This document shows, in pieces, positions 1 through 64,000 of a stretch of DNA of 64,000 bases. The stretch spans positions 1 to 64,000 of the forward strand of contig CASDZK010000022.1 in assembly GCA_949286165.1 (NCBI GenBank), given 5' to 3'. Each line of letters begins with the position of its first letter. Position 1 is the stretch's first letter. Under the pieces are notes generated by a model that saw only the letters and a program-made list of their open reading frames with translations, made no database searches and had not been told where the DNA came from. A program made the translations under genes and the position numbers. This DNA comes from an uncultured Alistipes sp. GTDB lineage: Bacteria; Bacteroidota; Bacteroidia; Bacteroidales; Rikenellaceae.

Positions 1-54
1 AAATGACCGATATATCATCATCATCAACACTCCGGACACGAATAAAAAAGAAAT

Positions 55-81
55 CGGCTGCAACTTCAAAAATTGCAGCCG
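55..81 (-). terminator. Rho-independent terminator on the minus strand
   Basis: A perfect 9-bp stem (CGGCTGCAA at 55-63, TTGCAGCCG at 73-81) with a 9-nt loop. Read on the minus strand it is followed by a T-rich tract (40-54). It lies beyond the tRNA-Glu genes and a second hairpin at 108-138, so it probably ends the tRNA transcript. Confidence 0.6.
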
Positions 82-141
82 AATATCATTCTGCATTATG
101 CAAAGAAGCCGACCTCAAAAATTCTCTTTTGGGTCGGCCTC
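73..141 (-). repeat. Dispersed ~69-bp repeat, copy A (contains a hairpin)
   Basis: This stretch matches 56734-56802 over about 69 bp with a few indels. Shared blocks include TTGCA-CCGAATATC, TCTGCATTAT, AGAAGCCGACCTC, TCTCTTTTGGG and GGCCTC. In this copy the arms GCCGACC (108-114) and GGTCGGC (132-138) form a perfect stem. It sits just downstream of the minus-strand tRNA-Glu genes; copy B sits just downstream of minus-strand rho. It could be a mobile terminator module, a REP-like element or an IS end. The similarity is seen directly; the function is inferred. Confidence 0.6.
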
Positions 142-144
142 TTG

Positions 145-216
145 TAGTCCATACGAGAATCGAACTCGTGTTACAAGAATGAAAATCTTGCGTCCTAACC
201 CCTAGACGAATGGACC
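145..216 (-). tRNA. tRNA-Glu (UUC), copy 1
   Basis: A 72-nt cloverleaf on the minus strand. The anticodon loop is TTTTCAT (anticodon TTC) on a CAAGA/TCTTG stem, the T-loop is TTCGATT, and the acceptor stem is GGTCCAT/ATGGACT with discriminator A. No CCA is encoded. It lies 17 nt from an almost identical copy. The two differ at one acceptor pair, A-T here against G-C in the other, a compensatory change that preserves pairing. Confidence 0.96.
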
Positions 217-233
217 CTAAAATAAAATCGTCG

Positions 234-305
234 TAGTCCGTACGAGAATCGAACTCGTGTTACAAGAATGAAAATCTTGCGTCCTAACCCCTAGACGAAC
301 GGACC
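234..305 (-). tRNA. tRNA-Glu (UUC), copy 2
   Basis: A 72-nt cloverleaf on the minus strand with anticodon TTC and acceptor stem GGTCCGT/ACGGACT, discriminator A. No CCA is encoded. It is upstream of copy 1 in the transcription direction and almost certainly co-transcribed with it. Apart from the covarying acceptor pair the two genes are identical. Confidence 0.96.
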
Positions 306-435
306 GGAACATCTCTTTTGCAGTGCAAAGGTAAAATATTCAAAACTTATTTGCAACGTTTAGCCGTATTTTTTATCTCCGTCCGACAGGCAATAAAAAA
401 CATTCCCCTAATTATCAAACTATTACCGAATAAAA

Positions 436-459
436 AACGGAAGATAAATATCTTCCGTT
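436..459 (-). terminator. Terminator of the acnA-icd-gltA operon
   Basis: A perfect 11-bp stem (AACGGAAGATA/TATCTTCCGTT) with a 2-nt spacer, just past the gltA stop. On the minus strand it is followed by a run of T (428-435 on + is A-rich). It also insulates the tRNA-Glu genes beyond it. Confidence 0.8.
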
Positions 460-465
460 CCGATT

Positions 466-1830
466 CTAACGTTCCTTCAAAGGACGAAAAGTAACCGGGT
501 CCGCCACATTCTTATAAGCCGGACGAATAATCCGTTTACTGGAAAAATTCAATTCTTCGATCCGATGCGCCGTCCAGCCGGTAATACGGCTCATGGCAAA
601 TAACGGAGTAAAAATCTCGACAGGCAACCCGATCATTTCATAGACAAAGCCGGAATAAAAATCCACGTTGGCACATACCCTTTTATTGACTTTATTCCCC
701 TTGAAATTCATGAAATTCTCAATAGCCCGTTTTTCCAACAATTCCAAAAAAGCGAACTCTTCCATTCGGTTTTTCTCTTTCGCCAGATCCCGGGCCATCT
801 CTTTCAACAACACGGCCCGAGGATCGGATATGGTATAAACGGCATGTCCGATTCCATAAATCAATCCCGATTTGTCATACGCCTCTTTTCTCAACATTTT
901 CATCAAATAAGCGTCTATCTCTTCCTCGCTCGTCCAATCTTTAATATTCTCCTTGAGATGATTGTACATTTTCATTACGGCCAAATTAGCACCTCCGTGC
1001 AATGGTCCCTTTAAGGAACCGATCGCTGCCGCGATGGAAGAATAGGTGTCCGTTTCCGTGGAACTGGTCACACGTACGGTAAACGTGGAATTATTCCCCC
1101 CGCCGTGTTCCGCATGCAGAATCAACGCCAGATCCAAGGTTTTGGCCTCCAACGGAGTATAGTTGCCCTTTAGCATGTACAGAAAATTTTCCGCAATGGA
1201 TAAATGTTCCTGCGGATGACGGATGTGCAGGGATTTTCCCTGATTACTATGAATCAACGTATTGTAAGCGTACGCGATAATCGTCGGGAATTTGGCAATC
1301 AGATCGATGGACTGACGCATCAGATTATCCCGGGAAATATCGTCTGGCATTTCATCGAACGTGTACATCTCCAACACGCTGCGAGCCAAAATATTCATAA
1401 TGTTCTGACCTTCCAATTCGATGATGCTCATTTTGATCTTCTGGCTCAGTGGCATGCAGTGGTTGATAATGCTTTTGAACATGTTCAGATCTTCCGCATC
1501 GGGCAAATATCCCGACAACATCAGGAATATGACTTCCTCGAAACCGAATCGGTTTTCCCGAATGGCTCCCCGTACCAAATCTTCCACATTGACTCCGCGG
1601 TACAAAAGTTTTCCGGGAATGGCTTTCAGGCCGCCCCCTTCAAGCCGTTCATAACCTACCACGTCCCCGATCTTGGTAAGACCAACCAGCACACCGGAAT
1701 GATCCTCGTTACGCAAACCCCTTTTTACATTATATTTGGCAAACAGTCCGGTATCGATACTGCTCGTCGTCTTTACCGCCTCGGACAGTTTGTAAATCAT
1801 ATATTGTTGTTTCAGACTGGTTTCTCCCAT
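466..1830 (-). CDS. gltA: Citrate synthase
   Basis: A 454-residue cytoplasmic citrate synthase that condenses oxaloacetate and acetyl-CoA to citrate. Visible signatures are LHGGAN (active-site His), GIGHAVY (second His) and ANVDFYSG (catalytic Asp), with a HAEHGGG block before the first. The protein is longer than the roughly 430-residue E. coli enzyme because of an N-terminal extension of about 40 residues, as in other Bacteroidota. It is the last gene of a leftward operon, starting 3 nt after the icd stop, with a strong terminator behind it. Neighbours icd and acnA complete the oxidative TCA branch to 2-oxoglutarate, which in an anaerobe mainly supplies glutamate. Confidence 0.95.
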   Translation of the reverse strand: MGETSLKQQYMIYKLSEAVKTTSSIDTGLFAKYNVKRGLRNEDHSGVLVGLTKIGDVVGYERLEGGGLKAIPGKLLYRGVNVEDLVRGAIRENRFGFEEVIFLMLSGYLPDAEDLNMFKSIINHCMPLSQKIKMSIIELEGQNIMNILARSVLEMYTFDEMPDDISRDNLMRQSIDLIAKFPTIIAYAYNTLIHSNQGKSLHIRHPQEHLSIAENFLYMLKGNYTPLEAKTLDLALILHAEHGGGNNSTFTVRVTSSTETDTYSSIAAAIGSLKGPLHGGANLAVMKMYNHLKENIKDWTSEEEIDAYLMKMLRKEAYDKSGLIYGIGHAVYTISDPRAVLLKEMARDLAKEKNRMEEFAFLELLEKRAIENFMNFKGNKVNKRVCANVDFYSGFVYEMIGLPVEIFTPLFAMSRITGWTAHRIEELNFSSKRIIRPAYKNVADPVTFRPLKER

Positions 1831-1833
1831 AAT

Positions 1834-3099
1834 TTAAAGATTATTTATAAGGTTATCGGTAAATGAAGTAGTGGACAAGGCTGTTCCGTTGTCCATAAAA
1901 CGGGCTAAATCGACGGTCGCCTTCCCTTCGCAAAAGGACTTTTCTATGGCCCGGGTAATCGTCTCTCCCGCTTCGTTCCATCCCATATATTCCAACATCA
2001 TAACGGCAGACAATAAAATAGAGCAGGGGTTCACCACGTTCTTCCCTGCGATATTGGGAGCCGTACCGTGCGTCGCTTCAAAAATGGCATGTCCTGTCCG
2101 ATAATTGATATTGGCTCCGGGAGCAATGCCTATTCCTCCGACCATGGCCGCCAACTGATCGGAAATATAATCTCCGTTCAGATTCAGTGTGGCGATAACG
2201 GAATAATCTTCCGGCGACAACAGGGTATTTTGCAAAAACGCATCCGCAATCACGTCCTTAACGATTATTCGTCCTTGCCCGACCGCTTCGTCCAACGCTT
2301 TTCGCGCGGCGTCTTCCCCCGCAGTTTTCGCAATGGCGGCATACTGCTGCATCGTGAACACCCGGTCTGCGTATTCCGTTTCCGCCACCCGGTATCCCCA
2401 TCTTTTAAAACCGCCTTCGGTAAATTTCATAATATTTCCCTTATGAACCAAAGTGACCGACGGAGCTCCGGTGCGCACGGCGTAATCGATAGCCGACCGC
2501 ACCAGCCGGGAAGTGCCTTCGACCGAAACCGGTTTGACGCCGAAAGAAGAAGTTTTAGGGAACCGGACTTTAGTTACCCCCATCTCTTTCGTCAAAAATT
2601 CATAAAACTTTTCGGCTTCGGGCGTTCCCTGCTCCCACTCTATTCCCGCATAAATATCTTCGGTGTTTTCCCGAAAAATCGTCATATTCACTTTCTGCGG
2701 TTCTTTAAGAGGCGACGATACTCCCTTGTACCACCGAACCGGGCGTAAACAAACATACAAGTCCAATTCCTGTCGGAGAGCAACGTTCAGCGAACGCCGT
2801 CCTTCTCCCACCGGGGTCATAAGCGGTCCTTTAATGCCTACCCGGTAATCTTTAAACGCCTGCAAAGTCTTTTCCGGAAGAGGCGTTCCTTCTTCCTTTT
2901 CGGCTCTTTCCCCCGCTAACAATTCTTTCCAACAAATTTTTCTTTTTCCGCCATAAACTTTCGCTACGGCCGCATCAACGACACGGAGCATGGACGCGGA
3001 AATTTCTTCCCCCACACCGTCGCCGGCGATATACGGAATCACCGGTTCGTCGGGAACAGCAAGCGTTCCGTTTTCTATCGTAATCACATTCTCATTCAT
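1834..3099 (-). CDS. icd: Isocitrate dehydrogenase (NADP-type fold, altered coenzyme residues)
   Basis: A 421-residue homodimeric-type isocitrate dehydrogenase that oxidatively decarboxylates isocitrate to 2-oxoglutarate. Substrate-binding blocks match the E. coli enzyme: RSLNVALRQ with the phosphorylatable Ser, YAGIEW with the catalytic Tyr, [14 protein letters not shown] with the catalytic Lys and [10 protein letters not shown]. The coenzyme pocket differs. The positions of E. coli Lys344 and Tyr345 are Asn349 and Ile350 (HGTAPNIAG), and that of Tyr391 is Val396, while the Arg395 equivalent is kept (Arg400). Ile at 345 and loss of Tyr391 are associated with NAD use, so specificity is uncertain. 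It is the middle gene of acnA-icd-gltA with 3-nt gaps on both sides. Confidence 0.94.
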
Positions 3100-3102
3100 T
3101 GC

Positions 3103-5358
3103 TTATTCATTTTTTACGTTCAAAGCGGCTCCGGCTTTGAACCACTCGATTTGCTGTCGGTTATAGGTATGCAGGACCGGGAACTGTTCCGAAGTCCCGT
3201 CGCTATGGACCAAGGTCACGGTCAACGGGCAGCCGGGAGCGAACGTCCGCAATCCGCCGATCGATATTTTATCGTCTTCCCGTATTCTGTCGTAATCGGC
3301 AGGCTGAGCGAACGTAACCGCCAGCATGCCCTGCTTTTTCAGATTGGTTTCATGAATACGGGCAAACGATTTGGCCAGTACGGCCTTTACATTCAAAAAG
3401 CGTGGCTCCATCGCCGCATGTTCCCGGGAAGAACCCTCTCCGTAATTTTCTTCGCTGACGATTACGGAACCTATTCCCGCTTCTTTATATCGTTTGGCAA
3501 CAGCCGACACGGCATCGTAACTTCCATCCAGTTGGCACAAAACCCGGTTAGTTTCCCCCGAAAACGCATTGACGGCTCCCATCAGCAAATTGTCCGAAAT
3601 ATTTTCGAGATGCCCCCGAAAACGCAACCATTTTCCCGCCATGGAAATATGATCGGTCGTACACTTGCCGGCAACCTTGATTAGCAACGGCAACTCCGTA
3701 AAATCGTTCCCGTCCCACGGAGCGAAAGGTTTCAACCGCTGAATCCGGTTCGAATGTTCCGAAATAACCACTTCGATATCGTTTCCGTCTTCAGCCGGAG
3801 CCTGAAAGCCGTTATCGCCGGTTACGAACCCTTTTGCCGGCAATTCTTCGCCGACCGGAGGGTCCAGACGAACTTTATCTCCGTTTTCATTCGTTAAAAA
3901 ATCTTTCAACGGATTGAAACAAAGGTCGCCGGCCAATGTCAGTGCCGTAACGATCTCCGGCGAAGCGATGAATGCATGCGTATTGGGATTGCCGTCCGCC
4001 CTTTTCGCGAAATTGCGATTGAAAGAAGTCACGATGCTGTTCGGACGGGCATTATCGTCCGTCGTTCGTTTCCATTGGCCGATACAAGGCCCGCACGCAT
4101 TCGCCATGATGACACCGCCGATCGCCCGGAAAGCCTCCATGATCCCGTCCCTCTCCGCCGTTTCCAAGACCCGCACAGAACCGGGATTAACAATAAAACC
4201 GGCTTTCGCTTTCAAATGCTTATCCACGGCCTGTCGCGCCACGGAAGCCGCCCGGCTCAAATCGTTGTACGACGAATTGGTGCAGGAACCGATCAGTCCG
4301 ACCTCCATTTTCCGAGGATAACCCGCTTTAACCGCTTCGGCGGCCATTTCCGAAATCGGACGGGCCAAATCGGGCGTAAACGGGCCGTTGACATACGGTT
4401 CCAAAGCGGACAAATCAATTTCTATAACCCGGTCATAATAAATTTCGGGAGCTTCCGTCACTTCCGGGTCGGCCACCAGATAAGAACCGATCCGATCGGC
4501 CTGCCCGGCAATCGTTTCACGTCCCGTAGCTCTCAAATAAGCCGCCATCGCTTCGTCGTAAGGGAAAAGCGAAGTCGTCGCCCCCACTTCGGCCCCCATG
4601 TTGCAAATGGTCGCTTTCCCCGTAGCCGGCAAACTCCGGGCTCCGTCTCCGAAATACTCGATAATGGCATTGGTTCCTCCTTTTACAGTCAGAATACCGG
4701 CCAATTTCAAGATCACATCTTTCGGAGAACACCATCCGTTCAGCTTTCCCGTCAATTTGACCCCTATGATTTTAGGCATTTTCAATTCCCACGGCATGCC
4801 TGCCATCACATCCACGGCATCCGCTCCGCCGACACCGATCGCCACCATGCCCAACCCTCCGGCATTGGGCGTATGAGAATCCGTCCCCAACATCATGGCG
4901 CCGGGCATGGCATAATTTTCCAAAACGACCTGATGAATGATTCCCGCTCCGGGTTTCCAGAAACCGATACCGTACTTGGACGAAACCGACGATAAAAAAT
5001 CATATACCTCTTTATTCTCCCGGTTGGCACGGGCCAAATCGGCCACAGCGCCTTTTTCCGCCTCGATAATATGGTCGCAATGCACCGAAGCATCTACAGC
5101 CGAACGGGTTCTTCCGGCGTTCATAAACTGCAATAGGGCCATTTGTGCGGTAGCATCCTGCATGGCCACCCGATCAGGTCTGAAATTCACGTAATCTTCC
5201 CCCCGGGCAAAACTCCGGATTTTCTCAGGCGCATATAAATGGGCATAAAGAATTTTCTCGCACAACGTGAAAGGCTTTTGGATTTTTTCTCTTGCAAAAT
5301 CTACTCTGGTTACAAAAGAACGGTAAAAAATTTCAATGTTTTTTTCGTCAGACTTCAT
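3103..5358 (-). CDS. acnA: Aconitate hydratase (mitochondrial-type AcnA/Aco2)
   Basis: A 751-residue [4Fe-4S] aconitase that isomerises citrate to isocitrate. Cluster ligands and active-site blocks are visible: [11 protein letters not shown] and [10 protein letters not shown] in the first third, CTNSSYNDL and [11 protein letters not shown] in the middle, and [14 protein letters not shown] in the C-terminal swivel domain. The length fits the mitochondrial-type family (about 750-780), not the 890-residue bacterial AcnA. It is the first gene of the leftward TCA operon, 3 nt before icd, with a TATCTTTG -7 element about 45 bp upstream of the start. Confidence 0.95.
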
Positions 5359-5402
5359 TTTATATTACTTTATCAACATCCATCTTATGGCTTCATAACC
5401 AA

Positions 5403-5410
5403 CAAAGATA
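5403..5410 (-). promoter_or_regulatory. -7 promoter element for acnA-icd-gltA
   Basis: TATCTTTG on the minus strand, the Bacteroidota -7 consensus TAnnTTTG, 44 bp upstream of the acnA start. A clear TTTG -33 box is not seen. The 5359-5687 intergenic region holds this element and the divergent promoter of the alpha-galactosidase gene, and nothing else that I recognise. Confidence 0.5.
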
Positions 5411-5661
5411 AAAAAATTCGCCCTTATTTCGGAGCAGAAAAACGATTTTTCACAGCAAAGACGATGGAACGTAGAAAAACAACAAGCCCTCGCCGATATG
5501 TTCTATTTTCAACAACACAACATCTTCTGTTTTCTTGAAGAAAAGTTTCGTTTCGGACAATTTCATTGAAGACAAGAGAGTTAGTAAATAACGAAAACAG
5601 AATTTTTTTATCCGGACATTTCCAGACAAACTGAAAACGCATGAAAAAGAAAAAAGAATTT

Positions 5662-5669
5662 TATATTTG
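5662..5669 (+). promoter_or_regulatory. -7 promoter element for the alpha-galactosidase gene
   Basis: TATATTTG lies 18 bp before the ATG at 5688 and matches the TAnnTTTG -7 consensus. Transcription would start about 12 nt before the start codon. No good -33 box is visible. Confidence 0.5.
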
Positions 5670-5687
5670 CAAAAAACACATAAATAA

Positions 5688-7850
5688 ATGAAAAAAATGA
5701 AGAAATTGCTTTTAGCGTGCACTTTGCTCTTATCGGTTTCCTGGAACGGAACGGCTCAAACGGAAGAGAAATCGATCCGGATAGGAACAGATGACAGCGA
5801 AATGATTTTTAAAGTGGCTGATAACGGAAGATTATATCAGCAATATTTCGGGAAAAAATTAGTCGATTATACAGGGCTTGAACAATTACCGACCAAACAC
5901 GAAGCCTATATTACAAACGGCATGGAAGACTATTTCGAACCCGCATTGCGCATGACCCATGCGGACGGAAATCCTTCCGTATTATTAAAATACGTTTCCC
6001 ATACGGAAGAGAAAACTCCTTACGGAACCGAAACCGCCATCGTGTTGCGCGACGACAAATACCCCGTTACGGTAACTTTGCATTATACGGCATTCGACAA
6101 AGAAAACATCATTAAAAGCCATGCCGTCATCGTACATCAGGAAAAACGCCCCGTCACATTGTACGATTATGCATCCTCCATGCTTCATTTCGATAGGGAA
6201 AGTTACTATATGACGGACTTTACCGGCGATTGGGCGAGAGAGGTCAATATGACGGAACAAAAGCTGGAATACGGCAAAAGAATCGTGGACACCAAATTGG
6301 GCTCTCGAGCATCCATGTTTACCTCTCCTTTCTTCATGGTCTCGATGGACGGCCCGGCCCGGGAAAATTCGGGAGAAGTATTGTTGGGAACCATTGGCTG
6401 GACGGGAAATTTCCGGTTTACCTTCGAAGTGGATAACAAAAAATCCTTACGTATAATCAGCGGTATCAATCCGATGGCCTCCGAATATACGCTGCAACCG
6501 AACGAAGAGTTCGTTACCCCCGAGTTTTATTTTACGTTGAGCAATGAAGGGACGGGCAAAGCCACCCGTTCATTCCACGATTGGGCTCGCCGCTACCAAC
6601 TGAAAGACGGAATGAAAGGACGCATGACCCTGTTGAACAACTGGGAAGCGACCTATTTCGATTTCAACGAAGAAAAACTGATCGATCTGTTCGACGACGC
6701 CAAAGCATTAGGTGTGGATATGTTCTTATTGGACGACGGATGGTTCGGGAACAAATATCCTCGCCACAGCGACACCCAAGGATTGGGCGACTGGCAGGAA
6801 ACCGCAGACAAACTGCCCCACGGAATAGGCCGTTTAGTCAAAGAAGCGACAGATAAAGGCATCAAGTTCGGCATCTGGATTGAGCCGGAAATGGTCAGTC
6901 CCAAAAGCGAACTGTTTGAAAAACATAAAGATTGGGTCATCGACTTGCCTAACCGGGACGATTACTACTTCCGCAACCAGATGGTTCTGGACCTAAGTAA
7001 CCCCGAAGTTCAGAATTTCGTATTCGAAGTAGTGGACAACCTGATGGAAAAGCATCCGGGCATCGCCTATTTCAAATGGGATTGCAACAGCCCGATTACC
7101 AATATTTATTCGAATTATTTGAAAGACCAACAATCCCACTTGTACGTCGATTATGTGAAGGGACTGTATAATGTTCTGGAACGTATCAAGAACAAATACC
7201 CAGATTTGCCCATGATGTTGTGTTCCGGCGGCGGAGGCAGAAGCGATTATGAAGCGTTGCGTTATTTTACCGAATTTTGGCCGAGCGACAACACCGATCC
7301 GGTGGAACGTTTGTTCATTCAATGGGGATATTCCCACTTCTTCCCGGCCAAAAGCCTGGCCGCTCACATTACCTCCTGGGGAAAGCAGCCGCTGAAATTC
7401 AAACTGGATGTAGCCATGATGTGCCGTCTGGGCTTCGATATAAAAATCAATGAGTTGAGTGAGGAAGAACAGCAATTCGCAAAAAACGCCGTACAAACAT
7501 ACGAAACAATTAAACCCACCGTATTCGAAGGCGATCTGTACCGTCTGGTTTCTCCCTATTCAGGAAATCATACAGCCTCCATGTATGTCGGCAAAGATAA
7601 AGGAACGGCACATGTATTCGCTTTCGACATACACCCTCGTTACGACGAACAGATTCCTAAACTAAAACTGAACGGATTGGACCCTGCGGCCAAATATAAA
7701 GTCAAGGAAATCAACTTAATGCCTGGGAACACTTCGGCATTATCCGCCAATGATAAAATCTATTCGGGCGACTACCTGATGACTGTCGGACTCGACATAT
7801 TTTCGGCAGGAGCCCTTAAAAGTCATATTTTAGAACTGACACGACAATAA
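5688..7850 (+). CDS. Exported alpha-galactosidase, GH36/GH-D clan
   Basis: A 720-residue glycoside hydrolase that should release terminal alpha-1,6-galactose from melibiose or raffinose-type oligosaccharides or galactomannan. A Sec signal peptide (MKKMKKLLLACTLLLSVSW, cleavage near NGTAQ) predicts a periplasmic enzyme. GH36 features in order are an N-terminal beta-supersandwich, LDDGWFG at the barrel, GIWIEPEMVSP, the nucleophile motif YFKWDCN, the SDNTDP acid/base motif near residue 540 and a C-terminal beta-sandwich. It is monocistronic, with a hairpin behind it. It is not surrounded by SusC/D genes, so it is not part of an obvious polysaccharide utilisation locus. Confidence 0.92.
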   Translation: MKKMKKLLLACTLLLSVSWNGTAQTEEKSIRIGTDDSEMIFKVADNGRLYQQYFGKKLVDYTGLEQLPTKHEAYITNGMEDYFEPALRMTHADGNPSVLLKYVSHTEEKTPYGTETAIVLRDDKYPVTVTLHYTAFDKENIIKSHAVIVHQEKRPVTLYDYASSMLHFDRESYYMTDFTGDWAREVNMTEQKLEYGKRIVDTKLGSRASMFTSPFFMVSMDGPARENSGEVLLGTIGWTGNFRFTFEVDNKKSLRIISGINPMASEYTLQPNEEFVTPEFYFTLSNEGTGKATRSFHDWARRYQLKDGMKGRMTLLNNWEATYFDFNEEKLIDLFDDAKALGVDMFLLDDGWFGNKYPRHSDTQGLGDWQETADKLPHGIGRLVKEATDKGIKFGIWIEPEMVSPKSELFEKHKDWVIDLPNRDDYYFRNQMVLDLSNPEVQNFVFEVVDNLMEKHPGIAYFKWDCNSPITNIYSNYLKDQQSHLYVDYVKGLYNVLERIKNKYPDLPMMLCSGGGGRSDYEALRYFTEFWPSDNTDPVERLFIQWGYSHFFPAKSLAAHITSWGKQPLKFKLDVAMMCRLGFDIKINELSEEEQQFAKNAVQTYETIKPTVFEGDLYRLVSPYSGNHTASMYVGKDKGTAHVFAFDIHPRYDEQIPKLKLNGLDPAAKYKVKEINLMPGNTSALSANDKIYSGDYLMTVGLDIFSAGALKSHILELTRQ

Positions 7851-7880
7851 CGGAGCAACACAACACTTTTCATTATTTTT

Positions 7881-7915
7881 CGAAGGGACGGTTTTATTTT
7901 ATTCCGTCCCTTCGA
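7881..7915. terminator. Stem-loop downstream of the alpha-galactosidase gene
   Basis: A perfect 11-bp stem (CGAAGGGACGG/CCGTCCCTTCG) with a T-rich loop, 30 bp after the stop codon. The flanking T tract is weak on both strands, so it is a likely but not textbook terminator. Confidence 0.5.
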
Positions 7916-7948
7916 TCATTATAAAAAGAAACGCCCTCTCCCGTAAAA

Positions 7949-7979
7949 TTTGCGTTTATCGCTTTTTTCCATAAATTTG
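7949..7979 (+). promoter_or_regulatory. Promoter of lysS-tpiA
   Basis: TTTG (7949-7952), a 19-bp spacer and TAAATTTG (7972-7979): an excellent match to the Bacteroidota sigma-ABfr consensus. The predicted transcript starts about 18 nt before the lysS ATG. Confidence 0.75.
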
Positions 7980-8003
7980 TAATTTAAAAAGTATTTCTTA
8001 AAA

Positions 8004-9734
8004 ATGAGTCAGATAGAATTAAGCGAACAAGAAGTTATTCGTCGTAATTCATTGAAAGAGTTGCGAAAACTGGGAATCGAACCTTATCCGGCAGAAATGT
8101 TTGAGGTAACGGCAACCAGCGAAGAAATCCATAAGAACTATTCTCCCGAACAAAATAATTTCCAACACGTATCCGTCGCGGGTCGGATCATGAGCCGCCG
8201 CATTATGGGGAACGCCTCCTTTTTCGAACTGCAAGACCATACGGGGCGCATACAGGTATATGTGCGCCGCGATGACATTTGTCCGGAAGGAGACAACACG
8301 TTGTACAACACGGTATTTAAAAAATTACTCGATATCGGCGACTTCGTCGGAGTTACCGGATTCGCGTTCATTACCAGAACGGGAGAATTATCGGTACATT
8401 GCCAGTCTCTCAAGGTACTGAGCAAATCGATCCGTCCATTGCCCATCGTAAAAGAAAAGGACGGACAGGTATTCGACGCGTTCAGCGACCCGGAACAACG
8501 CTACCGTCAACGGTACGTCGATTTAATTGTAAATCCGCATGTAAAGGATACTTTCCTGAAACGGACCAAAATCATCAATACCATGCGGGAGTTTTTCAAT
8601 TCGAAAAATTATGTGGAAGTAGAAACCCCCGTATTGCAACCTATTCCCGGCGGCGCTTCGGCGCGTCCTTTCATCACGTACCACAATACGCTCGACATTC
8701 CGCTGTATCTCCGCATTGCGAATGAGTTATACCTGAAACGTTTGATCGTCGGAGGTTTCGACGGGGTCTACGAATTCGCGAAAGATTTTCGGAACGAAGG
8801 CATGGATCGCACCCATAACCCGGAATTTACCGTCATGGAAATCTATGTGGCTTACAAAGATTATATCTGGATGATGGGATTCGTGGAGGAAATGATTGAA
8901 CGGGTAGCTTTGGCCCTGCACGGAACGACCCAGGTGCAGATCGGCGAGCATACGGTCAATTTCGCGCGTCCTTTCAAACGCTTGTCAATGACGGATGCCA
9001 TCAAAAACAAGACGGGATTCGATATTACAGGCAAAACGGAAGAAGAGTTGCGGGCCAAATGCAAGGAACTCCGTATCGAAACGGACGACACGATGGGCAA
9101 AGGAAAATTGATCGATGCCATTTTCGGAGAATTTTGCGAAGCGGACTTAATTCAACCGACATTCATCATCGATTATCCGATCGACATGTCCCCGTTATGC
9201 AAACGTCACAGAAACAATAAAGAATTGACCGAACGGTTCGAACTTTTCGTTGCCGGGAAAGAACTATGCAACGCTTATTCCGAACTGAACGATCCGATAG
9301 ACCAGTTGGAACGTTTTCAGGAACAGTTGAGGTTATCCGAAAAGGGAGACGACGAAGCCATGTTCATTGACATGGATTTCGTCCGCGCCTTGGAGTACGG
9401 CATGCCGCCTTGTTCCGGAATGGGCATCGGAATAGACCGTCTGACGATGTTCATGACCGGAGAATCGTCCATTCAGGACGTGTTGTTCTTCCCGCAGATG
9501 CGTCCTGAAAAAAAAGCGGTCAAAGATACGCCGGAACAGTTTTCCGCGCGGGGAATAGTCCCGGAATGGACGGAAGTATTGTACAAGTTGGGCTTTCCGA
9601 CGATCGACGCGCTGAAAAAAGCTCAGGCGAACAAATTGTTCAACGATCTGTGCAGCTACAACAAAAAAAATAAACTGGGATTAAAAAATCCCTCGATACA
9701 GGAAGTGGAATCTTGGATTGGTTTACAGCAATAA
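8004..9734 (+). CDS. lysS: Lysyl-tRNA synthetase, class II
   Basis: A 576-residue cytoplasmic enzyme that charges tRNA-Lys. It has an N-terminal OB-fold anticodon-binding domain (about residues 55-150), the class II catalytic core with motif 2 ([15 protein letters not shown]) and motif 3 (GMGIGIDRL). It is about 70 residues longer than E. coli LysS. The extra C-terminal part (from about 505: [17 protein letters not shown] onward) is helical and typical of Bacteroidota homologues. It is followed 13 bp later by tpiA, probably co-transcribed from the promoter at 7949-7979. Confidence 0.96.
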
Positions 9735-9747
9735 AAAATAAAAGAAA

Positions 9748-10500
9748 ATGAGAAAACAAATCGTAGCAGGAAACTGGAAAATGAACACAACGCCGGCAGA
9801 AGGCACGGAGTTGGCCAAAGCAGTTGCGGAACTGAGCAAAGAAGTGGCAGACAACGTATCGTTGATCGTAGCCCCTCCTTTTACTCATTTATGTTCCGTA
9901 GCCAAAACGCTTGCCGGCACAAAAGTCGCCCTGTCTTCGCAAAACTGTGCAGATCAGGCAAGCGGAGCTTACACCGGAGAAGTATCCGCCCGGATGATCG
10001 CCTCCCTGGGAGCTTCTTACGTAATTCTGGGACACTCTGAAAGACGTGAATATTATGGAGAAACCAGTGAAATTTTGAACAAAAAAATGGCGCAGGCTTA
10101 CGCAAACGATCTGACTCCGATTTATTGCGTGGGAGAAAAACTGAACGAACGCGAAACGGGAAAACATTTCGACGTTGTACGCGCGCAGATCGAAGAAGTC
10201 GTATATCAGCTTGCCCCCGAACAATTCGATCGGTTGATAATCGCTTACGAACCGGTATGGGCGATCGGCACGGGAAAAACGGCCACAGCCGACCAAGCGC
10301 AGGAAATGCACGCTTACATCCGCAGCGTATTGGCCGAAAAGTTCGGCGATAAAGCGGCGGCCTGCCCGATCTTGTACGGCGGCAGTTGCAAACCCTCCAA
10401 CGCCAAAGAATTATTCGCCAAAACCGACGTGGACGGCGGACTGATCGGCGGTGCATCATTAGTCGCTGCCGATTTCATCGCTATCGCAAAATCATTTTAA
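9748..10500 (+). CDS. tpiA: Triosephosphate isomerase
   Basis: A 250-residue TIM-barrel enzyme that interconverts glyceraldehyde-3-phosphate and dihydroxyacetone phosphate. Catalytic blocks are GNWKMN (Lys), [11 protein letters not shown] (electrophilic His) and [15 protein letters not shown] (catalytic Glu and flexible loop 6), then YGGSC and GGLIGGASL for phosphate binding. Length is normal. It lies 13 bp behind lysS and ends in a strong terminator. Confidence 0.97.
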
Positions 10501-10514
10501 TTTTTTATACTTCA

Positions 10515-10548
10515 AAAAATGGGGACCGACTTGTCGATCCCCATTTTT
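10515..10548 (+). terminator. Terminator of lysS-tpiA
   Basis: An 11-bp stem (AAAAATGGGGA/TCCCCATTTTT) with a 12-nt loop, 15 bp after the tpiA stop. The A- and T-runs on either side let it work in both directions. Confidence 0.8.
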
Positions 10549-10717
10549 CATATACGCTAATAACCAACATCTTACAGAATCAATGAGAAATTATCGAATA
10601 AAAAAACAAAAAATCATACAATAATAATCGGCTCCTCCCGTTCATATTATGCACAAAGGATAAATCTGTGAAGACCCATCCAATGTTGTATTTTAATTTT
10701 TTCATAGTAGAAGGGTG

Positions 10718-10753
10718 GCCGGCACAATATGTGCCGGCTATTTTTATAGCCGG
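10718..10753 (+). other. Overlapping alternative hairpins upstream of nifJ
   Basis: In the 372-bp gap between tpiA and nifJ, GCCGGCACA (10718-10726) pairs perfectly with TGTGCCGGC (10730-10738). A second perfect stem, CCGGCTA (10734-10740) with TAGCCGG (10747-10753), shares bases with the right arm of the first, so the two are mutually exclusive. T-rich sequence follows the first hairpin, like a terminator. It lies about 50 bp upstream of the nifJ -7 element. Options are the 3' end of an unannotated small RNA, an attenuator of a second upstream promoter, or a palindromic operator. The rest of 10549-10717 shows no gene. Confidence 0.45.
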
Positions 10754-10803
10754 TCTCAAATCACTTTTTTCGTAAAACCATACCGTCGTTTAGGGTTTTT
10801 TGT

Positions 10804-10811
10804 TATCTTTG
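10804..10811 (+). promoter_or_regulatory. -7 promoter element for nifJ
   Basis: TATCTTTG matches TAnnTTTG and lies 61 bp before the nifJ start. The -33 region (around 10781-10791, GTCGTTTAG) is only a partial match. Confidence 0.5.
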
Positions 10812-10872
10812 CCTGATAAAATTCGCACGAAATAGAAAAGAAAATACAATTCATATAATCATTTACAAGACA

Positions 10873-13800
10873 ATGGCAAAAGAGAAAAAATTTATCACTT
10901 GTGATGGGAATTACGCGGCGGCGCACATCGCTTACATGTTCAGCGAAGTAGCGGCTATCTATCCTATTACACCCTCATCCACCATGGCCGAATATGTCGA
11001 TGAATGGTCGGCTAATGGTCGGAAAAATATTTTCGGACAACAAGTGAAAGTCGTTGAAATGCAATCGGAAGCAGGTGCTGCAGGAGCAGTACACGGTTCC
11101 TTGCAGTCCGGTGCGCTGACCAGTACGTTTACGGCATCTCAGGGATTATTGCTGATGATTCCGAACATGTACAAGATCGCCGGGGAATTGTTGCCGGGCG
11201 TATTCCATGTATCCGCCCGCGCATTGGCGGCACAGGCCTTGTCTATTTTCGGCGACCATCAGGACGTCATGGCTACGCGTCAGACCGGATTCGCCATGCT
11301 GGCTTCAGGCAGCGTACAGGAGGTCATGGACCTTTCTGCCGTAGCTCATCTGACCGCCCTGAAGTCCCGTATTCCTTTCGTTAATTTCTTCGACGGATTT
11401 CGGACATCGCATGAAATACAAAAAATAGAAATGCTGGAAATGTCGGATCTGGAATATCTGCTGGACCGCAAGGCATTGGATGCGTTCCGCAAACGCGCTC
11501 TGAATCCCGAACATCCCGTAACGCGCGGTACGGCTCAAAATCCAGACATTTACTTCCAAGCCCGCGAAGCATCCAACCGGTTCTACGATGCCGTACCCGA
11601 CATGGTTGCGGAATATATGGCGGAAATCAGCAAAATTACCGGAAGAAATTACGCTCCTTTCGTATATTACGGTGCAGAAAATGCCGAAAACATTATCATA
11701 GCTATCGGTTCCGTTACCGAAACCATCAAGGAAATCATCGATTATCTGAATGCTAAAGGCGAAAAGGTCGGATTGGTATCCGTACATCTGTACCGTCCGT
11801 TCTCCGCTAAACATTTCATGAAAGTCATTCCGGCTTCTGTAAAACGGATTTGCGTTCTCGATCGGACCAAAGAACCCGGAGCCGGAGGCGAACCGCTGTT
11901 CCTCGATGTCAAGAACGTATTCTACGGGCAGAAAAATGCGCCTTTGATCATTGGCGGCATTTACGGTCTTTCCTCGAAAGACACGACTCCCGCGCAAATT
12001 CTGGCTGTGTATGACAACCTGAAACAGGCGGAACCCAAAGACCAGTTTACGGTAGGCATCGTCGATGACGTTACCTTCAAATCCCTGCCTGTCGGTCCGG
12101 AACTCGATTTGCAACACCAAGGCTTATTCGAAGCCCGTTTCATCGGCTTAGGTTCCGACGGAACCGTAGGAGCCAACAAAAACTCCATTAAGATTATCGG
12201 AGAAACGACGAACAAATATTGCCAGGCTTACTTCTCTTACGATTCCAAGAAATCCGGAGGTTACACCTCTTCCCACCTGCGTTTCGGAGACAATAAAATC
12301 CGTTCTCCTTACTTGGTAACCACTCCGGACTTCGTTGCCTGCCATGTTCCTGCCTATCTGGGTAAATACGACCTGCTGAAAGGTCTGAAAGACGGAGGGA
12401 CATTCTTGCTGAACAGCGTATGGGATGCGGAAACGACGAAAAAACATCTGCCGGACGACATGAAGAAGTACATGGCAGAACATAAAATCAACTTCTACAT
12501 CATCAATGCGACGAAAATCGCTGCGGAACTCGGACTCGGTTCCCGGACCAATACCATTATGCAGAGCGCATTTTTCAAGGTGTCCGGCGTAATTCCTTAC
12601 GACGATGCGGTAGAACACATGAAAAAGGCCATTTACAAGTCTTACGGAAAAAAGGGCGAAGATATCGTCAATAAAAACTATGCGGCCGTAGAACGTGGTG
12701 CCGATGTGCAAAAGATAGAAGTCCCTGCGGAATGGGCTTCCATCACGATAACTCCGGCTCCCCCCCAGGATGTTCCCGAATTCATCTCCCAAGTCGTAGA
12801 ACCCATCAATGCGCTGAAAGGGGACGATTTGCCTGTCAGTGCCTTCACGGGAAGAGAAGACGGAACTTGGGATGCCGGAACTTCCCAATATGAAAAACGG
12901 GGTGTTGCGGTCAATATTCCCGAATGGCAGGCAGACAACTGTATTCAATGTAACCAATGCGCTTATATATGCCCTCACGCAGCCATTCGTCCGTTCCTGA
13001 TGACGGCGGAAGAAGCGGCAGCGGCTCCCGCCGGTACGCCGATGATCAAAGGGGTAGGACCTACCAAAGAATACATGTTCAAGATTCAGGTAAGTCCGCT
13101 CGACTGTACGGGTTGCGGCAACTGTGCCAACATCTGTCCGGCTCCGAACAAAGCCCTGTTGATGAAACCTCTGGAAGACCAACGCGATGCGGAAACCGAA
13201 CGTTGGAACTACATGCATGGCAAAGTAGGCTACAAACAAGTCGTGGACAAATTCAAAACAGTTAAAAACAGTCAGTTCTCGCAACCGTTGTTCGAATTTT
13301 CCGGCGCCTGCGCAGGTTGCGGCGAAACCCCGTACATCAAAACGATCACGCAATTGTTCGGCGATCGCATGCTGATTGCCAACGCCACCGGATGTTCTTC
13401 CATTTACGGTGGCTCCGCTCCTTCCACTCCCTATTGTACAGACAGCAAAGGATACGGTCCGGCATGGGCGAACTCCCTGTTCGAAGACAATGCGGAATTC
13501 GGATTGGGAATCAAAACCGGCGTAGAAACCCTGCGGAACCGGCTGGCCGAAATAATGCGCGAAGCGATAAGTTCCTGCTCCTGCTGCAGCGACGAACTGA
13601 AAGCCGTCATGCAAGAATGGCTCGACGGCATGAACGACGCGGCCCAAAGCGAAGAAGTTACCGCTCGCCTGTTGCCTCTGGCAGAAAAATGCAATTGCAA
13701 ATACTGCAAAGAAATTCTGGAATTGAAACAATATCTGGTTAAGAAATCGGTATGGATCTTCGGCGGCGACGGATGGGCATACGACATCGGTTACGGCGGA

Positions 13801-14415
13801 CTGGACCATGTATTGGCTTCCGGAGAAAACGTAAACGTATTGGTTTTGGATACGGAAGTGTATTCCAATACGGGGGGACAATCCTCCAAATCCACTCCTA
13901 TCGGAGCCGTAGCCAAGTTTGCTTCAGCCGGTAAACGAGTGCGTAAAAAAGACTTGGGAGCTATGGCCATGACCTACGGTTATGTATATGTCGCTCAAGT
14001 AGCGATAGGAGCCAACCACAACCAATACTTCCAAGTAATCAAAGAAGCAGAAGCCTTCAACGGTCCTTCATTGATTATCGCTTACGCTCCTTGTATCAAC
14101 CACGGTATCAAGGGGGGCATGGGAATCTCCCAAGCAACGGAGAAAAAAGCCGTAGAATGCGGATACTGGCACTTATGGAGATACAATCCCGCGTTGATCT
14201 CGGAAGGCAAGAATCCGTTTACGCTGGATTCCAAGGAACCGAATTGGGAAAATTTCCAATCCTTCATCAACAATGAAGTTCGTTACACCTCTTTATTGAA
14301 GGCATTCCCTGCCGAAGCGAAAGAGTTGTTCGCCGCTTCAGAAGAAAACGCGAAATGGAGATATGCCACTTATCAACGTTTTGCGGCGATGGATTACGGC
14401 AAGAAAGAAGAATAA
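10873..14415 (+). CDS. nifJ: Pyruvate:ferredoxin (flavodoxin) oxidoreductase
   Basis: A 1180-residue single-chain PFOR that oxidatively decarboxylates pyruvate to acetyl-CoA and reduces ferredoxin or flavodoxin, the key pyruvate step in anaerobes. Domains in order are pyrimidine-binding (about 1-250, with YPITPSSTMAEYVDEW), transketolase C-like (about 260-410), EKR/gamma domain (about 420-620), two 4Fe-4S clusters (CIQCNQCAYIC near 686 and CTGCGNCANIC near 744), and the TPP-binding domain starting with GACAGCGETPY near 811. Cysteines for the proximal cluster are visible in the latter and in CNCKYCKE. The length matches the family. It is monocistronic, with its own promoter and terminator. Confidence 0.97.
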   Translation: MAKEKKFITCDGNYAAAHIAYMFSEVAAIYPITPSSTMAEYVDEWSANGRKNIFGQQVKVVEMQSEAGAAGAVHGSLQSGALTSTFTASQGLLLMIPNMYKIAGELLPGVFHVSARALAAQALSIFGDHQDVMATRQTGFAMLASGSVQEVMDLSAVAHLTALKSRIPFVNFFDGFRTSHEIQKIEMLEMSDLEYLLDRKALDAFRKRALNPEHPVTRGTAQNPDIYFQAREASNRFYDAVPDMVAEYMAEISKITGRNYAPFVYYGAENAENIIIAIGSVTETIKEIIDYLNAKGEKVGLVSVHLYRPFSAKHFMKVIPASVKRICVLDRTKEPGAGGEPLFLDVKNVFYGQKNAPLIIGGIYGLSSKDTTPAQILAVYDNLKQAEPKDQFTVGIVDDVTFKSLPVGPELDLQHQGLFEARFIGLGSDGTVGANKNSIKIIGETTNKYCQAYFSYDSKKSGGYTSSHLRFGDNKIRSPYLVTTPDFVACHVPAYLGKYDLLKGLKDGGTFLLNSVWDAETTKKHLPDDMKKYMAEHKINFYIINATKIAAELGLGSRTNTIMQSAFFKVSGVIPYDDAVEHMKKAIYKSYGKKGEDIVNKNYAAVERGADVQKIEVPAEWASITITPAPPQDVPEFISQVVEPINALKGDDLPVSAFTGREDGTWDAGTSQYEKRGVAVNIPEWQADNCIQCNQCAYICPHAAIRPFLMTAEEAAAAPAGTPMIKGVGPTKEYMFKIQVSPLDCTGCGNCANICPAPNKALLMKPLEDQRDAETERWNYMHGKVGYKQVVDKFKTVKNSQFSQPLFEFSGACAGCGETPYIKTITQLFGDRMLIANATGCSSIYGGSAPSTPYCTDSKGYGPAWANSLFEDNAEFGLGIKTGVETLRNRLAEIMREAISSCSCCSDELKAVMQEWLDGMNDAAQSEEVTARLLPLAEKCNCKYCKEILELKQYLVKKSVWIFGGDGWAYDIGYGGLDHVLASGENVNVLVLDTEVYSNTGGQSSKSTPIGAVAKFASAGKRVRKKDLGAMAMTYGYVYVAQVAIGANHNQYFQVIKEAEAFNGPSLIIAYAPCINHGIKGGMGISQATEKKAVECGYWHLWRYNPALISEGKNPFTLDSKEPNWENFQSFINNEVRYTSLLKAFPAEAKELFAASEENAKWRYATYQRFAAMDYGKKEE

Positions 14416-14433
14416 ATCTTTTCTTTACCCAAC

Positions 14434-14467
14434 AAAAAGGAGGAACGAAATATCGCTCCTCCTTTTT
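14434..14467 (+). terminator. Terminator of nifJ
   Basis: A 10-bp stem AAAAAGGAGG/CCTCCTTTTT with a 14-nt loop, 18 bp after the nifJ stop. Its T-run contains the -33 box of the next promoter. Confidence 0.85.
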
Positions 14468-14493
14468 GTTGATAAAATCTTTTGGTATATTTG
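14465..14493 (+). promoter_or_regulatory. Promoter of the DUF4832 gene
   Basis: TTTG (14465-14468), a 17-bp spacer and TATATTTG (14486-14493). The -33 box lies in the T-run of the nifJ terminator. The predicted start of transcription (about 14500) rules out translation from the in-frame TTG at 14482 and supports ATG 14518. Confidence 0.65.
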
Positions 14494-14517
14494 ACAAGGA
14501 AACTAACCTTGCCCGAC

Positions 14518-16041
14518 ATGAAAAAAATAAATCGTCGAAGTTTTCTGCTAAATGCAGGACTGCTTACGGCTTCTTTAGCAACTCGAACTTATCCCGGATT
14601 CAGTGCCGCCAGCAAACTGGGCGAATGGTCGAAATCCGACAAAGTAGCCGGAAACATGACGGTAAACGATACGCATTACGCCCTAACCCCTCAAGACCAC
14701 GGAAGAGCTTTGATTAATCCCCGGATGGGCTGGACCATGCATTTTTATTCCAATATTCTGAACAATTACGGGTCTCGTTTGAAACCCTCCGACACCGTGG
14801 ACGATTTCCCCGGATTGAGTACCGTCTATCTTCGGGTTCCCTGGGCCTTCGTCGAACCGGAAGAAGGAAAGTTCGTTTGGGAATTGTTGGACACTCCGGC
14901 CCAACGTTGGAAAGATAAAGGAAAATACGTCGCTTTCAGAATCAGCGCCACGGAAAGCTGGCTCTATCACGCCACTCCCCGCTGGGTATTTGAAGCCGGA
15001 GCCAAAGGATACGACATAGACGGAAATATTTTCGAACCGGATTATGACGATCCCGTTTTTCTGGAAAAAGTCGAAAAATTCGTCCAAACCATGGCAAAAC
15101 GCTATGACGGAGATCCTCGAGTCGTTTTCGTCGATATCGGACACTTCGGCATGTGGGGAGAAGGCCATACGGTTATGACCACTCCCAAACACGGACATAC
15201 ATGGGGATTGGAAGTTCAAAAAAAACATATCGACATTTATTGTCGCCATTTCAAACAAACCCAATTATGCATTTCGGATGATTACGCCGGGCACGACAAA
15301 CGAGGAGAACGTTTTCCGATTACCGATTATGCTTTCTCCCGAGGAGTAACGATACGAGACGACAGCATTTTAGTTCAGCCATATCCCAATCACTGGTATC
15401 ACAGCGAGATGGCCCGGCTTTTTTGGCCGACCATGCCCGTTATTCTGGAACATGAACATTATAACGGATCGGTAGAGAAAAAAGCGTGGAACAAAGAATT
15501 ACTGTTGCAATCGGTCGAGGAATATCACGCTTCCTACATGTCCATACATTGGTGGCCACGGATTCTATTAGAGGAAAACAGAGACGTCATCGACCGTATC
15601 AACCAACGAATAGGGTATCGGCTGCATCTGAACCGTATATCCTGGCCGCGTTCGGTCAAAATGGGAGAATCGTTCTCCATACAAACGTCATGGAGCAATA
15701 CCGGCGTTGCTCCGTGTTATATCGGCGGTTATCCCTGTTTTACCCTGAAAGACGACGAAGGAGGAATCGTTTCCGTATTGGTAGACGAAACCGGGAACGT
15801 GCGGGACCTCCAAGTTGCAGAAACGGGAAAAGCCGTCGCTGCATCGTTTTCTCCGATATTCCGAATCGCTCCGCGGTACACGGACCGTGCCGGCACTTTC
15901 TTTCGAGCGTGCCAGTCCGGAACCTACAAATTATACGTTTCGGTCGGAGATAAAAACGGAACTCCCGTCTTCGAGCTGCCCTATGACGGAAACGACGGTT
16001 ACCGCAGATATTACATCGGCGACATAAACCTTACGGAATAA
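14518..16041 (+). CDS. Exported DUF4832-type protein, putative glycoside hydrolase
   Basis: 507 residues from ATG 14518; the frame is open to a TTG at 14482, but that overlaps the promoter. The N-terminus NRRSFLLNAGLLTA is a twin-arginine (Tat) signal, so the protein is probably exported folded. The middle looks like a TIM-barrel glycosidase: INPRMGWTMHFYSN, FVDIGHFGMWGEGHT and VILEHEHYNG carry possible catalytic Glu residues. This is followed by a C-terminal beta-sandwich (about 385-507). It resembles DUF4832/DUF4874 proteins of Bacteroidota, whose substrate is not established. A neighbouring EEP-fold gene starts 22 bp downstream and is probably co-transcribed. Confidence 0.7.
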   Translation: MKKINRRSFLLNAGLLTASLATRTYPGFSAASKLGEWSKSDKVAGNMTVNDTHYALTPQDHGRALINPRMGWTMHFYSNILNNYGSRLKPSDTVDDFPGLSTVYLRVPWAFVEPEEGKFVWELLDTPAQRWKDKGKYVAFRISATESWLYHATPRWVFEAGAKGYDIDGNIFEPDYDDPVFLEKVEKFVQTMAKRYDGDPRVVFVDIGHFGMWGEGHTVMTTPKHGHTWGLEVQKKHIDIYCRHFKQTQLCISDDYAGHDKRGERFPITDYAFSRGVTIRDDSILVQPYPNHWYHSEMARLFWPTMPVILEHEHYNGSVEKKAWNKELLLQSVEEYHASYMSIHWWPRILLEENRDVIDRINQRIGYRLHLNRISWPRSVKMGESFSIQTSWSNTGVAPCYIGGYPCFTLKDDEGGIVSVLVDETGNVRDLQVAETGKAVAASFSPIFRIAPRYTDRAGTFFRACQSGTYKLYVSVGDKNGTPVFELPYDGNDGYRRYYIGDINLTE

Positions 16042-16063
16042 AATCAATCAAATATATTTTACC

Positions 16064-16894
16064 ATGAAAAAACTTTTTCTGCCGCTTTTATGTATGACGG
16101 CAATCTGTACGGTCCAGGCGCAAACCTTTACGGCCATGACTTACAATATTCGTTACGATACGAAATCCGACGCCCCGTTTCATTGGGATGCCCGAAAAAA
16201 AGCGGCCGCCGTCATGTTAAAAAAAGAAAAGCCCTCTTTATTGGGATTGCAGGAAGCCCTGATACACCAAGTTCAATTTTTCGACTCCATTCTGTACGAT
16301 TACGGAAGAGTTGGCGTTGGCCGGGACGACGGGAAGAGTGCCGGAGAATTTTCAGCCTTATATTACGACCGGACACGTTTCGAACTTTTGGACAGCGCTA
16401 CGTTCTGGTTAAGCGACACCCCGTCCCGTCCATCCATGGGGTGGGATGCCGCTTGTAAACGTGTAGTCAGTTGGGCGAAATTAAAAGACAAGAAAAGCGG
16501 GAAAGTTTTATTCGCGTTCAACACACATTTCGATCATAAAGGGAAAGAAGCACGAATGAATAGCGCGAAATTATTGGTCGAACATATAAAATCCACGGCT
16601 TCCGGATATCCTGTCATCGTATCCGGAGACTTGAACGCGACGGTAGAGGATGCACCGATCCAATATCTGCTAAATCAAGGCATTCTGAAAAACAGTCGGG
16701 ACTGCACCGATACGCGGAAAGGTCCTGACATAACTTACCATGATTACGGACGAGTGCAAGGCGGCGTCATCGATTACATTCTGGTTTCTCCTGAATTAAA
16801 GGTTGTAGAGAACAAAATATTGGATGCACCCATAGATGGCATGTTCTTATCTGATCACAATCCGGTAAAAGTAAAATTGAACTACGAAAAATAG
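16064..16894 (+). CDS. Exported endonuclease/exonuclease/phosphatase (EEP) family protein
   Basis: 276 residues with a Sec signal peptide (MKKLFLPLLCMTAICTVQA, cleavage before QTFTAM). The DNase I-like fold motifs are all present: TYNIRYDT, LGLQEA (metal-binding Glu), HFDHKG, SGDLNA and SDHNPV (catalytic Asp-His). It hydrolyses a phosphodiester or phosphomonoester in the periplasm or outside the cell. Secreted Bacteroidota members may act on nucleic acid, phospholipid or inositol phosphates, and sequence alone does not decide. It lies 22 bp behind the DUF4832 gene, apparently in the same transcript. Confidence 0.88.
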   Translation: MKKLFLPLLCMTAICTVQAQTFTAMTYNIRYDTKSDAPFHWDARKKAAAVMLKKEKPSLLGLQEALIHQVQFFDSILYDYGRVGVGRDDGKSAGEFSALYYDRTRFELLDSATFWLSDTPSRPSMGWDAACKRVVSWAKLKDKKSGKVLFAFNTHFDHKGKEARMNSAKLLVEHIKSTASGYPVIVSGDLNATVEDAPIQYLLNQGILKNSRDCTDTRKGPDITYHDYGRVQGGVIDYILVSPELKVVENKILDAPIDGMFLSDHNPVKVKLNYEK

Positions 16895-17212
16895 AAAAGA
16901 CGGTGTCTAAATTGTGATGTAAGCCCCGAAAGTTCAAAAAGGTTTCATCTGTTGCATTACTGCTTTCCGGAGATTCGGTCACGTACATCATCAGTACATT
17001 CCCTCATGTTTGAGTATCAAAGTCTTGTACTTGACGCTGTGGGGGACAACTTTTTTCTTATTGCAAACTTTTTTATACGCTGTCTCGTATGAAATATAGA
17101 GAGATCCAACTCCACCATCCGGGCAGGCAAGCAACTTTTCTTTATTCGATTTCTCGTTATGACAAATATGGATCCATAATCGCACAATTAAGACAACAAG
17201 CTATTCCACCAT
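16895..17212. other. 318-bp gap without a recognised gene
   Basis: This stretch separates the convergent EEP gene and the yidC operon terminator. The minus strand has two adjoining open stretches in different frames (17185-16991, and on from 16991) that read into each other near 16990. This could be a decayed gene with a frameshift, but neither translation resembles a family I know. The end near 16904 (GACGGTGTCTAAATTGTGA) resembles the ends of insertion sequences. I see no convincing terminator for the EEP gene here. Confidence 0.3.
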
Positions 17213-17220
17213 AGAGAAAA

Positions 17221-17262
17221 ACAATCGATCCCGTCGAAATTAAATTTGGCGGGATCGATTGT
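17221..17262 (-). terminator. Terminator of the DUF349-pyrG-yidC operon
   Basis: A perfect 13-bp stem (ACAATCGATCCCG/CGGGATCGATTGT), 79 bp past the yidC stop in the minus direction and followed there by TTTTTCTC. It may also stop transcripts arriving from the left. Confidence 0.8.
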
Positions 17263-17340
17263 ATATAGGTCATATGAACGCTTTTTCAAAAACACACTGC
17301 TTTAGCTAAAGCCGATATTTCAAAAAAGCAATCGGCGCGT

Positions 17341-19227
17341 TTATCTTTTTCTTTGTTGCTTTTGCTGTTGTTTGGCCAATTCTTGCTGTTGTCTGAGCAT
17401 TTCTTCGTATCGAGCCTGCCATTTACTTTTTTTACGCGGCTTCTTTGCATTTTCTTTCATCTGCTGATGCAATTTCTCATCGTTGACGCAACGTCTGAAA
17501 ACAAAAGACTGTACGATCGTAATCAAATTGGAAAGGAAATAATAATAGCTCAATCCGCTGGCATAATTATTAAACCACAAAATCATCATGACAGGCATAA
17601 GATAGAGGGTCATAAAAGTCATTCCCGGCATTTGGGAAGAACTTGCTCCATTCTGGGCAAAATTGATTTTAGAAGCTACGAACAATGAAGCCCCCATCAA
17701 CAAAGCGAACAAACTGACATGGCTTCCGTAAAAAGGAATGGAAAACGGCAAATCAAGAATACTGTCATATGAAGACAAATCCTGAGCCCAAAGAAAATGT
17801 TCTCCGCGCAACTCGATGGAGGCAGGGAAAAACCGAAACATAGCGATCAGCACGGGGAACTGAAACAATAACGGCAGACATCCCCCCATCGGGCTCACTC
17901 CGGCTCGTCTGTACAATTCCATCATCGCCTGCTGTTTCTTCATGGCGTCGTCCCGATTCGGGAATTTCTGATTGATGGCATCCAATTCCGGTTTCAACAA
18001 CCGCATTTTCGCCATTGACAGATACGATTTATAGGTAAACGGGAAAATCAATAATTTGATAAATATAGTCAATATCAAAATAATCCACCCGTAATTGGAA
18101 ATATAATTTCCCAGGAAATTAAACGTCGGAATAACGATAAAACGATTGATCCATCCGAAAATTCCCCAACCGAGCGGAATCAATTTCTGAAAATGATCAT
18201 CGTATTTTTTTAACGTCACATAACTGTTCGGCCCGAAATAAAAATGGAAGTCGTAACTGGTCGTTTCGGGAGAGTAGGGTACACGCAAGGCTGCACTGAA
18301 CTTTTTAATATCTCCCGAATACTCCGGCATAGTCTCGTACTTGACTTCGCCATTGTCGAAATTATTTTCCGCCAATAAAATAGAAGAAAAGAATTGTTGT
18401 TTAAACGCAACCCATCGCAACTTCGTATTGATCGTCTCCTCTTTCGTTCCGGTTGACATGGAAAGCTCCTCCACATCGGACGATCCGGGTTGGTTGTATG
18501 CAACGGTAGTATATTGGTTTTCATAGCTATATCCCCGTTCCTGTTGAGGCGATATGTTCCCCCACGATATAGAAAAATCGCGTTGAGCAGGAGAAACGAT
18601 TCCGTCCATACCGACGAAATTAATCTGAAAATCCAGCATGTATTCCCCGCTTTTCAACGTATATAAATATTCTACATAAGAAAGAGAATCCGCATACAAC
18701 CGTAAAGCAATACTGCCCTCTTTCCCTTCAGCAACCGTTACCTGCTGTTGTCCATCGTCATTTCTAAAAAAGAATTGAGAAGTGTTTATGCTTTGATTCG
18801 TAAACAGTTCCACATCGAAATAAGCCGAACGGGGTTTGAACAATTGCAACGGCTTACCGTCATAAGTTTTATAATCTTTCAACTCCACCCCATACACAAT
18901 TCCGCCTTTTGATGACAAAACGACTTTGATCTTATCGTTTTCCAACGTATAAAACGTTTCCTCTCCTTGGGTGGCGGCAAACAATGTTTCTCCCAACATC
19001 TGTTTACGAACATTCTCCGCACGGGATGCCTGTCGGGCGGAATCGGCCGCAGCCAAAGCCTGTTGTTCCCGGATCAATTGTTCCGAACGGGCAGATTCAA
19101 CCAAACTGATCGAATCGAGTCGCGCCTGTTCCTTTGCTATTTCTTTTTGCTGCCGTGAAGTATATATAGTAAATCCGAAAAAAATTATTCCGATTAAGAC
19201 TAAACCGGTAATTGAATTTTTATCCAT
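17341..19227 (-). CDS. yidC: Membrane protein insertase YidC
   Basis: A 628-residue inner-membrane insertase (Oxa1 superfamily) that inserts and folds membrane proteins with or without SecYEG. It has an N-terminal transmembrane anchor (about 5-23), a large periplasmic beta-sandwich domain (about 60-340) and the conserved five-helix core (about 352-580). Core features are IKLLIFPFTYKSYLSMAKM, the cytoplasmic coiled coil with PNRDDAMKKQQ, and GVSPMGGCLPLLFQFP. A strongly basic tail rich in Lys, Arg and Gln is likely to contact ribosomes. It is last in a leftward operon, 9 bp behind pyrG. Confidence 0.96.
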   Translation of the reverse strand: MDKNSITGLVLIGIIFFGFTIYTSRQQKEIAKEQARLDSISLVESARSEQLIREQQALAAADSARQASRAENVRKQMLGETLFAATQGEETFYTLENDKIKVVLSSKGGIVYGVELKDYKTYDGKPLQLFKPRSAYFDVELFTNQSINTSQFFFRNDDGQQQVTVAEGKEGSIALRLYADSLSYVEYLYTLKSGEYMLDFQINFVGMDGIVSPAQRDFSISWGNISPQQERGYSYENQYTTVAYNQPGSSDVEELSMSTGTKEETINTKLRWVAFKQQFFSSILLAENNFDNGEVKYETMPEYSGDIKKFSAALRVPYSPETTSYDFHFYFGPNSYVTLKKYDDHFQKLIPLGWGIFGWINRFIVIPTFNFLGNYISNYGWIILILTIFIKLLIFPFTYKSYLSMAKMRLLKPELDAINQKFPNRDDAMKKQQAMMELYRRAGVSPMGGCLPLLFQFPVLIAMFRFFPASIELRGEHFLWAQDLSSYDSILDLPFSIPFYGSHVSLFALLMGASLFVASKINFAQNGASSSQMPGMTFMTLYLMPVMMILWFNNYASGLSYYYFLSNLITIVQSFVFRRCVNDEKLHQQMKENAKKPRKKSKWQARYEEMLRQQQELAKQQQKQQRKR

Positions 19228-19236
19228 TTAGAATTT

Positions 19237-20877
<1,641 letters not shown>

Positions 20878-20902
20878 TTATTTACTCTTCTTTTCGTTTT
20901 AT

Positions 20903-22906
20903 TTATTCCGCCGCATCGATAATTTTTATCTTTTCTATCGCCACAGCAATCTCTTCTTTCGCCCGGGCAATTTTATGGTTCACGTCATCGATCATGGCTT
21001 GCGCATTTTTGCTCTTGGCAAAGAAACCGATATTATTTTCCCAAAGGGTAATGTCGTTTTCCAATTGTTTCACTTTGTTATACAACCGATCCCGCTCGCT
21101 GAATATCTTCTTTTCCGCATTCGTTCCCTTGATATAATGCATTTTTTCCCGGAAACGCTCAATCTTCCGTTCTTTATCTCCACTGCGCAAAGTATCGAAC
21201 AATGAATCTATCAACTTGCGATACTCTTTCTGCAACGCATCTTTTTCTTTCATCGGCACAAATCCGATTTCAGACCAACGCCGCTGGTAAGCCTTCAAAG
21301 CCTCAAAACCATCTTCCGCCGCCAATACGTCAAACTCGGCAAGTTCTGCCAACAACGCACGTTTCTGGGCCAAATTATCTTCGTACTTCTGGTCCAGTCC
21401 GGCATAGTATTCGCTTTTACGAGCAAAAAAAGTATCGCAAGCGGCCCGAAATCGTTTCCAAACCGCTTCCGACTGCTTGCGTGGCACGGCGCCGATCTCT
21501 TTCCATTGTTTCTGTAATGCTAACAATTCTTCCGTACTTTTTTTCCACTCGGAACTTTGCGCAATGGCTTCCGCGCTGATACACAAAGAAATTTTGGCTT
21601 GCAGATTATTATCCATTTCTTCTTTCATGTTCAGATAGAAACGGCGTTTGATATCGAAAAAACGGTCGCAAATGCTTCGGAACCGTTCGTAAATCTTATT
21701 ATTGTCTTTTTTCGGAGCGAATCCGATGTTTTTCCATAATTTCTGTATCTCGATAAGCTCTTCCGAAGCTTTCTCCCATCCTTTTCGAGTAGTCGGTTCC
21801 GAAACGACCAACGCCTCCGCCCGTTCGCACAAAGCCGTTTTCAACTCCAGATTTCTTTTCTGTTCCTCTTTGATTTGATCGAAATATTCCTGATGCCGTT
21901 TATTGATTTGAGAGCTGGCATTTTTAAACCGGTCCCACAACTGTTCTTTATATTCAAGGGCTACCGGCCCGATTTCCCGCCATTCATCATGCAGTTTTTG
22001 CAACTTCCGAAACGAAACCGTGATATTTTTTTCCAACAGCAAGGCTTCCGCTTCCTCGCAAAGTCCTACCTTGGCCTCATAATTTTTTTTCAGGTCCAAA
22101 TCCCGAAGTTCCTTATTGATTTTTATGAAGTTATAAAAATTCTCTACGTGCAGATGATAGGTCTCCCACAAATCCTTTACCTGATTTTTGGGAACGGGCC
22201 CGGACTCTTTCCATCGGTTTTGCAGTTCACGAAACACATTGAAAGTATGATTCAATGTTTCTCCGCCGTTTACCAAATTTTTCAGTTCTTCGATGATTCG
22301 AAGTTTGGTTTGATAATTTTCTTCTTTTTCCTTTTCCGCATTCTGCATATAAACGTCTCTTTGCGTGCGGTAAATACCGAAAAGACGTTTCAATTCCGCT
22401 TCATACGGATCGGAATCTGCAACAAATGGCTCGCTTTCCTCATGCGTCTCATAAAATTTTTTTCGCAAAGCGTCCATTTCATTCCTGTGTATCTTATAAA
22501 ATGCCACTTTTATCGCATCGACATCCTTGCGAATCGTTTGAATGGCTTTCGTTTCGATCAGCTCTTTCAACAAGGCAATCAACTGTTCCTTATTTTGTCC
22601 CGCCAATTTCAATGCAGAAAGGGCAGTGCCACCCGTCTCGGAATCATCAGGCATCGACTCGCCCTCTTCTTCATTTTCCGAAACACTTTCCAAACCCAGT
22701 CCTGCCCGGTCTGCATCCAACAAAGCGTCTTCTTCGGAAAAATCGACATACGAACCGGACATTTCTTCTTCCGCTCCCGAAATAGAAGAAACGGCATTCG
22801 AAGAAATAGGAGACAAAGTATCTTCAACGGAATCGTTGAATTGTTCTTCTTGAACAGGATTATTCAAACCAGTAGTTTCCATACGGTTAAAATTATGAGA
22901 TTGCAA
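20903..22906 (-). CDS. DUF349 repeat protein
   Basis: A 667-residue, highly charged, helical protein. After an acidic low-complexity N-terminus (about 1-95) come about five DUF349 units of 70-75 residues. Each contains a W(K/R/S)EIGxVP-type motif (WKESGPVP, WREIGPVA, WKNIGFAP, WKEIGAVP, WSEIGFVP) followed by a long helix. The C-terminal part is coiled coil with an Ala/Ile-rich end. No enzymatic motif is seen; DUF349 proteins have no assigned reaction. It is the first gene of the operon with pyrG and yidC. Either ATG 22906 or the in-frame ATG at 22882 could be the start; the -7 box at 22926-22933 leaves leaders of about 14 or 38 nt respectively. Confidence 0.85.
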   Translation of the reverse strand: MQSHNFNRMETTGLNNPVQEEQFNDSVEDTLSPISSNAVSSISGAEEEMSGSYVDFSEEDALLDADRAGLGLESVSENEEEGESMPDDSETGGTALSALKLAGQNKEQLIALLKELIETKAIQTIRKDVDAIKVAFYKIHRNEMDALRKKFYETHEESEPFVADSDPYEAELKRLFGIYRTQRDVYMQNAEKEKEENYQTKLRIIEELKNLVNGGETLNHTFNVFRELQNRWKESGPVPKNQVKDLWETYHLHVENFYNFIKINKELRDLDLKKNYEAKVGLCEEAEALLLEKNITVSFRKLQKLHDEWREIGPVALEYKEQLWDRFKNASSQINKRHQEYFDQIKEEQKRNLELKTALCERAEALVVSEPTTRKGWEKASEELIEIQKLWKNIGFAPKKDNNKIYERFRSICDRFFDIKRRFYLNMKEEMDNNLQAKISLCISAEAIAQSSEWKKSTEELLALQKQWKEIGAVPRKQSEAVWKRFRAACDTFFARKSEYYAGLDQKYEDNLAQKRALLAELAEFDVLAAEDGFEALKAYQRRWSEIGFVPMKEKDALQKEYRKLIDSLFDTLRSGDKERKIERFREKMHYIKGTNAEKKIFSERDRLYNKVKQLENDITLWENNIGFFAKSKNAQAMIDDVNHKIARAKEEIAVAIEKIKIIDAAE

Positions 22907-22925
22907 ATTATGATTTAGTAATTGG

Positions 22926-22933
22926 CAAAGGTA
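22926..22933 (-). promoter_or_regulatory. -7 promoter element for DUF349-pyrG-yidC
   Basis: TACCTTTG on the minus strand matches TAnnTTTG just upstream of the DUF349 gene. No clear -33 box is visible. Confidence 0.5.
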
Positions 22934-23083
22934 GTAATCTTTTTCGTAAAAGGAAGCGTATACCGGTAAAATTTGGCCTTAGCGGGCGGTCTGTTCAACT
23001 TTTCTGAAAGGTACAAACTTTCGCAAAGGAAACAACGGATAAACGCCTGCCGAATATTCACTGATTTATTCTCGATTTTTTTA

Positions 23084-23091
23084 TATCTTCG
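23084..23091 (+). promoter_or_regulatory. Possible -7 element for the CPBP protease gene
   Basis: TATCTTCG, one mismatch from TAnnTTTG, 26 bp before the ATG at 23118. The intergenic region 22907-23117 carries the two divergent promoters. Confidence 0.35.
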
Positions 23092-23117
23092 TTCATTCAA
23101 TTATTCGAAAGATTTTC

Positions 23118-24116
23118 ATGGAAAACGACAACACGTCCCCTAAATATCCGGGATTTAAGGATATTTTGCTTTTTTTAGGCGCATTCATTTTTGCACATTT
23201 CGTATCGGCAGGAGTGTTGCTATTGTACAATGTTTTCAAACGCATAACCGGACATCCGATTGAAAATCTGTTCGAATTTACCGATTTGCAGTTGGCGATT
23301 TCTTATCTGTTGACTTTTGGTATTATCATACTTTTATGCCTTTTATACCGGAAAAACACTCTTTCTCAAGGAGAAAATAAAAACAAACTGCGAGTCAAAT
23401 TCGGAAAATTTTCCCCAATACTCGTATTGTGGGGATATTTATTGATTCTGGCTATCGGAGTATTGATCGACCCTCTGGGTATGGTTTTCCCCGAAAGCCT
23501 GAAACATTTGTATAAAATGACAGACGGTGCCAGCACCTACATGATGCTGACGATGGTCATTTTCGCTCCCGTGCTGGAAGAAATTCTTTTCCGGGGAATC
23601 GTACAAGGCGACCTGACCAATCGTTACCGGGCGGGAGGAGCCATATTTATCGCTTCCTTACTGTTCGGCCTTGTCCATATGCAAATACTGCAATCGATCA
23701 ACGCTTTTTTCGCAGGATTGGTCATGGGACTCATTTATTACCGGTCGGGATCTTTATGGTGCGTTATTTTAATCCATATGCTCAACAATGCCCTGTCCAT
23801 CGTACTGGGATACGTATTGCCGGAAGAGCAGCGATTGACCCCTTTGAGAGACTTAATCGGCATAGATTGGCTATATTATACAATTTATGCCTTTGCGGCG
23901 GCGTTAACTATAATGATGATTGTAAAAATCATCCTGCTGAAAAACAATCCGAGCGAAAATATCCGGAAAGCCGAAATTTCGCCGGTCGAAGAAACGGATG
24001 CCTCGATCGATGAGATCCGGACAGAATTACCTGTCGAACAGACCGAAAAAAATGACAACCAAGCGAATGAAAATCTCTTCAAAAAACAAGAGAAACCGGA
24101 GGACACGCCTTTTTGA
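23118..24116 (+). CDS. CPBP family intramembrane metalloprotease (CAAX/Abi)
   Basis: A 332-residue multi-spanning membrane protein with about seven or eight hydrophobic helices and a charged, Glu-rich cytoplasmic tail from about residue 280. The Rce1/CPBP motifs are present: EEILFRG (Glu154, Glu155, Arg159), FGLVHM (His187) and HMLNNA near residue 225. These form the metal and catalytic site inside the membrane. In bacteria such proteins act in peptide processing, bacteriocin immunity or envelope stress; the substrate cannot be told here. It is divergent from the DUF349 operon and separated from the next gene by a likely promoter. Confidence 0.9.
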   Translation: MENDNTSPKYPGFKDILLFLGAFIFAHFVSAGVLLLYNVFKRITGHPIENLFEFTDLQLAISYLLTFGIIILLCLLYRKNTLSQGENKNKLRVKFGKFSPILVLWGYLLILAIGVLIDPLGMVFPESLKHLYKMTDGASTYMMLTMVIFAPVLEEILFRGIVQGDLTNRYRAGGAIFIASLLFGLVHMQILQSINAFFAGLVMGLIYYRSGSLWCVILIHMLNNALSIVLGYVLPEEQRLTPLRDLIGIDWLYYTIYAFAAALTIMMIVKIILLKNNPSENIRKAEISPVEETDASIDEIRTELPVEQTEKNDNQANENLFKKQEKPEDTPF

Positions 24117-24148
24117 AAAGGAAAGTTTTTTAGCATGAAATTTAATTA

Positions 24149-24156
24149 TAAATTTG
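24149..24156 (+). promoter_or_regulatory. -7 promoter element for the PPIase gene pair
   Basis: TAAATTTG, a full TAnnTTTG match, 54 bp before the ATG at 24211. No TTTG is found at the right spacing upstream. Confidence 0.5.
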
Positions 24157-24210
24157 CAATGATTTTACTTTTCTAAAATATAGATAGAGAAAATCTCTAA
24201 TCAAGACATA

Positions 24211-25125
24211 ATGAAATATTGTCCGATATCAATTATATTCAGCATATTGTTCTTCACGACAGGATGCAAGGAATTCAAGTTCATGTCATTTCAAAACGAC
24301 AACGAATTACTCGCCAGCGTCGGAGATAAAGAATTATATCTGGAAGACGTCAAATCCATCTTTACAAAGAACATGTCTCCGGAGGACAGTCTCGCTCTTT
24401 TGAACGCTCATGTAAACAGTTGGATCAAACGGACCATCAAATTGCAAGAGGCGGAAAAAATGTTCAAAGAGAAACAGGAAGATATCGAATTGTTGGTTCA
24501 GGATTACCGCAACGCCTTATTAACCTCGAAATACAACCAAGCGATCGCTTCCGTCGTCGATACGTCGATCACGAAAGAACAAATAAAAAACTACTACAAC
24601 GCCAATTTAGAGCAATTCCGGCTCGTGGGCCCCATCGTGAAAGCCCGAATCGTAGCTTTTCCTACGGCATACAGGCAACAAAAAAAGCTGAAAGAGATCA
24701 TGCTTTCCCAAAAAGAAGACGATTATTACGATCTTCAAGATTTAGTAAAAAAACAATCTTTTCAATACAAAGAGTTCAATACTTGGGTATATTTTAAAGA
24801 CGTTTTGGAAAACATTCCTTTCACAGATAAAGAGTTCGACTCGTTTTTATCTCAAAACAAATTTTATCAAGTAGGTAATGACGATATCGTTTATATGATG
24901 GTCATTCTCGATTATAAAAAAACGGGAAACTACATTCCGATGGAAATGGTAGAAAACACAATTCGTCGGGCTATCGTCAATAAACGTCTGACCGATCATA
25001 TTCATCAAGTCGATGACAGCATTTATCGCCAAGCGATGCAGGAACATCTCATTAAAATAAATGTAGATTCCGTCCTGATTCGTCCCGACACCGAAATTTC
25101 ACAAGATACAACAAACAACAAATAA
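24211..25125 (+). CDS. SurA/PpiD-like lipoprotein without a clear parvulin domain
   Basis: 304 residues. The signal ends in a lipobox (FFTTGC, Cys about residue 19), so this is a lipoprotein. The segment LASVGDKELYLEDVKSIF with the following helices resembles the N-terminal chaperone domain of SurA-type peptidyl-prolyl isomerases. The centre and C-terminus are helical and charged. I see no parvulin catalytic motif, so it may be a chaperone rather than an isomerase. It lies 9 bp upstream of a genuine parvulin-domain protein, and this pairing suggests joint work on outer-membrane protein folding. Confidence 0.72.
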   Translation: MKYCPISIIFSILFFTTGCKEFKFMSFQNDNELLASVGDKELYLEDVKSIFTKNMSPEDSLALLNAHVNSWIKRTIKLQEAEKMFKEKQEDIELLVQDYRNALLTSKYNQAIASVVDTSITKEQIKNYYNANLEQFRLVGPIVKARIVAFPTAYRQQKKLKEIMLSQKEDDYYDLQDLVKKQSFQYKEFNTWVYFKDVLENIPFTDKEFDSFLSQNKFYQVGNDDIVYMMVILDYKKTGNYIPMEMVENTIRRAIVNKRLTDHIHQVDDSIYRQAMQEHLIKINVDSVLIRPDTEISQDTTNNK

Positions 25126-25134
25126 GCATACATT

Positions 25135-26562
25135 ATGAGAGTAAATTATAAGAAAACGCTTCTGTTATGCATGACCGGACTATCTATTAGCGTTTTGCAC
25201 GCGCAAGAACACTTTCGGGATACGACAATCCAGTTGGGACAACAATACATAGCCGATCAAATCGTAGCCGTTGTAGGGAGTACAATGATTACTCTTTCAG
25301 ACATGGATTTGGCTCAACAAATGATCGAACAGAGCTATAAAGACCGGGGATATACGGGAGTAAGTTCCCAAGCCGAAGCACTGGAAGCCCTGTTGATTCA
25401 GAAAGTATTAGCTTCCCAAGCCGCAGTCGATTCTTTACCGATCAACCAGTCCGGAATAGACATCGAAGCGAAAAAACAAATGCAAAACATGGTTCAGGAC
25501 CTCGGAGGCATATCCCAAGTGGAAGCACTGACAAATACTCCCATTTACAATGTAGAGGATAATCTGAAAAAAAGATTGGAAACCCAGCAACTGGCTACTG
25601 CCATGCAAAATAAAATACAGGAAAACATTACCATCACGCCTGCAGAGGTAACCCGGTTGTACCGGAAAATGCCGAAAGACAGCCTGCCGATCATTCCTGA
25701 ACAGTTCATTTACGCACAAATCGCCAAAGTTCCGCCCAAAAACGACGATGTAGCCCGTATGAACGTAAAAGGAGAATTGCTGGCTCTTCGCGACCGCATC
25801 GTAAAAGGAGCCAATTTCGCAGCTTTAGCCCGGATGTATTCCGAAGATTATGCTTCTGCGGAAAGAGGAGGGGAAATGGATCCCATGCCCAAAGAAAATT
25901 TTACCCCCAATTTTGCAGACGCTTTAGTGCAGATGAAACCCGGCCAAATATCGGAAGTCATCGAAACGCCTTACGGATTCCACATTATCGAATTATTGGA
26001 CGTTCAAGGGAATTTGTATCACTGCCGTCACATCCTGATGAAAGTAAAATTTACGGCAGAACAAAAAGTGGAAGCGATTCAACAACTGGACAGCGCATTG
26101 AATCAAATCCGAGAAGGAAATCTTACCTTTGAAAAAGCAGTAGAACTATATTCTACAGACGAAAATAGCAAACAAAACAAAGGAGTGGTATTAAACACAT
26201 GGTACGAACGGTATGGCGGGGGCGCCCGCACGAAAACAAATCGTTTCAACAAAGAGGAACTGGGATATGAATACAATTATATCCAGCCGTTAAAAGAAGG
26301 AGAAATGTCTGAGGTTTTTCAAACAATCGACATGAATACGGGAGATGACATCATCAAATTTATCAAATTATTGAAAATTATCCCCTCGCATACGGCCAAT
26401 TTGCGGGAAGATTACGTCGCCTTGGAAGAACAAGCGTTAGAAATGAAAAAACAAGAAGCTTTCGACAAATGGATCGACAATAAAATCGGAGAAATGTATA
26501 TCCGTATCGAAGAACCTTATAGAAGTCTGATGGAAAAATACGCAGACAAATGGGTAAAATAA
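25135..26562 (+). CDS. Periplasmic peptidyl-prolyl isomerase, SurA-like
   Basis: 475 residues with a Sec signal peptide (ends near VLHAQ). An N-terminal chaperone domain (IADQIVAVVGSTMITLSDMD, SurA-like) is followed by two parvulin-type domains. The first, about 185-290, has ERGGEMDPM and the typical end ETPYGFHIIELL. The second, about 295-410, starts CRHILMKVKFTAEQ. It should isomerise prolyl bonds and escort outer-membrane proteins through the periplasm. It lies 9 bp behind the lipoprotein gene and 97 bp before the OstA-like gene, in a run of envelope-biogenesis genes. Confidence 0.9.
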   Translation: MRVNYKKTLLLCMTGLSISVLHAQEHFRDTTIQLGQQYIADQIVAVVGSTMITLSDMDLAQQMIEQSYKDRGYTGVSSQAEALEALLIQKVLASQAAVDSLPINQSGIDIEAKKQMQNMVQDLGGISQVEALTNTPIYNVEDNLKKRLETQQLATAMQNKIQENITITPAEVTRLYRKMPKDSLPIIPEQFIYAQIAKVPPKNDDVARMNVKGELLALRDRIVKGANFAALARMYSEDYASAERGGEMDPMPKENFTPNFADALVQMKPGQISEVIETPYGFHIIELLDVQGNLYHCRHILMKVKFTAEQKVEAIQQLDSALNQIREGNLTFEKAVELYSTDENSKQNKGVVLNTWYERYGGGARTKTNRFNKEELGYEYNYIQPLKEGEMSEVFQTIDMNTGDDIIKFIKLLKIIPSHTANLREDYVALEEQALEMKKQEAFDKWIDNKIGEMYIRIEEPYRSLMEKYADKWVK

Positions 26563-26601
26563 AAAGGGGCTGATTTTCATACGATAAAGCACAATAAAGA
26601 A

Positions 26602-26643
26602 ATTTTCGGTTTGTTGGTAAAAAAATGCTTGCAAACCGAAAAT
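26602..26643 (+). other. Perfect 12-bp stem-loop between the SurA-like and OstA-like genes
   Basis: ATTTTCGGTTTG (26602-26613) pairs with CAAACCGAAAAT (26632-26643) around an 18-nt loop. It ends 16 bp before the OstA-like start. The 3' side is not T-rich, so it is a weak terminator at best. It could instead be an mRNA stabiliser, a partial attenuator or a translation control element. Confidence 0.5.
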
Positions 26644-26659
26644 TCATATTCAAAAGAAA

Positions 26660-28744
26660 ATGAATCTCGATAAAAAGAAAATAACGGTATGGCTAATCTT
26701 GATTTGCTGTTTCATTTGTATCCAGGGAACAGGACAAGTCAAGGTATATTGGCGTAGCGACGGCAGTAAGATATTGGGAAGAGGAAGTGTCGTTCAATTG
26801 ACGGGCAATGTCGCCTTTTATCATAATGGCGCCGTCATTACTTGCGATACGGCCTATCGTTATGGAGAACAACGCATGGAAGGCCTCGGCCGGGTAATAA
26901 TCAATACAGATTCCACATTCATATACGGCGATCGGTTCACATACGACAGCGAAACGAATATAGCCCGTGTATATGCTCCATTGATAAAAACGATCGATAA
27001 AGATGCCGTTCTCTACACCCATAACATGCAGTTCAACACCCTAACGAATATCGGAAGTTATTTCGGAGGAGGCACCCTTTCTCAAAAAGACAACCTGATG
27101 GAATCCGAACGTGGAGACTATTATACGGGAACCCGTACGATTGTCCTGGTAGGGGATGTTTCCATGAAAAACGACGATTATGAAATAAAAACGGACTCGA
27201 TAGGATTCAATCTAAACACAGAGTTCGTCACTTTTTACGATCAAGCCGATATATGGAATAGTAAAGGAGAATTTTTACAGGCCAATAAAGGGACATACGA
27301 CCGAGAACTGGAACGTTATGATTTTTTCGACGAAGCTTACGTATTGACAAAAGAACAAGAAGTATGGGCCGATTCCATGCAATACAACAGCAAAACAGCG
27401 GAAGCCCTGCTCTGGAAAAACATTCAGATATTAGATACCGTACAAATGGCGATTTCGTTCGGAGACTTCGGACGCTATTGGGGAAATTACAAACGGGCCG
27501 TATTGACGGAAAACCCGTCGGTCATTACATACGATATCAACCAACCGGACAGTTCGTTTATTCGGGCGGACACGCTATTTCTAGCTCCGGCACTCGATTT
27601 CGTCCATCATCAAAAAACTCCTCCGATCGACTCTTTGCTGCATGCTCCCGTCAGTCTGATCGATTCGACAGATTTATCTCCTGCACTAGATTCATCAGCA
27701 ATTCCCCTTACAGCTATTGATTCTACAATCATCGATTCCTCCTCGGTTTCAAAAGAGGAACTACCGAACAAAAAAGAAAAATTCAAAAAAGAACGTGAAC
27801 GGAAGAAAATAAAAAAAGAGAAATCCAGAAAAAGGAACAAATCGAAAAAAATTCGATTTCGGGAAAAAATGTTGCTGCGGGATACTCTACAAAAAAATTT
27901 GCAGGCTATCGATTCTTTGGCAACAGATTCCCTCTCTGTCGACTCATCAGCCATTAATCTGCCCGTCCAAAACGATATTCCTCTTTATAAAACGGAACCG
28001 GATTCTTCGGATTATATTATACGAGGATTCCATAAGGTTAGAATATTCCGAGACAGCGTACAATCCGTATGCGATTCCTTGGTATTGATATCCATGGACT
28101 CTACGATGCGCATGTACGACAATCCGATCATTTGGAGCGATAACAGTCAAATTACAGCCGACAGTATCATCATGTTTACCCGAAATCAACAGCTGTTCCG
28201 AGCCGAACTCTACAATTTTCCGATCATGATACAGCAATTGAAACAAGATACGGCCCGCTACAACCAAATCCGGGGAAAATTCATGGAAGCATTTTTCAAA
28301 AAAAACGCATTGGACGTCATATATATCGACCAAAATGCGGAAACCCGTTTCTACAAAGAGACAGACAACAATATAGACGGACTTTTCGCGGCATTGTCGG
28401 GCAGTATGAAAATCACTTTTGCAGATTCTCAAATCGATCAGATTTATTGGTATCAAGATATTGCTACAGATTTATATCCGATCGATAAAATTCCTCCGAC
28501 ATTAGAACTGTTTCTAAAAGGGTTCGCATGGCATGAGCCGGAACGTCCCAAGAGCAGAGCCGAAGTATTCGACCGACCTATAAGAAACTCTTTCCGGGCT
28601 CAAGCTATTTTAATAGCACCGCCCACATTTCCCATCACTACAACTATCGATCGGGAAAAGGCAGAATTATTGAAAGCAGGAACATGGGAAGATAGGAATG
28701 AACCTTTGCCGCTCGATAAAAATACGTTAGTTATCGACTATTAA
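26660..28744 (+). CDS. OstA-like protein (LPS transport, LptA/LptD N-domain type)
   Basis: 694 residues with an N-terminal signal segment (ITVWLILICCFICIQGTGQ). Beta-jellyroll repeats of the OstA/LptA type are seen in two blocks. The first, about 28-310, has phrases such as GNVAFYHNGAVITCDTAYR and GDVSMKNDDYEIKTDSIGF; the second is about 440-640. Between them lies a low-complexity linker, with Asp/Ser-rich sequence flanking a very basic KKEKFKKERERKKIKKEK stretch near 375-395. The family is thought to carry lipopolysaccharide across the periplasm. The basic linker is unusual for a periplasmic protein and may be a disordered tether. Confidence 0.85.
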   Translation: MNLDKKKITVWLILICCFICIQGTGQVKVYWRSDGSKILGRGSVVQLTGNVAFYHNGAVITCDTAYRYGEQRMEGLGRVIINTDSTFIYGDRFTYDSETNIARVYAPLIKTIDKDAVLYTHNMQFNTLTNIGSYFGGGTLSQKDNLMESERGDYYTGTRTIVLVGDVSMKNDDYEIKTDSIGFNLNTEFVTFYDQADIWNSKGEFLQANKGTYDRELERYDFFDEAYVLTKEQEVWADSMQYNSKTAEALLWKNIQILDTVQMAISFGDFGRYWGNYKRAVLTENPSVITYDINQPDSSFIRADTLFLAPALDFVHHQKTPPIDSLLHAPVSLIDSTDLSPALDSSAIPLTAIDSTIIDSSSVSKEELPNKKEKFKKERERKKIKKEKSRKRNKSKKIRFREKMLLRDTLQKNLQAIDSLATDSLSVDSSAINLPVQNDIPLYKTEPDSSDYIIRGFHKVRIFRDSVQSVCDSLVLISMDSTMRMYDNPIIWSDNSQITADSIIMFTRNQQLFRAELYNFPIMIQQLKQDTARYNQIRGKFMEAFFKKNALDVIYIDQNAETRFYKETDNNIDGLFAALSGSMKITFADSQIDQIYWYQDIATDLYPIDKIPPTLELFLKGFAWHEPERPKSRAEVFDRPIRNSFRAQAILIAPPTFPITTTIDREKAELLKAGTWEDRNEPLPLDKNTLVIDY

Positions 28745-28774
28745 TACAATGTGTTGTAATAAACTGTAAACCGA

Positions 28775-30184
28775 ATGAACATCCGCAAAATAACGGCATT
28801 ATTACTTCTTGTTAACCTATTCTCGTCTCAAACGGCACACGCCCAAAAAGAAAAAGGATTGGAAACAATCACATTATCGTCCATTCAAGCTCAAACGGTC
28901 TATCTGGCCAGCGATCTGATGCGAGGACGAGAAGCCGGAACTTCCGATGCCGCACGTACAGCCGAATACCTGGCTTCCCAGTTCTGCAGTTTAGGATTGA
29001 CACCGTATGTAAAGAATGCCGAAGGTATTCTGGAACGTTATATGCAACCGTTCGCAGCCGTCCGCGCTTCTGAATTCAGCAGCCGGTTATCCATACAAAA
29101 CGATGCGGGCGTGAGCATCGCTTTTACGGAAGGCATCGATTATCAAATATCCGGAAAGCCTACTTTCAATGGTGTATTGTCAGGGAAAGCGGTGGCATAC
29201 GATTCCTTAGCCGACCATCGTGGACAATTCGTATATTATCAAGGTACACCCTCCGAACAAACCGTTTCTAAACTGAAAGTTCAAGGAGCCATCGCTTTAT
29301 TCGTTTATGATTCGCTGTTCTGGGAACAAAATACCGAGAAAAAGGCATTCCAATATCATTACAACGAACCGATATACGAGGGATTTTCCCCACGAGAAAC
29401 ATTCAGCGATACGAAACTTGTGCCGGACGGAACATCCCGAATTCCATTCGTACAAATCCAGATATCCAAAGAAATCTTATTCCTGTTAAAAAAGAGCTGT
29501 TGTGACATTACCTTACCCTTGTCCTGCAAAAGGGAACGGGTATTTCTTCGAAACGTATTGGGCGTATTGAAAGGAGAAAAAAACGATGAATACGTCGTCA
29601 TAGGTTCTCATTTCGACCATCTCGGCATACAGAACGGTTATATATACAACGGAGCCGACGACAATGCCAGCGGAACAGTCGCCGTATTGCAAATCGCCAA
29701 AGCATTCGTAGCCTCCGGCATAAAACCTCAACGAACCGTCATTTTCGCACTTTGGGACGGCGAAGAGTATGGATTACTGGGATCACGATATTTTACCCGT
29801 ACTTGTGATATTTTGAACCAAATCAAAGGTTACATGAACTTCGACATGATCGGGCGGAATCACGATGAAAATGTTCCCGAAAGCGTAGTTTTCTTTTACA
29901 CAGCCAATTATCCTAAGTATGAACAATGGATGAAAAAATACATCAGACATTACAACCTTTCCTTAAAACCAATCTATAAACCATGGGATAATCCTGTCGG
30001 CGGCAGCGATAATGCATCGTTTGCAGAGCACGGGATTCCCATCGTATGGTATCATACGGACGGACATCCGGATTATCATCAACCCGGCGACCATGCAGAA
30101 AAAATCAACTGGTCCAAAATGATCGACATCATTCGGTCCGCTTACTTGATTTTTTTCGACATGGCCCAAGAGGAAAACGAATAA
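28775..30184 (+). CDS. Exported M28 family metallopeptidase
   Basis: 469 residues with a Sec signal peptide (LLLVNLFSSQTAHAQ). A PA-domain insert lies at about 110-240. The M28 zinc-aminopeptidase core from about 255 shows GSHFDHLG, GADDNASGT, the catalytic DGEEYGLLGS, FDMIGR and the final metal His in HTDGHPDYHQPGD. All five metal-ligand positions appear intact. It probably trims peptides in the periplasm or outside the cell. It lies 30 bp behind the OstA-like gene. Confidence 0.93.
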   Translation: MNIRKITALLLLVNLFSSQTAHAQKEKGLETITLSSIQAQTVYLASDLMRGREAGTSDAARTAEYLASQFCSLGLTPYVKNAEGILERYMQPFAAVRASEFSSRLSIQNDAGVSIAFTEGIDYQISGKPTFNGVLSGKAVAYDSLADHRGQFVYYQGTPSEQTVSKLKVQGAIALFVYDSLFWEQNTEKKAFQYHYNEPIYEGFSPRETFSDTKLVPDGTSRIPFVQIQISKEILFLLKKSCCDITLPLSCKRERVFLRNVLGVLKGEKNDEYVVIGSHFDHLGIQNGYIYNGADDNASGTVAVLQIAKAFVASGIKPQRTVIFALWDGEEYGLLGSRYFTRTCDILNQIKGYMNFDMIGRNHDENVPESVVFFYTANYPKYEQWMKKYIRHYNLSLKPIYKPWDNPVGGSDNASFAEHGIPIVWYHTDGHPDYHQPGDHAEKINWSKMIDIIRSAYLIFFDMAQEENE

Positions 30185-30212
30185 TCAATTTCAAACGACA
30201 AGATATTTTCAT

Positions 30213-30866
30213 ATGCAAAAAATCATATCTCCTTCTTTTCTGTCAGCAAATTTCGTCTGTTTGCAAAAGGACATCGACATGCTGAATGCCAGCCGCGCCG
30301 AATGGTTTCACATGGATATCATGGACGGCCGGTTCGTTCCGAACATTTCTTTCGGATTCCCGGTTCTGGAAGCTATCCGGGCGCAAACCTCCAAAGTGCT
30401 GGATGTGCATCTAATGATCGTTGATCCCGACCGGTATATAGAACGTTTCGCCGATGTTGGCGCTGACTATCTGACTGTACATGCCGAAGCCTGCATCCAC
30501 TTGCATCGGACTTTGCAAAAAATAAAAAGTTGTGGAATCAAGGCAGGAGTAGCGCTCAACCCACATACTCCGTTATCCGCCATTGAAGAAATACTGTACA
30601 TGGCCGATTTGATATTGATCATGTCTGTCAATCCAGGTTTCGGAGCCCAAGCATTTATCGAATCCAGTTTGGATAAAATCAAACGGTTGCGAAACATGAT
30701 TGATCGAGCGCACCTCGACACATTGATTGAAACAGACGGAGGCGTCTCGCCGAAAAACGCAGCATCGCTTTTCAACGCAGGGTGCAATGTATTGGTAGCG
30801 GGCAACGCCATATTCAAAAGCGAAGATCCGATAAAAACAATAGACCAACTGTTAAATGCCCGGTAA
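30213..30866 (+). CDS. rpe: Ribulose-phosphate 3-epimerase
   Basis: A 217-residue TIM-barrel enzyme of the pentose phosphate pathway, interconverting ribulose-5-phosphate and xylulose-5-phosphate. Motifs are SPSFLSANF, the metal and catalytic region FHMDIMDGRFVPN, DVHLMI, SVNPGFGAQ and ETDGGVSPKNAA, with the catalytic Asp in the last. It lies 28 bp behind the peptidase and 3 bp before the ABC-F gene. Confidence 0.96.
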   Translation: MQKIISPSFLSANFVCLQKDIDMLNASRAEWFHMDIMDGRFVPNISFGFPVLEAIRAQTSKVLDVHLMIVDPDRYIERFADVGADYLTVHAEACIHLHRTLQKIKSCGIKAGVALNPHTPLSAIEEILYMADLILIMSVNPGFGAQAFIESSLDKIKRLRNMIDRAHLDTLIETDGGVSPKNAASLFNAGCNVLVAGNAIFKSEDPIKTIDQLLNAR

Positions 30867-30869
30867 TGT

Positions 30870-32846
30870 ATGGTTTCTGTAGATAACATAACAGTCGCAT
30901 ACGGCGGATGGGAACTTTTCAAAGGCATTTCCTTTTTGATCAACCCCAAAGAACGCATTGGACTGGTAGGCAAAAACGGAGCAGGCAAATCGACTTTATT
31001 GAAGATAATTTGCGGCGAACAACAACCTACCGAAGGGATGATTTCCAAAAACGGAGAATGTACCATAGCTTACCTGCCCCAACAGATGAAAGTCAGCGAT
31101 ACGGCCACTGTATTCGAAGAAACCTCCAAAGCCTTTCATGAAGTGCTGGAACTGGAAAAAGAACTCGAACGGCTGAATCAGGAAATCGCAATCCGGAAAG
31201 ACTATGAATCGGAATCATACGTCAAACTATTGCATCGACTGCATGAAACGAACGACCGGTATTTTTTGTTGGACGGAGCCAATCGAGACGCACAAGTCGA
31301 AAAAGTTTTGTTAGGACTGGGATTCAAACGGACCGATTTCAACCGTCCCACGCGCGAGTTCAGCGGAGGATGGCGCATGCGTATCGAACTATCCAAAATT
31401 TTATTGCGGAAACCGTCGTTGATGCTATTGGACGAACCGACCAACCACTTGGATATAGAAAGCATAGAATGGCTGGAATCTTACTTAAAGGAATATAAAG
31501 GAGCGGTAATTCTCATCTCCCACGACCGGAAATTTTTGGACAATGTCACTACACGGACCATTGAAATCATGCTCGGGCGTATCTATGACTATAAAGTACC
31601 TTACAGCCAATATGAGGAATTACGGAAAGAACGGAGGGTCCAACAACGGGCTGCATTCGAAAACCAGCAAAAGATGATCCAGCAAACGGAAGAGTTCATC
31701 GAGCGATTCCGCTATAAACCGACGAAATCGAATCAGGTACAATCCCGCATCAAGCAACTCGAAAAATTGGATATCATCGAAATCGACGAAGAAGACAACG
31801 CGGCCTTGCACATGAAATTTCCTCCGGCCCCACCTTCCGGTAAAATCGTGCTGGAAGTCAAAGAAGCCGGAAAGTCGTTCGGAGAAAAACATATTTTTTC
31901 CGGAGCGGAGTTCGTCGTAGAACGAGGCGATAAAATAGCCTTGGTCGGACGTAACGGCGAAGGGAAAACGACATTCGTACGCATGGTGCTGGGACAAACG
32001 GAAGTATCCCGGGGAACCATACGTCTCGGGCACAACGTAAAAATCGGCTACTTCGCTCAAAACCAAGACGATTTGATGGACGGAGACTTTACCGTATTCG
32101 ATACGTTGGATCGGGTAGCGGTAGGAGATGTCCGGACACGTTTACGGGATATTTTGGGAGCTTTTTTGTTTCGGGGAGAAGATATCGACAAGAAAGTAAA
32201 AGTCCTTTCCGGAGGAGAACGTTCGAGACTGGCCATGGCTCGTCTGATGCTGGAACCCCATAATCTGTTGATTCTGGACGAACCGACCAACCACATGGAC
32301 ATGCGGTCGAAAGATATTTTAAAAAAAGCAATTGCAGATTATGACGGAACCGTGATTCTGGTTTCCCACGACAGGGAGTTTCTGGATGGTCTGGTTTCTA
32401 AAATATATGAATTCAGGGATGGAAAAGTGAAAGAACACCTGGGAGGAATCTACGAATTTCTGGCAAGTAAAAAACTGGATTCATTGGCAGAGTTAAACAG
32501 AAAAGACTCCGAAGAACTCACTTCCCGTCAGCAAGACCGGCCACAAAAAAACACTTTTGTTCCGGGAAATAAACAAACTTTCCAACAAAAAAAAGAAACG
32601 GATCGAATGCTGCGAAAAATGCAAACCGACATTGCCAAAGCAGAATCCCGAATCGAACAATTGGAAGAAGAAATCGCAGAAATGAACCGGAAAATGTCGG
32701 AACCGGAAAAATACGGTATCGATTTATCGGACGGAAAAATTTTTGCAACATACGAACAGTTAAAAAAGCAACAGGACGAAATGTTATGGGAATGGGAACA
32801 CTTATCGTCCGAACTGGAAGAATTTAAACAGAAATCGCAAAAATAA
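30870..32846 (+). CDS. ABC-F family ATPase
   Basis: A 658-residue soluble protein with two ABC ATPase domains and no membrane segments. Domain 1 has Walker A GLVGKNGAGKST, signature FSGGWRMR and LLDEPTNHLD. Domain 2 has Walker A ALVGRNGEGKTT, signature LSGGERSRLA and ILDEPTNHMD. The inter-domain linker (about 245-310) and a C-terminal coiled coil (about 565-655) resemble Uup/YdiF-type members. It probably binds the ribosomal E site to rescue or regulate translation. Antibiotic resistance cannot be inferred. It sits tightly between rpe (3 bp) and rlmB (5 bp). Confidence 0.94.
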   Translation: MVSVDNITVAYGGWELFKGISFLINPKERIGLVGKNGAGKSTLLKIICGEQQPTEGMISKNGECTIAYLPQQMKVSDTATVFEETSKAFHEVLELEKELERLNQEIAIRKDYESESYVKLLHRLHETNDRYFLLDGANRDAQVEKVLLGLGFKRTDFNRPTREFSGGWRMRIELSKILLRKPSLMLLDEPTNHLDIESIEWLESYLKEYKGAVILISHDRKFLDNVTTRTIEIMLGRIYDYKVPYSQYEELRKERRVQQRAAFENQQKMIQQTEEFIERFRYKPTKSNQVQSRIKQLEKLDIIEIDEEDNAALHMKFPPAPPSGKIVLEVKEAGKSFGEKHIFSGAEFVVERGDKIALVGRNGEGKTTFVRMVLGQTEVSRGTIRLGHNVKIGYFAQNQDDLMDGDFTVFDTLDRVAVGDVRTRLRDILGAFLFRGEDIDKKVKVLSGGERSRLAMARLMLEPHNLLILDEPTNHMDMRSKDILKKAIADYDGTVILVSHDREFLDGLVSKIYEFRDGKVKEHLGGIYEFLASKKLDSLAELNRKDSEELTSRQQDRPQKNTFVPGNKQTFQQKKETDRMLRKMQTDIAKAESRIEQLEEEIAEMNRKMSEPEKYGIDLSDGKIFATYEQLKKQQDEMLWEWEHLSSELEEFKQKSQK

Positions 32847-32851
32847 AAGAT

Positions 32852-33589
32852 ATGTCAGAATTAATCGTGTTCGGTATTCGACCAGTCATCGAAACTATCG
32901 ATTCCGGGAAACAGATCGATAAAATCTACCTCAAAAAAGGGACGGACAGCCCCATAATGTCGGCTTTACGCGAACGCTGTCATACACGTAAAATCGCCGT
33001 ACAGGAAGTACCGGTAGAAAAACTCAACCGATTGACAAAAGGAAACCACCAGGGAGTCGTAGCTCTAATATCGGCCATTGAATATGCCGACATTTCTCAA
33101 ATACTGGAAAAAGCGAAGCAGAGAACATCTTTGCCGTTAATCGTAGTACTCGACGGCGTAACAGACGTCAGGAATTTCGGAGGTATCGCAAGAAGCGCGG
33201 AATGTGCCGGAGCGGATGCTTTAATCGTTTCGGCTAAAAACAGCGCTCCTGTCAATGCGGATGCCATACGAAGTTCGGCAGGCGCCTTGAATCTAATTCC
33301 GGTATGCAGGGTAGGTAGCCTCCGAAATACCTTGAAATTATTGAAAGACGAAGGCATGCAATTGATCGCTGCTACCGAAAAAAGCGACAAAACGCTGTAC
33401 GATACCGACTTTACCAACCCGACCGTACTGATTATGGGGGCGGAAAATTCCGGAATTTCAAAAGAAATACTTAAAATGTGCGATGAGCGGACTGCTATCC
33501 CCATACAAGGAAAGATAGAATCGCTAAACGTATCGGTAGCCGCCGGAATCATGCTTTACGAAGTTGTTCGACAAAGAATGCAAAAATAA
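32852..33589 (+). CDS. rlmB: 23S rRNA (guanosine-2'-O)-methyltransferase RlmB
   Basis: A 245-residue SPOUT-class TrmH/RlmB methyltransferase. It has an N-terminal L30e-like substrate-binding domain (about 1-75) and a knotted SAM-binding domain with LDGVTDVRNFGGIARSAE (motif 1), GAENSGIS (motif 2) and IPIQGKIESLNVSVAAGI (motif 3). It is expected to methylate G2251 of 23S rRNA, though other TrmH-family targets are possible. It is packed between the ABC-F and HAD genes. Confidence 0.93.
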   Translation: MSELIVFGIRPVIETIDSGKQIDKIYLKKGTDSPIMSALRERCHTRKIAVQEVPVEKLNRLTKGNHQGVVALISAIEYADISQILEKAKQRTSLPLIVVLDGVTDVRNFGGIARSAECAGADALIVSAKNSAPVNADAIRSSAGALNLIPVCRVGSLRNTLKLLKDEGMQLIAATEKSDKTLYDTDFTNPTVLIMGAENSGISKEILKMCDERTAIPIQGKIESLNVSVAAGIMLYEVVRQRMQK

Positions 33590-33598
33590 AACCCGATC

Positions 33599-34270
33599 AT
33601 GCTCGCAAAAATGGAAAACAAATCAAAAATCGCTGCACTGTTCGATTTCGACGGAGTCATCGTAGATACGGAATCAAATTATGACGTTTTCTGGAACGGC
33701 ATAGCCTCGAAATACAATCTGGGAATCGAAAATTTTCCCGCAAAAATCAAAGGCAATATCATGTCCAATATTCTGGGGACCTATTTTTCCCAATATCCGA
33801 AATCCGTACATGACGAAATTCGAAAAGCATGTTCGGACTTCGAAATGAACATGGAATATCGAGCCATTCCCGGAGCCTTGGAATTCATCCGATTATTGAA
33901 AAAACATGAAATTCAGGTCGGTTTGGTAACCAGTTCCGACAACAAAAAGGTAGCCAAAGCCACGGAAGTTTTGGCATTGCAAGATACGTTTGACTGCATC
34001 GTAACAGCCGATCGCATTACTCGCGGAAAACCCGATCCGATGTGTTTTCTTTTAGGAGCCTCCGATTTAGGAAAAAGTCCGAAAGAATGTTTGGTTTTCG
34101 AAGACTCGTTCGCCGGAATTCAAGCCGGTCTAGACGCCGGAATGCAGGTAATCGCTTTATCTACGACAAATCCGAAAACGTTATTGCAAGAAAAAGTAAA
34201 ATTCGTGATTCCCGATTTCAAAGGCATCGATTATCTCCAATTTTTGCTTTGGTCAAACTCAATCCAATAA
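33599..34270 (+). CDS. HAD-superfamily phosphatase / beta-phosphoglucomutase-like
   Basis: 223 residues, HAD subfamily IA. Motif I is LFDFDGVIVDTE (nucleophile Asp and acid/base Asp), motif II is LVTSSD, the Lys of motif III is in RGKPDP, and motif IV is VFEDSFAGIQAG. A helical cap lies between motifs I and II. It is likely a sugar-phosphate phosphatase or beta-phosphoglucomutase. Starts at 33599 and, four codons later, at 33611 are both possible. It lies 9 bp behind rlmB and 4 bp before the M43 gene. Confidence 0.9.
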   Translation: MLAKMENKSKIAALFDFDGVIVDTESNYDVFWNGIASKYNLGIENFPAKIKGNIMSNILGTYFSQYPKSVHDEIRKACSDFEMNMEYRAIPGALEFIRLLKKHEIQVGLVTSSDNKKVAKATEVLALQDTFDCIVTADRITRGKPDPMCFLLGASDLGKSPKECLVFEDSFAGIQAGLDAGMQVIALSTTNPKTLLQEKVKFVIPDFKGIDYLQFLLWSNSIQ

Positions 34271-34274
34271 AGTT

Positions 34275-35546
34275 ATGCGACTCTATCATTTAAACATTTT
34301 GTTGTTCGTCATCGGCAGCATAATTTTTACCGGGTGTAAAAAAGACGAACACTTGCAAGCCGGATACCTGAATTTATCCGGATCGGACTATTATCTCGAT
34401 CATCAGGCTCATGTTCTGGAAATAGAAATTTCCAGCGACGGTCCGTGGCAAATAACCGGAGCTAACAGTTGGTGCATTCCGGAAAAAACAAGCGGTACTG
34501 GCAGTGAAAAAATCGACATCGAAATAAAAGAAAATGCCGCCCAATCCTTACGAAAAGCTACATTGACGGTAAAAAACTCTTTTACCCAACTCAATATACG
34601 GATTTCACAAGAAGCCTCATGGGAAGGAGACACGGAAAATCTTGAAACTTACAAATATCAACTGCCCGTCATATTTCACATTTTATATAACAACGCGGGC
34701 GATTCCAAGCAAAATATCGATGGGGAATGGCTGCAGGAGGCTTTGTCCCTTGCGTCCCAAATGTACAACGACAGCGAAGTCAGTGAAAATATCAACCTCG
34801 AATTTATCCCGGCAACGCACGATCCGGAAGGAAACCAACTGGAAGAAGCCGGTATCCACCGGGTACAATGGCAGGCCCCTCTTCCGATCAGCTGCAACCA
34901 ATTCATGTCCGCCTACAACAATGAAAGCTACCTGTCTCTCATGTGGGATCAAAACACCTATATCAACATAATGGTCTATCCGTTCAAAGAACAGAATATC
35001 CTCGGCATTTCACATCTTCCTTATACCATAAACAATCAATTGGAAGGTCTCAATGACGGGACGTTTTACCTGACCCAAGAATTGAATTACCCTCATTGTT
35101 TGTCCATAAACAGTGACGGCGCATTATCGGAAAACGCGGGATTGCATATTCCAGAAATCGTTTTGACCTTAACTCACGAATTAGGACACTATTTGGGACT
35201 GTTTCACGTATTTTCAGACGAAGGAGGTTGTGAAGACACGGATTATTGCAGCGACACCCCCACGTACGACAGAACCGAATACGAAACTTGGTTGGCACAG
35301 TTGGCGCAAGAAGACCTTACCTTCGAGAAAGTGATCATGCGGACGGATTGCGAAGGTGCCACTTTCGTATCCACCAATATTATGGATTATGACTTCTCCG
35401 AGCTAAACCAATTCTCGGCCCAACAACGAGACCGAATCAGAAACGTATTAATGTACAGTCCCCTCATTCCGGGGCCCAAAATAAGAAGCAAAGGTATGCT
35501 CCAAACAGATCGTTCGGACCGACCTCCCTTACGAATCATGCAATAA
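34275..35546 (+). CDS. Lipoprotein metalloprotease, M43 (pappalysin-like), with BACON domain
   Basis: 423 residues. The lipobox IIFTGC places it on a membrane. Residues about 32-120 form a BACON-type beta-sandwich domain. The protease domain carries HELGHYLGLFH (zinc ligands His301, His305, His311; catalytic Glu302), a Cys-rich segment CEDTDYCSDTP, and the Met-turn NIMDYDF. This is the extended HExxHxxGxxH signature of metzincin M43 proteases. It probably degrades host or dietary proteins at the cell surface. It is last in the rightward run of genes, with a bidirectional terminator behind it. Confidence 0.9.
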   Translation: MRLYHLNILLFVIGSIIFTGCKKDEHLQAGYLNLSGSDYYLDHQAHVLEIEISSDGPWQITGANSWCIPEKTSGTGSEKIDIEIKENAAQSLRKATLTVKNSFTQLNIRISQEASWEGDTENLETYKYQLPVIFHILYNNAGDSKQNIDGEWLQEALSLASQMYNDSEVSENINLEFIPATHDPEGNQLEEAGIHRVQWQAPLPISCNQFMSAYNNESYLSLMWDQNTYINIMVYPFKEQNILGISHLPYTINNQLEGLNDGTFYLTQELNYPHCLSINSDGALSENAGLHIPEIVLTLTHELGHYLGLFHVFSDEGGCEDTDYCSDTPTYDRTEYETWLAQLAQEDLTFEKVIMRTDCEGATFVSTNIMDYDFSELNQFSAQQRDRIRNVLMYSPLIPGPKIRSKGMLQTDRSDRPPLRIMQ

Positions 35547-35590
35547 AATAATTGGCCGAATAAAGGGGTAGAAATACAGTCTGCCACTTA

Positions 35591-35680
35591 TAAAAAAAGA
35601 GACTGACTAAAAAGTTGTGATTTAAAGTTTCTCATATTAATTCTCCAGAAGATAAAATCACTTTTTAGTCAGCCTCTTTT
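35591..35680. terminator. Bidirectional terminator or small inverted-repeat element between convergent genes
   Basis: GAGACTGACTAAAAAGT (from 35598) pairs with ACTTTTTAGTCAGCCTC (35659-35675), with flanking A-run and T-run, around a roughly 45-nt centre. The position between convergent genes and the A/T runs fit a two-way terminator. The long imperfect inverted repeat also resembles the ends of Bacteroidota insertion sequences, so a MITE remnant is an alternative. Confidence 0.65.
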
Positions 35681-35697
35681 TTCATTACTTTCAATTC

Positions 35698-36549
35698 TTA
35701 TTCATTTTTGTCCTTAGATTCCACACTAATCATGTTACACACTTTTCTGTCTCTATGAATAAATGCAATACCATCAGAAGGACGATTTACCGTTTTTTTA
35801 TTTTTTACCCATAAAGAAGAAGAACCACCACCGTCCAAATTCAAAGCCGATTCCATTTTCAACCACAAACAAACTTTCGCTAATTCCGAGAAGGACATTC
35901 CGGCTGCTTTTTTCCTGCGTCCGTCGATAACCAGCAATATCACAGAACCGTCTTTCCGTATTCCTATACAAGATCGAGGATGTCTGCCTCCGGAATTATT
36001 TAACTCCGGAAAAAAATTTTTCCCATTCAACAACAACATAGGACCAGCCACCATTACCTCTTCGAACGAGGCTTGCCACAAGGAATCTTTTCCGTTCCAG
36101 TTTTCAAATGTGATGCGGTCATCTTTACCGACAGCTACGGCTGCTCCTCCCCATTTTCTGTTATGTAAGATTCCCCGTGTCTTGATAAAATGGACAGGAA
36201 CAGCACGTTTCGTTTTCGTATCGAAAAAACCGCCATTAACAGCCGCTACGATATTCCGGTTGGATTTTGTGATTACCGACTTTATTTTATCCAACCATTC
36301 GAACTGGTCGATCACAACCCGATTATAAGCCGTATCTACTTCCACATAATACAATTTCTGAGGAGCATCGAATAAATCGATTGATAAAGTATGACACACA
36401 ACTCCTGTAGTTACAGTCTTGCTTTTCCATTTCGCACCTGCAAAAGTCAGAGAATCAATTTGCTGGGTATATCCTATTATTGTCATCTCCAGCCATAATA
36501 CAATACTTATCCCTATTTTTCTATGCATAAATACAATTTTAATTTTCAT
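35698..36549 (-). CDS. Phosphodiester glycosidase (NAGPA/DUF2233 domain) protein
   Basis: 283 residues with an N-terminal hydrophobic segment that looks like a signal peptide (IGISIVLWLEMTIIGYTQQ). The NAGPA domain, related to the human enzyme that uncovers mannose-6-phosphate, is shown by AAVNGGFFD, GGRHPRSCIGI, LLVIDGR and the highly conserved NLDGGGSSSLW. Bacterial relatives cleave sugar-phosphate diesters in envelope or exopolysaccharide glycans. The start could be ATG 36549 or the in-frame ATG at 36528. It is monocistronic and convergent with the M43 gene. Confidence 0.87.
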   Translation of the reverse strand: MKIKIVFMHRKIGISIVLWLEMTIIGYTQQIDSLTFAGAKWKSKTVTTGVVCHTLSIDLFDAPQKLYYVEVDTAYNRVVIDQFEWLDKIKSVITKSNRNIVAAVNGGFFDTKTKRAVPVHFIKTRGILHNRKWGGAAVAVGKDDRITFENWNGKDSLWQASFEEVMVAGPMLLLNGKNFFPELNNSGGRHPRSCIGIRKDGSVILLVIDGRRKKAAGMSFSELAKVCLWLKMESALNLDGGGSSSLWVKNKKTVNRPSDGIAFIHRDRKVCNMISVESKDKNE

Positions 36550-36615
36550 CGAATATATAAGATATTTTTATAGAAACATAAAAATTTTATTTCCCATCTA
36601 TTTCAACTTTTGTCT

Positions 36616-36623
36616 TATTTTTG
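36616..36623 (+). promoter_or_regulatory. -7 promoter element for the small winged-helix gene
   Basis: TATTTTTG matches TAnnTTTG and lies 34 bp before ATG 36658. The -33 box is not clear. Confidence 0.45.
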
Positions 36624-36657
36624 TAACCATCAATATTAAACCAATTACCAATCAACC

Positions 36658-36831
36658 ATGGAAGAAAAAATTTTAAAAGCATTACAAGCCAACGGAGCTC
36701 CGATGAAAGCTGGAGAAATAGCCTCAGCAGCGGGTATAGATAAAAAAGAAGCTGACAAAGCCATCAAAGCATTAGTTAAGGAAGAAAAAATATACTCTCC
36801 CAAACGGTGCTTTTACGATATCAAGAAATAA
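36658..36831 (+). CDS. Small winged-helix protein, 57 residues
   Basis: A 57-codon gene, too short for usual ORF cut-offs. The protein (MEEKILKALQANGAPMKAGE onward, ending SPKRCFYDIKK) reads as a minimal winged helix-turn-helix. Helix 1 carries KILKAL, the HTH is KAGEIASAAGIDKKEADKAI, and the wing is EEKIYSPKRCFY. Similar tiny proteins occur in many Bacteroidota, but I know of no defined function. DNA binding is inferred from the fold. It has its own likely promoter and a strong terminator, so it is a real transcription unit. Confidence 0.85.
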   Translation: MEEKILKALQANGAPMKAGEIASAAGIDKKEADKAIKALVKEEKIYSPKRCFYDIKK

Positions 36832-36898
36832 AGCCAAATCGACCCGGCCGAATTTCTGTTCGAATAATAGCTCATATTTTTGCCCTAAAGACACTTCG

Positions 36899-36937
36899 AT
36901 CGAACCTCCCCGAAATATAAACTCCGGGAGGTTCGAT
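36899..36937 (+). terminator. Terminator of the winged-helix gene
   Basis: A perfect 12-bp stem (ATCGAACCTCCC/GGGAGGTTCGAT) with a 15-nt loop and TTTTA behind it. A TATTTTTG at 36875-36882 just upstream could start a very short transcript ending here, but this is speculative. Confidence 0.75.
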
Positions 36938-37002
36938 TTTATAGATAACGATAAATCCTATATTTCAGAGCCGCAAATTTTTCCTTAAAAACAAAATTTC
37001 TT

Positions 37003-37032
37003 TTTGATTAATCCGAAAAAATCCTACCTTTG
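37003..37032 (+). promoter_or_regulatory. Promoter of tRNA-Leu
   Basis: TTTG (37003-37006), an 18-bp spacer and TACCTTTG (37025-37032). This is a strong match to the Bacteroidota consensus, about 95 bp upstream of the mature tRNA. Confidence 0.75.
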
Positions 37033-37128
37033 CATTGCGAAATTTTCGGATTATACGTTTATAGTTTAGGAGGGGGAGCAAACCTCTTCCCAAACGAATA
37101 AAATACGATTTTGGCATAAAACGAGGTT

Positions 37129-37213
37129 GCTCGGATGGTGGAATCGGTAGACACGCGGGACTTAAAATCCCGTGGCCATTGCGGCTGTGCGGGTTCAAGT
37201 CCCGCTCCGAGTA
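37129..37213 (+). tRNA. tRNA-Leu (UAA)
   Basis: An 85-nt class II tRNA. The anticodon loop CTTAAAA gives anticodon TAA on a CGGGA/TCCCG stem. It has a long variable arm, T-arm GCGGGTTCAAGTCCCGC and acceptor stem GCTCGGA/TCCGAGT with discriminator A. CCA is not encoded. It stands alone with its own promoter and terminator. Confidence 0.96.
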
Positions 37214-37223
37214 CAAGAAAACA

Positions 37224-37263
37224 AAAAGACACGAAGGCGAAAATTATTACCTTCATGTCTTTT
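37224..37263 (+). terminator. Terminator of tRNA-Leu
   Basis: A 14-position stem with one mismatch (AAAAGACACGAAGG/CCTTCATGTCTTTT), 11 bp past the tRNA and followed by TATTTCT. The remaining stretch to 37451 is AT-rich, and I see nothing else in it. Confidence 0.75.
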
Positions 37264-37451
37264 TATTTCTAATAGCATTGACATTGCTACACAGACCATC
37301 AACATTCAAAGCTAAAAACCCACAACAAAAAATCTATAATACCGAAAATACACCCTAAAAACAAAAAACAGTACGGCAACCATAGTTTCGTAAATACCAC
37401 CGGAGAGAAATAAACCCGGATTGGCGCATTACCAGTCAAAAGTGATTCTTT

Positions 37452-38420
37452 CTATTTCTCTTCCGACAATAGAAATACATCATCCCATATTTTTCCGACT
37501 TGCCGTATTTCCGAAACGATTCTCTCCATAATCATTTTTACGTTTTCTATCTCCGATATACAGACGGCACATTCTCCTATTTCCAAAAACCCTTCTTCCG
37601 TATCGCCTTCGAATATTCCCAATTTAGCTCGTTTACTTCCGGCCAGCTTAGTCAAAATTTCTTGAGAAACGCCTTGACGTTCCGCTTCCAACAACCGTTC
37701 GCATATAGTATTTCGAATCATTCGAATATTGGCCGTACGAGTCAAACACATCGCTGTTCCTCCGTCATTGACATTCAGCACGGCCTGTTTGTAATGTTCA
37801 TGAGCGGAAGACTCCTCGCTGACCGCAAAACGACTTCCCATTTGAACTCCTTCGGCCCCTAAAATCAACGCGGCGCATACGCCCCGACCGGAAACGATAC
37901 CTCCGGCCGCGATGACCGGTACGGACAACCGACCGGACAACATTTCCAACAATACCATCGTCGTCGTTCCCTCTTTTCCATTATGCCCCCCTGCTTCAAA
38001 ACCTTCTGCGACAATAGCGTCCACCCCGGCCGCTTCCGCTTTCAACGCCTGTTTCAGGCTCGACACGACATGAACTACCGTCAAGCCCGCCTTTTTCAAT
38101 TTTTCCGTATATAACATAGGATTTCCCGCCGATGTAAAAACAACGGGAACTTTTTCTTCCTCCACGATTCTCCATAATTCCTCCAATTGCGGATATCCCA
38201 AAGGAACGTTTACACCGAACGGACTGGCCGTGGCCCCTTTGCACCGCCGAATATGCTCCCTTAACAATTCGGGATGCATCGATCCAGCCCCGATCAAACC
38301 CAAACCGCCCGCATTAGAAACCGCTGAAGCCAATTTCCAACCGCTGCACCAAACCATACCTCCCGATACGATAGGGTATTGAATATTAAATAACTTCGTT
38401 ATTCTTGTCTCCATATTCAA
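37452..38420 (-). CDS. FMN-dependent nitronate monooxygenase / FabK-like enoyl reductase
   Basis: A 322-residue TIM-barrel flavoprotein of the 2-nitropropane dioxygenase superfamily. Visible blocks are YPIVSGGMVW, SNAGGLGLIG, EGFEAGGHNG (catalytic His region), VIAAGGIVSGRG and GAEGVQMGSRFAVSEES (FMN phosphate site). The family includes nitronate monooxygenase and FabK, the FMN enoyl-ACP reductase of fatty-acid synthesis. The sequence alone does not separate them, and no other fatty-acid genes are nearby. The start may be ATG 38420 or the METR codon at 38414. It is divergent from ddl. Confidence 0.85.
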   Translation of the reverse strand: MNMETRITKLFNIQYPIVSGGMVWCSGWKLASAVSNAGGLGLIGAGSMHPELLREHIRRCKGATASPFGVNVPLGYPQLEELWRIVEEEKVPVVFTSAGNPMLYTEKLKKAGLTVVHVVSSLKQALKAEAAGVDAIVAEGFEAGGHNGKEGTTTMVLLEMLSGRLSVPVIAAGGIVSGRGVCAALILGAEGVQMGSRFAVSEESSAHEHYKQAVLNVNDGGTAMCLTRTANIRMIRNTICERLLEAERQGVSQEILTKLAGSKRAKLGIFEGDTEEGFLEIGECAVCISEIENVKMIMERIVSEIRQVGKIWDDVFLLSEEK

Positions 38421-38486
38421 AAAAATTAAAATATTCGCAATCCGTGCAAGCTAACTTTTTTATTGTTTTTTTTAGAGATAAAATCC

Positions 38487-38494
38487 TATATTTG
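38487..38494 (+). promoter_or_regulatory. -7 promoter element for ddl
   Basis: TATATTTG, a full TAnnTTTG match, 33 bp before the ddl start. A -33 box is only weakly matched (ATTG, 21-bp spacer). Confidence 0.5.
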
Positions 38495-38526
38495 TATGCA
38501 AATATAAGATTAAAAAACATTCATAA

Positions 38527-39504
38527 ATGGAAAAGATGATTGTGGCATTGCTGACGGGCGGCGATTCATCCGAAGCCGAAATATCGCTGGCAGGCACAAA
38601 ACATATCTATTCGGTACTGGATCGAACAAAATACCTCCCTTATATCGTCAATATCAATAAAAAAAGCTGGAACGTGATACTCGATAACAACGAAACGGTT
38701 CCTGTCGACAAAAACGATTTCAGTTTCTCAGTACACGGCAATAAAACGATTTTTCAATACGCCTTGATATTGATACACGGAACTCCGGGAGAAAACGGAA
38801 TTCTCCAATCGTATTTCGAGTTGCTGAATATCCCATATTCTACCTGCGACGTATGTTCAAGCGCGGTAACATTCAACAAATACTTGTGCAAACGCGGAGC
38901 GGCAGATAGCGGAGTAGCCCTGGCCAAAGACTTTTTGCTCAATAAAGGCGATTCCGTCGATACGGCCGCAATCATCGAAAAGTTATCGCTTCCCTTATTC
39001 GTCAAGCCCAACGCATCGGGCAGCAGTTTCGGTGTTTCAAAAGTAAAATGCGAACAGGAGTTGCTCCCCGCTATCGAAAAAGCTTTTGCGGAAAGCAGCC
39101 AAGTACTCATTGAAGAGTGCATTACGGGCACGGAAATCAGTTGCGGCATACTATATGCCGGCCATAAATATATCGTGTTCCCTGCAACGGAAATCGTTCC
39201 CGACTGCGAATATTTCGATTATGCAGCCAAATACGAAGGTCGGTCCCGGGAAATCACACCAGCCCGCATCACGGAAACGGACAGGGAACTTTTGGAAAAA
39301 AAGATGATCGCCATCTACAAAGTGTTGAATTGTCGAGGGCTGGTGCGCATCGACTTCATTTTGTCCGACCATGTACCCTACATGATAGAAATCAACACGA
39401 CGCCGGGAATGAGTGAACACAGCATCGTCCCGCAACAGGCTTCGGCACTGGGAATGTCGATGACGGAATTATACGATTTGATTATACAAGAAACAATAAA
39501 ATAA
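38527..39504 (+). CDS. ddl: D-alanine--D-alanine ligase
   Basis: A 325-residue ATP-grasp enzyme that makes D-Ala-D-Ala for peptidoglycan. Features are the N-terminal GGDSSEAEISL loop, HGTPGENG, the ATP-binding FVKPNASGSSFGV, the metal site LVRIDFIL and IEINTTPGMSEHS (substrate and metal Asn/Glu). The HGTPGENG loop differs slightly from the HGxxGEDG of E. coli Ddl, as in other Bacteroidota. It is followed 6 bp later by the NagB/PIG-L fusion, a link between amino-sugar and cell-wall metabolism. Confidence 0.94.
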   Translation: MEKMIVALLTGGDSSEAEISLAGTKHIYSVLDRTKYLPYIVNINKKSWNVILDNNETVPVDKNDFSFSVHGNKTIFQYALILIHGTPGENGILQSYFELLNIPYSTCDVCSSAVTFNKYLCKRGAADSGVALAKDFLLNKGDSVDTAAIIEKLSLPLFVKPNASGSSFGVSKVKCEQELLPAIEKAFAESSQVLIEECITGTEISCGILYAGHKYIVFPATEIVPDCEYFDYAAKYEGRSREITPARITETDRELLEKKMIAIYKVLNCRGLVRIDFILSDHVPYMIEINTTPGMSEHSIVPQQASALGMSMTELYDLIIQETIK

Positions 39505-39510
39505 GAAATT

Positions 39511-41445
39511 ATGAGCGCGAATTACAAACTGACAGAAGGCGGAGGTTTGAAACGGGGGGCGGAACCACTCGATATCATTACCCGCTATGAACAAATCCCT
39601 ACCATGGTATGTCCGACAGCCGACGACGGAGCATTATACGTGGCCGGACAAATAGCAAAAGCGATCAATGCGAAATCATTGCAGGGAGAGATGTTCGTTC
39701 TGGGGCTTTCCACCGGCAAATCTCCCATCGGCATTTACCATGAGCTGGTACGCATGCACCGGGAAGAAGGGCTCAGTTTTAAAAATGTTATCGTTTTCAG
39801 TTTGGACGAGTTCTATCCGATCTCGCCAAACGAAGAACAAAGCCGGAATTTCGCCATGCGCGACGGACTCATCAAACATATCGATATCCTGCCTGAAAAC
39901 ATTCATATCATGAGAGGCGACATGCCGATTGAAAAAGTAGCGGATTATTGCCGCCGTTACGAAGAAATGATACAAGAAGCAGGAGGGCTCGATATGTTGC
40001 TGTTGGGAGTGGGCGGCAACGGTCAGATCGCTTTCAACGAACCGGGAACCTATCATAATACCAAGATACGTTTAGTAGCCTTGGGAAACAACACCAGAAA
40101 AGCACAGGCGACGGATTTCTACGGGATCGAAAACGTCCCGTCCAAAGCGATTACTATGGGAATTTCCACCATATTGAACGCCAAAAGACTGATCGTTTTT
40201 GCATGGAGTGAGGAAAAAGCGGACGTGGTAGCCAGAATGGTAGAAGGAAAAGTCGACCCGAATATTCCGGTAAGCTACGTACAAGAACACAAAAACTGCG
40301 AATTAGTCATATCGGAAGACGTGGCTTACGGACTTACCCGCTTTAAAACGCCGTGGTTGGTAGGAACTTGCGAATGGACGCCTAAATTCATTCGGAAAGC
40401 CGTTTTATGGTTATGCCAACAGGTAGATAAACCCATATTGAAACTGACCTACCAAGATTACATCAATCACTCTTTGGGACAACTGATCGAACAATACGGC
40501 GACTTTTCATCAATCAATATCAAGGTATTCAACGATTTGCAGCATACGATTTCCGGTTGGCCGGGAGGAAAACCGAATGCGGACGATTCGACACGCCCCG
40601 AACGTTCCAAACCCTTCCCGAAGAAAGTCATCGTATTCAGTCCCCATCCCGACGATGATGTCATATCCATGGGGGGAACGCTGATCCGTTTGTGCGACCA
40701 GGGACACGACGTACATGTGGCTTATGAAACCTCCGGAAACATCGCCGTACACGACGACGTTGTGCTGCAAACCTTGGACACCGCCCGTCAATGCGGTTTA
40801 GGCGATGAATACGACCGGGTGTTGAAGATCATCAAAAACAAAAAGAAAGGCGAAGTGGAACCGTTGGAACTCCGACGGTTGAAAGGCGCCATCCGCCGGG
40901 GCGAAGCCCGTGCCGCCTGCCGTTTTATCGGATTGAACGAAAATACCAATGTCCATTTCCTGAACCTGCCGTTTTATGAAACGGGAGCCGTTAAGAAAAA
41001 CGGTATCGGAGAAGCCGACGTCGAAATCATTGTCAATCTGCTTCGAGAAATCAAGCCGCACCAGATTTATGCCGCGGGCGACCTGTCCGATCCCCACGGA
41101 ACGCATCGCGTCTGCATCGAAGCCGTATTAGCCGCATTGAAAATCGTCAAAAACGAAGAATGGATAAAAGATTGCCGGTTGTGGTTATATCGAGGAGCTT
41201 GGCAGGAATGGGAGCTGGACATGGTAGATATGGCCGTTCCGCTAAGTCCGGACGAGGTAATCAGAAAACGCCATGCGATTTATCGTCACTTGTCTCAAAA
41301 AGATATCGTCCCGTTTCCGGGCGACGACAAACGGGAATTTTGGCAACGTGCGGAAGACCGGACGCAAGCTACCGCTAAACTTTACGACAAATTGGGCATG
41401 GCCGAATACGAAGCGATCGAAGTTTTCGTTCGTTACGACATTTAA
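39511..41445 (+). CDS. nagB: NagB-like / PIG-L deacetylase fusion protein
   Basis: 644 residues in two domains. Residues about 20-290 resemble glucosamine-6-phosphate deaminase: LGLSTGKSP and SLDEFYPI (Asp99, E. coli Asp72). In the catalytic motif GVGGNGQIAFNEPG, the positions of E. coli Asp141 and His143 are Asn170 and Gln172; Glu177 (E. coli Glu148) is kept. Residues about 370-640 are a zinc-dependent PIG-L/LmbE de-N-acetylase with SPHPDDDVISMGG and DPHGTHR. The fusion is common in Bacteroidota. Deaminase activity is doubtful given the two changes, while the deacetylase site looks intact. It starts 6 bp after ddl. Confidence 0.85.
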   Translation: MSANYKLTEGGGLKRGAEPLDIITRYEQIPTMVCPTADDGALYVAGQIAKAINAKSLQGEMFVLGLSTGKSPIGIYHELVRMHREEGLSFKNVIVFSLDEFYPISPNEEQSRNFAMRDGLIKHIDILPENIHIMRGDMPIEKVADYCRRYEEMIQEAGGLDMLLLGVGGNGQIAFNEPGTYHNTKIRLVALGNNTRKAQATDFYGIENVPSKAITMGISTILNAKRLIVFAWSEEKADVVARMVEGKVDPNIPVSYVQEHKNCELVISEDVAYGLTRFKTPWLVGTCEWTPKFIRKAVLWLCQQVDKPILKLTYQDYINHSLGQLIEQYGDFSSINIKVFNDLQHTISGWPGGKPNADDSTRPERSKPFPKKVIVFSPHPDDDVISMGGTLIRLCDQGHDVHVAYETSGNIAVHDDVVLQTLDTARQCGLGDEYDRVLKIIKNKKKGEVEPLELRRLKGAIRRGEARAACRFIGLNENTNVHFLNLPFYETGAVKKNGIGEADVEIIVNLLREIKPHQIYAAGDLSDPHGTHRVCIEAVLAALKIVKNEEWIKDCRLWLYRGAWQEWELDMVDMAVPLSPDEVIRKRHAIYRHLSQKDIVPFPGDDKREFWQRAEDRTQATAKLYDKLGMAEYEAIEVFVRYDI

Positions 41446-41467
41446 CAACACATTTCTCAGAAAACAA

Positions 41468-41509
41468 AAAGTCTGTGCAGAAGTTTTAGAGACGCTCTGC
41501 ACAGACTTT
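41468..41509 (+). terminator. Terminator of ddl-nagB
   Basis: A perfect 14-bp stem (AAAGTCTGTGCAGA/TCTGCACAGACTTT) with a 14-nt loop, then TTTAC. It begins 22 bp after the stop of the fusion gene. Confidence 0.85.
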
Positions 41510-41540
41510 TACAAATCCAATCACATTTATTGAAACCACT

Positions 41541-41942
41541 ATGGCTACTATTTTTACTCGAATCGTACAAGGAGAAATTCCTTGTTACAAAATAGCGGAA
41601 AGCGACCGTTTTTTCGCTTTTCTGGATATCAATCCTTTGACAAAAGGACATACGCTCGTCATTCCGAAAACAGAAACCGACTATTTGTTCGACTTGTCCG
41701 AAGAAGAATACGCCCAGCTCATGCTGTTCGCTAAGCGAGTAGCGCATGCCATTGAAAAAACGGTTGCCTGCAAACGGATAGGAATGGCCGTTATCGGCTT
41801 GGAAGTACCTCATGCCCATATCCATTTAATCCCCATCAATCGGGAAAGCGACATGTTGTTTTCCAATCCCAAACTCAAATTATCCACCGAAGAAATGCAA
41901 CAAATCGCCCGAAACATTTCCGAAACGTTTAAAGCATTATAA
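41541..41942 (+). CDS. HIT family hydrolase
   Basis: A 133-residue histidine-triad protein of the HINT type. It shows FLDINPLTKGHTLVIPK near residue 30 and the catalytic triad HAHIHLIPI near residue 92. HINT proteins hydrolyse nucleoside phosphoramidates and AMP conjugates such as AMP-lysine. The physiological substrate is unknown here. It is cytoplasmic. It follows the ddl-nagB terminator and precedes the DUF3575 gene by 5 bp, so these two are probably co-transcribed. Confidence 0.93.
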   Translation: MATIFTRIVQGEIPCYKIAESDRFFAFLDINPLTKGHTLVIPKTETDYLFDLSEEEYAQLMLFAKRVAHAIEKTVACKRIGMAVIGLEVPHAHIHLIPINRESDMLFSNPKLKLSTEEMQQIARNISETFKAL

Positions 41943-41947
41943 CCCGA

Positions 41948-43240
41948 ATGAAACCTGCCTCAAGCATTTTTACCGTTTTTTTCTCCTTGCTGCTATCCGG
42001 CCTCTCCGCTTTGTCTCATGCCCAGAGCGGCGGCAAAGGCAAAGAAATCGTATTGCAAGATATTGTCTATCGCGATTCCACCTTTGAAAACATATGGTAT
42101 AAAGAAGGAACGTCCCGTATTGAATTCATCATCGGCAAATACGACATATTGCCCGATTATAAAAACAACGCCCAAGAATTGGCCCGAATCGAGAAAGTAG
42201 TGGACGAGATACGGAACACTCCGAACACCAAAATAACCAATATCCGCATTATCGGTTACGGTTCTCCCGACGGAAGTTACGAATTCAATAAACGTCTCGC
42301 CGCCAATCGAGCCCAAGCGTTCGCCAATGAAATCAAACGCCGATTGGCCGGCATTTCTTATCCTATCGATTACAAAATATCTTCCGTTCCGGAAGATTGG
42401 GAAGGACTGAAAAACCTGATTATGACCACGGAACCCCAAGCCGAAGAAGCCCAATATCTTCCGAAGGAAAAAATCATAGCAGCCATAGACGGCGCAGCAA
42501 CGCCTGAAGAAATCAAAAAACGGGTTATGGAAATCGATCACGGCGATCCGTATCGTTATATGTTGAAACATCTTTTTCCCCAACTTCGACGAGCTTACTA
42601 CCGCATCGATTACGAAACAGTAAAAAAATACCAAGTTCAACTTGCCGACACCCTGACGCGAATAGTCCGGGAAAAACCGGACAGCGTGGCCTACGGGACC
42701 TATTACATGCCGAACGATTTCCGCGGAACGATAGGCATAAAAACCAATCTATTGTACTGGGCCGCACTGACTCCGAACATCGGCATGGATTTTTACATCG
42801 GACGAAGATTTTCCATCGGATTGGAAGGAACTTACAGCGATTGGACCTTGTTCAAAAATAATATCAAACGCATAAAAAAATGGAGTAACTGGTCTACCGG
42901 AGGCGAATTGCGATACTGGCTTCGTTCCAATACCAACAGTCACTTTATAGGTTTGCATGGAAACTATATCGATTACAACTTTTTCCTCAATAAAACCGGA
43001 CACAACGGGAAAGCTTACGGTGGCGGGTTCCTATATGGCTATTCCCTTTCTGTAAACAAAAGGCTCGGATTTGAATTCGAAATAGGAATCGGATGTTATA
43101 AAGCCAAAGGGAATAAATACATTTATCGAGAACAAAACAGTCTGTCCGGAAAAACTTTGAACGTCCAGCCAACGGACAATTACAAAAAATATTATTTCGG
43201 TCCTACCAAAATAAACATTTCTCTGATACACAGATTCTGA
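41948..43240 (+). CDS. DUF3575 outer-membrane protein with OmpA-like domain
   Basis: 430 residues with a Sec signal peptide (SLLLSGLSALSHAQ). Residues about 50-155 form an OmpA/Pal-like domain (RIEFIIGKYDILPDYKNNA, IRIIGYGSPDGSYEFNKRLAANRA). Residues about 245-430 are a DUF3575 beta-barrel ending in an aromatic C-terminal residue (SLIHRF), as expected for BAM-assembled proteins. DUF3575 genes often sit in Bacteroidota fimbrial clusters, but no fimbrial genes are nearby. It lies 5 bp behind the HIT gene. Confidence 0.85.
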   Translation: MKPASSIFTVFFSLLLSGLSALSHAQSGGKGKEIVLQDIVYRDSTFENIWYKEGTSRIEFIIGKYDILPDYKNNAQELARIEKVVDEIRNTPNTKITNIRIIGYGSPDGSYEFNKRLAANRAQAFANEIKRRLAGISYPIDYKISSVPEDWEGLKNLIMTTEPQAEEAQYLPKEKIIAAIDGAATPEEIKKRVMEIDHGDPYRYMLKHLFPQLRRAYYRIDYETVKKYQVQLADTLTRIVREKPDSVAYGTYYMPNDFRGTIGIKTNLLYWAALTPNIGMDFYIGRRFSIGLEGTYSDWTLFKNNIKRIKKWSNWSTGGELRYWLRSNTNSHFIGLHGNYIDYNFFLNKTGHNGKAYGGGFLYGYSLSVNKRLGFEFEIGIGCYKAKGNKYIYREQNSLSGKTLNVQPTDNYKKYYFGPTKINISLIHRF

Positions 43241-43262
43241 ATATTGTTTCATCCCCCCAATA

Positions 43263-43300
43263 AACAGGGAAAATTCGACATGAAATTTTCCCTGTTATTT
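43263..43300 (+). terminator. Terminator of HIT-DUF3575
   Basis: A perfect 13-bp stem (AACAGGGAAAATT/AATTTTCCCTGTT) with an 8-nt loop and the T-run ATTTTTT. Confidence 0.85.
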
Positions 43301-43464
43301 TTTATCCTTGCGAATTATTGTCCGCCTTCTGTCAAATCCTTATGTTTCCGTCGCTGGAAGATAGGAGAACAACGTAAAACCCGGCATCTTTATTCATAAA
43401 AAATTTAAATAATAACAGTAATTTTATAGGAATATAAATAGAATACACATCAAATATATAAATA

Positions 43465-43496
43465 TTTGGCAATTCAAATTTTATTGATTACTTTTG
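43465..43496 (+). promoter_or_regulatory. Promoter of the oxidoreductase/DUF1080 operon
   Basis: TTTG (43465-43468), a 20-bp spacer and TACTTTTG (43489-43496), about 44 bp before ATG 43540. It is embedded in an AT-rich upstream region. Confidence 0.65.
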
Positions 43497-43539
43497 AAAA
43501 ATATACGTTTTCACAAAACTATTAACACGAACAAAAGTT

Positions 43540-44796
43540 ATGGGCATTACAAGAAAAGACTTCCTGCATGCAGCGGGAAGCATGGCACTACTTACCATCG
43601 TGCCCCGTCATGTTCTCGGAAAAGGACACATAGCGCCGAGCGATCAACTGACCAAAGGAATCATCGGTGTAGGAAGCATGGGCCGGGGACACGTCAATTT
43701 AGGCGGAACCCGGTTAGTCGCCATCTGCGATGTCAGGCAAGACAGCATGGAATTAGGGCGGAAATTAAGCAAGGACAAAATGGCGGAATACGCCGATTAT
43801 CGGAAATTAATCGAAGACCCGAACGTCGATATCGTCCATATCGCGACACCGCCTCATTGGCACGGTATCATGGCAGCCGAAGCAGCCCGGGCAGGAAAAG
43901 ATATCTGGTGCGAAAAACCGATGACCCGAACCATCGGAGAAGGGAAAAGAGTCATGGAAGCTGTCAAACGCCACGGAAATATTTTCCGGCTCAACACATG
44001 GTTCCGGTTCAGCGATACTTTCTACGGTATGGGCACTACGGTCAAACCCATAAAAAAACTGGTAGACAGCGGGTTGTTAGGATGGCCCCTGACCGTGACG
44101 GTCAGTGCGCACACCGGTTTCAACTGGAAATTCTTCTGGGTAGGTAAGGAAACCCTCGAAACCCAACCCGTACCGGCCGGACTCGATTACGACATGTGGC
44201 TGGGGCCTGCTCCTTACAAACCTTTCAACAGGCACAGAGTGTACGATGGCAATTTCCGCGGATACTGGGACTACGACGGCGGAGGTTTGGGCGATATGGG
44301 ACAACATTATCTCGATCCCGTACAATATTTCCTCGGAAAAGACGGGACTTCCCCGATTAAAGTAGAAGTGGACGCTCCCGCTCAACATTACGATGCGGTA
44401 GGCACGTGGAGACAAATCGTATTTACGTACGAAGACGGGTGTAAAATCATTCTCAACGGCGAAAACTACGGAGATACGAACGCTCCCTACATCGCCGGTC
44501 CCAAAGGGAATCTTTATGCCGGATTCCGTTGCGATATTCCCGACATAGAAAACAAACTGATGGAATATCCCGATCCGGAACCTCAGAACGACGATTTCAT
44601 CGACTGCGTAAAAAACCGGAAAAAGTTCGCTCTCAACGAAATCAACGGCTTCCGGTCCTGTACGTTAGTCAATATGGCCTTGGCCGCCTTACGGCTTAAC
44701 CGTACGCTGAATTTCGATCCGGAAACCCTGTTATTCACGGATGCTGCAGCCAACCGGTTAATCGACCAACCTATGAGAGCCCCATGGTCCATTTAA
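43540..44796 (+). CDS. Exported Gfo/Idh/MocA family oxidoreductase
   Basis: 418 residues. The N-terminus ITRKDFLHAAGSMALLTIV is a Tat-like signal with an RK pair, implying export with bound nicotinamide cofactor. The Rossmann motif is GIIGVGSMGRGH, then IATPPHWHG and the hallmark CEKPM (catalytic Lys). The C-terminal sheet domain has GDMGQHYLDPVQYFLG with a conserved His. The family oxidises or reduces sugar hydroxyls, for example making 3-keto-glycosides. It lies 33 bp upstream of the HEAT/DUF1080 protein, whose relatives act on 3-keto-sugars, so the two probably form an oxidise-then-cleave pair. Confidence 0.9.
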   Translation: MGITRKDFLHAAGSMALLTIVPRHVLGKGHIAPSDQLTKGIIGVGSMGRGHVNLGGTRLVAICDVRQDSMELGRKLSKDKMAEYADYRKLIEDPNVDIVHIATPPHWHGIMAAEAARAGKDIWCEKPMTRTIGEGKRVMEAVKRHGNIFRLNTWFRFSDTFYGMGTTVKPIKKLVDSGLLGWPLTVTVSAHTGFNWKFFWVGKETLETQPVPAGLDYDMWLGPAPYKPFNRHRVYDGNFRGYWDYDGGGLGDMGQHYLDPVQYFLGKDGTSPIKVEVDAPAQHYDAVGTWRQIVFTYEDGCKIILNGENYGDTNAPYIAGPKGNLYAGFRCDIPDIENKLMEYPDPEPQNDDFIDCVKNRKKFALNEINGFRSCTLVNMALAALRLNRTLNFDPETLLFTDAAANRLIDQPMRAPWSI

Positions 44797-44829
44797 TTCC
44801 CCCATCCAAACTTTAAATCGACAAAACGA

Positions 44830-47800
44830 ATGAAAAAATATTTTTATACTTTGGTTTTGGCCGCAATATTGCCGCTTGCAACTTTGGCACAGTCCCCGGC
44901 CAACCGAATTCCCAAAACAGTTGTTGCGGACGTTTTGGCGCAAATGCCGGCCAAAAATGTCGAAATATACAATAATATGATGCGGGATCTCGTCGCATCA
45001 GGTCGAGAAGGCATAACCATTTTGACCGATATGATGCAGTCTCCTTCGTCGGCAGACAACCAAGCCATAGAATACGCCATCGGTGGATTGTCCAACTACG
45101 TAACCGCTACCGGACAGGAAACCGCACGCAAAACCGTTACGGAAGCTTACATCAAAGCATTGAATGCGGCTACCGACCGGGACATAAAAGCCTTTTTCCT
45201 ATCGCAACTCATCATTACAGGCGAAAACGATGCCATTGAAACGGCCAAGCAGTATGCCGTAGACCCGGATTTATACAATGAGGCCCTTCGCGTATTGGTT
45301 GCCGTCAATACACCAGAGTCCCAACAGGCAGTACGTGAACTGGCGGAAAAGATTCCCTCCAAAGCCGCTGCGGCCAAAGCCATCGGAGACCTGAAAATTA
45401 CCGAATGCGAACCTCTGCTGCTTTCATGGCTCGATGCAACTGCCGATAACGCAGAGAAAAAAGCGATTTTATACGCTTTGGGTGTTACCGGTAGTGAGGC
45501 GGCCCTAAAACCGTTGAATAATGCGGCCGCCCAAGTAGGTTATCAGTACGAAGAAACAGAAGCGACAGATGCTTACGTAACGCTCGTATGTCGCCTGAAC
45601 GACACGAAAGCTGCCGCTAAATTACTGAAAAACAAATTGCCGCACGTCAGAACCGCAGCTTTGAATATTCTGGTCAAATCGAATCCGGGGAAAGCCGTTT
45701 CGTACATTATTTCGGCATTATCTGACGAATCGCGCCCTTACAGAAATGCGGCATTGAACGCAGCTTCATGTTCCCCGAATGTCAAAGAAGCCGTAAAAGA
45801 AACCGTAATCGTCAAATTATCCAAATATCCGGAAACAACGCAAACGGATATTATTCATTGGTTGGGACTGAACCGATACGCAGACGCGGAAAAAATAATT
45901 ATTCCTTACGTATCTTCCAGTAATTCGGAATTGTCCGAAGCAGCCATGTACGCTTTAGTCCGCATAGGCAATCAAGAAGGGTTACAAGCCGTTGCCAACA
46001 GTTTGAATACGACAAATTCAGAACAGATCGCAGCAGCGAAAAAAGCCTTGTCATGGAGTCCGTTATCCTCCAATGCCTTGCTGTTGAACATGTACAGCAA
46101 GGAACTTCCGGAAGAAACGCAATGTGCCATCATTGAGTTAATCAGTACCCGTACGGAGAACGACACCTGGAAAGACAAGGTCATGGCGTTATGCCAATCC
46201 GTTCTCTCCGGGAACACCCCCGCAAGCGTGCAAGAAGCGGCCTATAAAGCACTCGTTCCTATCGCCACAAAATCCCAAGCCAAAACACTGGCCGATATCC
46301 TGACAAAAACTCCCGAATCACATCTGGAATACGTACAACAAGCCTTAGGAAAAGCAACGGCACAAATGGGACAAGCAGGTTTCAGCTTCATTGACGAATT
46401 GATCCGGCAAGCTCCCAATGACAAAAAACATTTGTACTATGCTGTATTACCTTATACCGGTTCGAAAGAAGCGTTACAACTTATTGCCGCAGCAATGGAA
46501 TCTTCCAATGCGACTGTAAAACATGCCGCAGTGAAAACCTTGACGACATGGACCACTCCAGATGCCGTTGAATTACTATTCCAAGCCGTAAAAGATCCTG
46601 CCGTAAAAGATTTACATCAAGCGGCCGTAGAGCGCTACACCCAACTGGTAACTGCCAGCAGAGTTCCTTCCGCCCAACGACTGCTTCAACTGCGCAAAAT
46701 GCTCGATATCGCACAAACCGATACGCAACGGAACACTCTGTTGCAAGCCATAGGCAACTGCCCAGAATTCAACTCCGTTATCGTAGCGGGCGATTACCTC
46801 GACAATGAAGCAACCCGGCATACGGCAGGAACGGCAATTATGAATGTCGCCCTGAAAAACAAATCGATCAACGGGCCCCAAATCAAAGCCATCCTCCAAA
46901 AAGTCATGGATACGCGTGGCGGCAGCGATGCCACATACGACAAGGAAGCCATCAAAAAACATCTGAACGAGTTGGCATCCGAAGAAGGATTTGTTTCCAT
47001 TTTCAACGGAAAAGATCTGAGCGGGTGGAAAGGATTAGTAGCCAATCCTATCGCACGGGCTAAAATGAGTCCTGAAGCATTAGCGCAAGCTCAAGAAAAA
47101 GCGGACGAAATCATGCGCAAAGGTTGGAAAGTCGAAAACGGGAACCTCATATTTACCGGTCAAGGCGATAATCTATGCACCGAAAAGAAATACGGCGATT
47201 TCGAAATGTACGTAGATTGGATGATTACCGACAAAGGAGACGCAGGGATTTATCTCCGCGGTACTCCGCAAGTACAAATATGGGATACTTCCCGGGTAGA
47301 GGTAGGTGCACAAGTCGGCTCCGGAGGTTTATACAACAATACTAAACATCGGAGTACTCCGACTTCGCTAGCCGATAACAAAATCGGAGACTGGAATACA
47401 TTTTACATCAAAATGGTAGGCGAACGAGTAACCGTATTGTTGAACGGCGTAAAAGTGGTGGACAATGTCATCATGGAAAACTACTGGAACCGGAATATCC
47501 CCATCTTCCTCGAAGAACAGTTGGAATTACAAGCCCACGGAACATTGGTAGCCTATCGGAACATTTATGTCAAGGAACTTGAACCGGTAAAAGTATTCGA
47601 ACTAAGTCCTCAAGAAAAAGCCGAAGGATACAAGGTGCTGTTCGACGGAGTTTCCATGCATGAATGGGTCGGCAACACAACCGACTATGTCGCTGAAAAC
47701 GGGACGATATCCCTCTATCCGCAAAACGGCGGCGGCGGAAACCTTTATACCAAAGACGAATATAAGGATTTTATTTTCCGTTTCGAATTCCAATTGACAC

Positions 47801-48198
47801 CAGCCGCTAATAACGGATTAGGCATACGTGCGCCGCTCGAAGGAGATGCGGCTTATGTAGGCATGGAATTGCAGATTCTCGACAATGAACATCCTGTTTA
47901 CAAAGATTTGGAAATATACCAATACCACGGTTCCGTATATGGCGTAATCCCTGCCAAAAGAGGATTTTTAAAACCCGTCGGAGAATGGAATTACGAAGAA
48001 GTGACCGTAAAAGGCAACCGGATAAAAGTAGTACTCAACGGAGAAACCATTTTGGATGGCGACATTGCCGAAGCCAGCAAGAATGGAACGATAGATCATA
48101 AAGACCATCCGGGATTGAAAAACAAAACCGGACATATCGGATTTCTCGGGCATGGTTCGCCTGTCAAATTCAGAAATATCCGGATAAAAGAACTTTAA
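44830..48198 (+). CDS. Exported HEAT-like repeat protein with two DUF1080 (3-keto-glycoside lyase/hydrolase) domains
   Basis: 1122 residues with a Sec signal peptide (LVLAAILPLATLAQ). Residues about 25-700 are an alpha-helical solenoid of HEAT-like repeats rich in Ala and Leu. Two DUF1080 jelly-roll domains follow. The first, about 718-915, has FVSIFNGKDLSGWKG, GDFEMYVDWMITDKGDAGIYLRG-type strands and LEEQLELQAHG. The second, about 930-1122, has VLFDGVSMHEWVG, ELQILDNEHPVY and GHIGFLGHGSPVKFRNI. DUF1080 proteins include 3-keto-disaccharide hydrolases and 3-keto-glucoside lyases. The solenoid may bind a partner or substrate. It is co-transcribed with the oxidoreductase 33 bp upstream. The combination in one chain is unusual. 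Confidence 0.88.
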   Translation: MKKYFYTLVLAAILPLATLAQSPANRIPKTVVADVLAQMPAKNVEIYNNMMRDLVASGREGITILTDMMQSPSSADNQAIEYAIGGLSNYVTATGQETARKTVTEAYIKALNAATDRDIKAFFLSQLIITGENDAIETAKQYAVDPDLYNEALRVLVAVNTPESQQAVRELAEKIPSKAAAAKAIGDLKITECEPLLLSWLDATADNAEKKAILYALGVTGSEAALKPLNNAAAQVGYQYEETEATDAYVTLVCRLNDTKAAAKLLKNKLPHVRTAALNILVKSNPGKAVSYIISALSDESRPYRNAALNAASCSPNVKEAVKETVIVKLSKYPETTQTDIIHWLGLNRYADAEKIIIPYVSSSNSELSEAAMYALVRIGNQEGLQAVANSLNTTNSEQIAAAKKALSWSPLSSNALLLNMYSKELPEETQCAIIELISTRTENDTWKDKVMALCQSVLSGNTPASVQEAAYKALVPIATKSQAKTLADILTKTPESHLEYVQQALGKATAQMGQAGFSFIDELIRQAPNDKKHLYYAVLPYTGSKEALQLIAAAMESSNATVKHAAVKTLTTWTTPDAVELLFQAVKDPAVKDLHQAAVERYTQLVTASRVPSAQRLLQLRKMLDIAQTDTQRNTLLQAIGNCPEFNSVIVAGDYLDNEATRHTAGTAIMNVALKNKSINGPQIKAILQKVMDTRGGSDATYDKEAIKKHLNELASEEGFVSIFNGKDLSGWKGLVANPIARAKMSPEALAQAQEKADEIMRKGWKVENGNLIFTGQGDNLCTEKKYGDFEMYVDWMITDKGDAGIYLRGTPQVQIWDTSRVEVGAQVGSGGLYNNTKHRSTPTSLADNKIGDWNTFYIKMVGERVTVLLNGVKVVDNVIMENYWNRNIPIFLEEQLELQAHGTLVAYRNIYVKELEPVKVFELSPQEKAEGYKVLFDGVSMHEWVGNTTDYVAENGTISLYPQNGGGGNLYTKDEYKDFIFRFEFQLTPAANNGLGIRAPLEGDAAYVGMELQILDNEHPVYKDLEIYQYHGSVYGVIPAKRGFLKPVGEWNYEEVTVKGNRIKVVLNGETILDGDIAEASKNGTIDHKDHPGLKNKTGHIGFLGHGSPVKFRNIRIKEL

Positions 48199-48225
48199 AA
48201 ATTTCTGTAAACAAAAACAAAATAA

Positions 48226-48260
48226 GGCTGTCTCAAAATAAAATTTGAGACGGCCTTTTT
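48226..48260 (+). terminator. Terminator formed by the IS end behind the DUF1080 gene
   Basis: GGCTGTCTCAAAAT pairs with ATTTGAGACGGCC around a short A-rich loop and is followed by TTTTTT. It lies 27 bp after the stop codon and coincides with the left inverted repeat of an IS remnant. Confidence 0.75.
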
Positions 48261-48478
48261 TGTATCAGCAAAAACAGACAAGTCCGAACTTTACTCAGCC
48301 AAGACTTGCCCGTTTCCCTAATTTTTCGTATCATATTTTACCTCCGGATTTAGGCAGTTTTATTTTCAGGAACGTGTTTAGCGTATCATTGAACAGATTA
48401 ATCATGAGAAATACTGTAGCCAGTATTTAAAATACGAAAAACTGAAAAAGTTCATCTTAACTTTATTTTGAGACGACC
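48226..48478 (-). mobile_element. Internally deleted insertion sequence (MITE-like)
   Basis: The 253-bp interval has terminal inverted repeats: GGCTGTCTCAAAATAAA at the left, and its near-complement ending GAGACGACC at the right (GGTCGTCTCAAAATAAA on the minus strand). Between them, on the minus strand, a start-like ATG near the right end opens a short Phe-rich peptide (MNFFSFSYFKYW). In another frame 31 codons (48426-48331) read as a transposase-like C-terminus (ATVFLMINLFNDTLNTFLKI). The transposase body is missing. The IS family is not identified. It coincides with the switch in strand composition. Confidence 0.65.
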
Positions 48479-48513
48479 TCTTTCTTTATGAGTGGAAGCT
48501 TCTATGTCGGGAC

Positions 48514-49035
48514 TCAATAAATGAAAAAACCTACGAATCCGGATAAGGCCATGACTAAAATGGGATTCATGTTTTTGTATAACAATAACAAGGCTCCGGC
48601 GAAAATGAGATAACTTTTAAAATCGATAAAATTTTCGCGTGTCATGAGTTGTAATGCAGCAGACAGGATCAAACCGATCACTACGGGATAGATTGACCGC
48701 ATGATAGCAGAAACATAAACATTGTTTCTCAGTCTAACAAAAAAATAGGAAGCGATAAGCATGATAAGCAAAGATGGAAGACATACACCAAAGGTAGTCA
48801 ATACCGATCCCCATACGGAATGGGTAACGGTATACCCGATATAAGTGGCGCTATTGATGGAAATGGGCCCCGGCGTCATTTGTGAAATCGCTATGATATT
48901 CGTAAATTCCGTATCGCTGATCCATTGGTGTTCGGTCACGACCTGATGTTGTATTAATGACAACATGGCATATCCTCCTCCAAATCCGAACAATCCGATT
49001 TTAAAAAATGCGATAAATAATTGCCAATAGACCAT
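48514..49035 (-). CDS. chrA: Chromate transporter family protein, short chain (2 of 2)
   Basis: A 173-residue membrane protein equal to one half of the long-chain CHR transporter. It shows the diagnostic FKIGLFGFGGGYAMLSLIQ near the N-terminus, MTPGPISINSATYIGY and several hydrophobic helices. Short-chain CHR proteins work as pairs, and its partner ends 11 bp upstream. Family members export chromate or move related anions, and the true substrate in gut anaerobes is unknown. It is the last gene of the lysC operon. Confidence 0.9.
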   Translation of the reverse strand: MVYWQLFIAFFKIGLFGFGGGYAMLSLIQHQVVTEHQWISDTEFTNIIAISQMTPGPISINSATYIGYTVTHSVWGSVLTTFGVCLPSLLIMLIASYFFVRLRNNVYVSAIMRSIYPVVIGLILSAALQLMTRENFIDFKSYLIFAGALLLLYKNMNPILVMALSGFVGFFIY

Positions 49036-49046
49036 TCCGTTATTCC

Positions 49047-49583
49047 TTATTTCGATTTGTGCGTTTTATAATAAGTATATGCGACGCCGGCAATGATGCC
49101 GATGCAAATCAGGTAAAGCGGGGATATTCCCAATAATATGAGACCGGCAACGGCTATGAACAACGGGTATTCCCATTTGCGGATGTTTCGGGCAAAAACG
49201 AATACCGTATATAATATTAATGCCACGACGGAAGGTCGTAACCCGTTGAATACTTTCATTACTTCGGGATTTTCGCTGAAATCTTGAAAAAAAACGGCGA
49301 TTAGCAACAGTATGATGAAAGAGGGGAGCGTACTACCTAAAAATCCGGCAATTCCTCCCGCCAGTTTGTGTTGTCTGTATCCGATTAGGATAGCGGTATT
49401 GACCGCCATAGGACCGGGAGATGCCTGGGCTAACGATAAATAATCCATGAACTCTTTTTCCCCCATCCAATTGTTTTTTTGGGTAATTTCTCTTTGCATC
49501 ATCATAATCATAGTATAACCTCCTCCAAAAGTAAAAAGCCCAATTTTGAAAAATGACCAGAAAATATGGAGTAATTGAATCAT
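49047..49583 (-). CDS. chrA: Chromate transporter family protein, short chain (1 of 2)
   Basis: 178 residues with FKIGLFTFGGGYTMIMMMQ, ASPGPMAVNTAILIGY and five or six hydrophobic helices. It is homologous to the next gene (FGGGY and SPGP/TPGP motifs shared), so the two arose by duplication and probably form a heterodimer with opposite topology. It starts 9 bp after the pseudouridine synthase gene in the same leftward operon. Confidence 0.9.
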   Translation of the reverse strand: MIQLLHIFWSFFKIGLFTFGGGYTMIMMMQREITQKNNWMGEKEFMDYLSLAQASPGPMAVNTAILIGYRQHKLAGGIAGFLGSTLPSFIILLLIAVFFQDFSENPEVMKVFNGLRPSVVALILYTVFVFARNIRKWEYPLFIAVAGLILLGISPLYLICIGIIAGVAYTYYKTHKSK

Positions 49584-49592
49584 GTTATAAGA

Positions 49593-50291
49593 TTATTGAT
49601 TGGATTGATGCGATTCGAAAAATAGCCATAAATTGTCTTGACCAGGAACGGGAGCTACGATACGGACATTTGCTTTCGTTACAGGATGCGTGAATGCTAT
49701 TTCCCGAGCATGCAACGATATGCTGCCGTTTTCGTTTGATCTGGAAGCCCCATATTTCAAATCTCCTTTGATCGGAAATCCCGCTTTGGATAACTGACAT
49801 CGGATTTGATGATGCCGCCCGGTAATCAAATTTATCTCCAATAGGTGGTAATGAGTGCCGGAAAGGAGGTAGCGGTAATTCAATCGTGCTTCTTTAGCGT
49901 TTTTTCTGGGAGCATCATAAGCATATGACCGATTTTTTTTAGGATTGCGTTCGATGTAATGTACCAATTCTCCTGTCAAGGGAAAAGGTTTCGATTCGAT
50001 TATGGCCCAATAAATTTTCTTGATTTCCCGTTTTTTTACTTTTTCACACATCCGGGTAAGGGCTTTGGAAGTTTTGGCAAAAATTACGACCCCGCTTACC
50101 GGACGATCTATACGATGCACGACCCCTAAAAAAACAGCACCAGGCTTGGCATCGCGGCATTTGATGAATTCTTTTAAGTCATTTTCCAACGACGAATCGC
50201 CGGAATTGTCGCTTTGCACAAGCTGGCCCGCTTTTTTATTGACAATCAATAAATGGTTGTCTTCGTATAAAATGGTTTTCGAATCGAACAT
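49593..50291 (-). CDS. RluA-family pseudouridine synthase
   Basis: A 232-residue RNA-modifying enzyme with the catalytic HRIDRPVSGVVIFAKT motif (Asp nucleophile), LITGRHHQIRCQL and IKGDLKYG. It lacks an N-terminal S4 domain, like RluA and TruC, so the target could be tRNA or 23S rRNA. The ATG overlaps the lysA stop by one base (TAATG), indicating translational coupling. Confidence 0.92.
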   Translation of the reverse strand: MFDSKTILYEDNHLLIVNKKAGQLVQSDNSGDSSLENDLKEFIKCRDAKPGAVFLGVVHRIDRPVSGVVIFAKTSKALTRMCEKVKKREIKKIYWAIIESKPFPLTGELVHYIERNPKKNRSYAYDAPRKNAKEARLNYRYLLSGTHYHLLEINLITGRHHQIRCQLSKAGFPIKGDLKYGASRSNENGSISLHAREIAFTHPVTKANVRIVAPVPGQDNLWLFFESHQSNQ

Positions 50292-51454
50292 TACAAGTCA
50301 CTGCTGAATACGGACGGTTTTAATGACCGGAGATTATAATGCGAAGCCATACTGCTTCCGTAAGCTCCTGCCGAATAAAACACCAGAATATCGCCCCGCT
50401 GGGTTTCCGGAAGTTGGATATCACGATCGAAAACATCGGTAGATTCGCAAACTCCTCCTGCAATACTGTATGTATGATTCGGTTTGTCCGACGAAATGTT
50501 CTCTATTTTGTGATGAGCCTGGTACAGAGCCGGACGCATTAGTTCCGTCATTGCAGCGTCCACGATAACAAAATTTTTGCCGGAAGCAGTATTTTTGGTC
50601 AATAAAACTCTGGAAACGAGACAACCCGATTGGGCGATGATAGAACGCCCTAATTCAAAATGTAAAGTTTGGTTTTTTTTCAAGACGATTCCCTCTGCGA
50701 AAATTTTGAAGTATTCGTCAAAGTCAGGGATAGGATCGGCTATCGGATCAATATAGTTGATTCCCAAACCTCCTCCTACGTTAATATGATCCAAAACAAT
50801 ACCTTGTCCTTCGAACCAGGTTACGATCGTATTGACTCTCGAACAAAAATTTCGGAAAACGTCCATATTGAGAATCTGGGAACCGATATGGAAATGCAGG
50901 CCGACGATTTGTATGTTTTGTAATTTGTGCAAAGATTCGATGGCCATGTCGATTTCTTTATATGAAATGCCGAATTTGCTGTCGGCATGGCCCGTGGAAA
51001 TGTTTTTATGAGTTTGCGGATCCACATCCGGATTGATTCGCAAAGCGATCCGGGCGCATAATTCGCGTTGGCGGGCCAATTCGTTGATGATCTCCAGTTC
51101 TGCAAGCGATTCGCAATTGAAACAGAATATATTGTTTTCCAAACCGCAGATAATTTCCTCATCTGTTTTTCCTACGCCGGCAAAAACGATTCTGGCCGGT
51201 TCGAAACCACAGTTGATTGCTTCCTGCACTTCTCCTCCGCTTACGCAATCCGCACCGAAACCGTATCCTGCAATATGTTTGAGAATACGGGATTCGAAGT
51301 TGGCTTTCATGGCATAATGTACTTTGAATCCGTATGAATCCGACAGTTGTTTGACTTTGGATAAAGTGGCGTCCAACAATTGCATGTCATAGAAATAACA
51401 GGGAGTCTGTAAATGCGACAAGGTAGTTAGTTTCTTGAGGTTGTCTTTTAGCAT
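50291..51454 (-). CDS. lysA: Diaminopimelate decarboxylase
   Basis: A 387-residue PLP fold-III decarboxylase that converts meso-diaminopimelate to lysine. Features are HYAMKANFE (PLP Lys), GADCVSGGE, HFHIGSQ, the phosphate-binding NVGGGLGINY, and the C-terminal GGVCESTDVFDRD and YSAGAYGSSMAS with catalytic Cys and Tyr. It is slightly shorter than E. coli LysA (420), typical for Bacteroidota. It overlaps lysC by 7 nt and the downstream gene by 1 nt. Confidence 0.95.
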   Translation of the reverse strand: MLKDNLKKLTTLSHLQTPCYFYDMQLLDATLSKVKQLSDSYGFKVHYAMKANFESRILKHIAGYGFGADCVSGGEVQEAINCGFEPARIVFAGVGKTDEEIICGLENNIFCFNCESLAELEIINELARQRELCARIALRINPDVDPQTHKNISTGHADSKFGISYKEIDMAIESLHKLQNIQIVGLHFHIGSQILNMDVFRNFCSRVNTIVTWFEGQGIVLDHINVGGGLGINYIDPIADPIPDFDEYFKIFAEGIVLKKNQTLHFELGRSIIAQSGCLVSRVLLTKNTASGKNFVIVDAAMTELMRPALYQAHHKIENISSDKPNHTYSIAGGVCESTDVFDRDIQLPETQRGDILVFYSAGAYGSSMASHYNLRSLKPSVFSSDL

Positions 51455-52758
51455 AGGTTGAAAAGGTTATTGTTTAATAAACGCAATACTTCTTTTTTGT
51501 ATTCCGAATCTACCAAAAAAGCCATGCTGCGTGCGCTGGCTCCGTACGAAATCATTTTTACGGGAATCGATTTGATACTTTCCAGAATATGTGCGGCCAG
51601 CCCTGCCTGACTGTATCCGATTTTACCGACCACGCATATGATAGCGCTGTTGCGTTCCACTTCGATTTTCCCCAACGGTTTCAGATCTTCTACGATGGAA
51701 TCGATATTGAGATCATTGTCTATAGTCAGGGAAACGGCGACTTCCGAAGTCGTGATCATATCGATCGAGGTTTTGTGGTTTTCGAATACTTCGAAAACCT
51801 GCCGAAGAAATCCGTAAGCCATCAACATTCGGGCGGAACATATCCTCACAACGGTAATGTTATCTTTAGCCGCTACGGCATGAAATCGTTTTTGGCTATC
51901 TCCGTCGTTGGTAATCAATGTGCCTTCGGCATTTCTGTTCATTGTATTCTTTAACCGAACGGCAATTCCATGTTCCTTACATGGCTGTATTGTAGCCGGA
52001 TGAAGTATTTTGGCTCCGAAATAGGCCAATTCCGCCGCTTCGTCGAAACTCATTTTCCGAATGGGGTAGGTATTTTCCACGTATCTCGGGTCATTGTTAT
52101 GCATACCGTCGATATCGGTCCATATCTGAACTTCGCTGGAATCGATGGCCGCTCCGATTAAGGCCGCACTGTAATCGCTTCCTCCGCGGCCTAAATTATC
52201 GAGTTTTCCTTCAGCATTGGTGCAAATGAATCCCTGAGTGACAAAAAAGGTATCCTTGTCGCCCGTTTCGATTTCCCGTTTGATGTTTTTCAATTTATCG
52301 GTATCCACTTTGCCGTTTTCATCGACGAACATGAAATCCGGGATATTGATTAATTTCGCTTTATATCCTATTTCTTTCAAATAAAACGTAAAAATGGCGG
52401 ATGTCAACAACTCTCCTTGAGCAAGTATCTGTCTTTCCGTGGACGGACCGTCGTAAGAAGCGGCGGCATTTGCGATTCCGGAAAACACCTGTTCGCATTT
52501 TTCCAAAGCGGCGGCCTGATAATCGGTCAATAATTCCCGGACACATGTGGTATATTTATCCGAAAGAAACGAAACGACAGGCGTGATGTCTTCTTTATTT
52601 TTAGCCAGAGAGGATATCTTTACCAAAGAGTCGGTTGTCCCGGACATAGCGGATAAAACGGTAACTTTAGCATTTTCACCTTTGATGATTTCTGCAACCA
52701 TACGCATATTTGCAGAAGAACCTACGGATGTACCTCCGAATTTTAGTACTTTACTCAT
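51448..52758 (-). CDS. lysC: Aspartate kinase, monofunctional
   Basis: A 436-residue enzyme for the first step of the aspartate family pathway, phosphorylating aspartate. It has KFGGTSVGSS at the N-terminus, GRGGSDYSAALI and DIDGMHNNDPR in the kinase domain (1 to about 290), then two ACT domains (about 300-436) with MLMAYGFLRQVFEVF and VVGKIGYSQAG. Direct coupling to lysA suggests a lysine-pathway isozyme, with feedback by lysine likely but not proven. It is first in the operon lysC-lysA-pseudouridine synthase-chrA-chrA. Confidence 0.95.
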   Translation of the reverse strand: MSKVLKFGGTSVGSSANMRMVAEIIKGENAKVTVLSAMSGTTDSLVKISSLAKNKEDITPVVSFLSDKYTTCVRELLTDYQAAALEKCEQVFSGIANAAASYDGPSTERQILAQGELLTSAIFTFYLKEIGYKAKLINIPDFMFVDENGKVDTDKLKNIKREIETGDKDTFFVTQGFICTNAEGKLDNLGRGGSDYSAALIGAAIDSSEVQIWTDIDGMHNNDPRYVENTYPIRKMSFDEAAELAYFGAKILHPATIQPCKEHGIAVRLKNTMNRNAEGTLITNDGDSQKRFHAVAAKDNITVVRICSARMLMAYGFLRQVFEVFENHKTSIDMITTSEVAVSLTIDNDLNIDSIVEDLKPLGKIEVERNSAIICVVGKIGYSQAGLAAHILESIKSIPVKMISYGASARSMAFLVDSEYKKEVLRLLNNNLFNLC

Positions 52759-52850
52759 TATGATATCAACGTTTTAAATTTCTGTTTATCAGTCATATAA
52801 AAAAGATATTTCGATAGCTTGGTTATCTCGTTTCCTTTGAAAATGACCCC

Positions 52851-52858
52851 CAAATTTA
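52851..52858 (-). promoter_or_regulatory. -7 promoter element for the lysC operon
   Basis: TAAATTTG on the minus strand, a full TAnnTTTG match, 92 bp before the lysC ATG. The predicted leader of about 85 nt could hold regulatory structure. No lysine riboswitch core is evident. Confidence 0.5.
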
Positions 52859-52911
52859 TAACATATCATTTTTTAATGAAAATATTTTTTGTTTTTTTGT
52901 TCAATAATTAC

Positions 52912-52919
52912 TATTTTTG
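52912..52919 (+). promoter_or_regulatory. -7 promoter element for the ACT-like protein gene
   Basis: TATTTTTG on the plus strand, 38 bp before ATG 52958 and 54 bp from the divergent lysC -7 element. It excludes the more upstream in-frame start at 52889. Confidence 0.5.
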
Positions 52920-52957
52920 TTAAAATATTAACTCGTAAAAAAAATGGAAAGTATTGT

Positions 52958-53629
52958 ATGGTAACGATTCCCAGTGCAGTTGAAAAAGTCATTAAAAAGA
53001 AGCCGTTTTTAGAGAGTGCTTTGATAGAAGGAATTGTCAATTTGTCCGCTTTGTCCCGGAAAATCAAACCGGAGATAGAAAAGGAATTGGGAAAAGAGGT
53101 AAACGACGGTGCTGTGATTATGGCCTTGAACCGTCTGGTGCCTCGACTGGAATTGATATCCTCGATGAAATTTCAAAAAGTAGTGGAAAATATCGGGGAT
53201 ATCATCGTTCGTTCCAATTTGGCCGATTATGCTTATTTGAACAGCAAAACCTTATATACAAAACAAGCGAAATTGTTGGAGAGGATTAACGATTTAAGCG
53301 ATGTGTTTTGTACCTTTTCACAAGGAGTCAGTGAAACGACAGTAGTGGTAAGCAGTACGGTTTCCGGATTAGTAGAAGAAGTGTTTAAAGACGAGGTTAT
53401 GATTTCCCAAACGGACTTTTTGTCTTCCATTACGGTTAAATTACCGTATGAAAACACTATCTATCCGGGGGTATATTATTATATCTTTAAAGAATTGGCA
53501 TGGGACAATATCAATATTAAGGAAGTAATCAGCACAACGAACGAATTTACTGTGATTGTGGATGATGCTGATATTCACCGGGCTTTTTCGATTCTTATGG
53601 AATCGAAAAAACAGTTTTCGATGAAATAA
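52958..53629 (+). CDS. ACT-like domain protein, divergent from lysC (putative regulator)
   Basis: 223 residues from ATG 52958; the frame is open to 52889, but that lies upstream of the promoter element. The N-terminal third (IVNLSALSRKIKPEIEKEL, GAVIMALNRLVPRLE) is helical and HTH-like. The C-terminal half has two segments with the pattern of paired ACT domains, as in aspartate kinases: the second reads LAWDNINIKEVISTTNEFTVIVDDADIHRAF. It lacks the kinase domain. Divergent placement against lysC suggests an amino-acid-sensing regulator of lysine genes. This is inference; the gene is not a member of a family I can name. Confidence 0.65.
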   Translation: MVTIPSAVEKVIKKKPFLESALIEGIVNLSALSRKIKPEIEKELGKEVNDGAVIMALNRLVPRLELISSMKFQKVVENIGDIIVRSNLADYAYLNSKTLYTKQAKLLERINDLSDVFCTFSQGVSETTVVVSSTVSGLVEEVFKDEVMISQTDFLSSITVKLPYENTIYPGVYYYIFKELAWDNINIKEVISTTNEFTVIVDDADIHRAFSILMESKKQFSMK

Positions 53630-53653
53630 CCGACTTTCGGTCATTCGTCGAGA

Positions 53654-53685
53654 TTTGGCGAATGACCGAAAAAGCCCTATCTTTA
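53654..53685 (+). promoter_or_regulatory. Promoter of the 53735-55480 gene pair
   Basis: TTTG (53654-53657), a 20-bp spacer and TATCTTTA (53678-53685, one mismatch). The -33 box lies inside a 12-bp stem-loop (53636-53647/53659-53670) that may be the end of the previous gene or an operator. Confidence 0.5.
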
Positions 53686-53734
53686 ACGTTTCAATCGTTA
53701 AATGTTTTTGTTTTAATTTAACTCAATAAAAAAT

Positions 53735-54022
53735 ATGGCAAGTCTTAGAAAACTGAAAAAAGAAATTGATTATCTGGTAAGTGAAGTAATTTCCGACGGG
53801 TATGCCTGTATGGTTGTTCATGCGTCTAAAAACAGAGATGCCGTTATTGACATAATAGAAGAAGCTGTAGATGTACGGAATAAACTGATTGATCGGGCAA
53901 ATCATTCAGACGAAAAACATAATACTCGTTTAGTCAAAAAATATTATCGGACATTACGGGCCGAAATGTTTGACAGTATTGATGCACTGTTTCAGAAATT
54001 GAGTGACATTTGTAAAGCTTAA
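53735..54022 (+). CDS. Conserved small helical protein, 95 residues
   Basis: A 95-residue soluble protein with no signal peptide and a predicted all-helical fold (SLRKLKKEIDYLVSEVISD near the N-terminus, YRTLRAEMFDSIDALFQKL near the end). I know of no function or catalytic motif for it. It lies 15 bp upstream of the GH109-type gene and appears co-transcribed with it from the promoter at 53654-53685, though the cytoplasmic nature makes a direct role in glycan breakdown unlikely. Confidence 0.75.
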   Translation: MASLRKLKKEIDYLVSEVISDGYACMVVHASKNRDAVIDIIEEAVDVRNKLIDRANHSDEKHNTRLVKKYYRTLRAEMFDSIDALFQKLSDICKA

Positions 54023-54037
54023 TAATTATAAAATTAA

Positions 54038-55480
54038 ATGAAGAACATGAAAAGAACGACTTTTCCCGGAATCGCAAGCATGATGTTATTGGTGTCATGC
54101 CTGACTGCGACCGGATTTTTAGGAGTTTCTTGCACCTCTCAAAGCAAGGAACCCGCTAAACCGCAAATGATATCGTTACCTGTACCGGAACGGGAAAGCG
54201 GCCAAACAGATGTTGTCGGATTGGTTGCTCCGGCTTTGGACACTGTCCGGGTAGGATTTATCGGCTTGGGAATGCGCGGTCCCGGAGCAGTGCAGCGTTT
54301 TACTCATATCGATGGAACCAAAATCGTCGCTTTATGCGATTTGCGTCCCGAATGCGTGGAAAACGCCCAAAAAATACTGACGAATGCGGGTTTACCGGAA
54401 GCGGCGGCTTATACCGGTAGCGAAGATGCATGGAAACAATTGTGCGAACGGGACGACATCAATCTCGTTTATATTGCTACAGATTGGAAACACCATGCGC
54501 AGATGGCAATTTATGCTATGGAACACGGCAAACATGTCGCGATAGAGGTTCCTGCCGCTATGTCGATGGACGAAATTTGGGCTTTGATCAATACGTCTGA
54601 AAAAACTCGGAAGCATTGTATGCAATTGGAAAATTGCGTGTACGATTTCTTTGAATTGACGACGTTGAATATGGCGCAACAAGGATTGTTTGGAGAGATT
54701 ATGCACGTAGAAGGTTCATATATCCATAATCTGGAAGATTTTTGGGGACAATATTGGAATAACTGGCGTTTGGATTATAACAGGACGCATCGCGGAGATG
54801 TTTATCCGACACATGGCATCGGCCCTGCTTGCCAGTTGCTGGATATTCATCGTGGAGACAAAATGAACTATTTGGTTTCCATGGATACCAAGGCGGTCAA
54901 TGCTCCGCGATATATCAAGGAAAAGACAGGAGAAGAAGTTACCGATTTTAAAAATGGCGATCATACTTTGACCCTAATTCGTACGGAAAACGGGAAAACG
55001 ATTCATATTCAACACAATGTAGTGTCTCCTCGTCCGTATAGCCGTATGTATCAATTGACGGGAACAGATGGTTTTGCCAATAAATATCCGGTAGAAGGGT
55101 ATGCTTTGAGACCGACGCAGGTTTCTTCGGATGTCGCGCCTGACCACGAAAATCTTTCGGCTCACGGTTTTGTTCCCGAAGACGTTAAAAAAGCTTTGAT
55201 GGAGAAATACAAACATCCGATTCATCGGGAATTGGAAGAAACGGCAAAGAAAGTAGGCGGTCATGGAGGTATGGACTATATTATGGATTACCGTCTGGTC
55301 TATTGTCTGCGGAACGGTTTGCCTTTGGATATGGATGTGTATGACTTGGCAGAATGGTGCTGTTTGACGGAACTAACAGGTATTTCTATCGAAAACAACA
55401 GTGCCCCCGTAGAAATTCCCGATTTTACGCGCGGAGCCTGGAATAAGGTAAAAGGGTACAGACATGCCATGAAAAATTAA
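54038..55480 (+). CDS. GH109-type lipoprotein (NAD-dependent alpha-N-acetylgalactosaminidase family)
   Basis: 480 residues. A signal ends in LGVSC (lipobox), then a linker, then a Gfo/Idh/MocA Rossmann fold: VRVGFIGLGMRGPGAVQRF, ALCDLRPE, YIATDWKHHA, and VAIEVPAAMS in place of the usual EKP. The Tyr-x-x-His pair YPTHGIGPA (Tyr256, His259) matches the catalytic pair of Elizabethkingia GH109 (Tyr225, His228). GH109 removes alpha-GalNAc by transient NAD-dependent oxidation at C3. The enzyme is therefore expected to act on host O-glycans or blood-group A type ends from the cell surface or periplasm. Starts at 54038 or 54047 are possible. Confidence 0.87.
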   Translation: MKNMKRTTFPGIASMMLLVSCLTATGFLGVSCTSQSKEPAKPQMISLPVPERESGQTDVVGLVAPALDTVRVGFIGLGMRGPGAVQRFTHIDGTKIVALCDLRPECVENAQKILTNAGLPEAAAYTGSEDAWKQLCERDDINLVYIATDWKHHAQMAIYAMEHGKHVAIEVPAAMSMDEIWALINTSEKTRKHCMQLENCVYDFFELTTLNMAQQGLFGEIMHVEGSYIHNLEDFWGQYWNNWRLDYNRTHRGDVYPTHGIGPACQLLDIHRGDKMNYLVSMDTKAVNAPRYIKEKTGEEVTDFKNGDHTLTLIRTENGKTIHIQHNVVSPRPYSRMYQLTGTDGFANKYPVEGYALRPTQVSSDVAPDHENLSAHGFVPEDVKKALMEKYKHPIHRELEETAKKVGGHGGMDYIMDYRLVYCLRNGLPLDMDVYDLAEWCCLTELTGISIENNSAPVEIPDFTRGAWNKVKGYRHAMKN

Positions 55481-55508
55481 GGGATTTTAATTTGGATATT
55501 ACGAAATG

Positions 55509-55548
55509 AGGGTAACCTAAAAGTCAAGGACAGACTTAAGGTTACCCT
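55509..55548 (+). terminator. Terminator of the GH109 transcript
   Basis: A 10-bp stem (AGGGTAACCT/AGGTTACCCT) with an inner AAGTC/GACTT stem, then TCTTTTTT. It begins 29 bp after the stop codon. Confidence 0.85.
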
Positions 55549-55620
55549 TCTTTTTTCAGAATGTCTGAAAAGTCCTGTTGAGTTCGGATGCTGAATTGGG
55601 GGAGGTAACAATACGAATGA

Positions 55621-55666
55621 AGAACGGTTATCTTGCTAAAAATAAACGAGATAACCATTCTTTTTA
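55621..55666 (+). terminator. Hairpin upstream of the IS1182 remnant
   Basis: A 14-position stem with one mismatch (AGAACGGTTATCTT/GAGATAACCATTCT) followed by TTTTAT. It may shield the transposase frame from read-through. The stretch 55560-55720 shows no other gene. Confidence 0.6.
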
Positions 55667-55721
55667 TGGTAAAAGATTGTTATGTTTATAGTGCTTAAAA
55701 AAAGATAAACAGTCATTCATC

Positions 55722-56500
55722 ATGAGAGTAAAGATAGTATATAAATCGGACAATCAGAACGACAATCTTCTTTTTCCGCCTACATTGGGGGAGCTGATAC
55801 CGGAGAACCATCTGGTCCGGACAGTGAGTACGGTAATAGACAGGCTTGACATCTCGAGGATAGAATCGACCTACAAGAGGGGCGGGACGAGCAGCTTCCA
55901 TCCCCCGAAAGCTGCTGAAGGTTCTCATGTATTCCTATATAATAACATCTACTCCAGGCGGAGGATGAAGCATCTTCTGAGGGAGAACGAGAACTACATG
56001 TAGCTCTCGGGGATGAGCCGGCCGGATTTCAGGACGATCAACCGATTCAGGAGCGAGCGTCTGTCGGACGGTCGATTTGACGAGGTGTTCCGTCAGGTTG
56101 TCCTGTTACTGAACGGGGAGGGCCTGCTATCGTTGAAGGTACAGTACATAGACGGGACAAAAATAGAGTCGGCGGCGAACGGGTACACCTTCGTGTGGAA
56201 AGACGGCGTGGAGAAGAACATGTCGAAGTTGGAGGCGAAAGCGGACGCAGTCCTCAGGACGGCGGAGGAAGCCTCGCAATGGAGAATACGGAATGCCAGG
56301 AGGAAGGGCCCCTGTACGGAGGACTTTCCGGAACGAACCGAAAGGATACTGAGGAGGATGGACGAGCAGGGCATCAGCGACAGGAAATTTCACAGGAGCG
56401 TCCGGAAGGTTAAAGAGGAGTCCATTCCGAAGCTGGGACTAGTCGACAAAATTCATGATACTCATGTCAGTAATGACGAGATATGTATTCGTCAATAAGT
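55722..56500 (+). pseudogene. IS1182-family transposase, disrupted and truncated
   Basis: The N-terminal half of an IS1182-type transposase (LGELIPENHLVRTVSTVID, LSGMSRPDFRTINRFRSERL, LSLKVQYIDGTKIESAANGY, a zinc-free helical linker). A TAG at 56001 replaces the Trp codon expected in YMWLSGM. A segment near 55911-55945 reads sensibly only in the +1 frame (LLKVLMYSY), so two compensating indels occurred. The catalytic C-terminal half is missing: after about 56440 the sequence changes character and ends at a stop at 56498. No intact inverted repeats were seen. It is a dead element. Confidence 0.85.
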
Positions 56501-56661
56501 TTCATCCTGTGTTCCCTTGTAAGTCCGCTGTGAACCCTTATTTTTGACTTGATGTCGGTAAATACCGCCTCCAGTCCGTTGTTCGTGACACTGTCCAAAA
56601 TTTTGTATAAATGGCAACAGGATTCAGTTGTAAGTTTCTTCTTATACTGGATTCTGGACAC
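56467..56661 (-). pseudogene. C-terminal fragment of a second transposase
   Basis: 64 codons on the minus strand ending NNGLEAVFTDIKSKIRVHSG, then LTREHRMKLIDEYISRHY and a stop. The pattern NNxLE-x-F-DIKxKxRVHxGL is that of the end of DDE transposases that close with a short basic tail; the family is uncertain. The upstream part of the gene is missing. It abuts and slightly overlaps the broken IS1182 frame, so one element probably inserted in, or recombined with, the other. Confidence 0.6.
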
Positions 56662-56732
56662 TATAAAATAAAAAATACGGAACTCTATTTTGAATCCCGT
56701 ATTTTCTATTTACACAAAATATTTTATAGTGC
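56661..56732. other. Nested inverted repeat in the IS graveyard
   Basis: CACTATAAAATA (56661-56672) matches TATTTTATAGTG (56721-56732) inverted. Inside it a second hairpin pairs AATACGG with CCGTATT. Both strands have A/T runs, so it could stop transcription in both directions, or be the end of a lost element. It borders repeat copy B. Confidence 0.5.
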
Positions 56733-56733
56733 C

Positions 56734-56802
56734 TTGCAACCGAATATCTCTCTGCATTATCCTAAGAGAAGCCGACCTCTAAAAATCTCTTTTGGGGGCC
56801 TC
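56734..56802 (-). repeat. Dispersed ~69-bp repeat, copy B
   Basis: Homologous to 73-141, in the same orientation. The hairpin arms are partly decayed here (GCCGACC against GGGGGCC). It lies 27 bp beyond the rho stop on the minus strand, the same position relative to a gene end as copy A behind tRNA-Glu. Confidence 0.6.
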
Positions 56803-56828
56803 GTTTTTATGCTGGACAGGTATCGATA

Positions 56829-58577
56829 CTATTCGTTCATCTTGATTAAAAATTGTTTGTTATCCGCAGTTGCTTCCATTTCTTTTTTTATCAATTCCAT
56901 CGCTTCTACGGAGTTCATGTCGGTCAAATGACGCCGGATGATCCAGACTTTCTTCAAAGTTTCTTTATCTGTCAACAAATCGTCGCGGCGAGTGCTGGAG
57001 GCAATGATATCGACGGCCGGATATATCCGTTTGTTCGATAATTTCCGGTCGAGTTGCAATTCCATATTTCCGGTCCCTTTAAATTCCTCAAAGATGACTT
57101 CATCCATTTTCGAGCCTGTATCGATCAAGGCCGTTGCGATGATGGTCAAAGATCCTTTTTCTTCCGTGTTTCGGGCCGCACCGAAAAAGCGTTTGGGTTT
57201 GTGCAAAGCGTTGGCATCCACCCCTCCGGACAATACTTTTCCCGAGGCCGGTTGTACCGTATTGTAAGCTCGAGCCAAACGAGTGATCGAGTCAAGCAAG
57301 ATCACTACGTCATGTCCGCACTCTACCAGGCGTTTTGCTTTATCCAAAACCATTTCCGCAACTTTTACATGGCGGGCGGCCTGTTCATCGAAAGTAGAGG
57401 CGATGACTTCGGCTTGCACACTTCGTTGCATGTCGGTTACTTCTTCCGGACGTTCATCGATCAACAGAACGATCATGTAAACTTCTGGATGATTATCGGC
57501 GATAGCATTGGCTATTGATTTCAATAACATGGTTTTCCCTGTTTTAGGTTGGGCTACGATCAAAGCTCGTTGCCCTTTGCCGATAGGGGAAAACATATCA
57601 ATGACCCGATTCGATAAGTTATTGTGTTTGCCGCCAGTCAGATTGAATTTTTCTTCGGGAAATAACGGGGTAAGATATTCGAACATAACCCGGTCGCGCA
57701 ATGCTTCGGGCAACAGACCGTTGATCCGATTGATTTTTACCAACGGGAAATATTTTTCGCCTTCTTTGGGCGGTCGTATTTCTCCCGATATCATATCCCC
57801 TTGTTTTAATCCATAGGTTCTTATTTGATAAGGGGATACATATATGTCATCCGGAGAATTCAGGTAATTGTAATCGGAAGAACGCAAAAAGCCGTATCCG
57901 TCACTTAAAATTTCAAGAACTCCTTCGCTTTTTATGATACCCAGATATTCTTCTCGAACAGACGAAGTACCTATTTTTTTATTAGGAAAACGGAATTCGT
58001 TTTTTCGTTCGCCAGATGAAGATTCGTTGCTTTCCGGTTCAGTCGTTTCCGGTTCAGTCGTTTCCGGTTCTTCGGTCTGTGTCGTTTCGGGGGTATTGTC
58101 GGATTCCGTATGGTTGTCTTGTTCAGAAGAAGGTACGTTTTTTTCCGTGAGTTTTATCTGGTTATTATCATCAGTTGTTTCTACTTGCAAAACGGATTTT
58201 TCAGGTTCTTTCTCTTCCTTGATCACGAAAGAGTTTTTTGCAGGTCTCCCTCGTTTTCTTTTTACGGGAATTACGGGAACGTCTGCCGGCTCAGAAATAG
58301 GCGGTTCCGTATGTTCACTCGTATTAGTATCGCTGTTGTCAGTAGTAGTGCTGATTCTTTTTCTGTTTTTACGGGTAATACCCGTAATTTTTTTGGTCTC
58401 GACTGGTTTGTCTATCGGCTCCGCTGAAGGAGCTACGGCCATATTGGCGTTCATTTCCGCAATCAATACGACCAATGCTTCCTTTTTGTATACATCAACA
58501 CGTTTCAAACCCAAGGATTTAGCAATGACTCTCAACTCCTGAATCGTCTTGGCTCTTAATACATCAATATCTTGCAT
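56829..58577 (-). CDS. rho: Transcription termination factor Rho
   Basis: A 582-residue hexameric RNA helicase, longer than E. coli Rho (419). The N-terminal helical domain (1 to about 40) is separated from the RNA-binding cold-shock-like domain (from about 210, [15 protein letters not shown]) by a disordered insert of about 165 residues rich in Thr, Glu, Lys and Ser, including a run of PETTE units. The ATPase domain has [12 protein letters not shown] (Walker A), [25 protein letters not shown] and the R-loop region. A long insert is typical of gut Bacteroidota and was reported to drive Rho phase separation in B. thetaiotaomicron. It is monocistronic. Confidence 0.96.
58031..58075. repeat. 15-bp tandem repeat inside rho
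   Basis: Three consecutive 15-bp units (TTTCCGGTTCAGTCG twice, then a variant ending TTCGG) code on the minus strand for PETTE-type pentapeptides in the disordered part of Rho. Because the unit is a multiple of three, slippage would change the insert length without breaking the frame. Confidence 0.85.
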
Positions 58578-58660
58578 TTTATGATTTGTTATGTAATTTT
58601 GTAAGGGGATTAAACGGTTTCAAAAAACCAACCGTTCGTTGACGTGGATTTTTGTTTCTA

Positions 58661-58668
58661 CAAAGGTA
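58661..58668 (-). promoter_or_regulatory. -7 promoter element for rho
   Basis: TACCTTTG on the minus strand, 83 bp before the rho ATG, giving a leader of about 75 nt. No -33 box is clear. Confidence 0.5.
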
Positions 58669-58706
58669 GAAAAAATATTGAAAAATAAATATTTTATATT
58701 GAAATA

Positions 58707-59477
58707 ATGGATTTTTTGGCAATTATACCGGCTCGTTACGCCTCTTCCCGGTTTGAAGGAAAACCGTTGGTGTCTATTTTCGGCAAACCGATGATTCAGC
58801 GGGTATATGAGCGGGTAGCGGATGTTTTCGATTATTGTGTCGTAGCGACCGATGACGAAAGAATAGCCCAAGTCGTTATCGAGTTCGGCGGACGGGCGAT
58901 CATGACTTCGGTACATCATAAAAGCGGTACGGATCGTTGTTGCGAGGCTTATATGAAAGCGGAACAATATTTTGAAAAACCGTTCGACGTCGTGGTCAAT
59001 ATACAAGGAGACGAGCCTTTTATTCATTCCGGTCAGTTGGAAATTATTCGAAAATGTTTCGAAGAGGATCCCGAATGTCAGATCGCTACTTTAATTAAGC
59101 CATTTGCTCCGGATGAAGATATTTTCAATCCGAATACTCCCAAAGTCGTCGTTTCCAAACAAGGATATGCGCTTTATTTCAGCCGAAGCGTAATTCCTTA
59201 TTTACGCTCGGAGCATGATTCGCAAAATTGGGGCAATCGGCATGTTTTTATGAAACATATCGGCTTGTATGCTTACCGCAACCGTGTTTTACGGGAAATT
59301 ACGGCATTGGAGCAAGGAGTGTTGGAACAGTGCGAATCGTTGGAGCAATTGCGTTGGCTGGAAAACGGATATCGGATAAAAACGGCAATTACTTATCAGG
59401 AGTCGCATGCGATCGATACACCGGCGGATCTCGAATATGTATTGACGCATTATAAGAATTGTTTGAATGAGTTGTGA
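58707..59477 (+). CDS. kdsB: 3-deoxy-manno-octulosonate cytidylyltransferase
   Basis: A 256-residue enzyme that activates KDO with CTP to CMP-KDO for lipopolysaccharide inner core synthesis. Motifs are IPARYASSRFEGKPL (nucleotide binding), VVNIQGDEPF (metal site), HVFMKHIGLYAYR and the C-terminal ESHAIDTPADLE. Normal length. It is divergent from rho. The next gene starts 11 nt before its stop, so the two are translationally linked. Confidence 0.96.
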   Translation: MDFLAIIPARYASSRFEGKPLVSIFGKPMIQRVYERVADVFDYCVVATDDERIAQVVIEFGGRAIMTSVHHKSGTDRCCEAYMKAEQYFEKPFDVVVNIQGDEPFIHSGQLEIIRKCFEEDPECQIATLIKPFAPDEDIFNPNTPKVVVSKQGYALYFSRSVIPYLRSEHDSQNWGNRHVFMKHIGLYAYRNRVLREITALEQGVLEQCESLEQLRWLENGYRIKTAITYQESHAIDTPADLEYVLTHYKNCLNEL

Positions 59478-60462
59478 TCGAAGTCGTTATACTGAAATGT
59501 TGGCCGGTCTGTCGGAATGGCCGACGATACCTTTCGGAGTGTTGGGAAAGGCGAAGATAGAGAATCCGTGGTTTACGGAAAAAAATATCCGTATCGCTTT
59601 CGATGCGATTAGAAAAAATTTTCTTTCTTCTGAAAAAGTAAGCGAATGGCTGAAACATTACCCCGATAAATCACTGCACGGTAAAAAGATTGGAATCATT
59701 ATGGCCGGCAACATCCCGATGGTCGGCTTTTCCGATTTGTGGTCGGTCGTACTTACCGGAGCGGAAGCATGCGTGAAATTGTCTTCCAAAGATACGACAT
59801 TGATGCAGTGGATGATTCAGCAAATTACACGGACAATTCCTTCGATAACGGTACGTCCATTGCAGGAAAACGACCAGTTGGATGCGATTATCGCTACGGG
59901 TAGCGATAACGCCAATCGGTATTTTCGTGCGTTTTACGGACATATCCCATCCGTATTTAGAGGCAATCGTTACAGTTTGGCCGTATTATCCGGCAATGAA
60001 TCAGAGGAAGAATTGTCCGGTTTATGGGAAGATGTGTTTTTATATTATGGATTGGGATGCCGTAATGTTTCCCATTTGTTAGTGCCGGAAAATTTCGATC
60101 CTCAACGGCTGATTCGCTGCTGGACGCGGGAAGGGAAAAGGATTACCCACCCGATGTTTCTGCATAACTATTTGCAAAATAAGGCGATTATGCGTATGGA
60201 AGAAATGGAGTATTTCGACGGAAAATATTTTACTTTATCCAGAGAAAAAGAACCGTCTTTTTGGCTGAGCCACTTGACTTACTCGTTTTACCGGTCGGAA
60301 GAGGATGCGACAGCCTGGATTGAAAACCGAGCCGATCGATTACAGTGTGTTGTATCAAATTTATCGATACCGTATAAAACGACTTTCGGAAAATCTCAGT
60401 ACCCGGAATTGCAGGACTATCCCGATCATGTGGATTTAATGGATTTTTTACATGCGTTGTGA
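59467..60462 (+). CDS. LuxC-type acyl-CoA reductase
   Basis: 331 residues of the aldehyde-dehydrogenase-like LuxC family, which reduces acyl-CoA or acyl-ACP to the aldehyde. Seen are IIMAGNIPMVGFSDLWSVVLTGAE (nucleotide-binding region), the candidate catalytic Cys198 in GLGCRNVSHLLVPE, and a C-terminal domain with HVDLMDFLHAL. It is shorter than Vibrio LuxC (about 480), but similar short members occur across Bacteroidota. It overlaps kdsB by 11 nt. The physiological acyl substrate is unknown; a second in-frame ATG lies at 59497. Confidence 0.85.
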   Translation: MSCDRSRYTEMLAGLSEWPTIPFGVLGKAKIENPWFTEKNIRIAFDAIRKNFLSSEKVSEWLKHYPDKSLHGKKIGIIMAGNIPMVGFSDLWSVVLTGAEACVKLSSKDTTLMQWMIQQITRTIPSITVRPLQENDQLDAIIATGSDNANRYFRAFYGHIPSVFRGNRYSLAVLSGNESEEELSGLWEDVFLYYGLGCRNVSHLLVPENFDPQRLIRCWTREGKRITHPMFLHNYLQNKAIMRMEEMEYFDGKYFTLSREKEPSFWLSHLTYSFYRSEEDATAWIENRADRLQCVVSNLSIPYKTTFGKSQYPELQDYPDHVDLMDFLHAL

Positions 60463-60514
60463 TAGTTTTTAGCTACATTTACAGATATTGTTTTATGTTA
60501 TGGGAGATACGAAA

Positions 60515-61042
60515 ATGTCTATGGTATTTAATTTCAGAATGTTAAGCGATGAAGACGATAATTTTATTCGTGATTATGAAGTCCCTTACGATATGACGTT
60601 GAAAGATTTCCACCGCTTTATTTGCGACGATTTGCAATATGATGCTGCAGAAATGGCTTCCTTTTTCAAATCAGATAAAAGCTGGCAGAAATTGAAAGAG
60701 TTTACGTTGGTGGATATGGGCCTACATCCGCAGGATGATCTGGACGACGATTTAATGCCTGTGGCTATGGAGCAGGTTTTATTGGGGCAGATTATTCGGA
60801 AGGAACACGACCGTTTGTTGTTGGTTTACGATTTATTCGAAGACAGGGCGTTTTTCATTGAATTGATGGCTACTCGGAAAACGAATCCGGATATGGAATA
60901 TCCAAGAGTTGCATTTGCTAACGGCGAGGCACCAAACCAATTTGATGCAGAAAAAAATGTGGAAAATAAATCCATTTTTGAAGAAGCGATGGATGACTGG
61001 GGAAACTATGAAGGCGACGATAACTACGATGACGAATATTAG
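60515..61042 (+). CDS. IS1096-passenger TnpR / pRiA4b ORF-3-like protein
   Basis: 175 residues from ATG 60515 (upstream ATG at 60500 and a TTG at 60488 are also in frame). The N-terminal part MVFNFRMLSDEDDNFIRDYEV and the DLFEDRAFFIEL block match the pRiA4b ORF-3-like fold, a beta-rich domain of unknown function often mis-named from an IS1096 passenger. The C-terminus is extremely acidic (DDWGNYEGDDNYDDEY), as usual in Bacteroidota homologues. It lies 6 bp before miaA and is probably co-transcribed with it. It is not evidence of a mobile element here. Confidence 0.82.
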   Translation: MSMVFNFRMLSDEDDNFIRDYEVPYDMTLKDFHRFICDDLQYDAAEMASFFKSDKSWQKLKEFTLVDMGLHPQDDLDDDLMPVAMEQVLLGQIIRKEHDRLLLVYDLFEDRAFFIELMATRKTNPDMEYPRVAFANGEAPNQFDAEKNVENKSIFEEAMDDWGNYEGDDNYDDEY

Positions 61043-61048
61043 CGTTGT

Positions 61049-61972
61049 ATGCATCATTTAATAGTTATACTCGGTGCGACAGGAGTCGGAAAAACCGATT
61101 TGAGTATCCGTTTGGCTCGTATTTTCAATGCTCCGATCATATCCAGCGATTCACGTCAAATATATCGGCAAATGCGGATCGGTACGGCTGTGCCTACGGA
61201 TGAACAGCTGCGTGAAGCTGTTCATTATTTTATTCAGTGTAAGGATATTACCGAATCTTATACCAGCGGACGATACGAAAACGATGTGTTAGCGTTGCTC
61301 GACCGGTTGTATGAAACAAATGATTACGTCATCTTGTCTGGAGGCTCCGGACTGTATATCAGTGCAGTATGCCAAGGAATTGACGGTGTACCAGGTACAA
61401 ATAAGGTTCTGCGAGAAAGATTGAAAAAGATCTATGAAAGCCGAGGAATATTACCTTTATTGCAACGTTTGAAACAACTCGATCCGGAGTATTATGAAAA
61501 AGTGGATCATAAGAATCATCAACGGATATTCCGGGCGTTGGAAGTTTGTATAGAAACAGGAAAACCGTACTCTTGTTTCCGTACGGGACAATCGAAAAAA
61601 AGAAATTTCAATATTATTTATATCGGTTTATCCATCCCGCGAGACCAACTGTATCAGCGGATCAATTCCCGAGTGGACCGAATGATGGAGGAAGGTTTGG
61701 AAGCAGAGGCGAGACGATTGTATCCGTATAAAGACCTGAATGCTTTACAGACGGTAGGGTATAAAGAATTGTTTGATTACATGGACGGTAAATGTTCCTT
61801 GCCCGAAGCTGTCGAGTTGATCAAACGAAATACTCGTCGTTATGCCAAACGTCAGATCACATGGTTTTCGCGGCTTGAAAACGTTTATTGGACAGCCCCT
61901 GATCATTTGGAAACCATCGTAGCTCATATCAAACGGATGTCATTAATAAAACAATCGAAAAATTGCTATTAA
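61049..61972 (+). CDS. miaA: tRNA dimethylallyltransferase
   Basis: A 307-residue enzyme that transfers a dimethylallyl group to A37 of tRNAs reading UNN codons. It has the P-loop GATGVGKTDLS, SSDSRQIYRQM (catalytic Asp/Ser and tRNA contact), GGSGLYISAV, DGVPG and the C-terminal tRNA-binding part with QTVGYKELF and RRYAKRQITWF. Normal length for the family. It lies 6 bp behind the pRiA4b ORF-3-like gene. Confidence 0.95.
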   Translation: MHHLIVILGATGVGKTDLSIRLARIFNAPIISSDSRQIYRQMRIGTAVPTDEQLREAVHYFIQCKDITESYTSGRYENDVLALLDRLYETNDYVILSGGSGLYISAVCQGIDGVPGTNKVLRERLKKIYESRGILPLLQRLKQLDPEYYEKVDHKNHQRIFRALEVCIETGKPYSCFRTGQSKKRNFNIIYIGLSIPRDQLYQRINSRVDRMMEEGLEAEARRLYPYKDLNALQTVGYKELFDYMDGKCSLPEAVELIKRNTRRYAKRQITWFSRLENVYWTAPDHLETIVAHIKRMSLIKQSKNCY

Positions 61973-62030
61973 AAAAAGTTTTTTCGCTGATATTTTAATG
62001 AAAATGTTTTTCTATTTGTAGTTTTTGCGT

Positions 62031-62038
62031 TATATTTG
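62031..62038 (+). promoter_or_regulatory. -7 promoter element for the third oxidoreductase gene
   Basis: TATATTTG, a full TAnnTTTG match, 30 bp before ATG 62069. No well-spaced -33 box. It argues against the in-frame GTG at 62063 only by convention; both are downstream of it. Confidence 0.5.
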
Positions 62039-62068
62039 TTGGTATATGTAAACTAATTTATTGTGCTT

Positions 62069-63397
62069 ATGAACTACAAATTTAAACTGACACGTCTGGA
62101 TTTTTTGAAGACCTCCGCTGTCGGGGCAGGCGTGTTGCTTTTACCTTCTTCCGTAAGAGCTGCCGTGGTTTCGAAAAATCGAAAAACAGACAGTAACGAC
62201 CAATTGAATCTTGCATTTATCGGCCTTGGACAACAAGCGATGTACTTGTTGAGCGGATTTTTAACCGTTCCCGGAGTGCGGGTAGTAGCCGGAGCTGATG
62301 TGTATGACATAAAACGGGCTCGTTTTGTCAAACGGGTAAACGACTATTATGCAGAACAAAAATTAAAGAACAACGTAGCTTGTTACGAAAATTTCGAAGA
62401 CATATTGGCAAGAGAGGATATCGATGCCGTAGTAATCGCTACTCCCGACCATAATCATGCCCATATCGCTATTGCGGCATGCAAGGCGGGTAAGGACATT
62501 TATCTGGAAAAGCCTTTGACGCTTACAATTTACGAAGGGCAGCAATTGCGTAAAGCCGTTCGGAAATATAATCGTATTTTACAAGTAGGAAGCCAGCAAC
62601 GCTCCAGTTCCGAGTTTATTCATGCCGCTAACTTGACCCGGGAGGGCCGGCTGGGAAAAATATCTTTGATTAAGGCATTCGTGGGCGAAGGTCCCAAACC
62701 GTACGATTTACCGAAAGAAGAGATCCCTGCAGGTTTGAACTGGGACAAATGGTTGGGACCTTTGCCTACCTCCGTTTACTATAACAGCCAGTTAAATCCG
62801 GTTATCTCATTAGAGCCTGAGGCAAACGAAACCTTTTGGGGCGGTTGGCGTTGGTATAAAGGCATCGGCGGCGGATTTACTACGGATTGGGGTGCGCATA
62901 TGTTCGACGTGGCCCAATGGGCCATCGGCAAGGACGGCAGCGGTCCGGTAGAGATCATCCCCCCCGGATACAGCCATTACGATCATTTGACTTTTAAATA
63001 CGACAACGGCATCGTGTTGTCTCAGGAACAGTTCGATGGAAGAAAACAAGGGGTAAAAATTTATGGCGAGAACGGATGGATTCAGGTTTGCCGGGGAGAA
63101 TTTCTTGCCTCCGATCCTGCATTCATGCCGAATGGGGAGGCGAAAGACGACGACTTGCCTTATGAAACTCGGATTCCGCATTTGGTAAAATTTATTCAGG
63201 CGGTACGTACCCGGATCGACCCGAACGTACCGGTGGAAATTGGGCATAGCTCCTGTACTGTCTGCAATTTGGGAAATATCGCTTATGAGTTGAAACGACC
63301 GTTGCATTGGAATCCGATCGTGGAGAAATTCATGAACGATCCGGAAGCGACAAAATTGTTACATTATGATTATCGGCCGGGTTATTCGCTGGAATAA
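62069..63397 (+). CDS. Exported Gfo/Idh/MocA family oxidoreductase
   Basis: 442 residues from ATG 62069 (an in-frame GTG lies two codons upstream). The signal-like N-terminus TRLDFLKTSAVGAGVLLLPSS has only one Arg in the place of the Tat pair, so the export route is uncertain. The Rossmann start is LAFIGLGQQAMY, then IATPDHNHAH, the family hallmark LEKPLTL, and GGGFTTDWGAHMFDVAQWAIG with a conserved His. It is similar in layout to the oxidoreductase at 43540-44796, though the two are not adjacent. Substrate unknown, probably a sugar or cyclitol. It is monocistronic. Confidence 0.88.
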   Translation: MNYKFKLTRLDFLKTSAVGAGVLLLPSSVRAAVVSKNRKTDSNDQLNLAFIGLGQQAMYLLSGFLTVPGVRVVAGADVYDIKRARFVKRVNDYYAEQKLKNNVACYENFEDILAREDIDAVVIATPDHNHAHIAIAACKAGKDIYLEKPLTLTIYEGQQLRKAVRKYNRILQVGSQQRSSSEFIHAANLTREGRLGKISLIKAFVGEGPKPYDLPKEEIPAGLNWDKWLGPLPTSVYYNSQLNPVISLEPEANETFWGGWRWYKGIGGGFTTDWGAHMFDVAQWAIGKDGSGPVEIIPPGYSHYDHLTFKYDNGIVLSQEQFDGRKQGVKIYGENGWIQVCRGEFLASDPAFMPNGEAKDDDLPYETRIPHLVKFIQAVRTRIDPNVPVEIGHSSCTVCNLGNIAYELKRPLHWNPIVEKFMNDPEATKLLHYDYRPGYSLE

Positions 63398-63420
63398 TGA
63401 TCGATTGTTTTCGAAATGAA

Positions 63421-63457
63421 AACGGGAGCTGTCCGGCAAGTCCGGACAGTTCCCGTT
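63421..63457. terminator. Bidirectional terminator between the oxidoreductase and SDR genes
   Basis: A 16-position stem (AACGGGAGCTGTCCGG/CCGGACAGTTCCCGTT) with one wobble and a 5-nt loop, between convergent genes. T-rich sequence lies on both sides. Confidence 0.8.
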
Positions 63458-63474
63458 TCGTTCGAAACAGCTTA

Positions 63475-64000
63475 TCAATCGGAGAAACGAATCCCTAACC
63501 AGGTATTGCATATTTGTTCCGTCGCCTCCCATAACCATTTTTGTTCCGGACTGTTTTGTAATCGATCGGGAATTTTTTCTTTGTTTCGGCTGTGATAGAT
63601 AAATAGGTTTGAAGAATTTGAACATAGGGCTGACAAAATGGCCTGAGCTCCTTGTTCCGGTGTCTTGATGAACGGTCGGAAAAACAGGTCTGCTAGCGGA
63701 TCGAACCAGGCTTGCATGCTAATCATGGGAGTATTTACCACTCCTGGATCGGCTGCTGCCACCTGAACGTTTTGAGCGGCATGCCGGAATAAAAGTTCTT
63801 GGGAAAATAGCAACAAAGCGAGTTTGGAATTGCTGTAAGCCCTGAATCGTCCGTAACGTTCCGGTGCGGTATCGAAAAATGTTCGGGATATTTTCCCGAT
63901 TCGGTAAGTACAGGAAACAGTATTGACGATTTTTCGGTTTCGGGGACTCATCATAGGCAAAAGCAGCCGAGTCAATAAGTAAGGTCCCAAATAGTTCGTT
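63475..64000 (-). CDS. Short-chain dehydrogenase/reductase, partial (N-terminus outside window)
   Basis: The minus-strand frame stays open to the window edge, so only the last 175 codons are visible and the NAD-binding TGxxxGIG part lies beyond 64000. Visible features are NYLGPYLLTRLLLP (SDR helix 4 region), IVNTVS (catalytic Ser strand), YSNSKLALLLF (catalytic Tyr-x-x-x-Lys) and ADPGVVNTPM. It resembles retinol-dehydrogenase/WW-domain-oxidoreductase-like SDRs. Substrate unknown. It is convergent with the oxidoreductase gene. Confidence 0.88.
   Translation of the reverse strand, partial: TNYLGPYLLTRLLLPMMSPRNRKIVNTVSCTYRIGKISRTFFDTAPERYGRFRAYSNSKLALLLFSQELLFRHAAQNVQVAAADPGVVNTPMISMQAWFDPLADLFFRPFIKTPEQGAQAILSALCSNSSNLFIYHSRNKEKIPDRLQNSPEQKWLWEATEQICNTWLGIRFSD

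Follow-up and report, generated by a model that had tools for sequence, protein, structure and literature searches.

A sharp GC-skew switch in an uncultured Alistipes genome is probably the edge of a chromosomal rearrangement

The + strand of the window, a stretch of 64,000 nucleotides from contig C22 of the draft genome of an uncultured Alistipes sp., switches from C-rich to G-rich at about 48.2-48.5 kb. The switch is genuine and very sharp. It is likely to be a junction left by a chromosomal rearrangement, most simply by an inversion within one replication arm. The original prediction had left the choice between a replication origin and the edge of an inversion. The second half of that choice held up, as the joint is absent from a sister species (G009), a reciprocal switch exists on contig C32, and the orthologs of the left block are reversed in skew. 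The origin fared badly: there are no DnaA boxes, the spacer is convergent, the junction is unconserved and the genome has at least two other switches of the minimum type.

The Switch in Strand Composition

Every one of the 29 curated genes to the left of 48,198 had a negative GC3 skew on the + strand, and each of the 15 to the right of 48,514 a positive one, in either orientation. The left block (1-48,198), with its C-rich + strand at third codon positions, has a mean GC3 skew of -0.20, and the right block (48,514-64,000) one of +0.17; the latter continues beyond the window until the contig ends at 72,071, with 7/7 open reading frames (ORFs) positive there. The 44 curated genes came from 46 ORFs, two small overlapping ones being removed before the count. 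One of these (41,457-41,825, - strand), the sole ORF on the left with the wrong sign, overlaps a better + ORF, while the other (58,620-59,027, - strand) overlaps 58,707-59,477 (+ strand) and had the expected sign.

A gene-level change-point analysis gave a 2dlnL of 213.9; when the gene order was permuted 2000 times, the value reached 112.7 at most. At the level of single sites, the best change point was found at 48,345 (likelihood support 48,300-48,508), i.e., within the spacer between the two blocks. Its 2dlnL was 240.4, and the same analysis of control contigs yielded 13.5 for C25 and 30.3 for the first 40 kb of C59. The intergenic bases concur, with a skew of -0.128 on the left and +0.076 on the right. 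The plain GC skew in 2-kb steps is blurred by gene orientation, which creates large plateaus in the cumulative curve; this curve falls and then rises, and is lowest at about 46-48 kb. The negative-to-positive change that had been read from four sequence lines was thus confirmed, and the base counts quoted for those lines (17 C/11 G, 22 C/13 G, 10 C/14 G and 6 C/16 G) are exact.

The change had also been claimed to be independent of gene orientation, which was borne out at third positions. The mean skew moves from -0.19 to +0.18 in the + genes and from -0.23 to +0.17 in the - genes, and because both means change sign, orientation is not the cause of the switch. Inversions have been inferred from skew before (Merrikh & Merrikh 2018, PMC6220195), an approach criticised in PMC9098844, where third positions and comparative checks are advised; both third-position skew and ortholog checks were applied here.

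The Junction and Its Flanks

The last gene of the left block (44,830-48,198, + strand) ends a + operon and encodes a protein of 1122 aa with HEAT-repeat and 3-keto-disaccharide hydrolase domains (Pfam PF06439, PF13646). Its ortholog in G009 is 76-77% identical and has a coding GC3 skew of +0.42, as against -0.21 in the window. A GTDB scan found relatives of the protein mostly in Parabacteroides, Tannerella and other Bacteroidales, with two "Alistipes" records only, which is a patchy distribution.

Downstream of this gene lies an intrinsic terminator (48,224-48,263, + strand) with a 14-bp stem and a T tail, whose RNA fold reaches -23.6 kcal/mol (z -7.8). An equivalent hairpin occurs at the matching place in G009 (fold z -9.1), and the 68 bp that follow the terminator align with the G009 tail, a result that 0/500 shuffles equalled. 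With the terminator counterpart and the aligned bases taken together, the sequence of the left block thus runs on as far as about 48,330, which fits the change point of the skew. Likelihood support and the similarity to the G009 tail place both the change point and the putative breakpoint of the rearrangement in the interval 48,300-48,513.

The whole spacer (48,199-48,513) measures 315 bp and separates convergent genes. The right block begins on its far side with two chromate-transporter halves (chrA), an RluA-type pseudouridine synthase, lysA and lysC (48,514-52,758, - strand), where the + strand is G-rich at third positions. Toward the spacer, the order of this - operon is lysC-lysA-rluA-like-chrA-chrA, and contig C211 of G009 keeps both this order and the sign of the coding skew.

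A deleted insertion sequence (IS) at 48,226-48,478 had been proposed to coincide with the switch. As described, this element is unsupported, since its left end is half of the complete terminator that is conserved in G009. The arm motif GGCTGTCTCAAAAT, with up to one mismatch, has only three occurrences in the genome, compared with two for a reversed control. The terminator half and the rarity of the motif together leave little to support a deleted IS, and the link of an IS to the switch is weak. A six-frame translation was read for a transposase remnant; one clean open stretch of 26 residues (48,382-48,459) resembles a protein fragment, and a search limited to the available loci found no relative. 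The spacer also contains a half-hairpin (48,459-48,479) that is 86% complementary to 48,225-48,245 (fold z -2.0), a candidate decayed terminator or repeat end.

Comparison with a Sister Species and the Reciprocal Switch

G009 is the sole other species of the genus that was compared. On its contig C211, the chrA pair is followed by csp (cold-shock), a ferredoxin/PAS gene and a phosphatase-like frame, the first and last of these being recognised from sequence alone. All nine ORFs of that contig share one skew sign. The synteny comparison suggested for 47-50 kb showed that the 48.2-kb joint is absent from G009, where chrA continues into the csp locus; of the two putative ancestral joints, it is chrA/csp that is present there.

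In the window's own genome, the csp/ferredoxin-PAS locus lies at about 56.2 kb of contig C32, adjoining the gene of an ATPase that we take, from its domain pattern, to be of the ABC-F type. Pfam domains were found for this ATPase gene and for the ferredoxin/PAS gene. C32 switches in the opposite sense to C22, with 43/48 ORFs positive on the left and 7/7 negative on the right, and its change point lies at 56,086 (support 54,954-56,153). It follows that, if the two joints exchanged partners, the skew would become uniform at each. Such a pattern is typical either of one inversion whose two ends lie in the same arm or of a misassembly. The second joint predicted for the ancestor is that of the 44,830-48,198 gene with the ABC-F gene; the G009 contig that carries the ortholog of the former stops 156 bp past it, and a match to the ABC-F gene was located, by coordinates only, on G009 contig C19.

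The orthologs of the two blocks behave differently. On the available G009 contigs, 19/21 orthologs of the left block show a third-position coding skew of the opposite sign; the two exceptions (genes at 17,341 and 19,237) keep their sign in G009 in weakened form, at +0.21 -> +0.08 and +0.30 -> +0.07, respectively. For the right block, the sign is the same in 7/7. The left block has therefore changed its direction of replication relative to G009 and the right block has not; in this comparison of two species of the genus, either state could be the derived one.

As a landmark in complete relatives, lysA was rejected: it lies near the skew maximum of the complete genome of G048 (about 0.42 Mb) and within a stretch of one prevailing sign in those of G008 and G056, and the gene order is too shuffled for direct comparison. 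At 35,640-35,683, away from the breakpoints, the window holds a short dispersed repeat with several copies in G009 and one in common with C32.

A Probable Inversion within One Replication Arm

An inversion would account for these observations as follows. Mutation linked to replication would have enriched the leading strand of each segment in G, and inverting a segment inside an arm would reverse its sign, which makes the skew change abruptly at either end. The rearrangement would have brought the operon of the 44,830-48,198 gene and the chrA operon together end to end, with the spacer (about 48,330-48,513) between them and the second end of the inverted segment at about 56.0 kb on C32. A single inversion, the lineage in which it would have taken place and the mechanism of breakage are all things that we infer from this arrangement, in an assembly that is a draft of 71 contigs and 87% complete, where C22 and C32 are separate contigs and the linkage of the two ends is assumed. 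One recent inversion from a G009-like ancestor is insufficient for the reversed skew of the left block, since a recent inversion leaves the skew from before the event in place; at least one further event, or a partial re-equilibration, is required.

Inversions within one arm are to be expected in this phylum, as the bias of Bacteroidetes toward symmetric inversions is described as only weak (PMC5850607). The present case resembles the skew flips at inversions within a replichore in PMC6220195: the sign changes sharply at both ends of the block, the change is independent of orientation, and the neighbourhood differs in a sister species. As differences, polarity is taken here from third codon positions and orthologs, and the ends lie on two contigs of a draft genome.

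Alternative Explanations

The alternative that survives best is an assembly error in both C22 and C32, in which case the true joints would be chrA/csp and the 44,830-48,198 gene next to the ABC-F gene. The genome is a draft metagenome assembly, hairpins are present at both joints, and the exchange of partners restores uniform skew at both sites. This is what a flipped misassembly would be expected to show: Chen et al. (2020, PMC7111523) flipped repeat-bounded segments to repair the cumulative GC skew. However, long inverted repeats are where errors of this kind would be expected, and the joints here have none. The longest exact match between them is 10 bp on either strand, a local alignment of the two joints was no better than shuffles, and the five 22-mers that the contigs share (all on the reverse strand, none on the forward) sit at about 35.6 kb, away from the joint. 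Because no exact match between the joints exceeds 10 bp, misassembly is the less likely reading; it still stands, at a low probability.

Somewhat less probable again is that 48.2-48.5 kb is the chromosomal origin of replication, with forks leaving it in both directions. The sign and sharpness of the switch match those of an origin, as a minus-to-plus change is also seen at bacterial oriC. The dnaA gene is on another contig (C59), but origins need not adjoin dnaA; as a landmark it was uninformative, as the skew is positive in almost all of the first 40 kb of that contig and changes just once, at 2.4 kb (2dlnL 30). Unlike oriC, the site has no cluster of DnaA boxes, is unconserved and is one of several switches in the genome. 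The earlier remark that DnaA boxes are missing proved correct, none being found with up to one mismatch within 47.9-48.8 kb. When two mismatches were allowed, the 315 bp between the convergent genes (48,199-48,513) held 0 DnaA-box-like words and ranked 189th of 260 spacers, and a consensus scan of the window stayed at the level of chance. Moreover, the joint is missing from G009, in which the skew stays the same beyond chrA.

A chromosome with a single origin has one minimum-type switch. A survey of stretches from all 71 contigs, which covered 1.52 of 2.56 Mb including the window, with five very short contigs that hold no usable ORF, found at least three (C22 at 48.3 kb, C2 at 19,953 and C21 at about 55.4 kb). 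Since C2 and C21 have such switches as well, the 48.2-kb site is not uniquely origin-like. The minus-to-plus switch of C21 lies between overlapping convergent ORFs; as the start of that contig is positive, an opposite switch must exist between 20 and 50 kb, in its unsampled part.

The switch on C2 is similarly sharp (support 19,851-20,147), with 13/15 ORFs negative on the left and 7/7 positive on the right. It falls inside an AT-rich spacer of 555 bp (C2:19,621-20,175) that contains six TTATC words, compared with 2.4 expected, and ranks 4th of 260 for DnaA-box-like words (nominal P 0.04, weak). The flanks are an M16 peptidase/FKBP side and a gene resembling lysylphosphatidylglycerol synthase. 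They are also neighbours in G009, at near-equal spacing (C95:11931-13208 and 14539-15618), and are not neighbours in any of the five complete relatives searched. Given the flanks conserved in G009 and the modest excess of DnaA-box-like words, both of which are missing at 48.2 kb, C2:19.6-20.2 kb is the better candidate for an origin, as yet an unproven one.

In the complete genome of G048, a relative from the family, the skew minimum lies beside nadA. A spacer upstream of this gene (about 1.7787-1.7792 Mb), in or beside the minimum, holds four DnaA-box-like words against 0.36 expected, and it is likely to be the origin for the genus of G048. In the present genome, nadA (C25:38.2 kb) sits in a nearly uniformly positive contig and marks no switch, so it was rejected as a landmark. 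As nadA marks the minimum in one genome and no switch in the other, a simple argument from a conserved origin is weakened, and the flanks of the origin seem to move within the Rikenellaceae. Neither the C32 spacer nor the G048 minimum resembled the C22 spacer more than shuffled sequences did. No published work was found that combines Alistipes, oriC and GC skew.

More than one working origin would give more than one minimum-type switch, and the 48.2-kb spacer could then be an active second or relocated origin without classical DnaA boxes, with its terminus at 56 kb on C32; we regard this as very improbable. Gene orientation does change near the switch, but that orientation or a foreign island alone produced it is hardly credible, as + and - genes switch alike and each side carries housekeeping genes that have orthologs in G009.

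Significance

The switch most likely reflects a type of event that is common among bacterial genomes, a chromosomal rearrangement, probably an inversion within one arm, whose reciprocal edge lies on C32. When a single contig of a draft genome from a metagenome shows a sharp, origin-like change of skew, synteny is needed before an origin is called. At 48.2 kb, most of the question of origin versus rearrangement is settled by a sister species and by the reciprocal switch on another contig. The pair of breakpoints may be useful for the rate at which skew re-equilibrates after an inversion in the Rikenellaceae.
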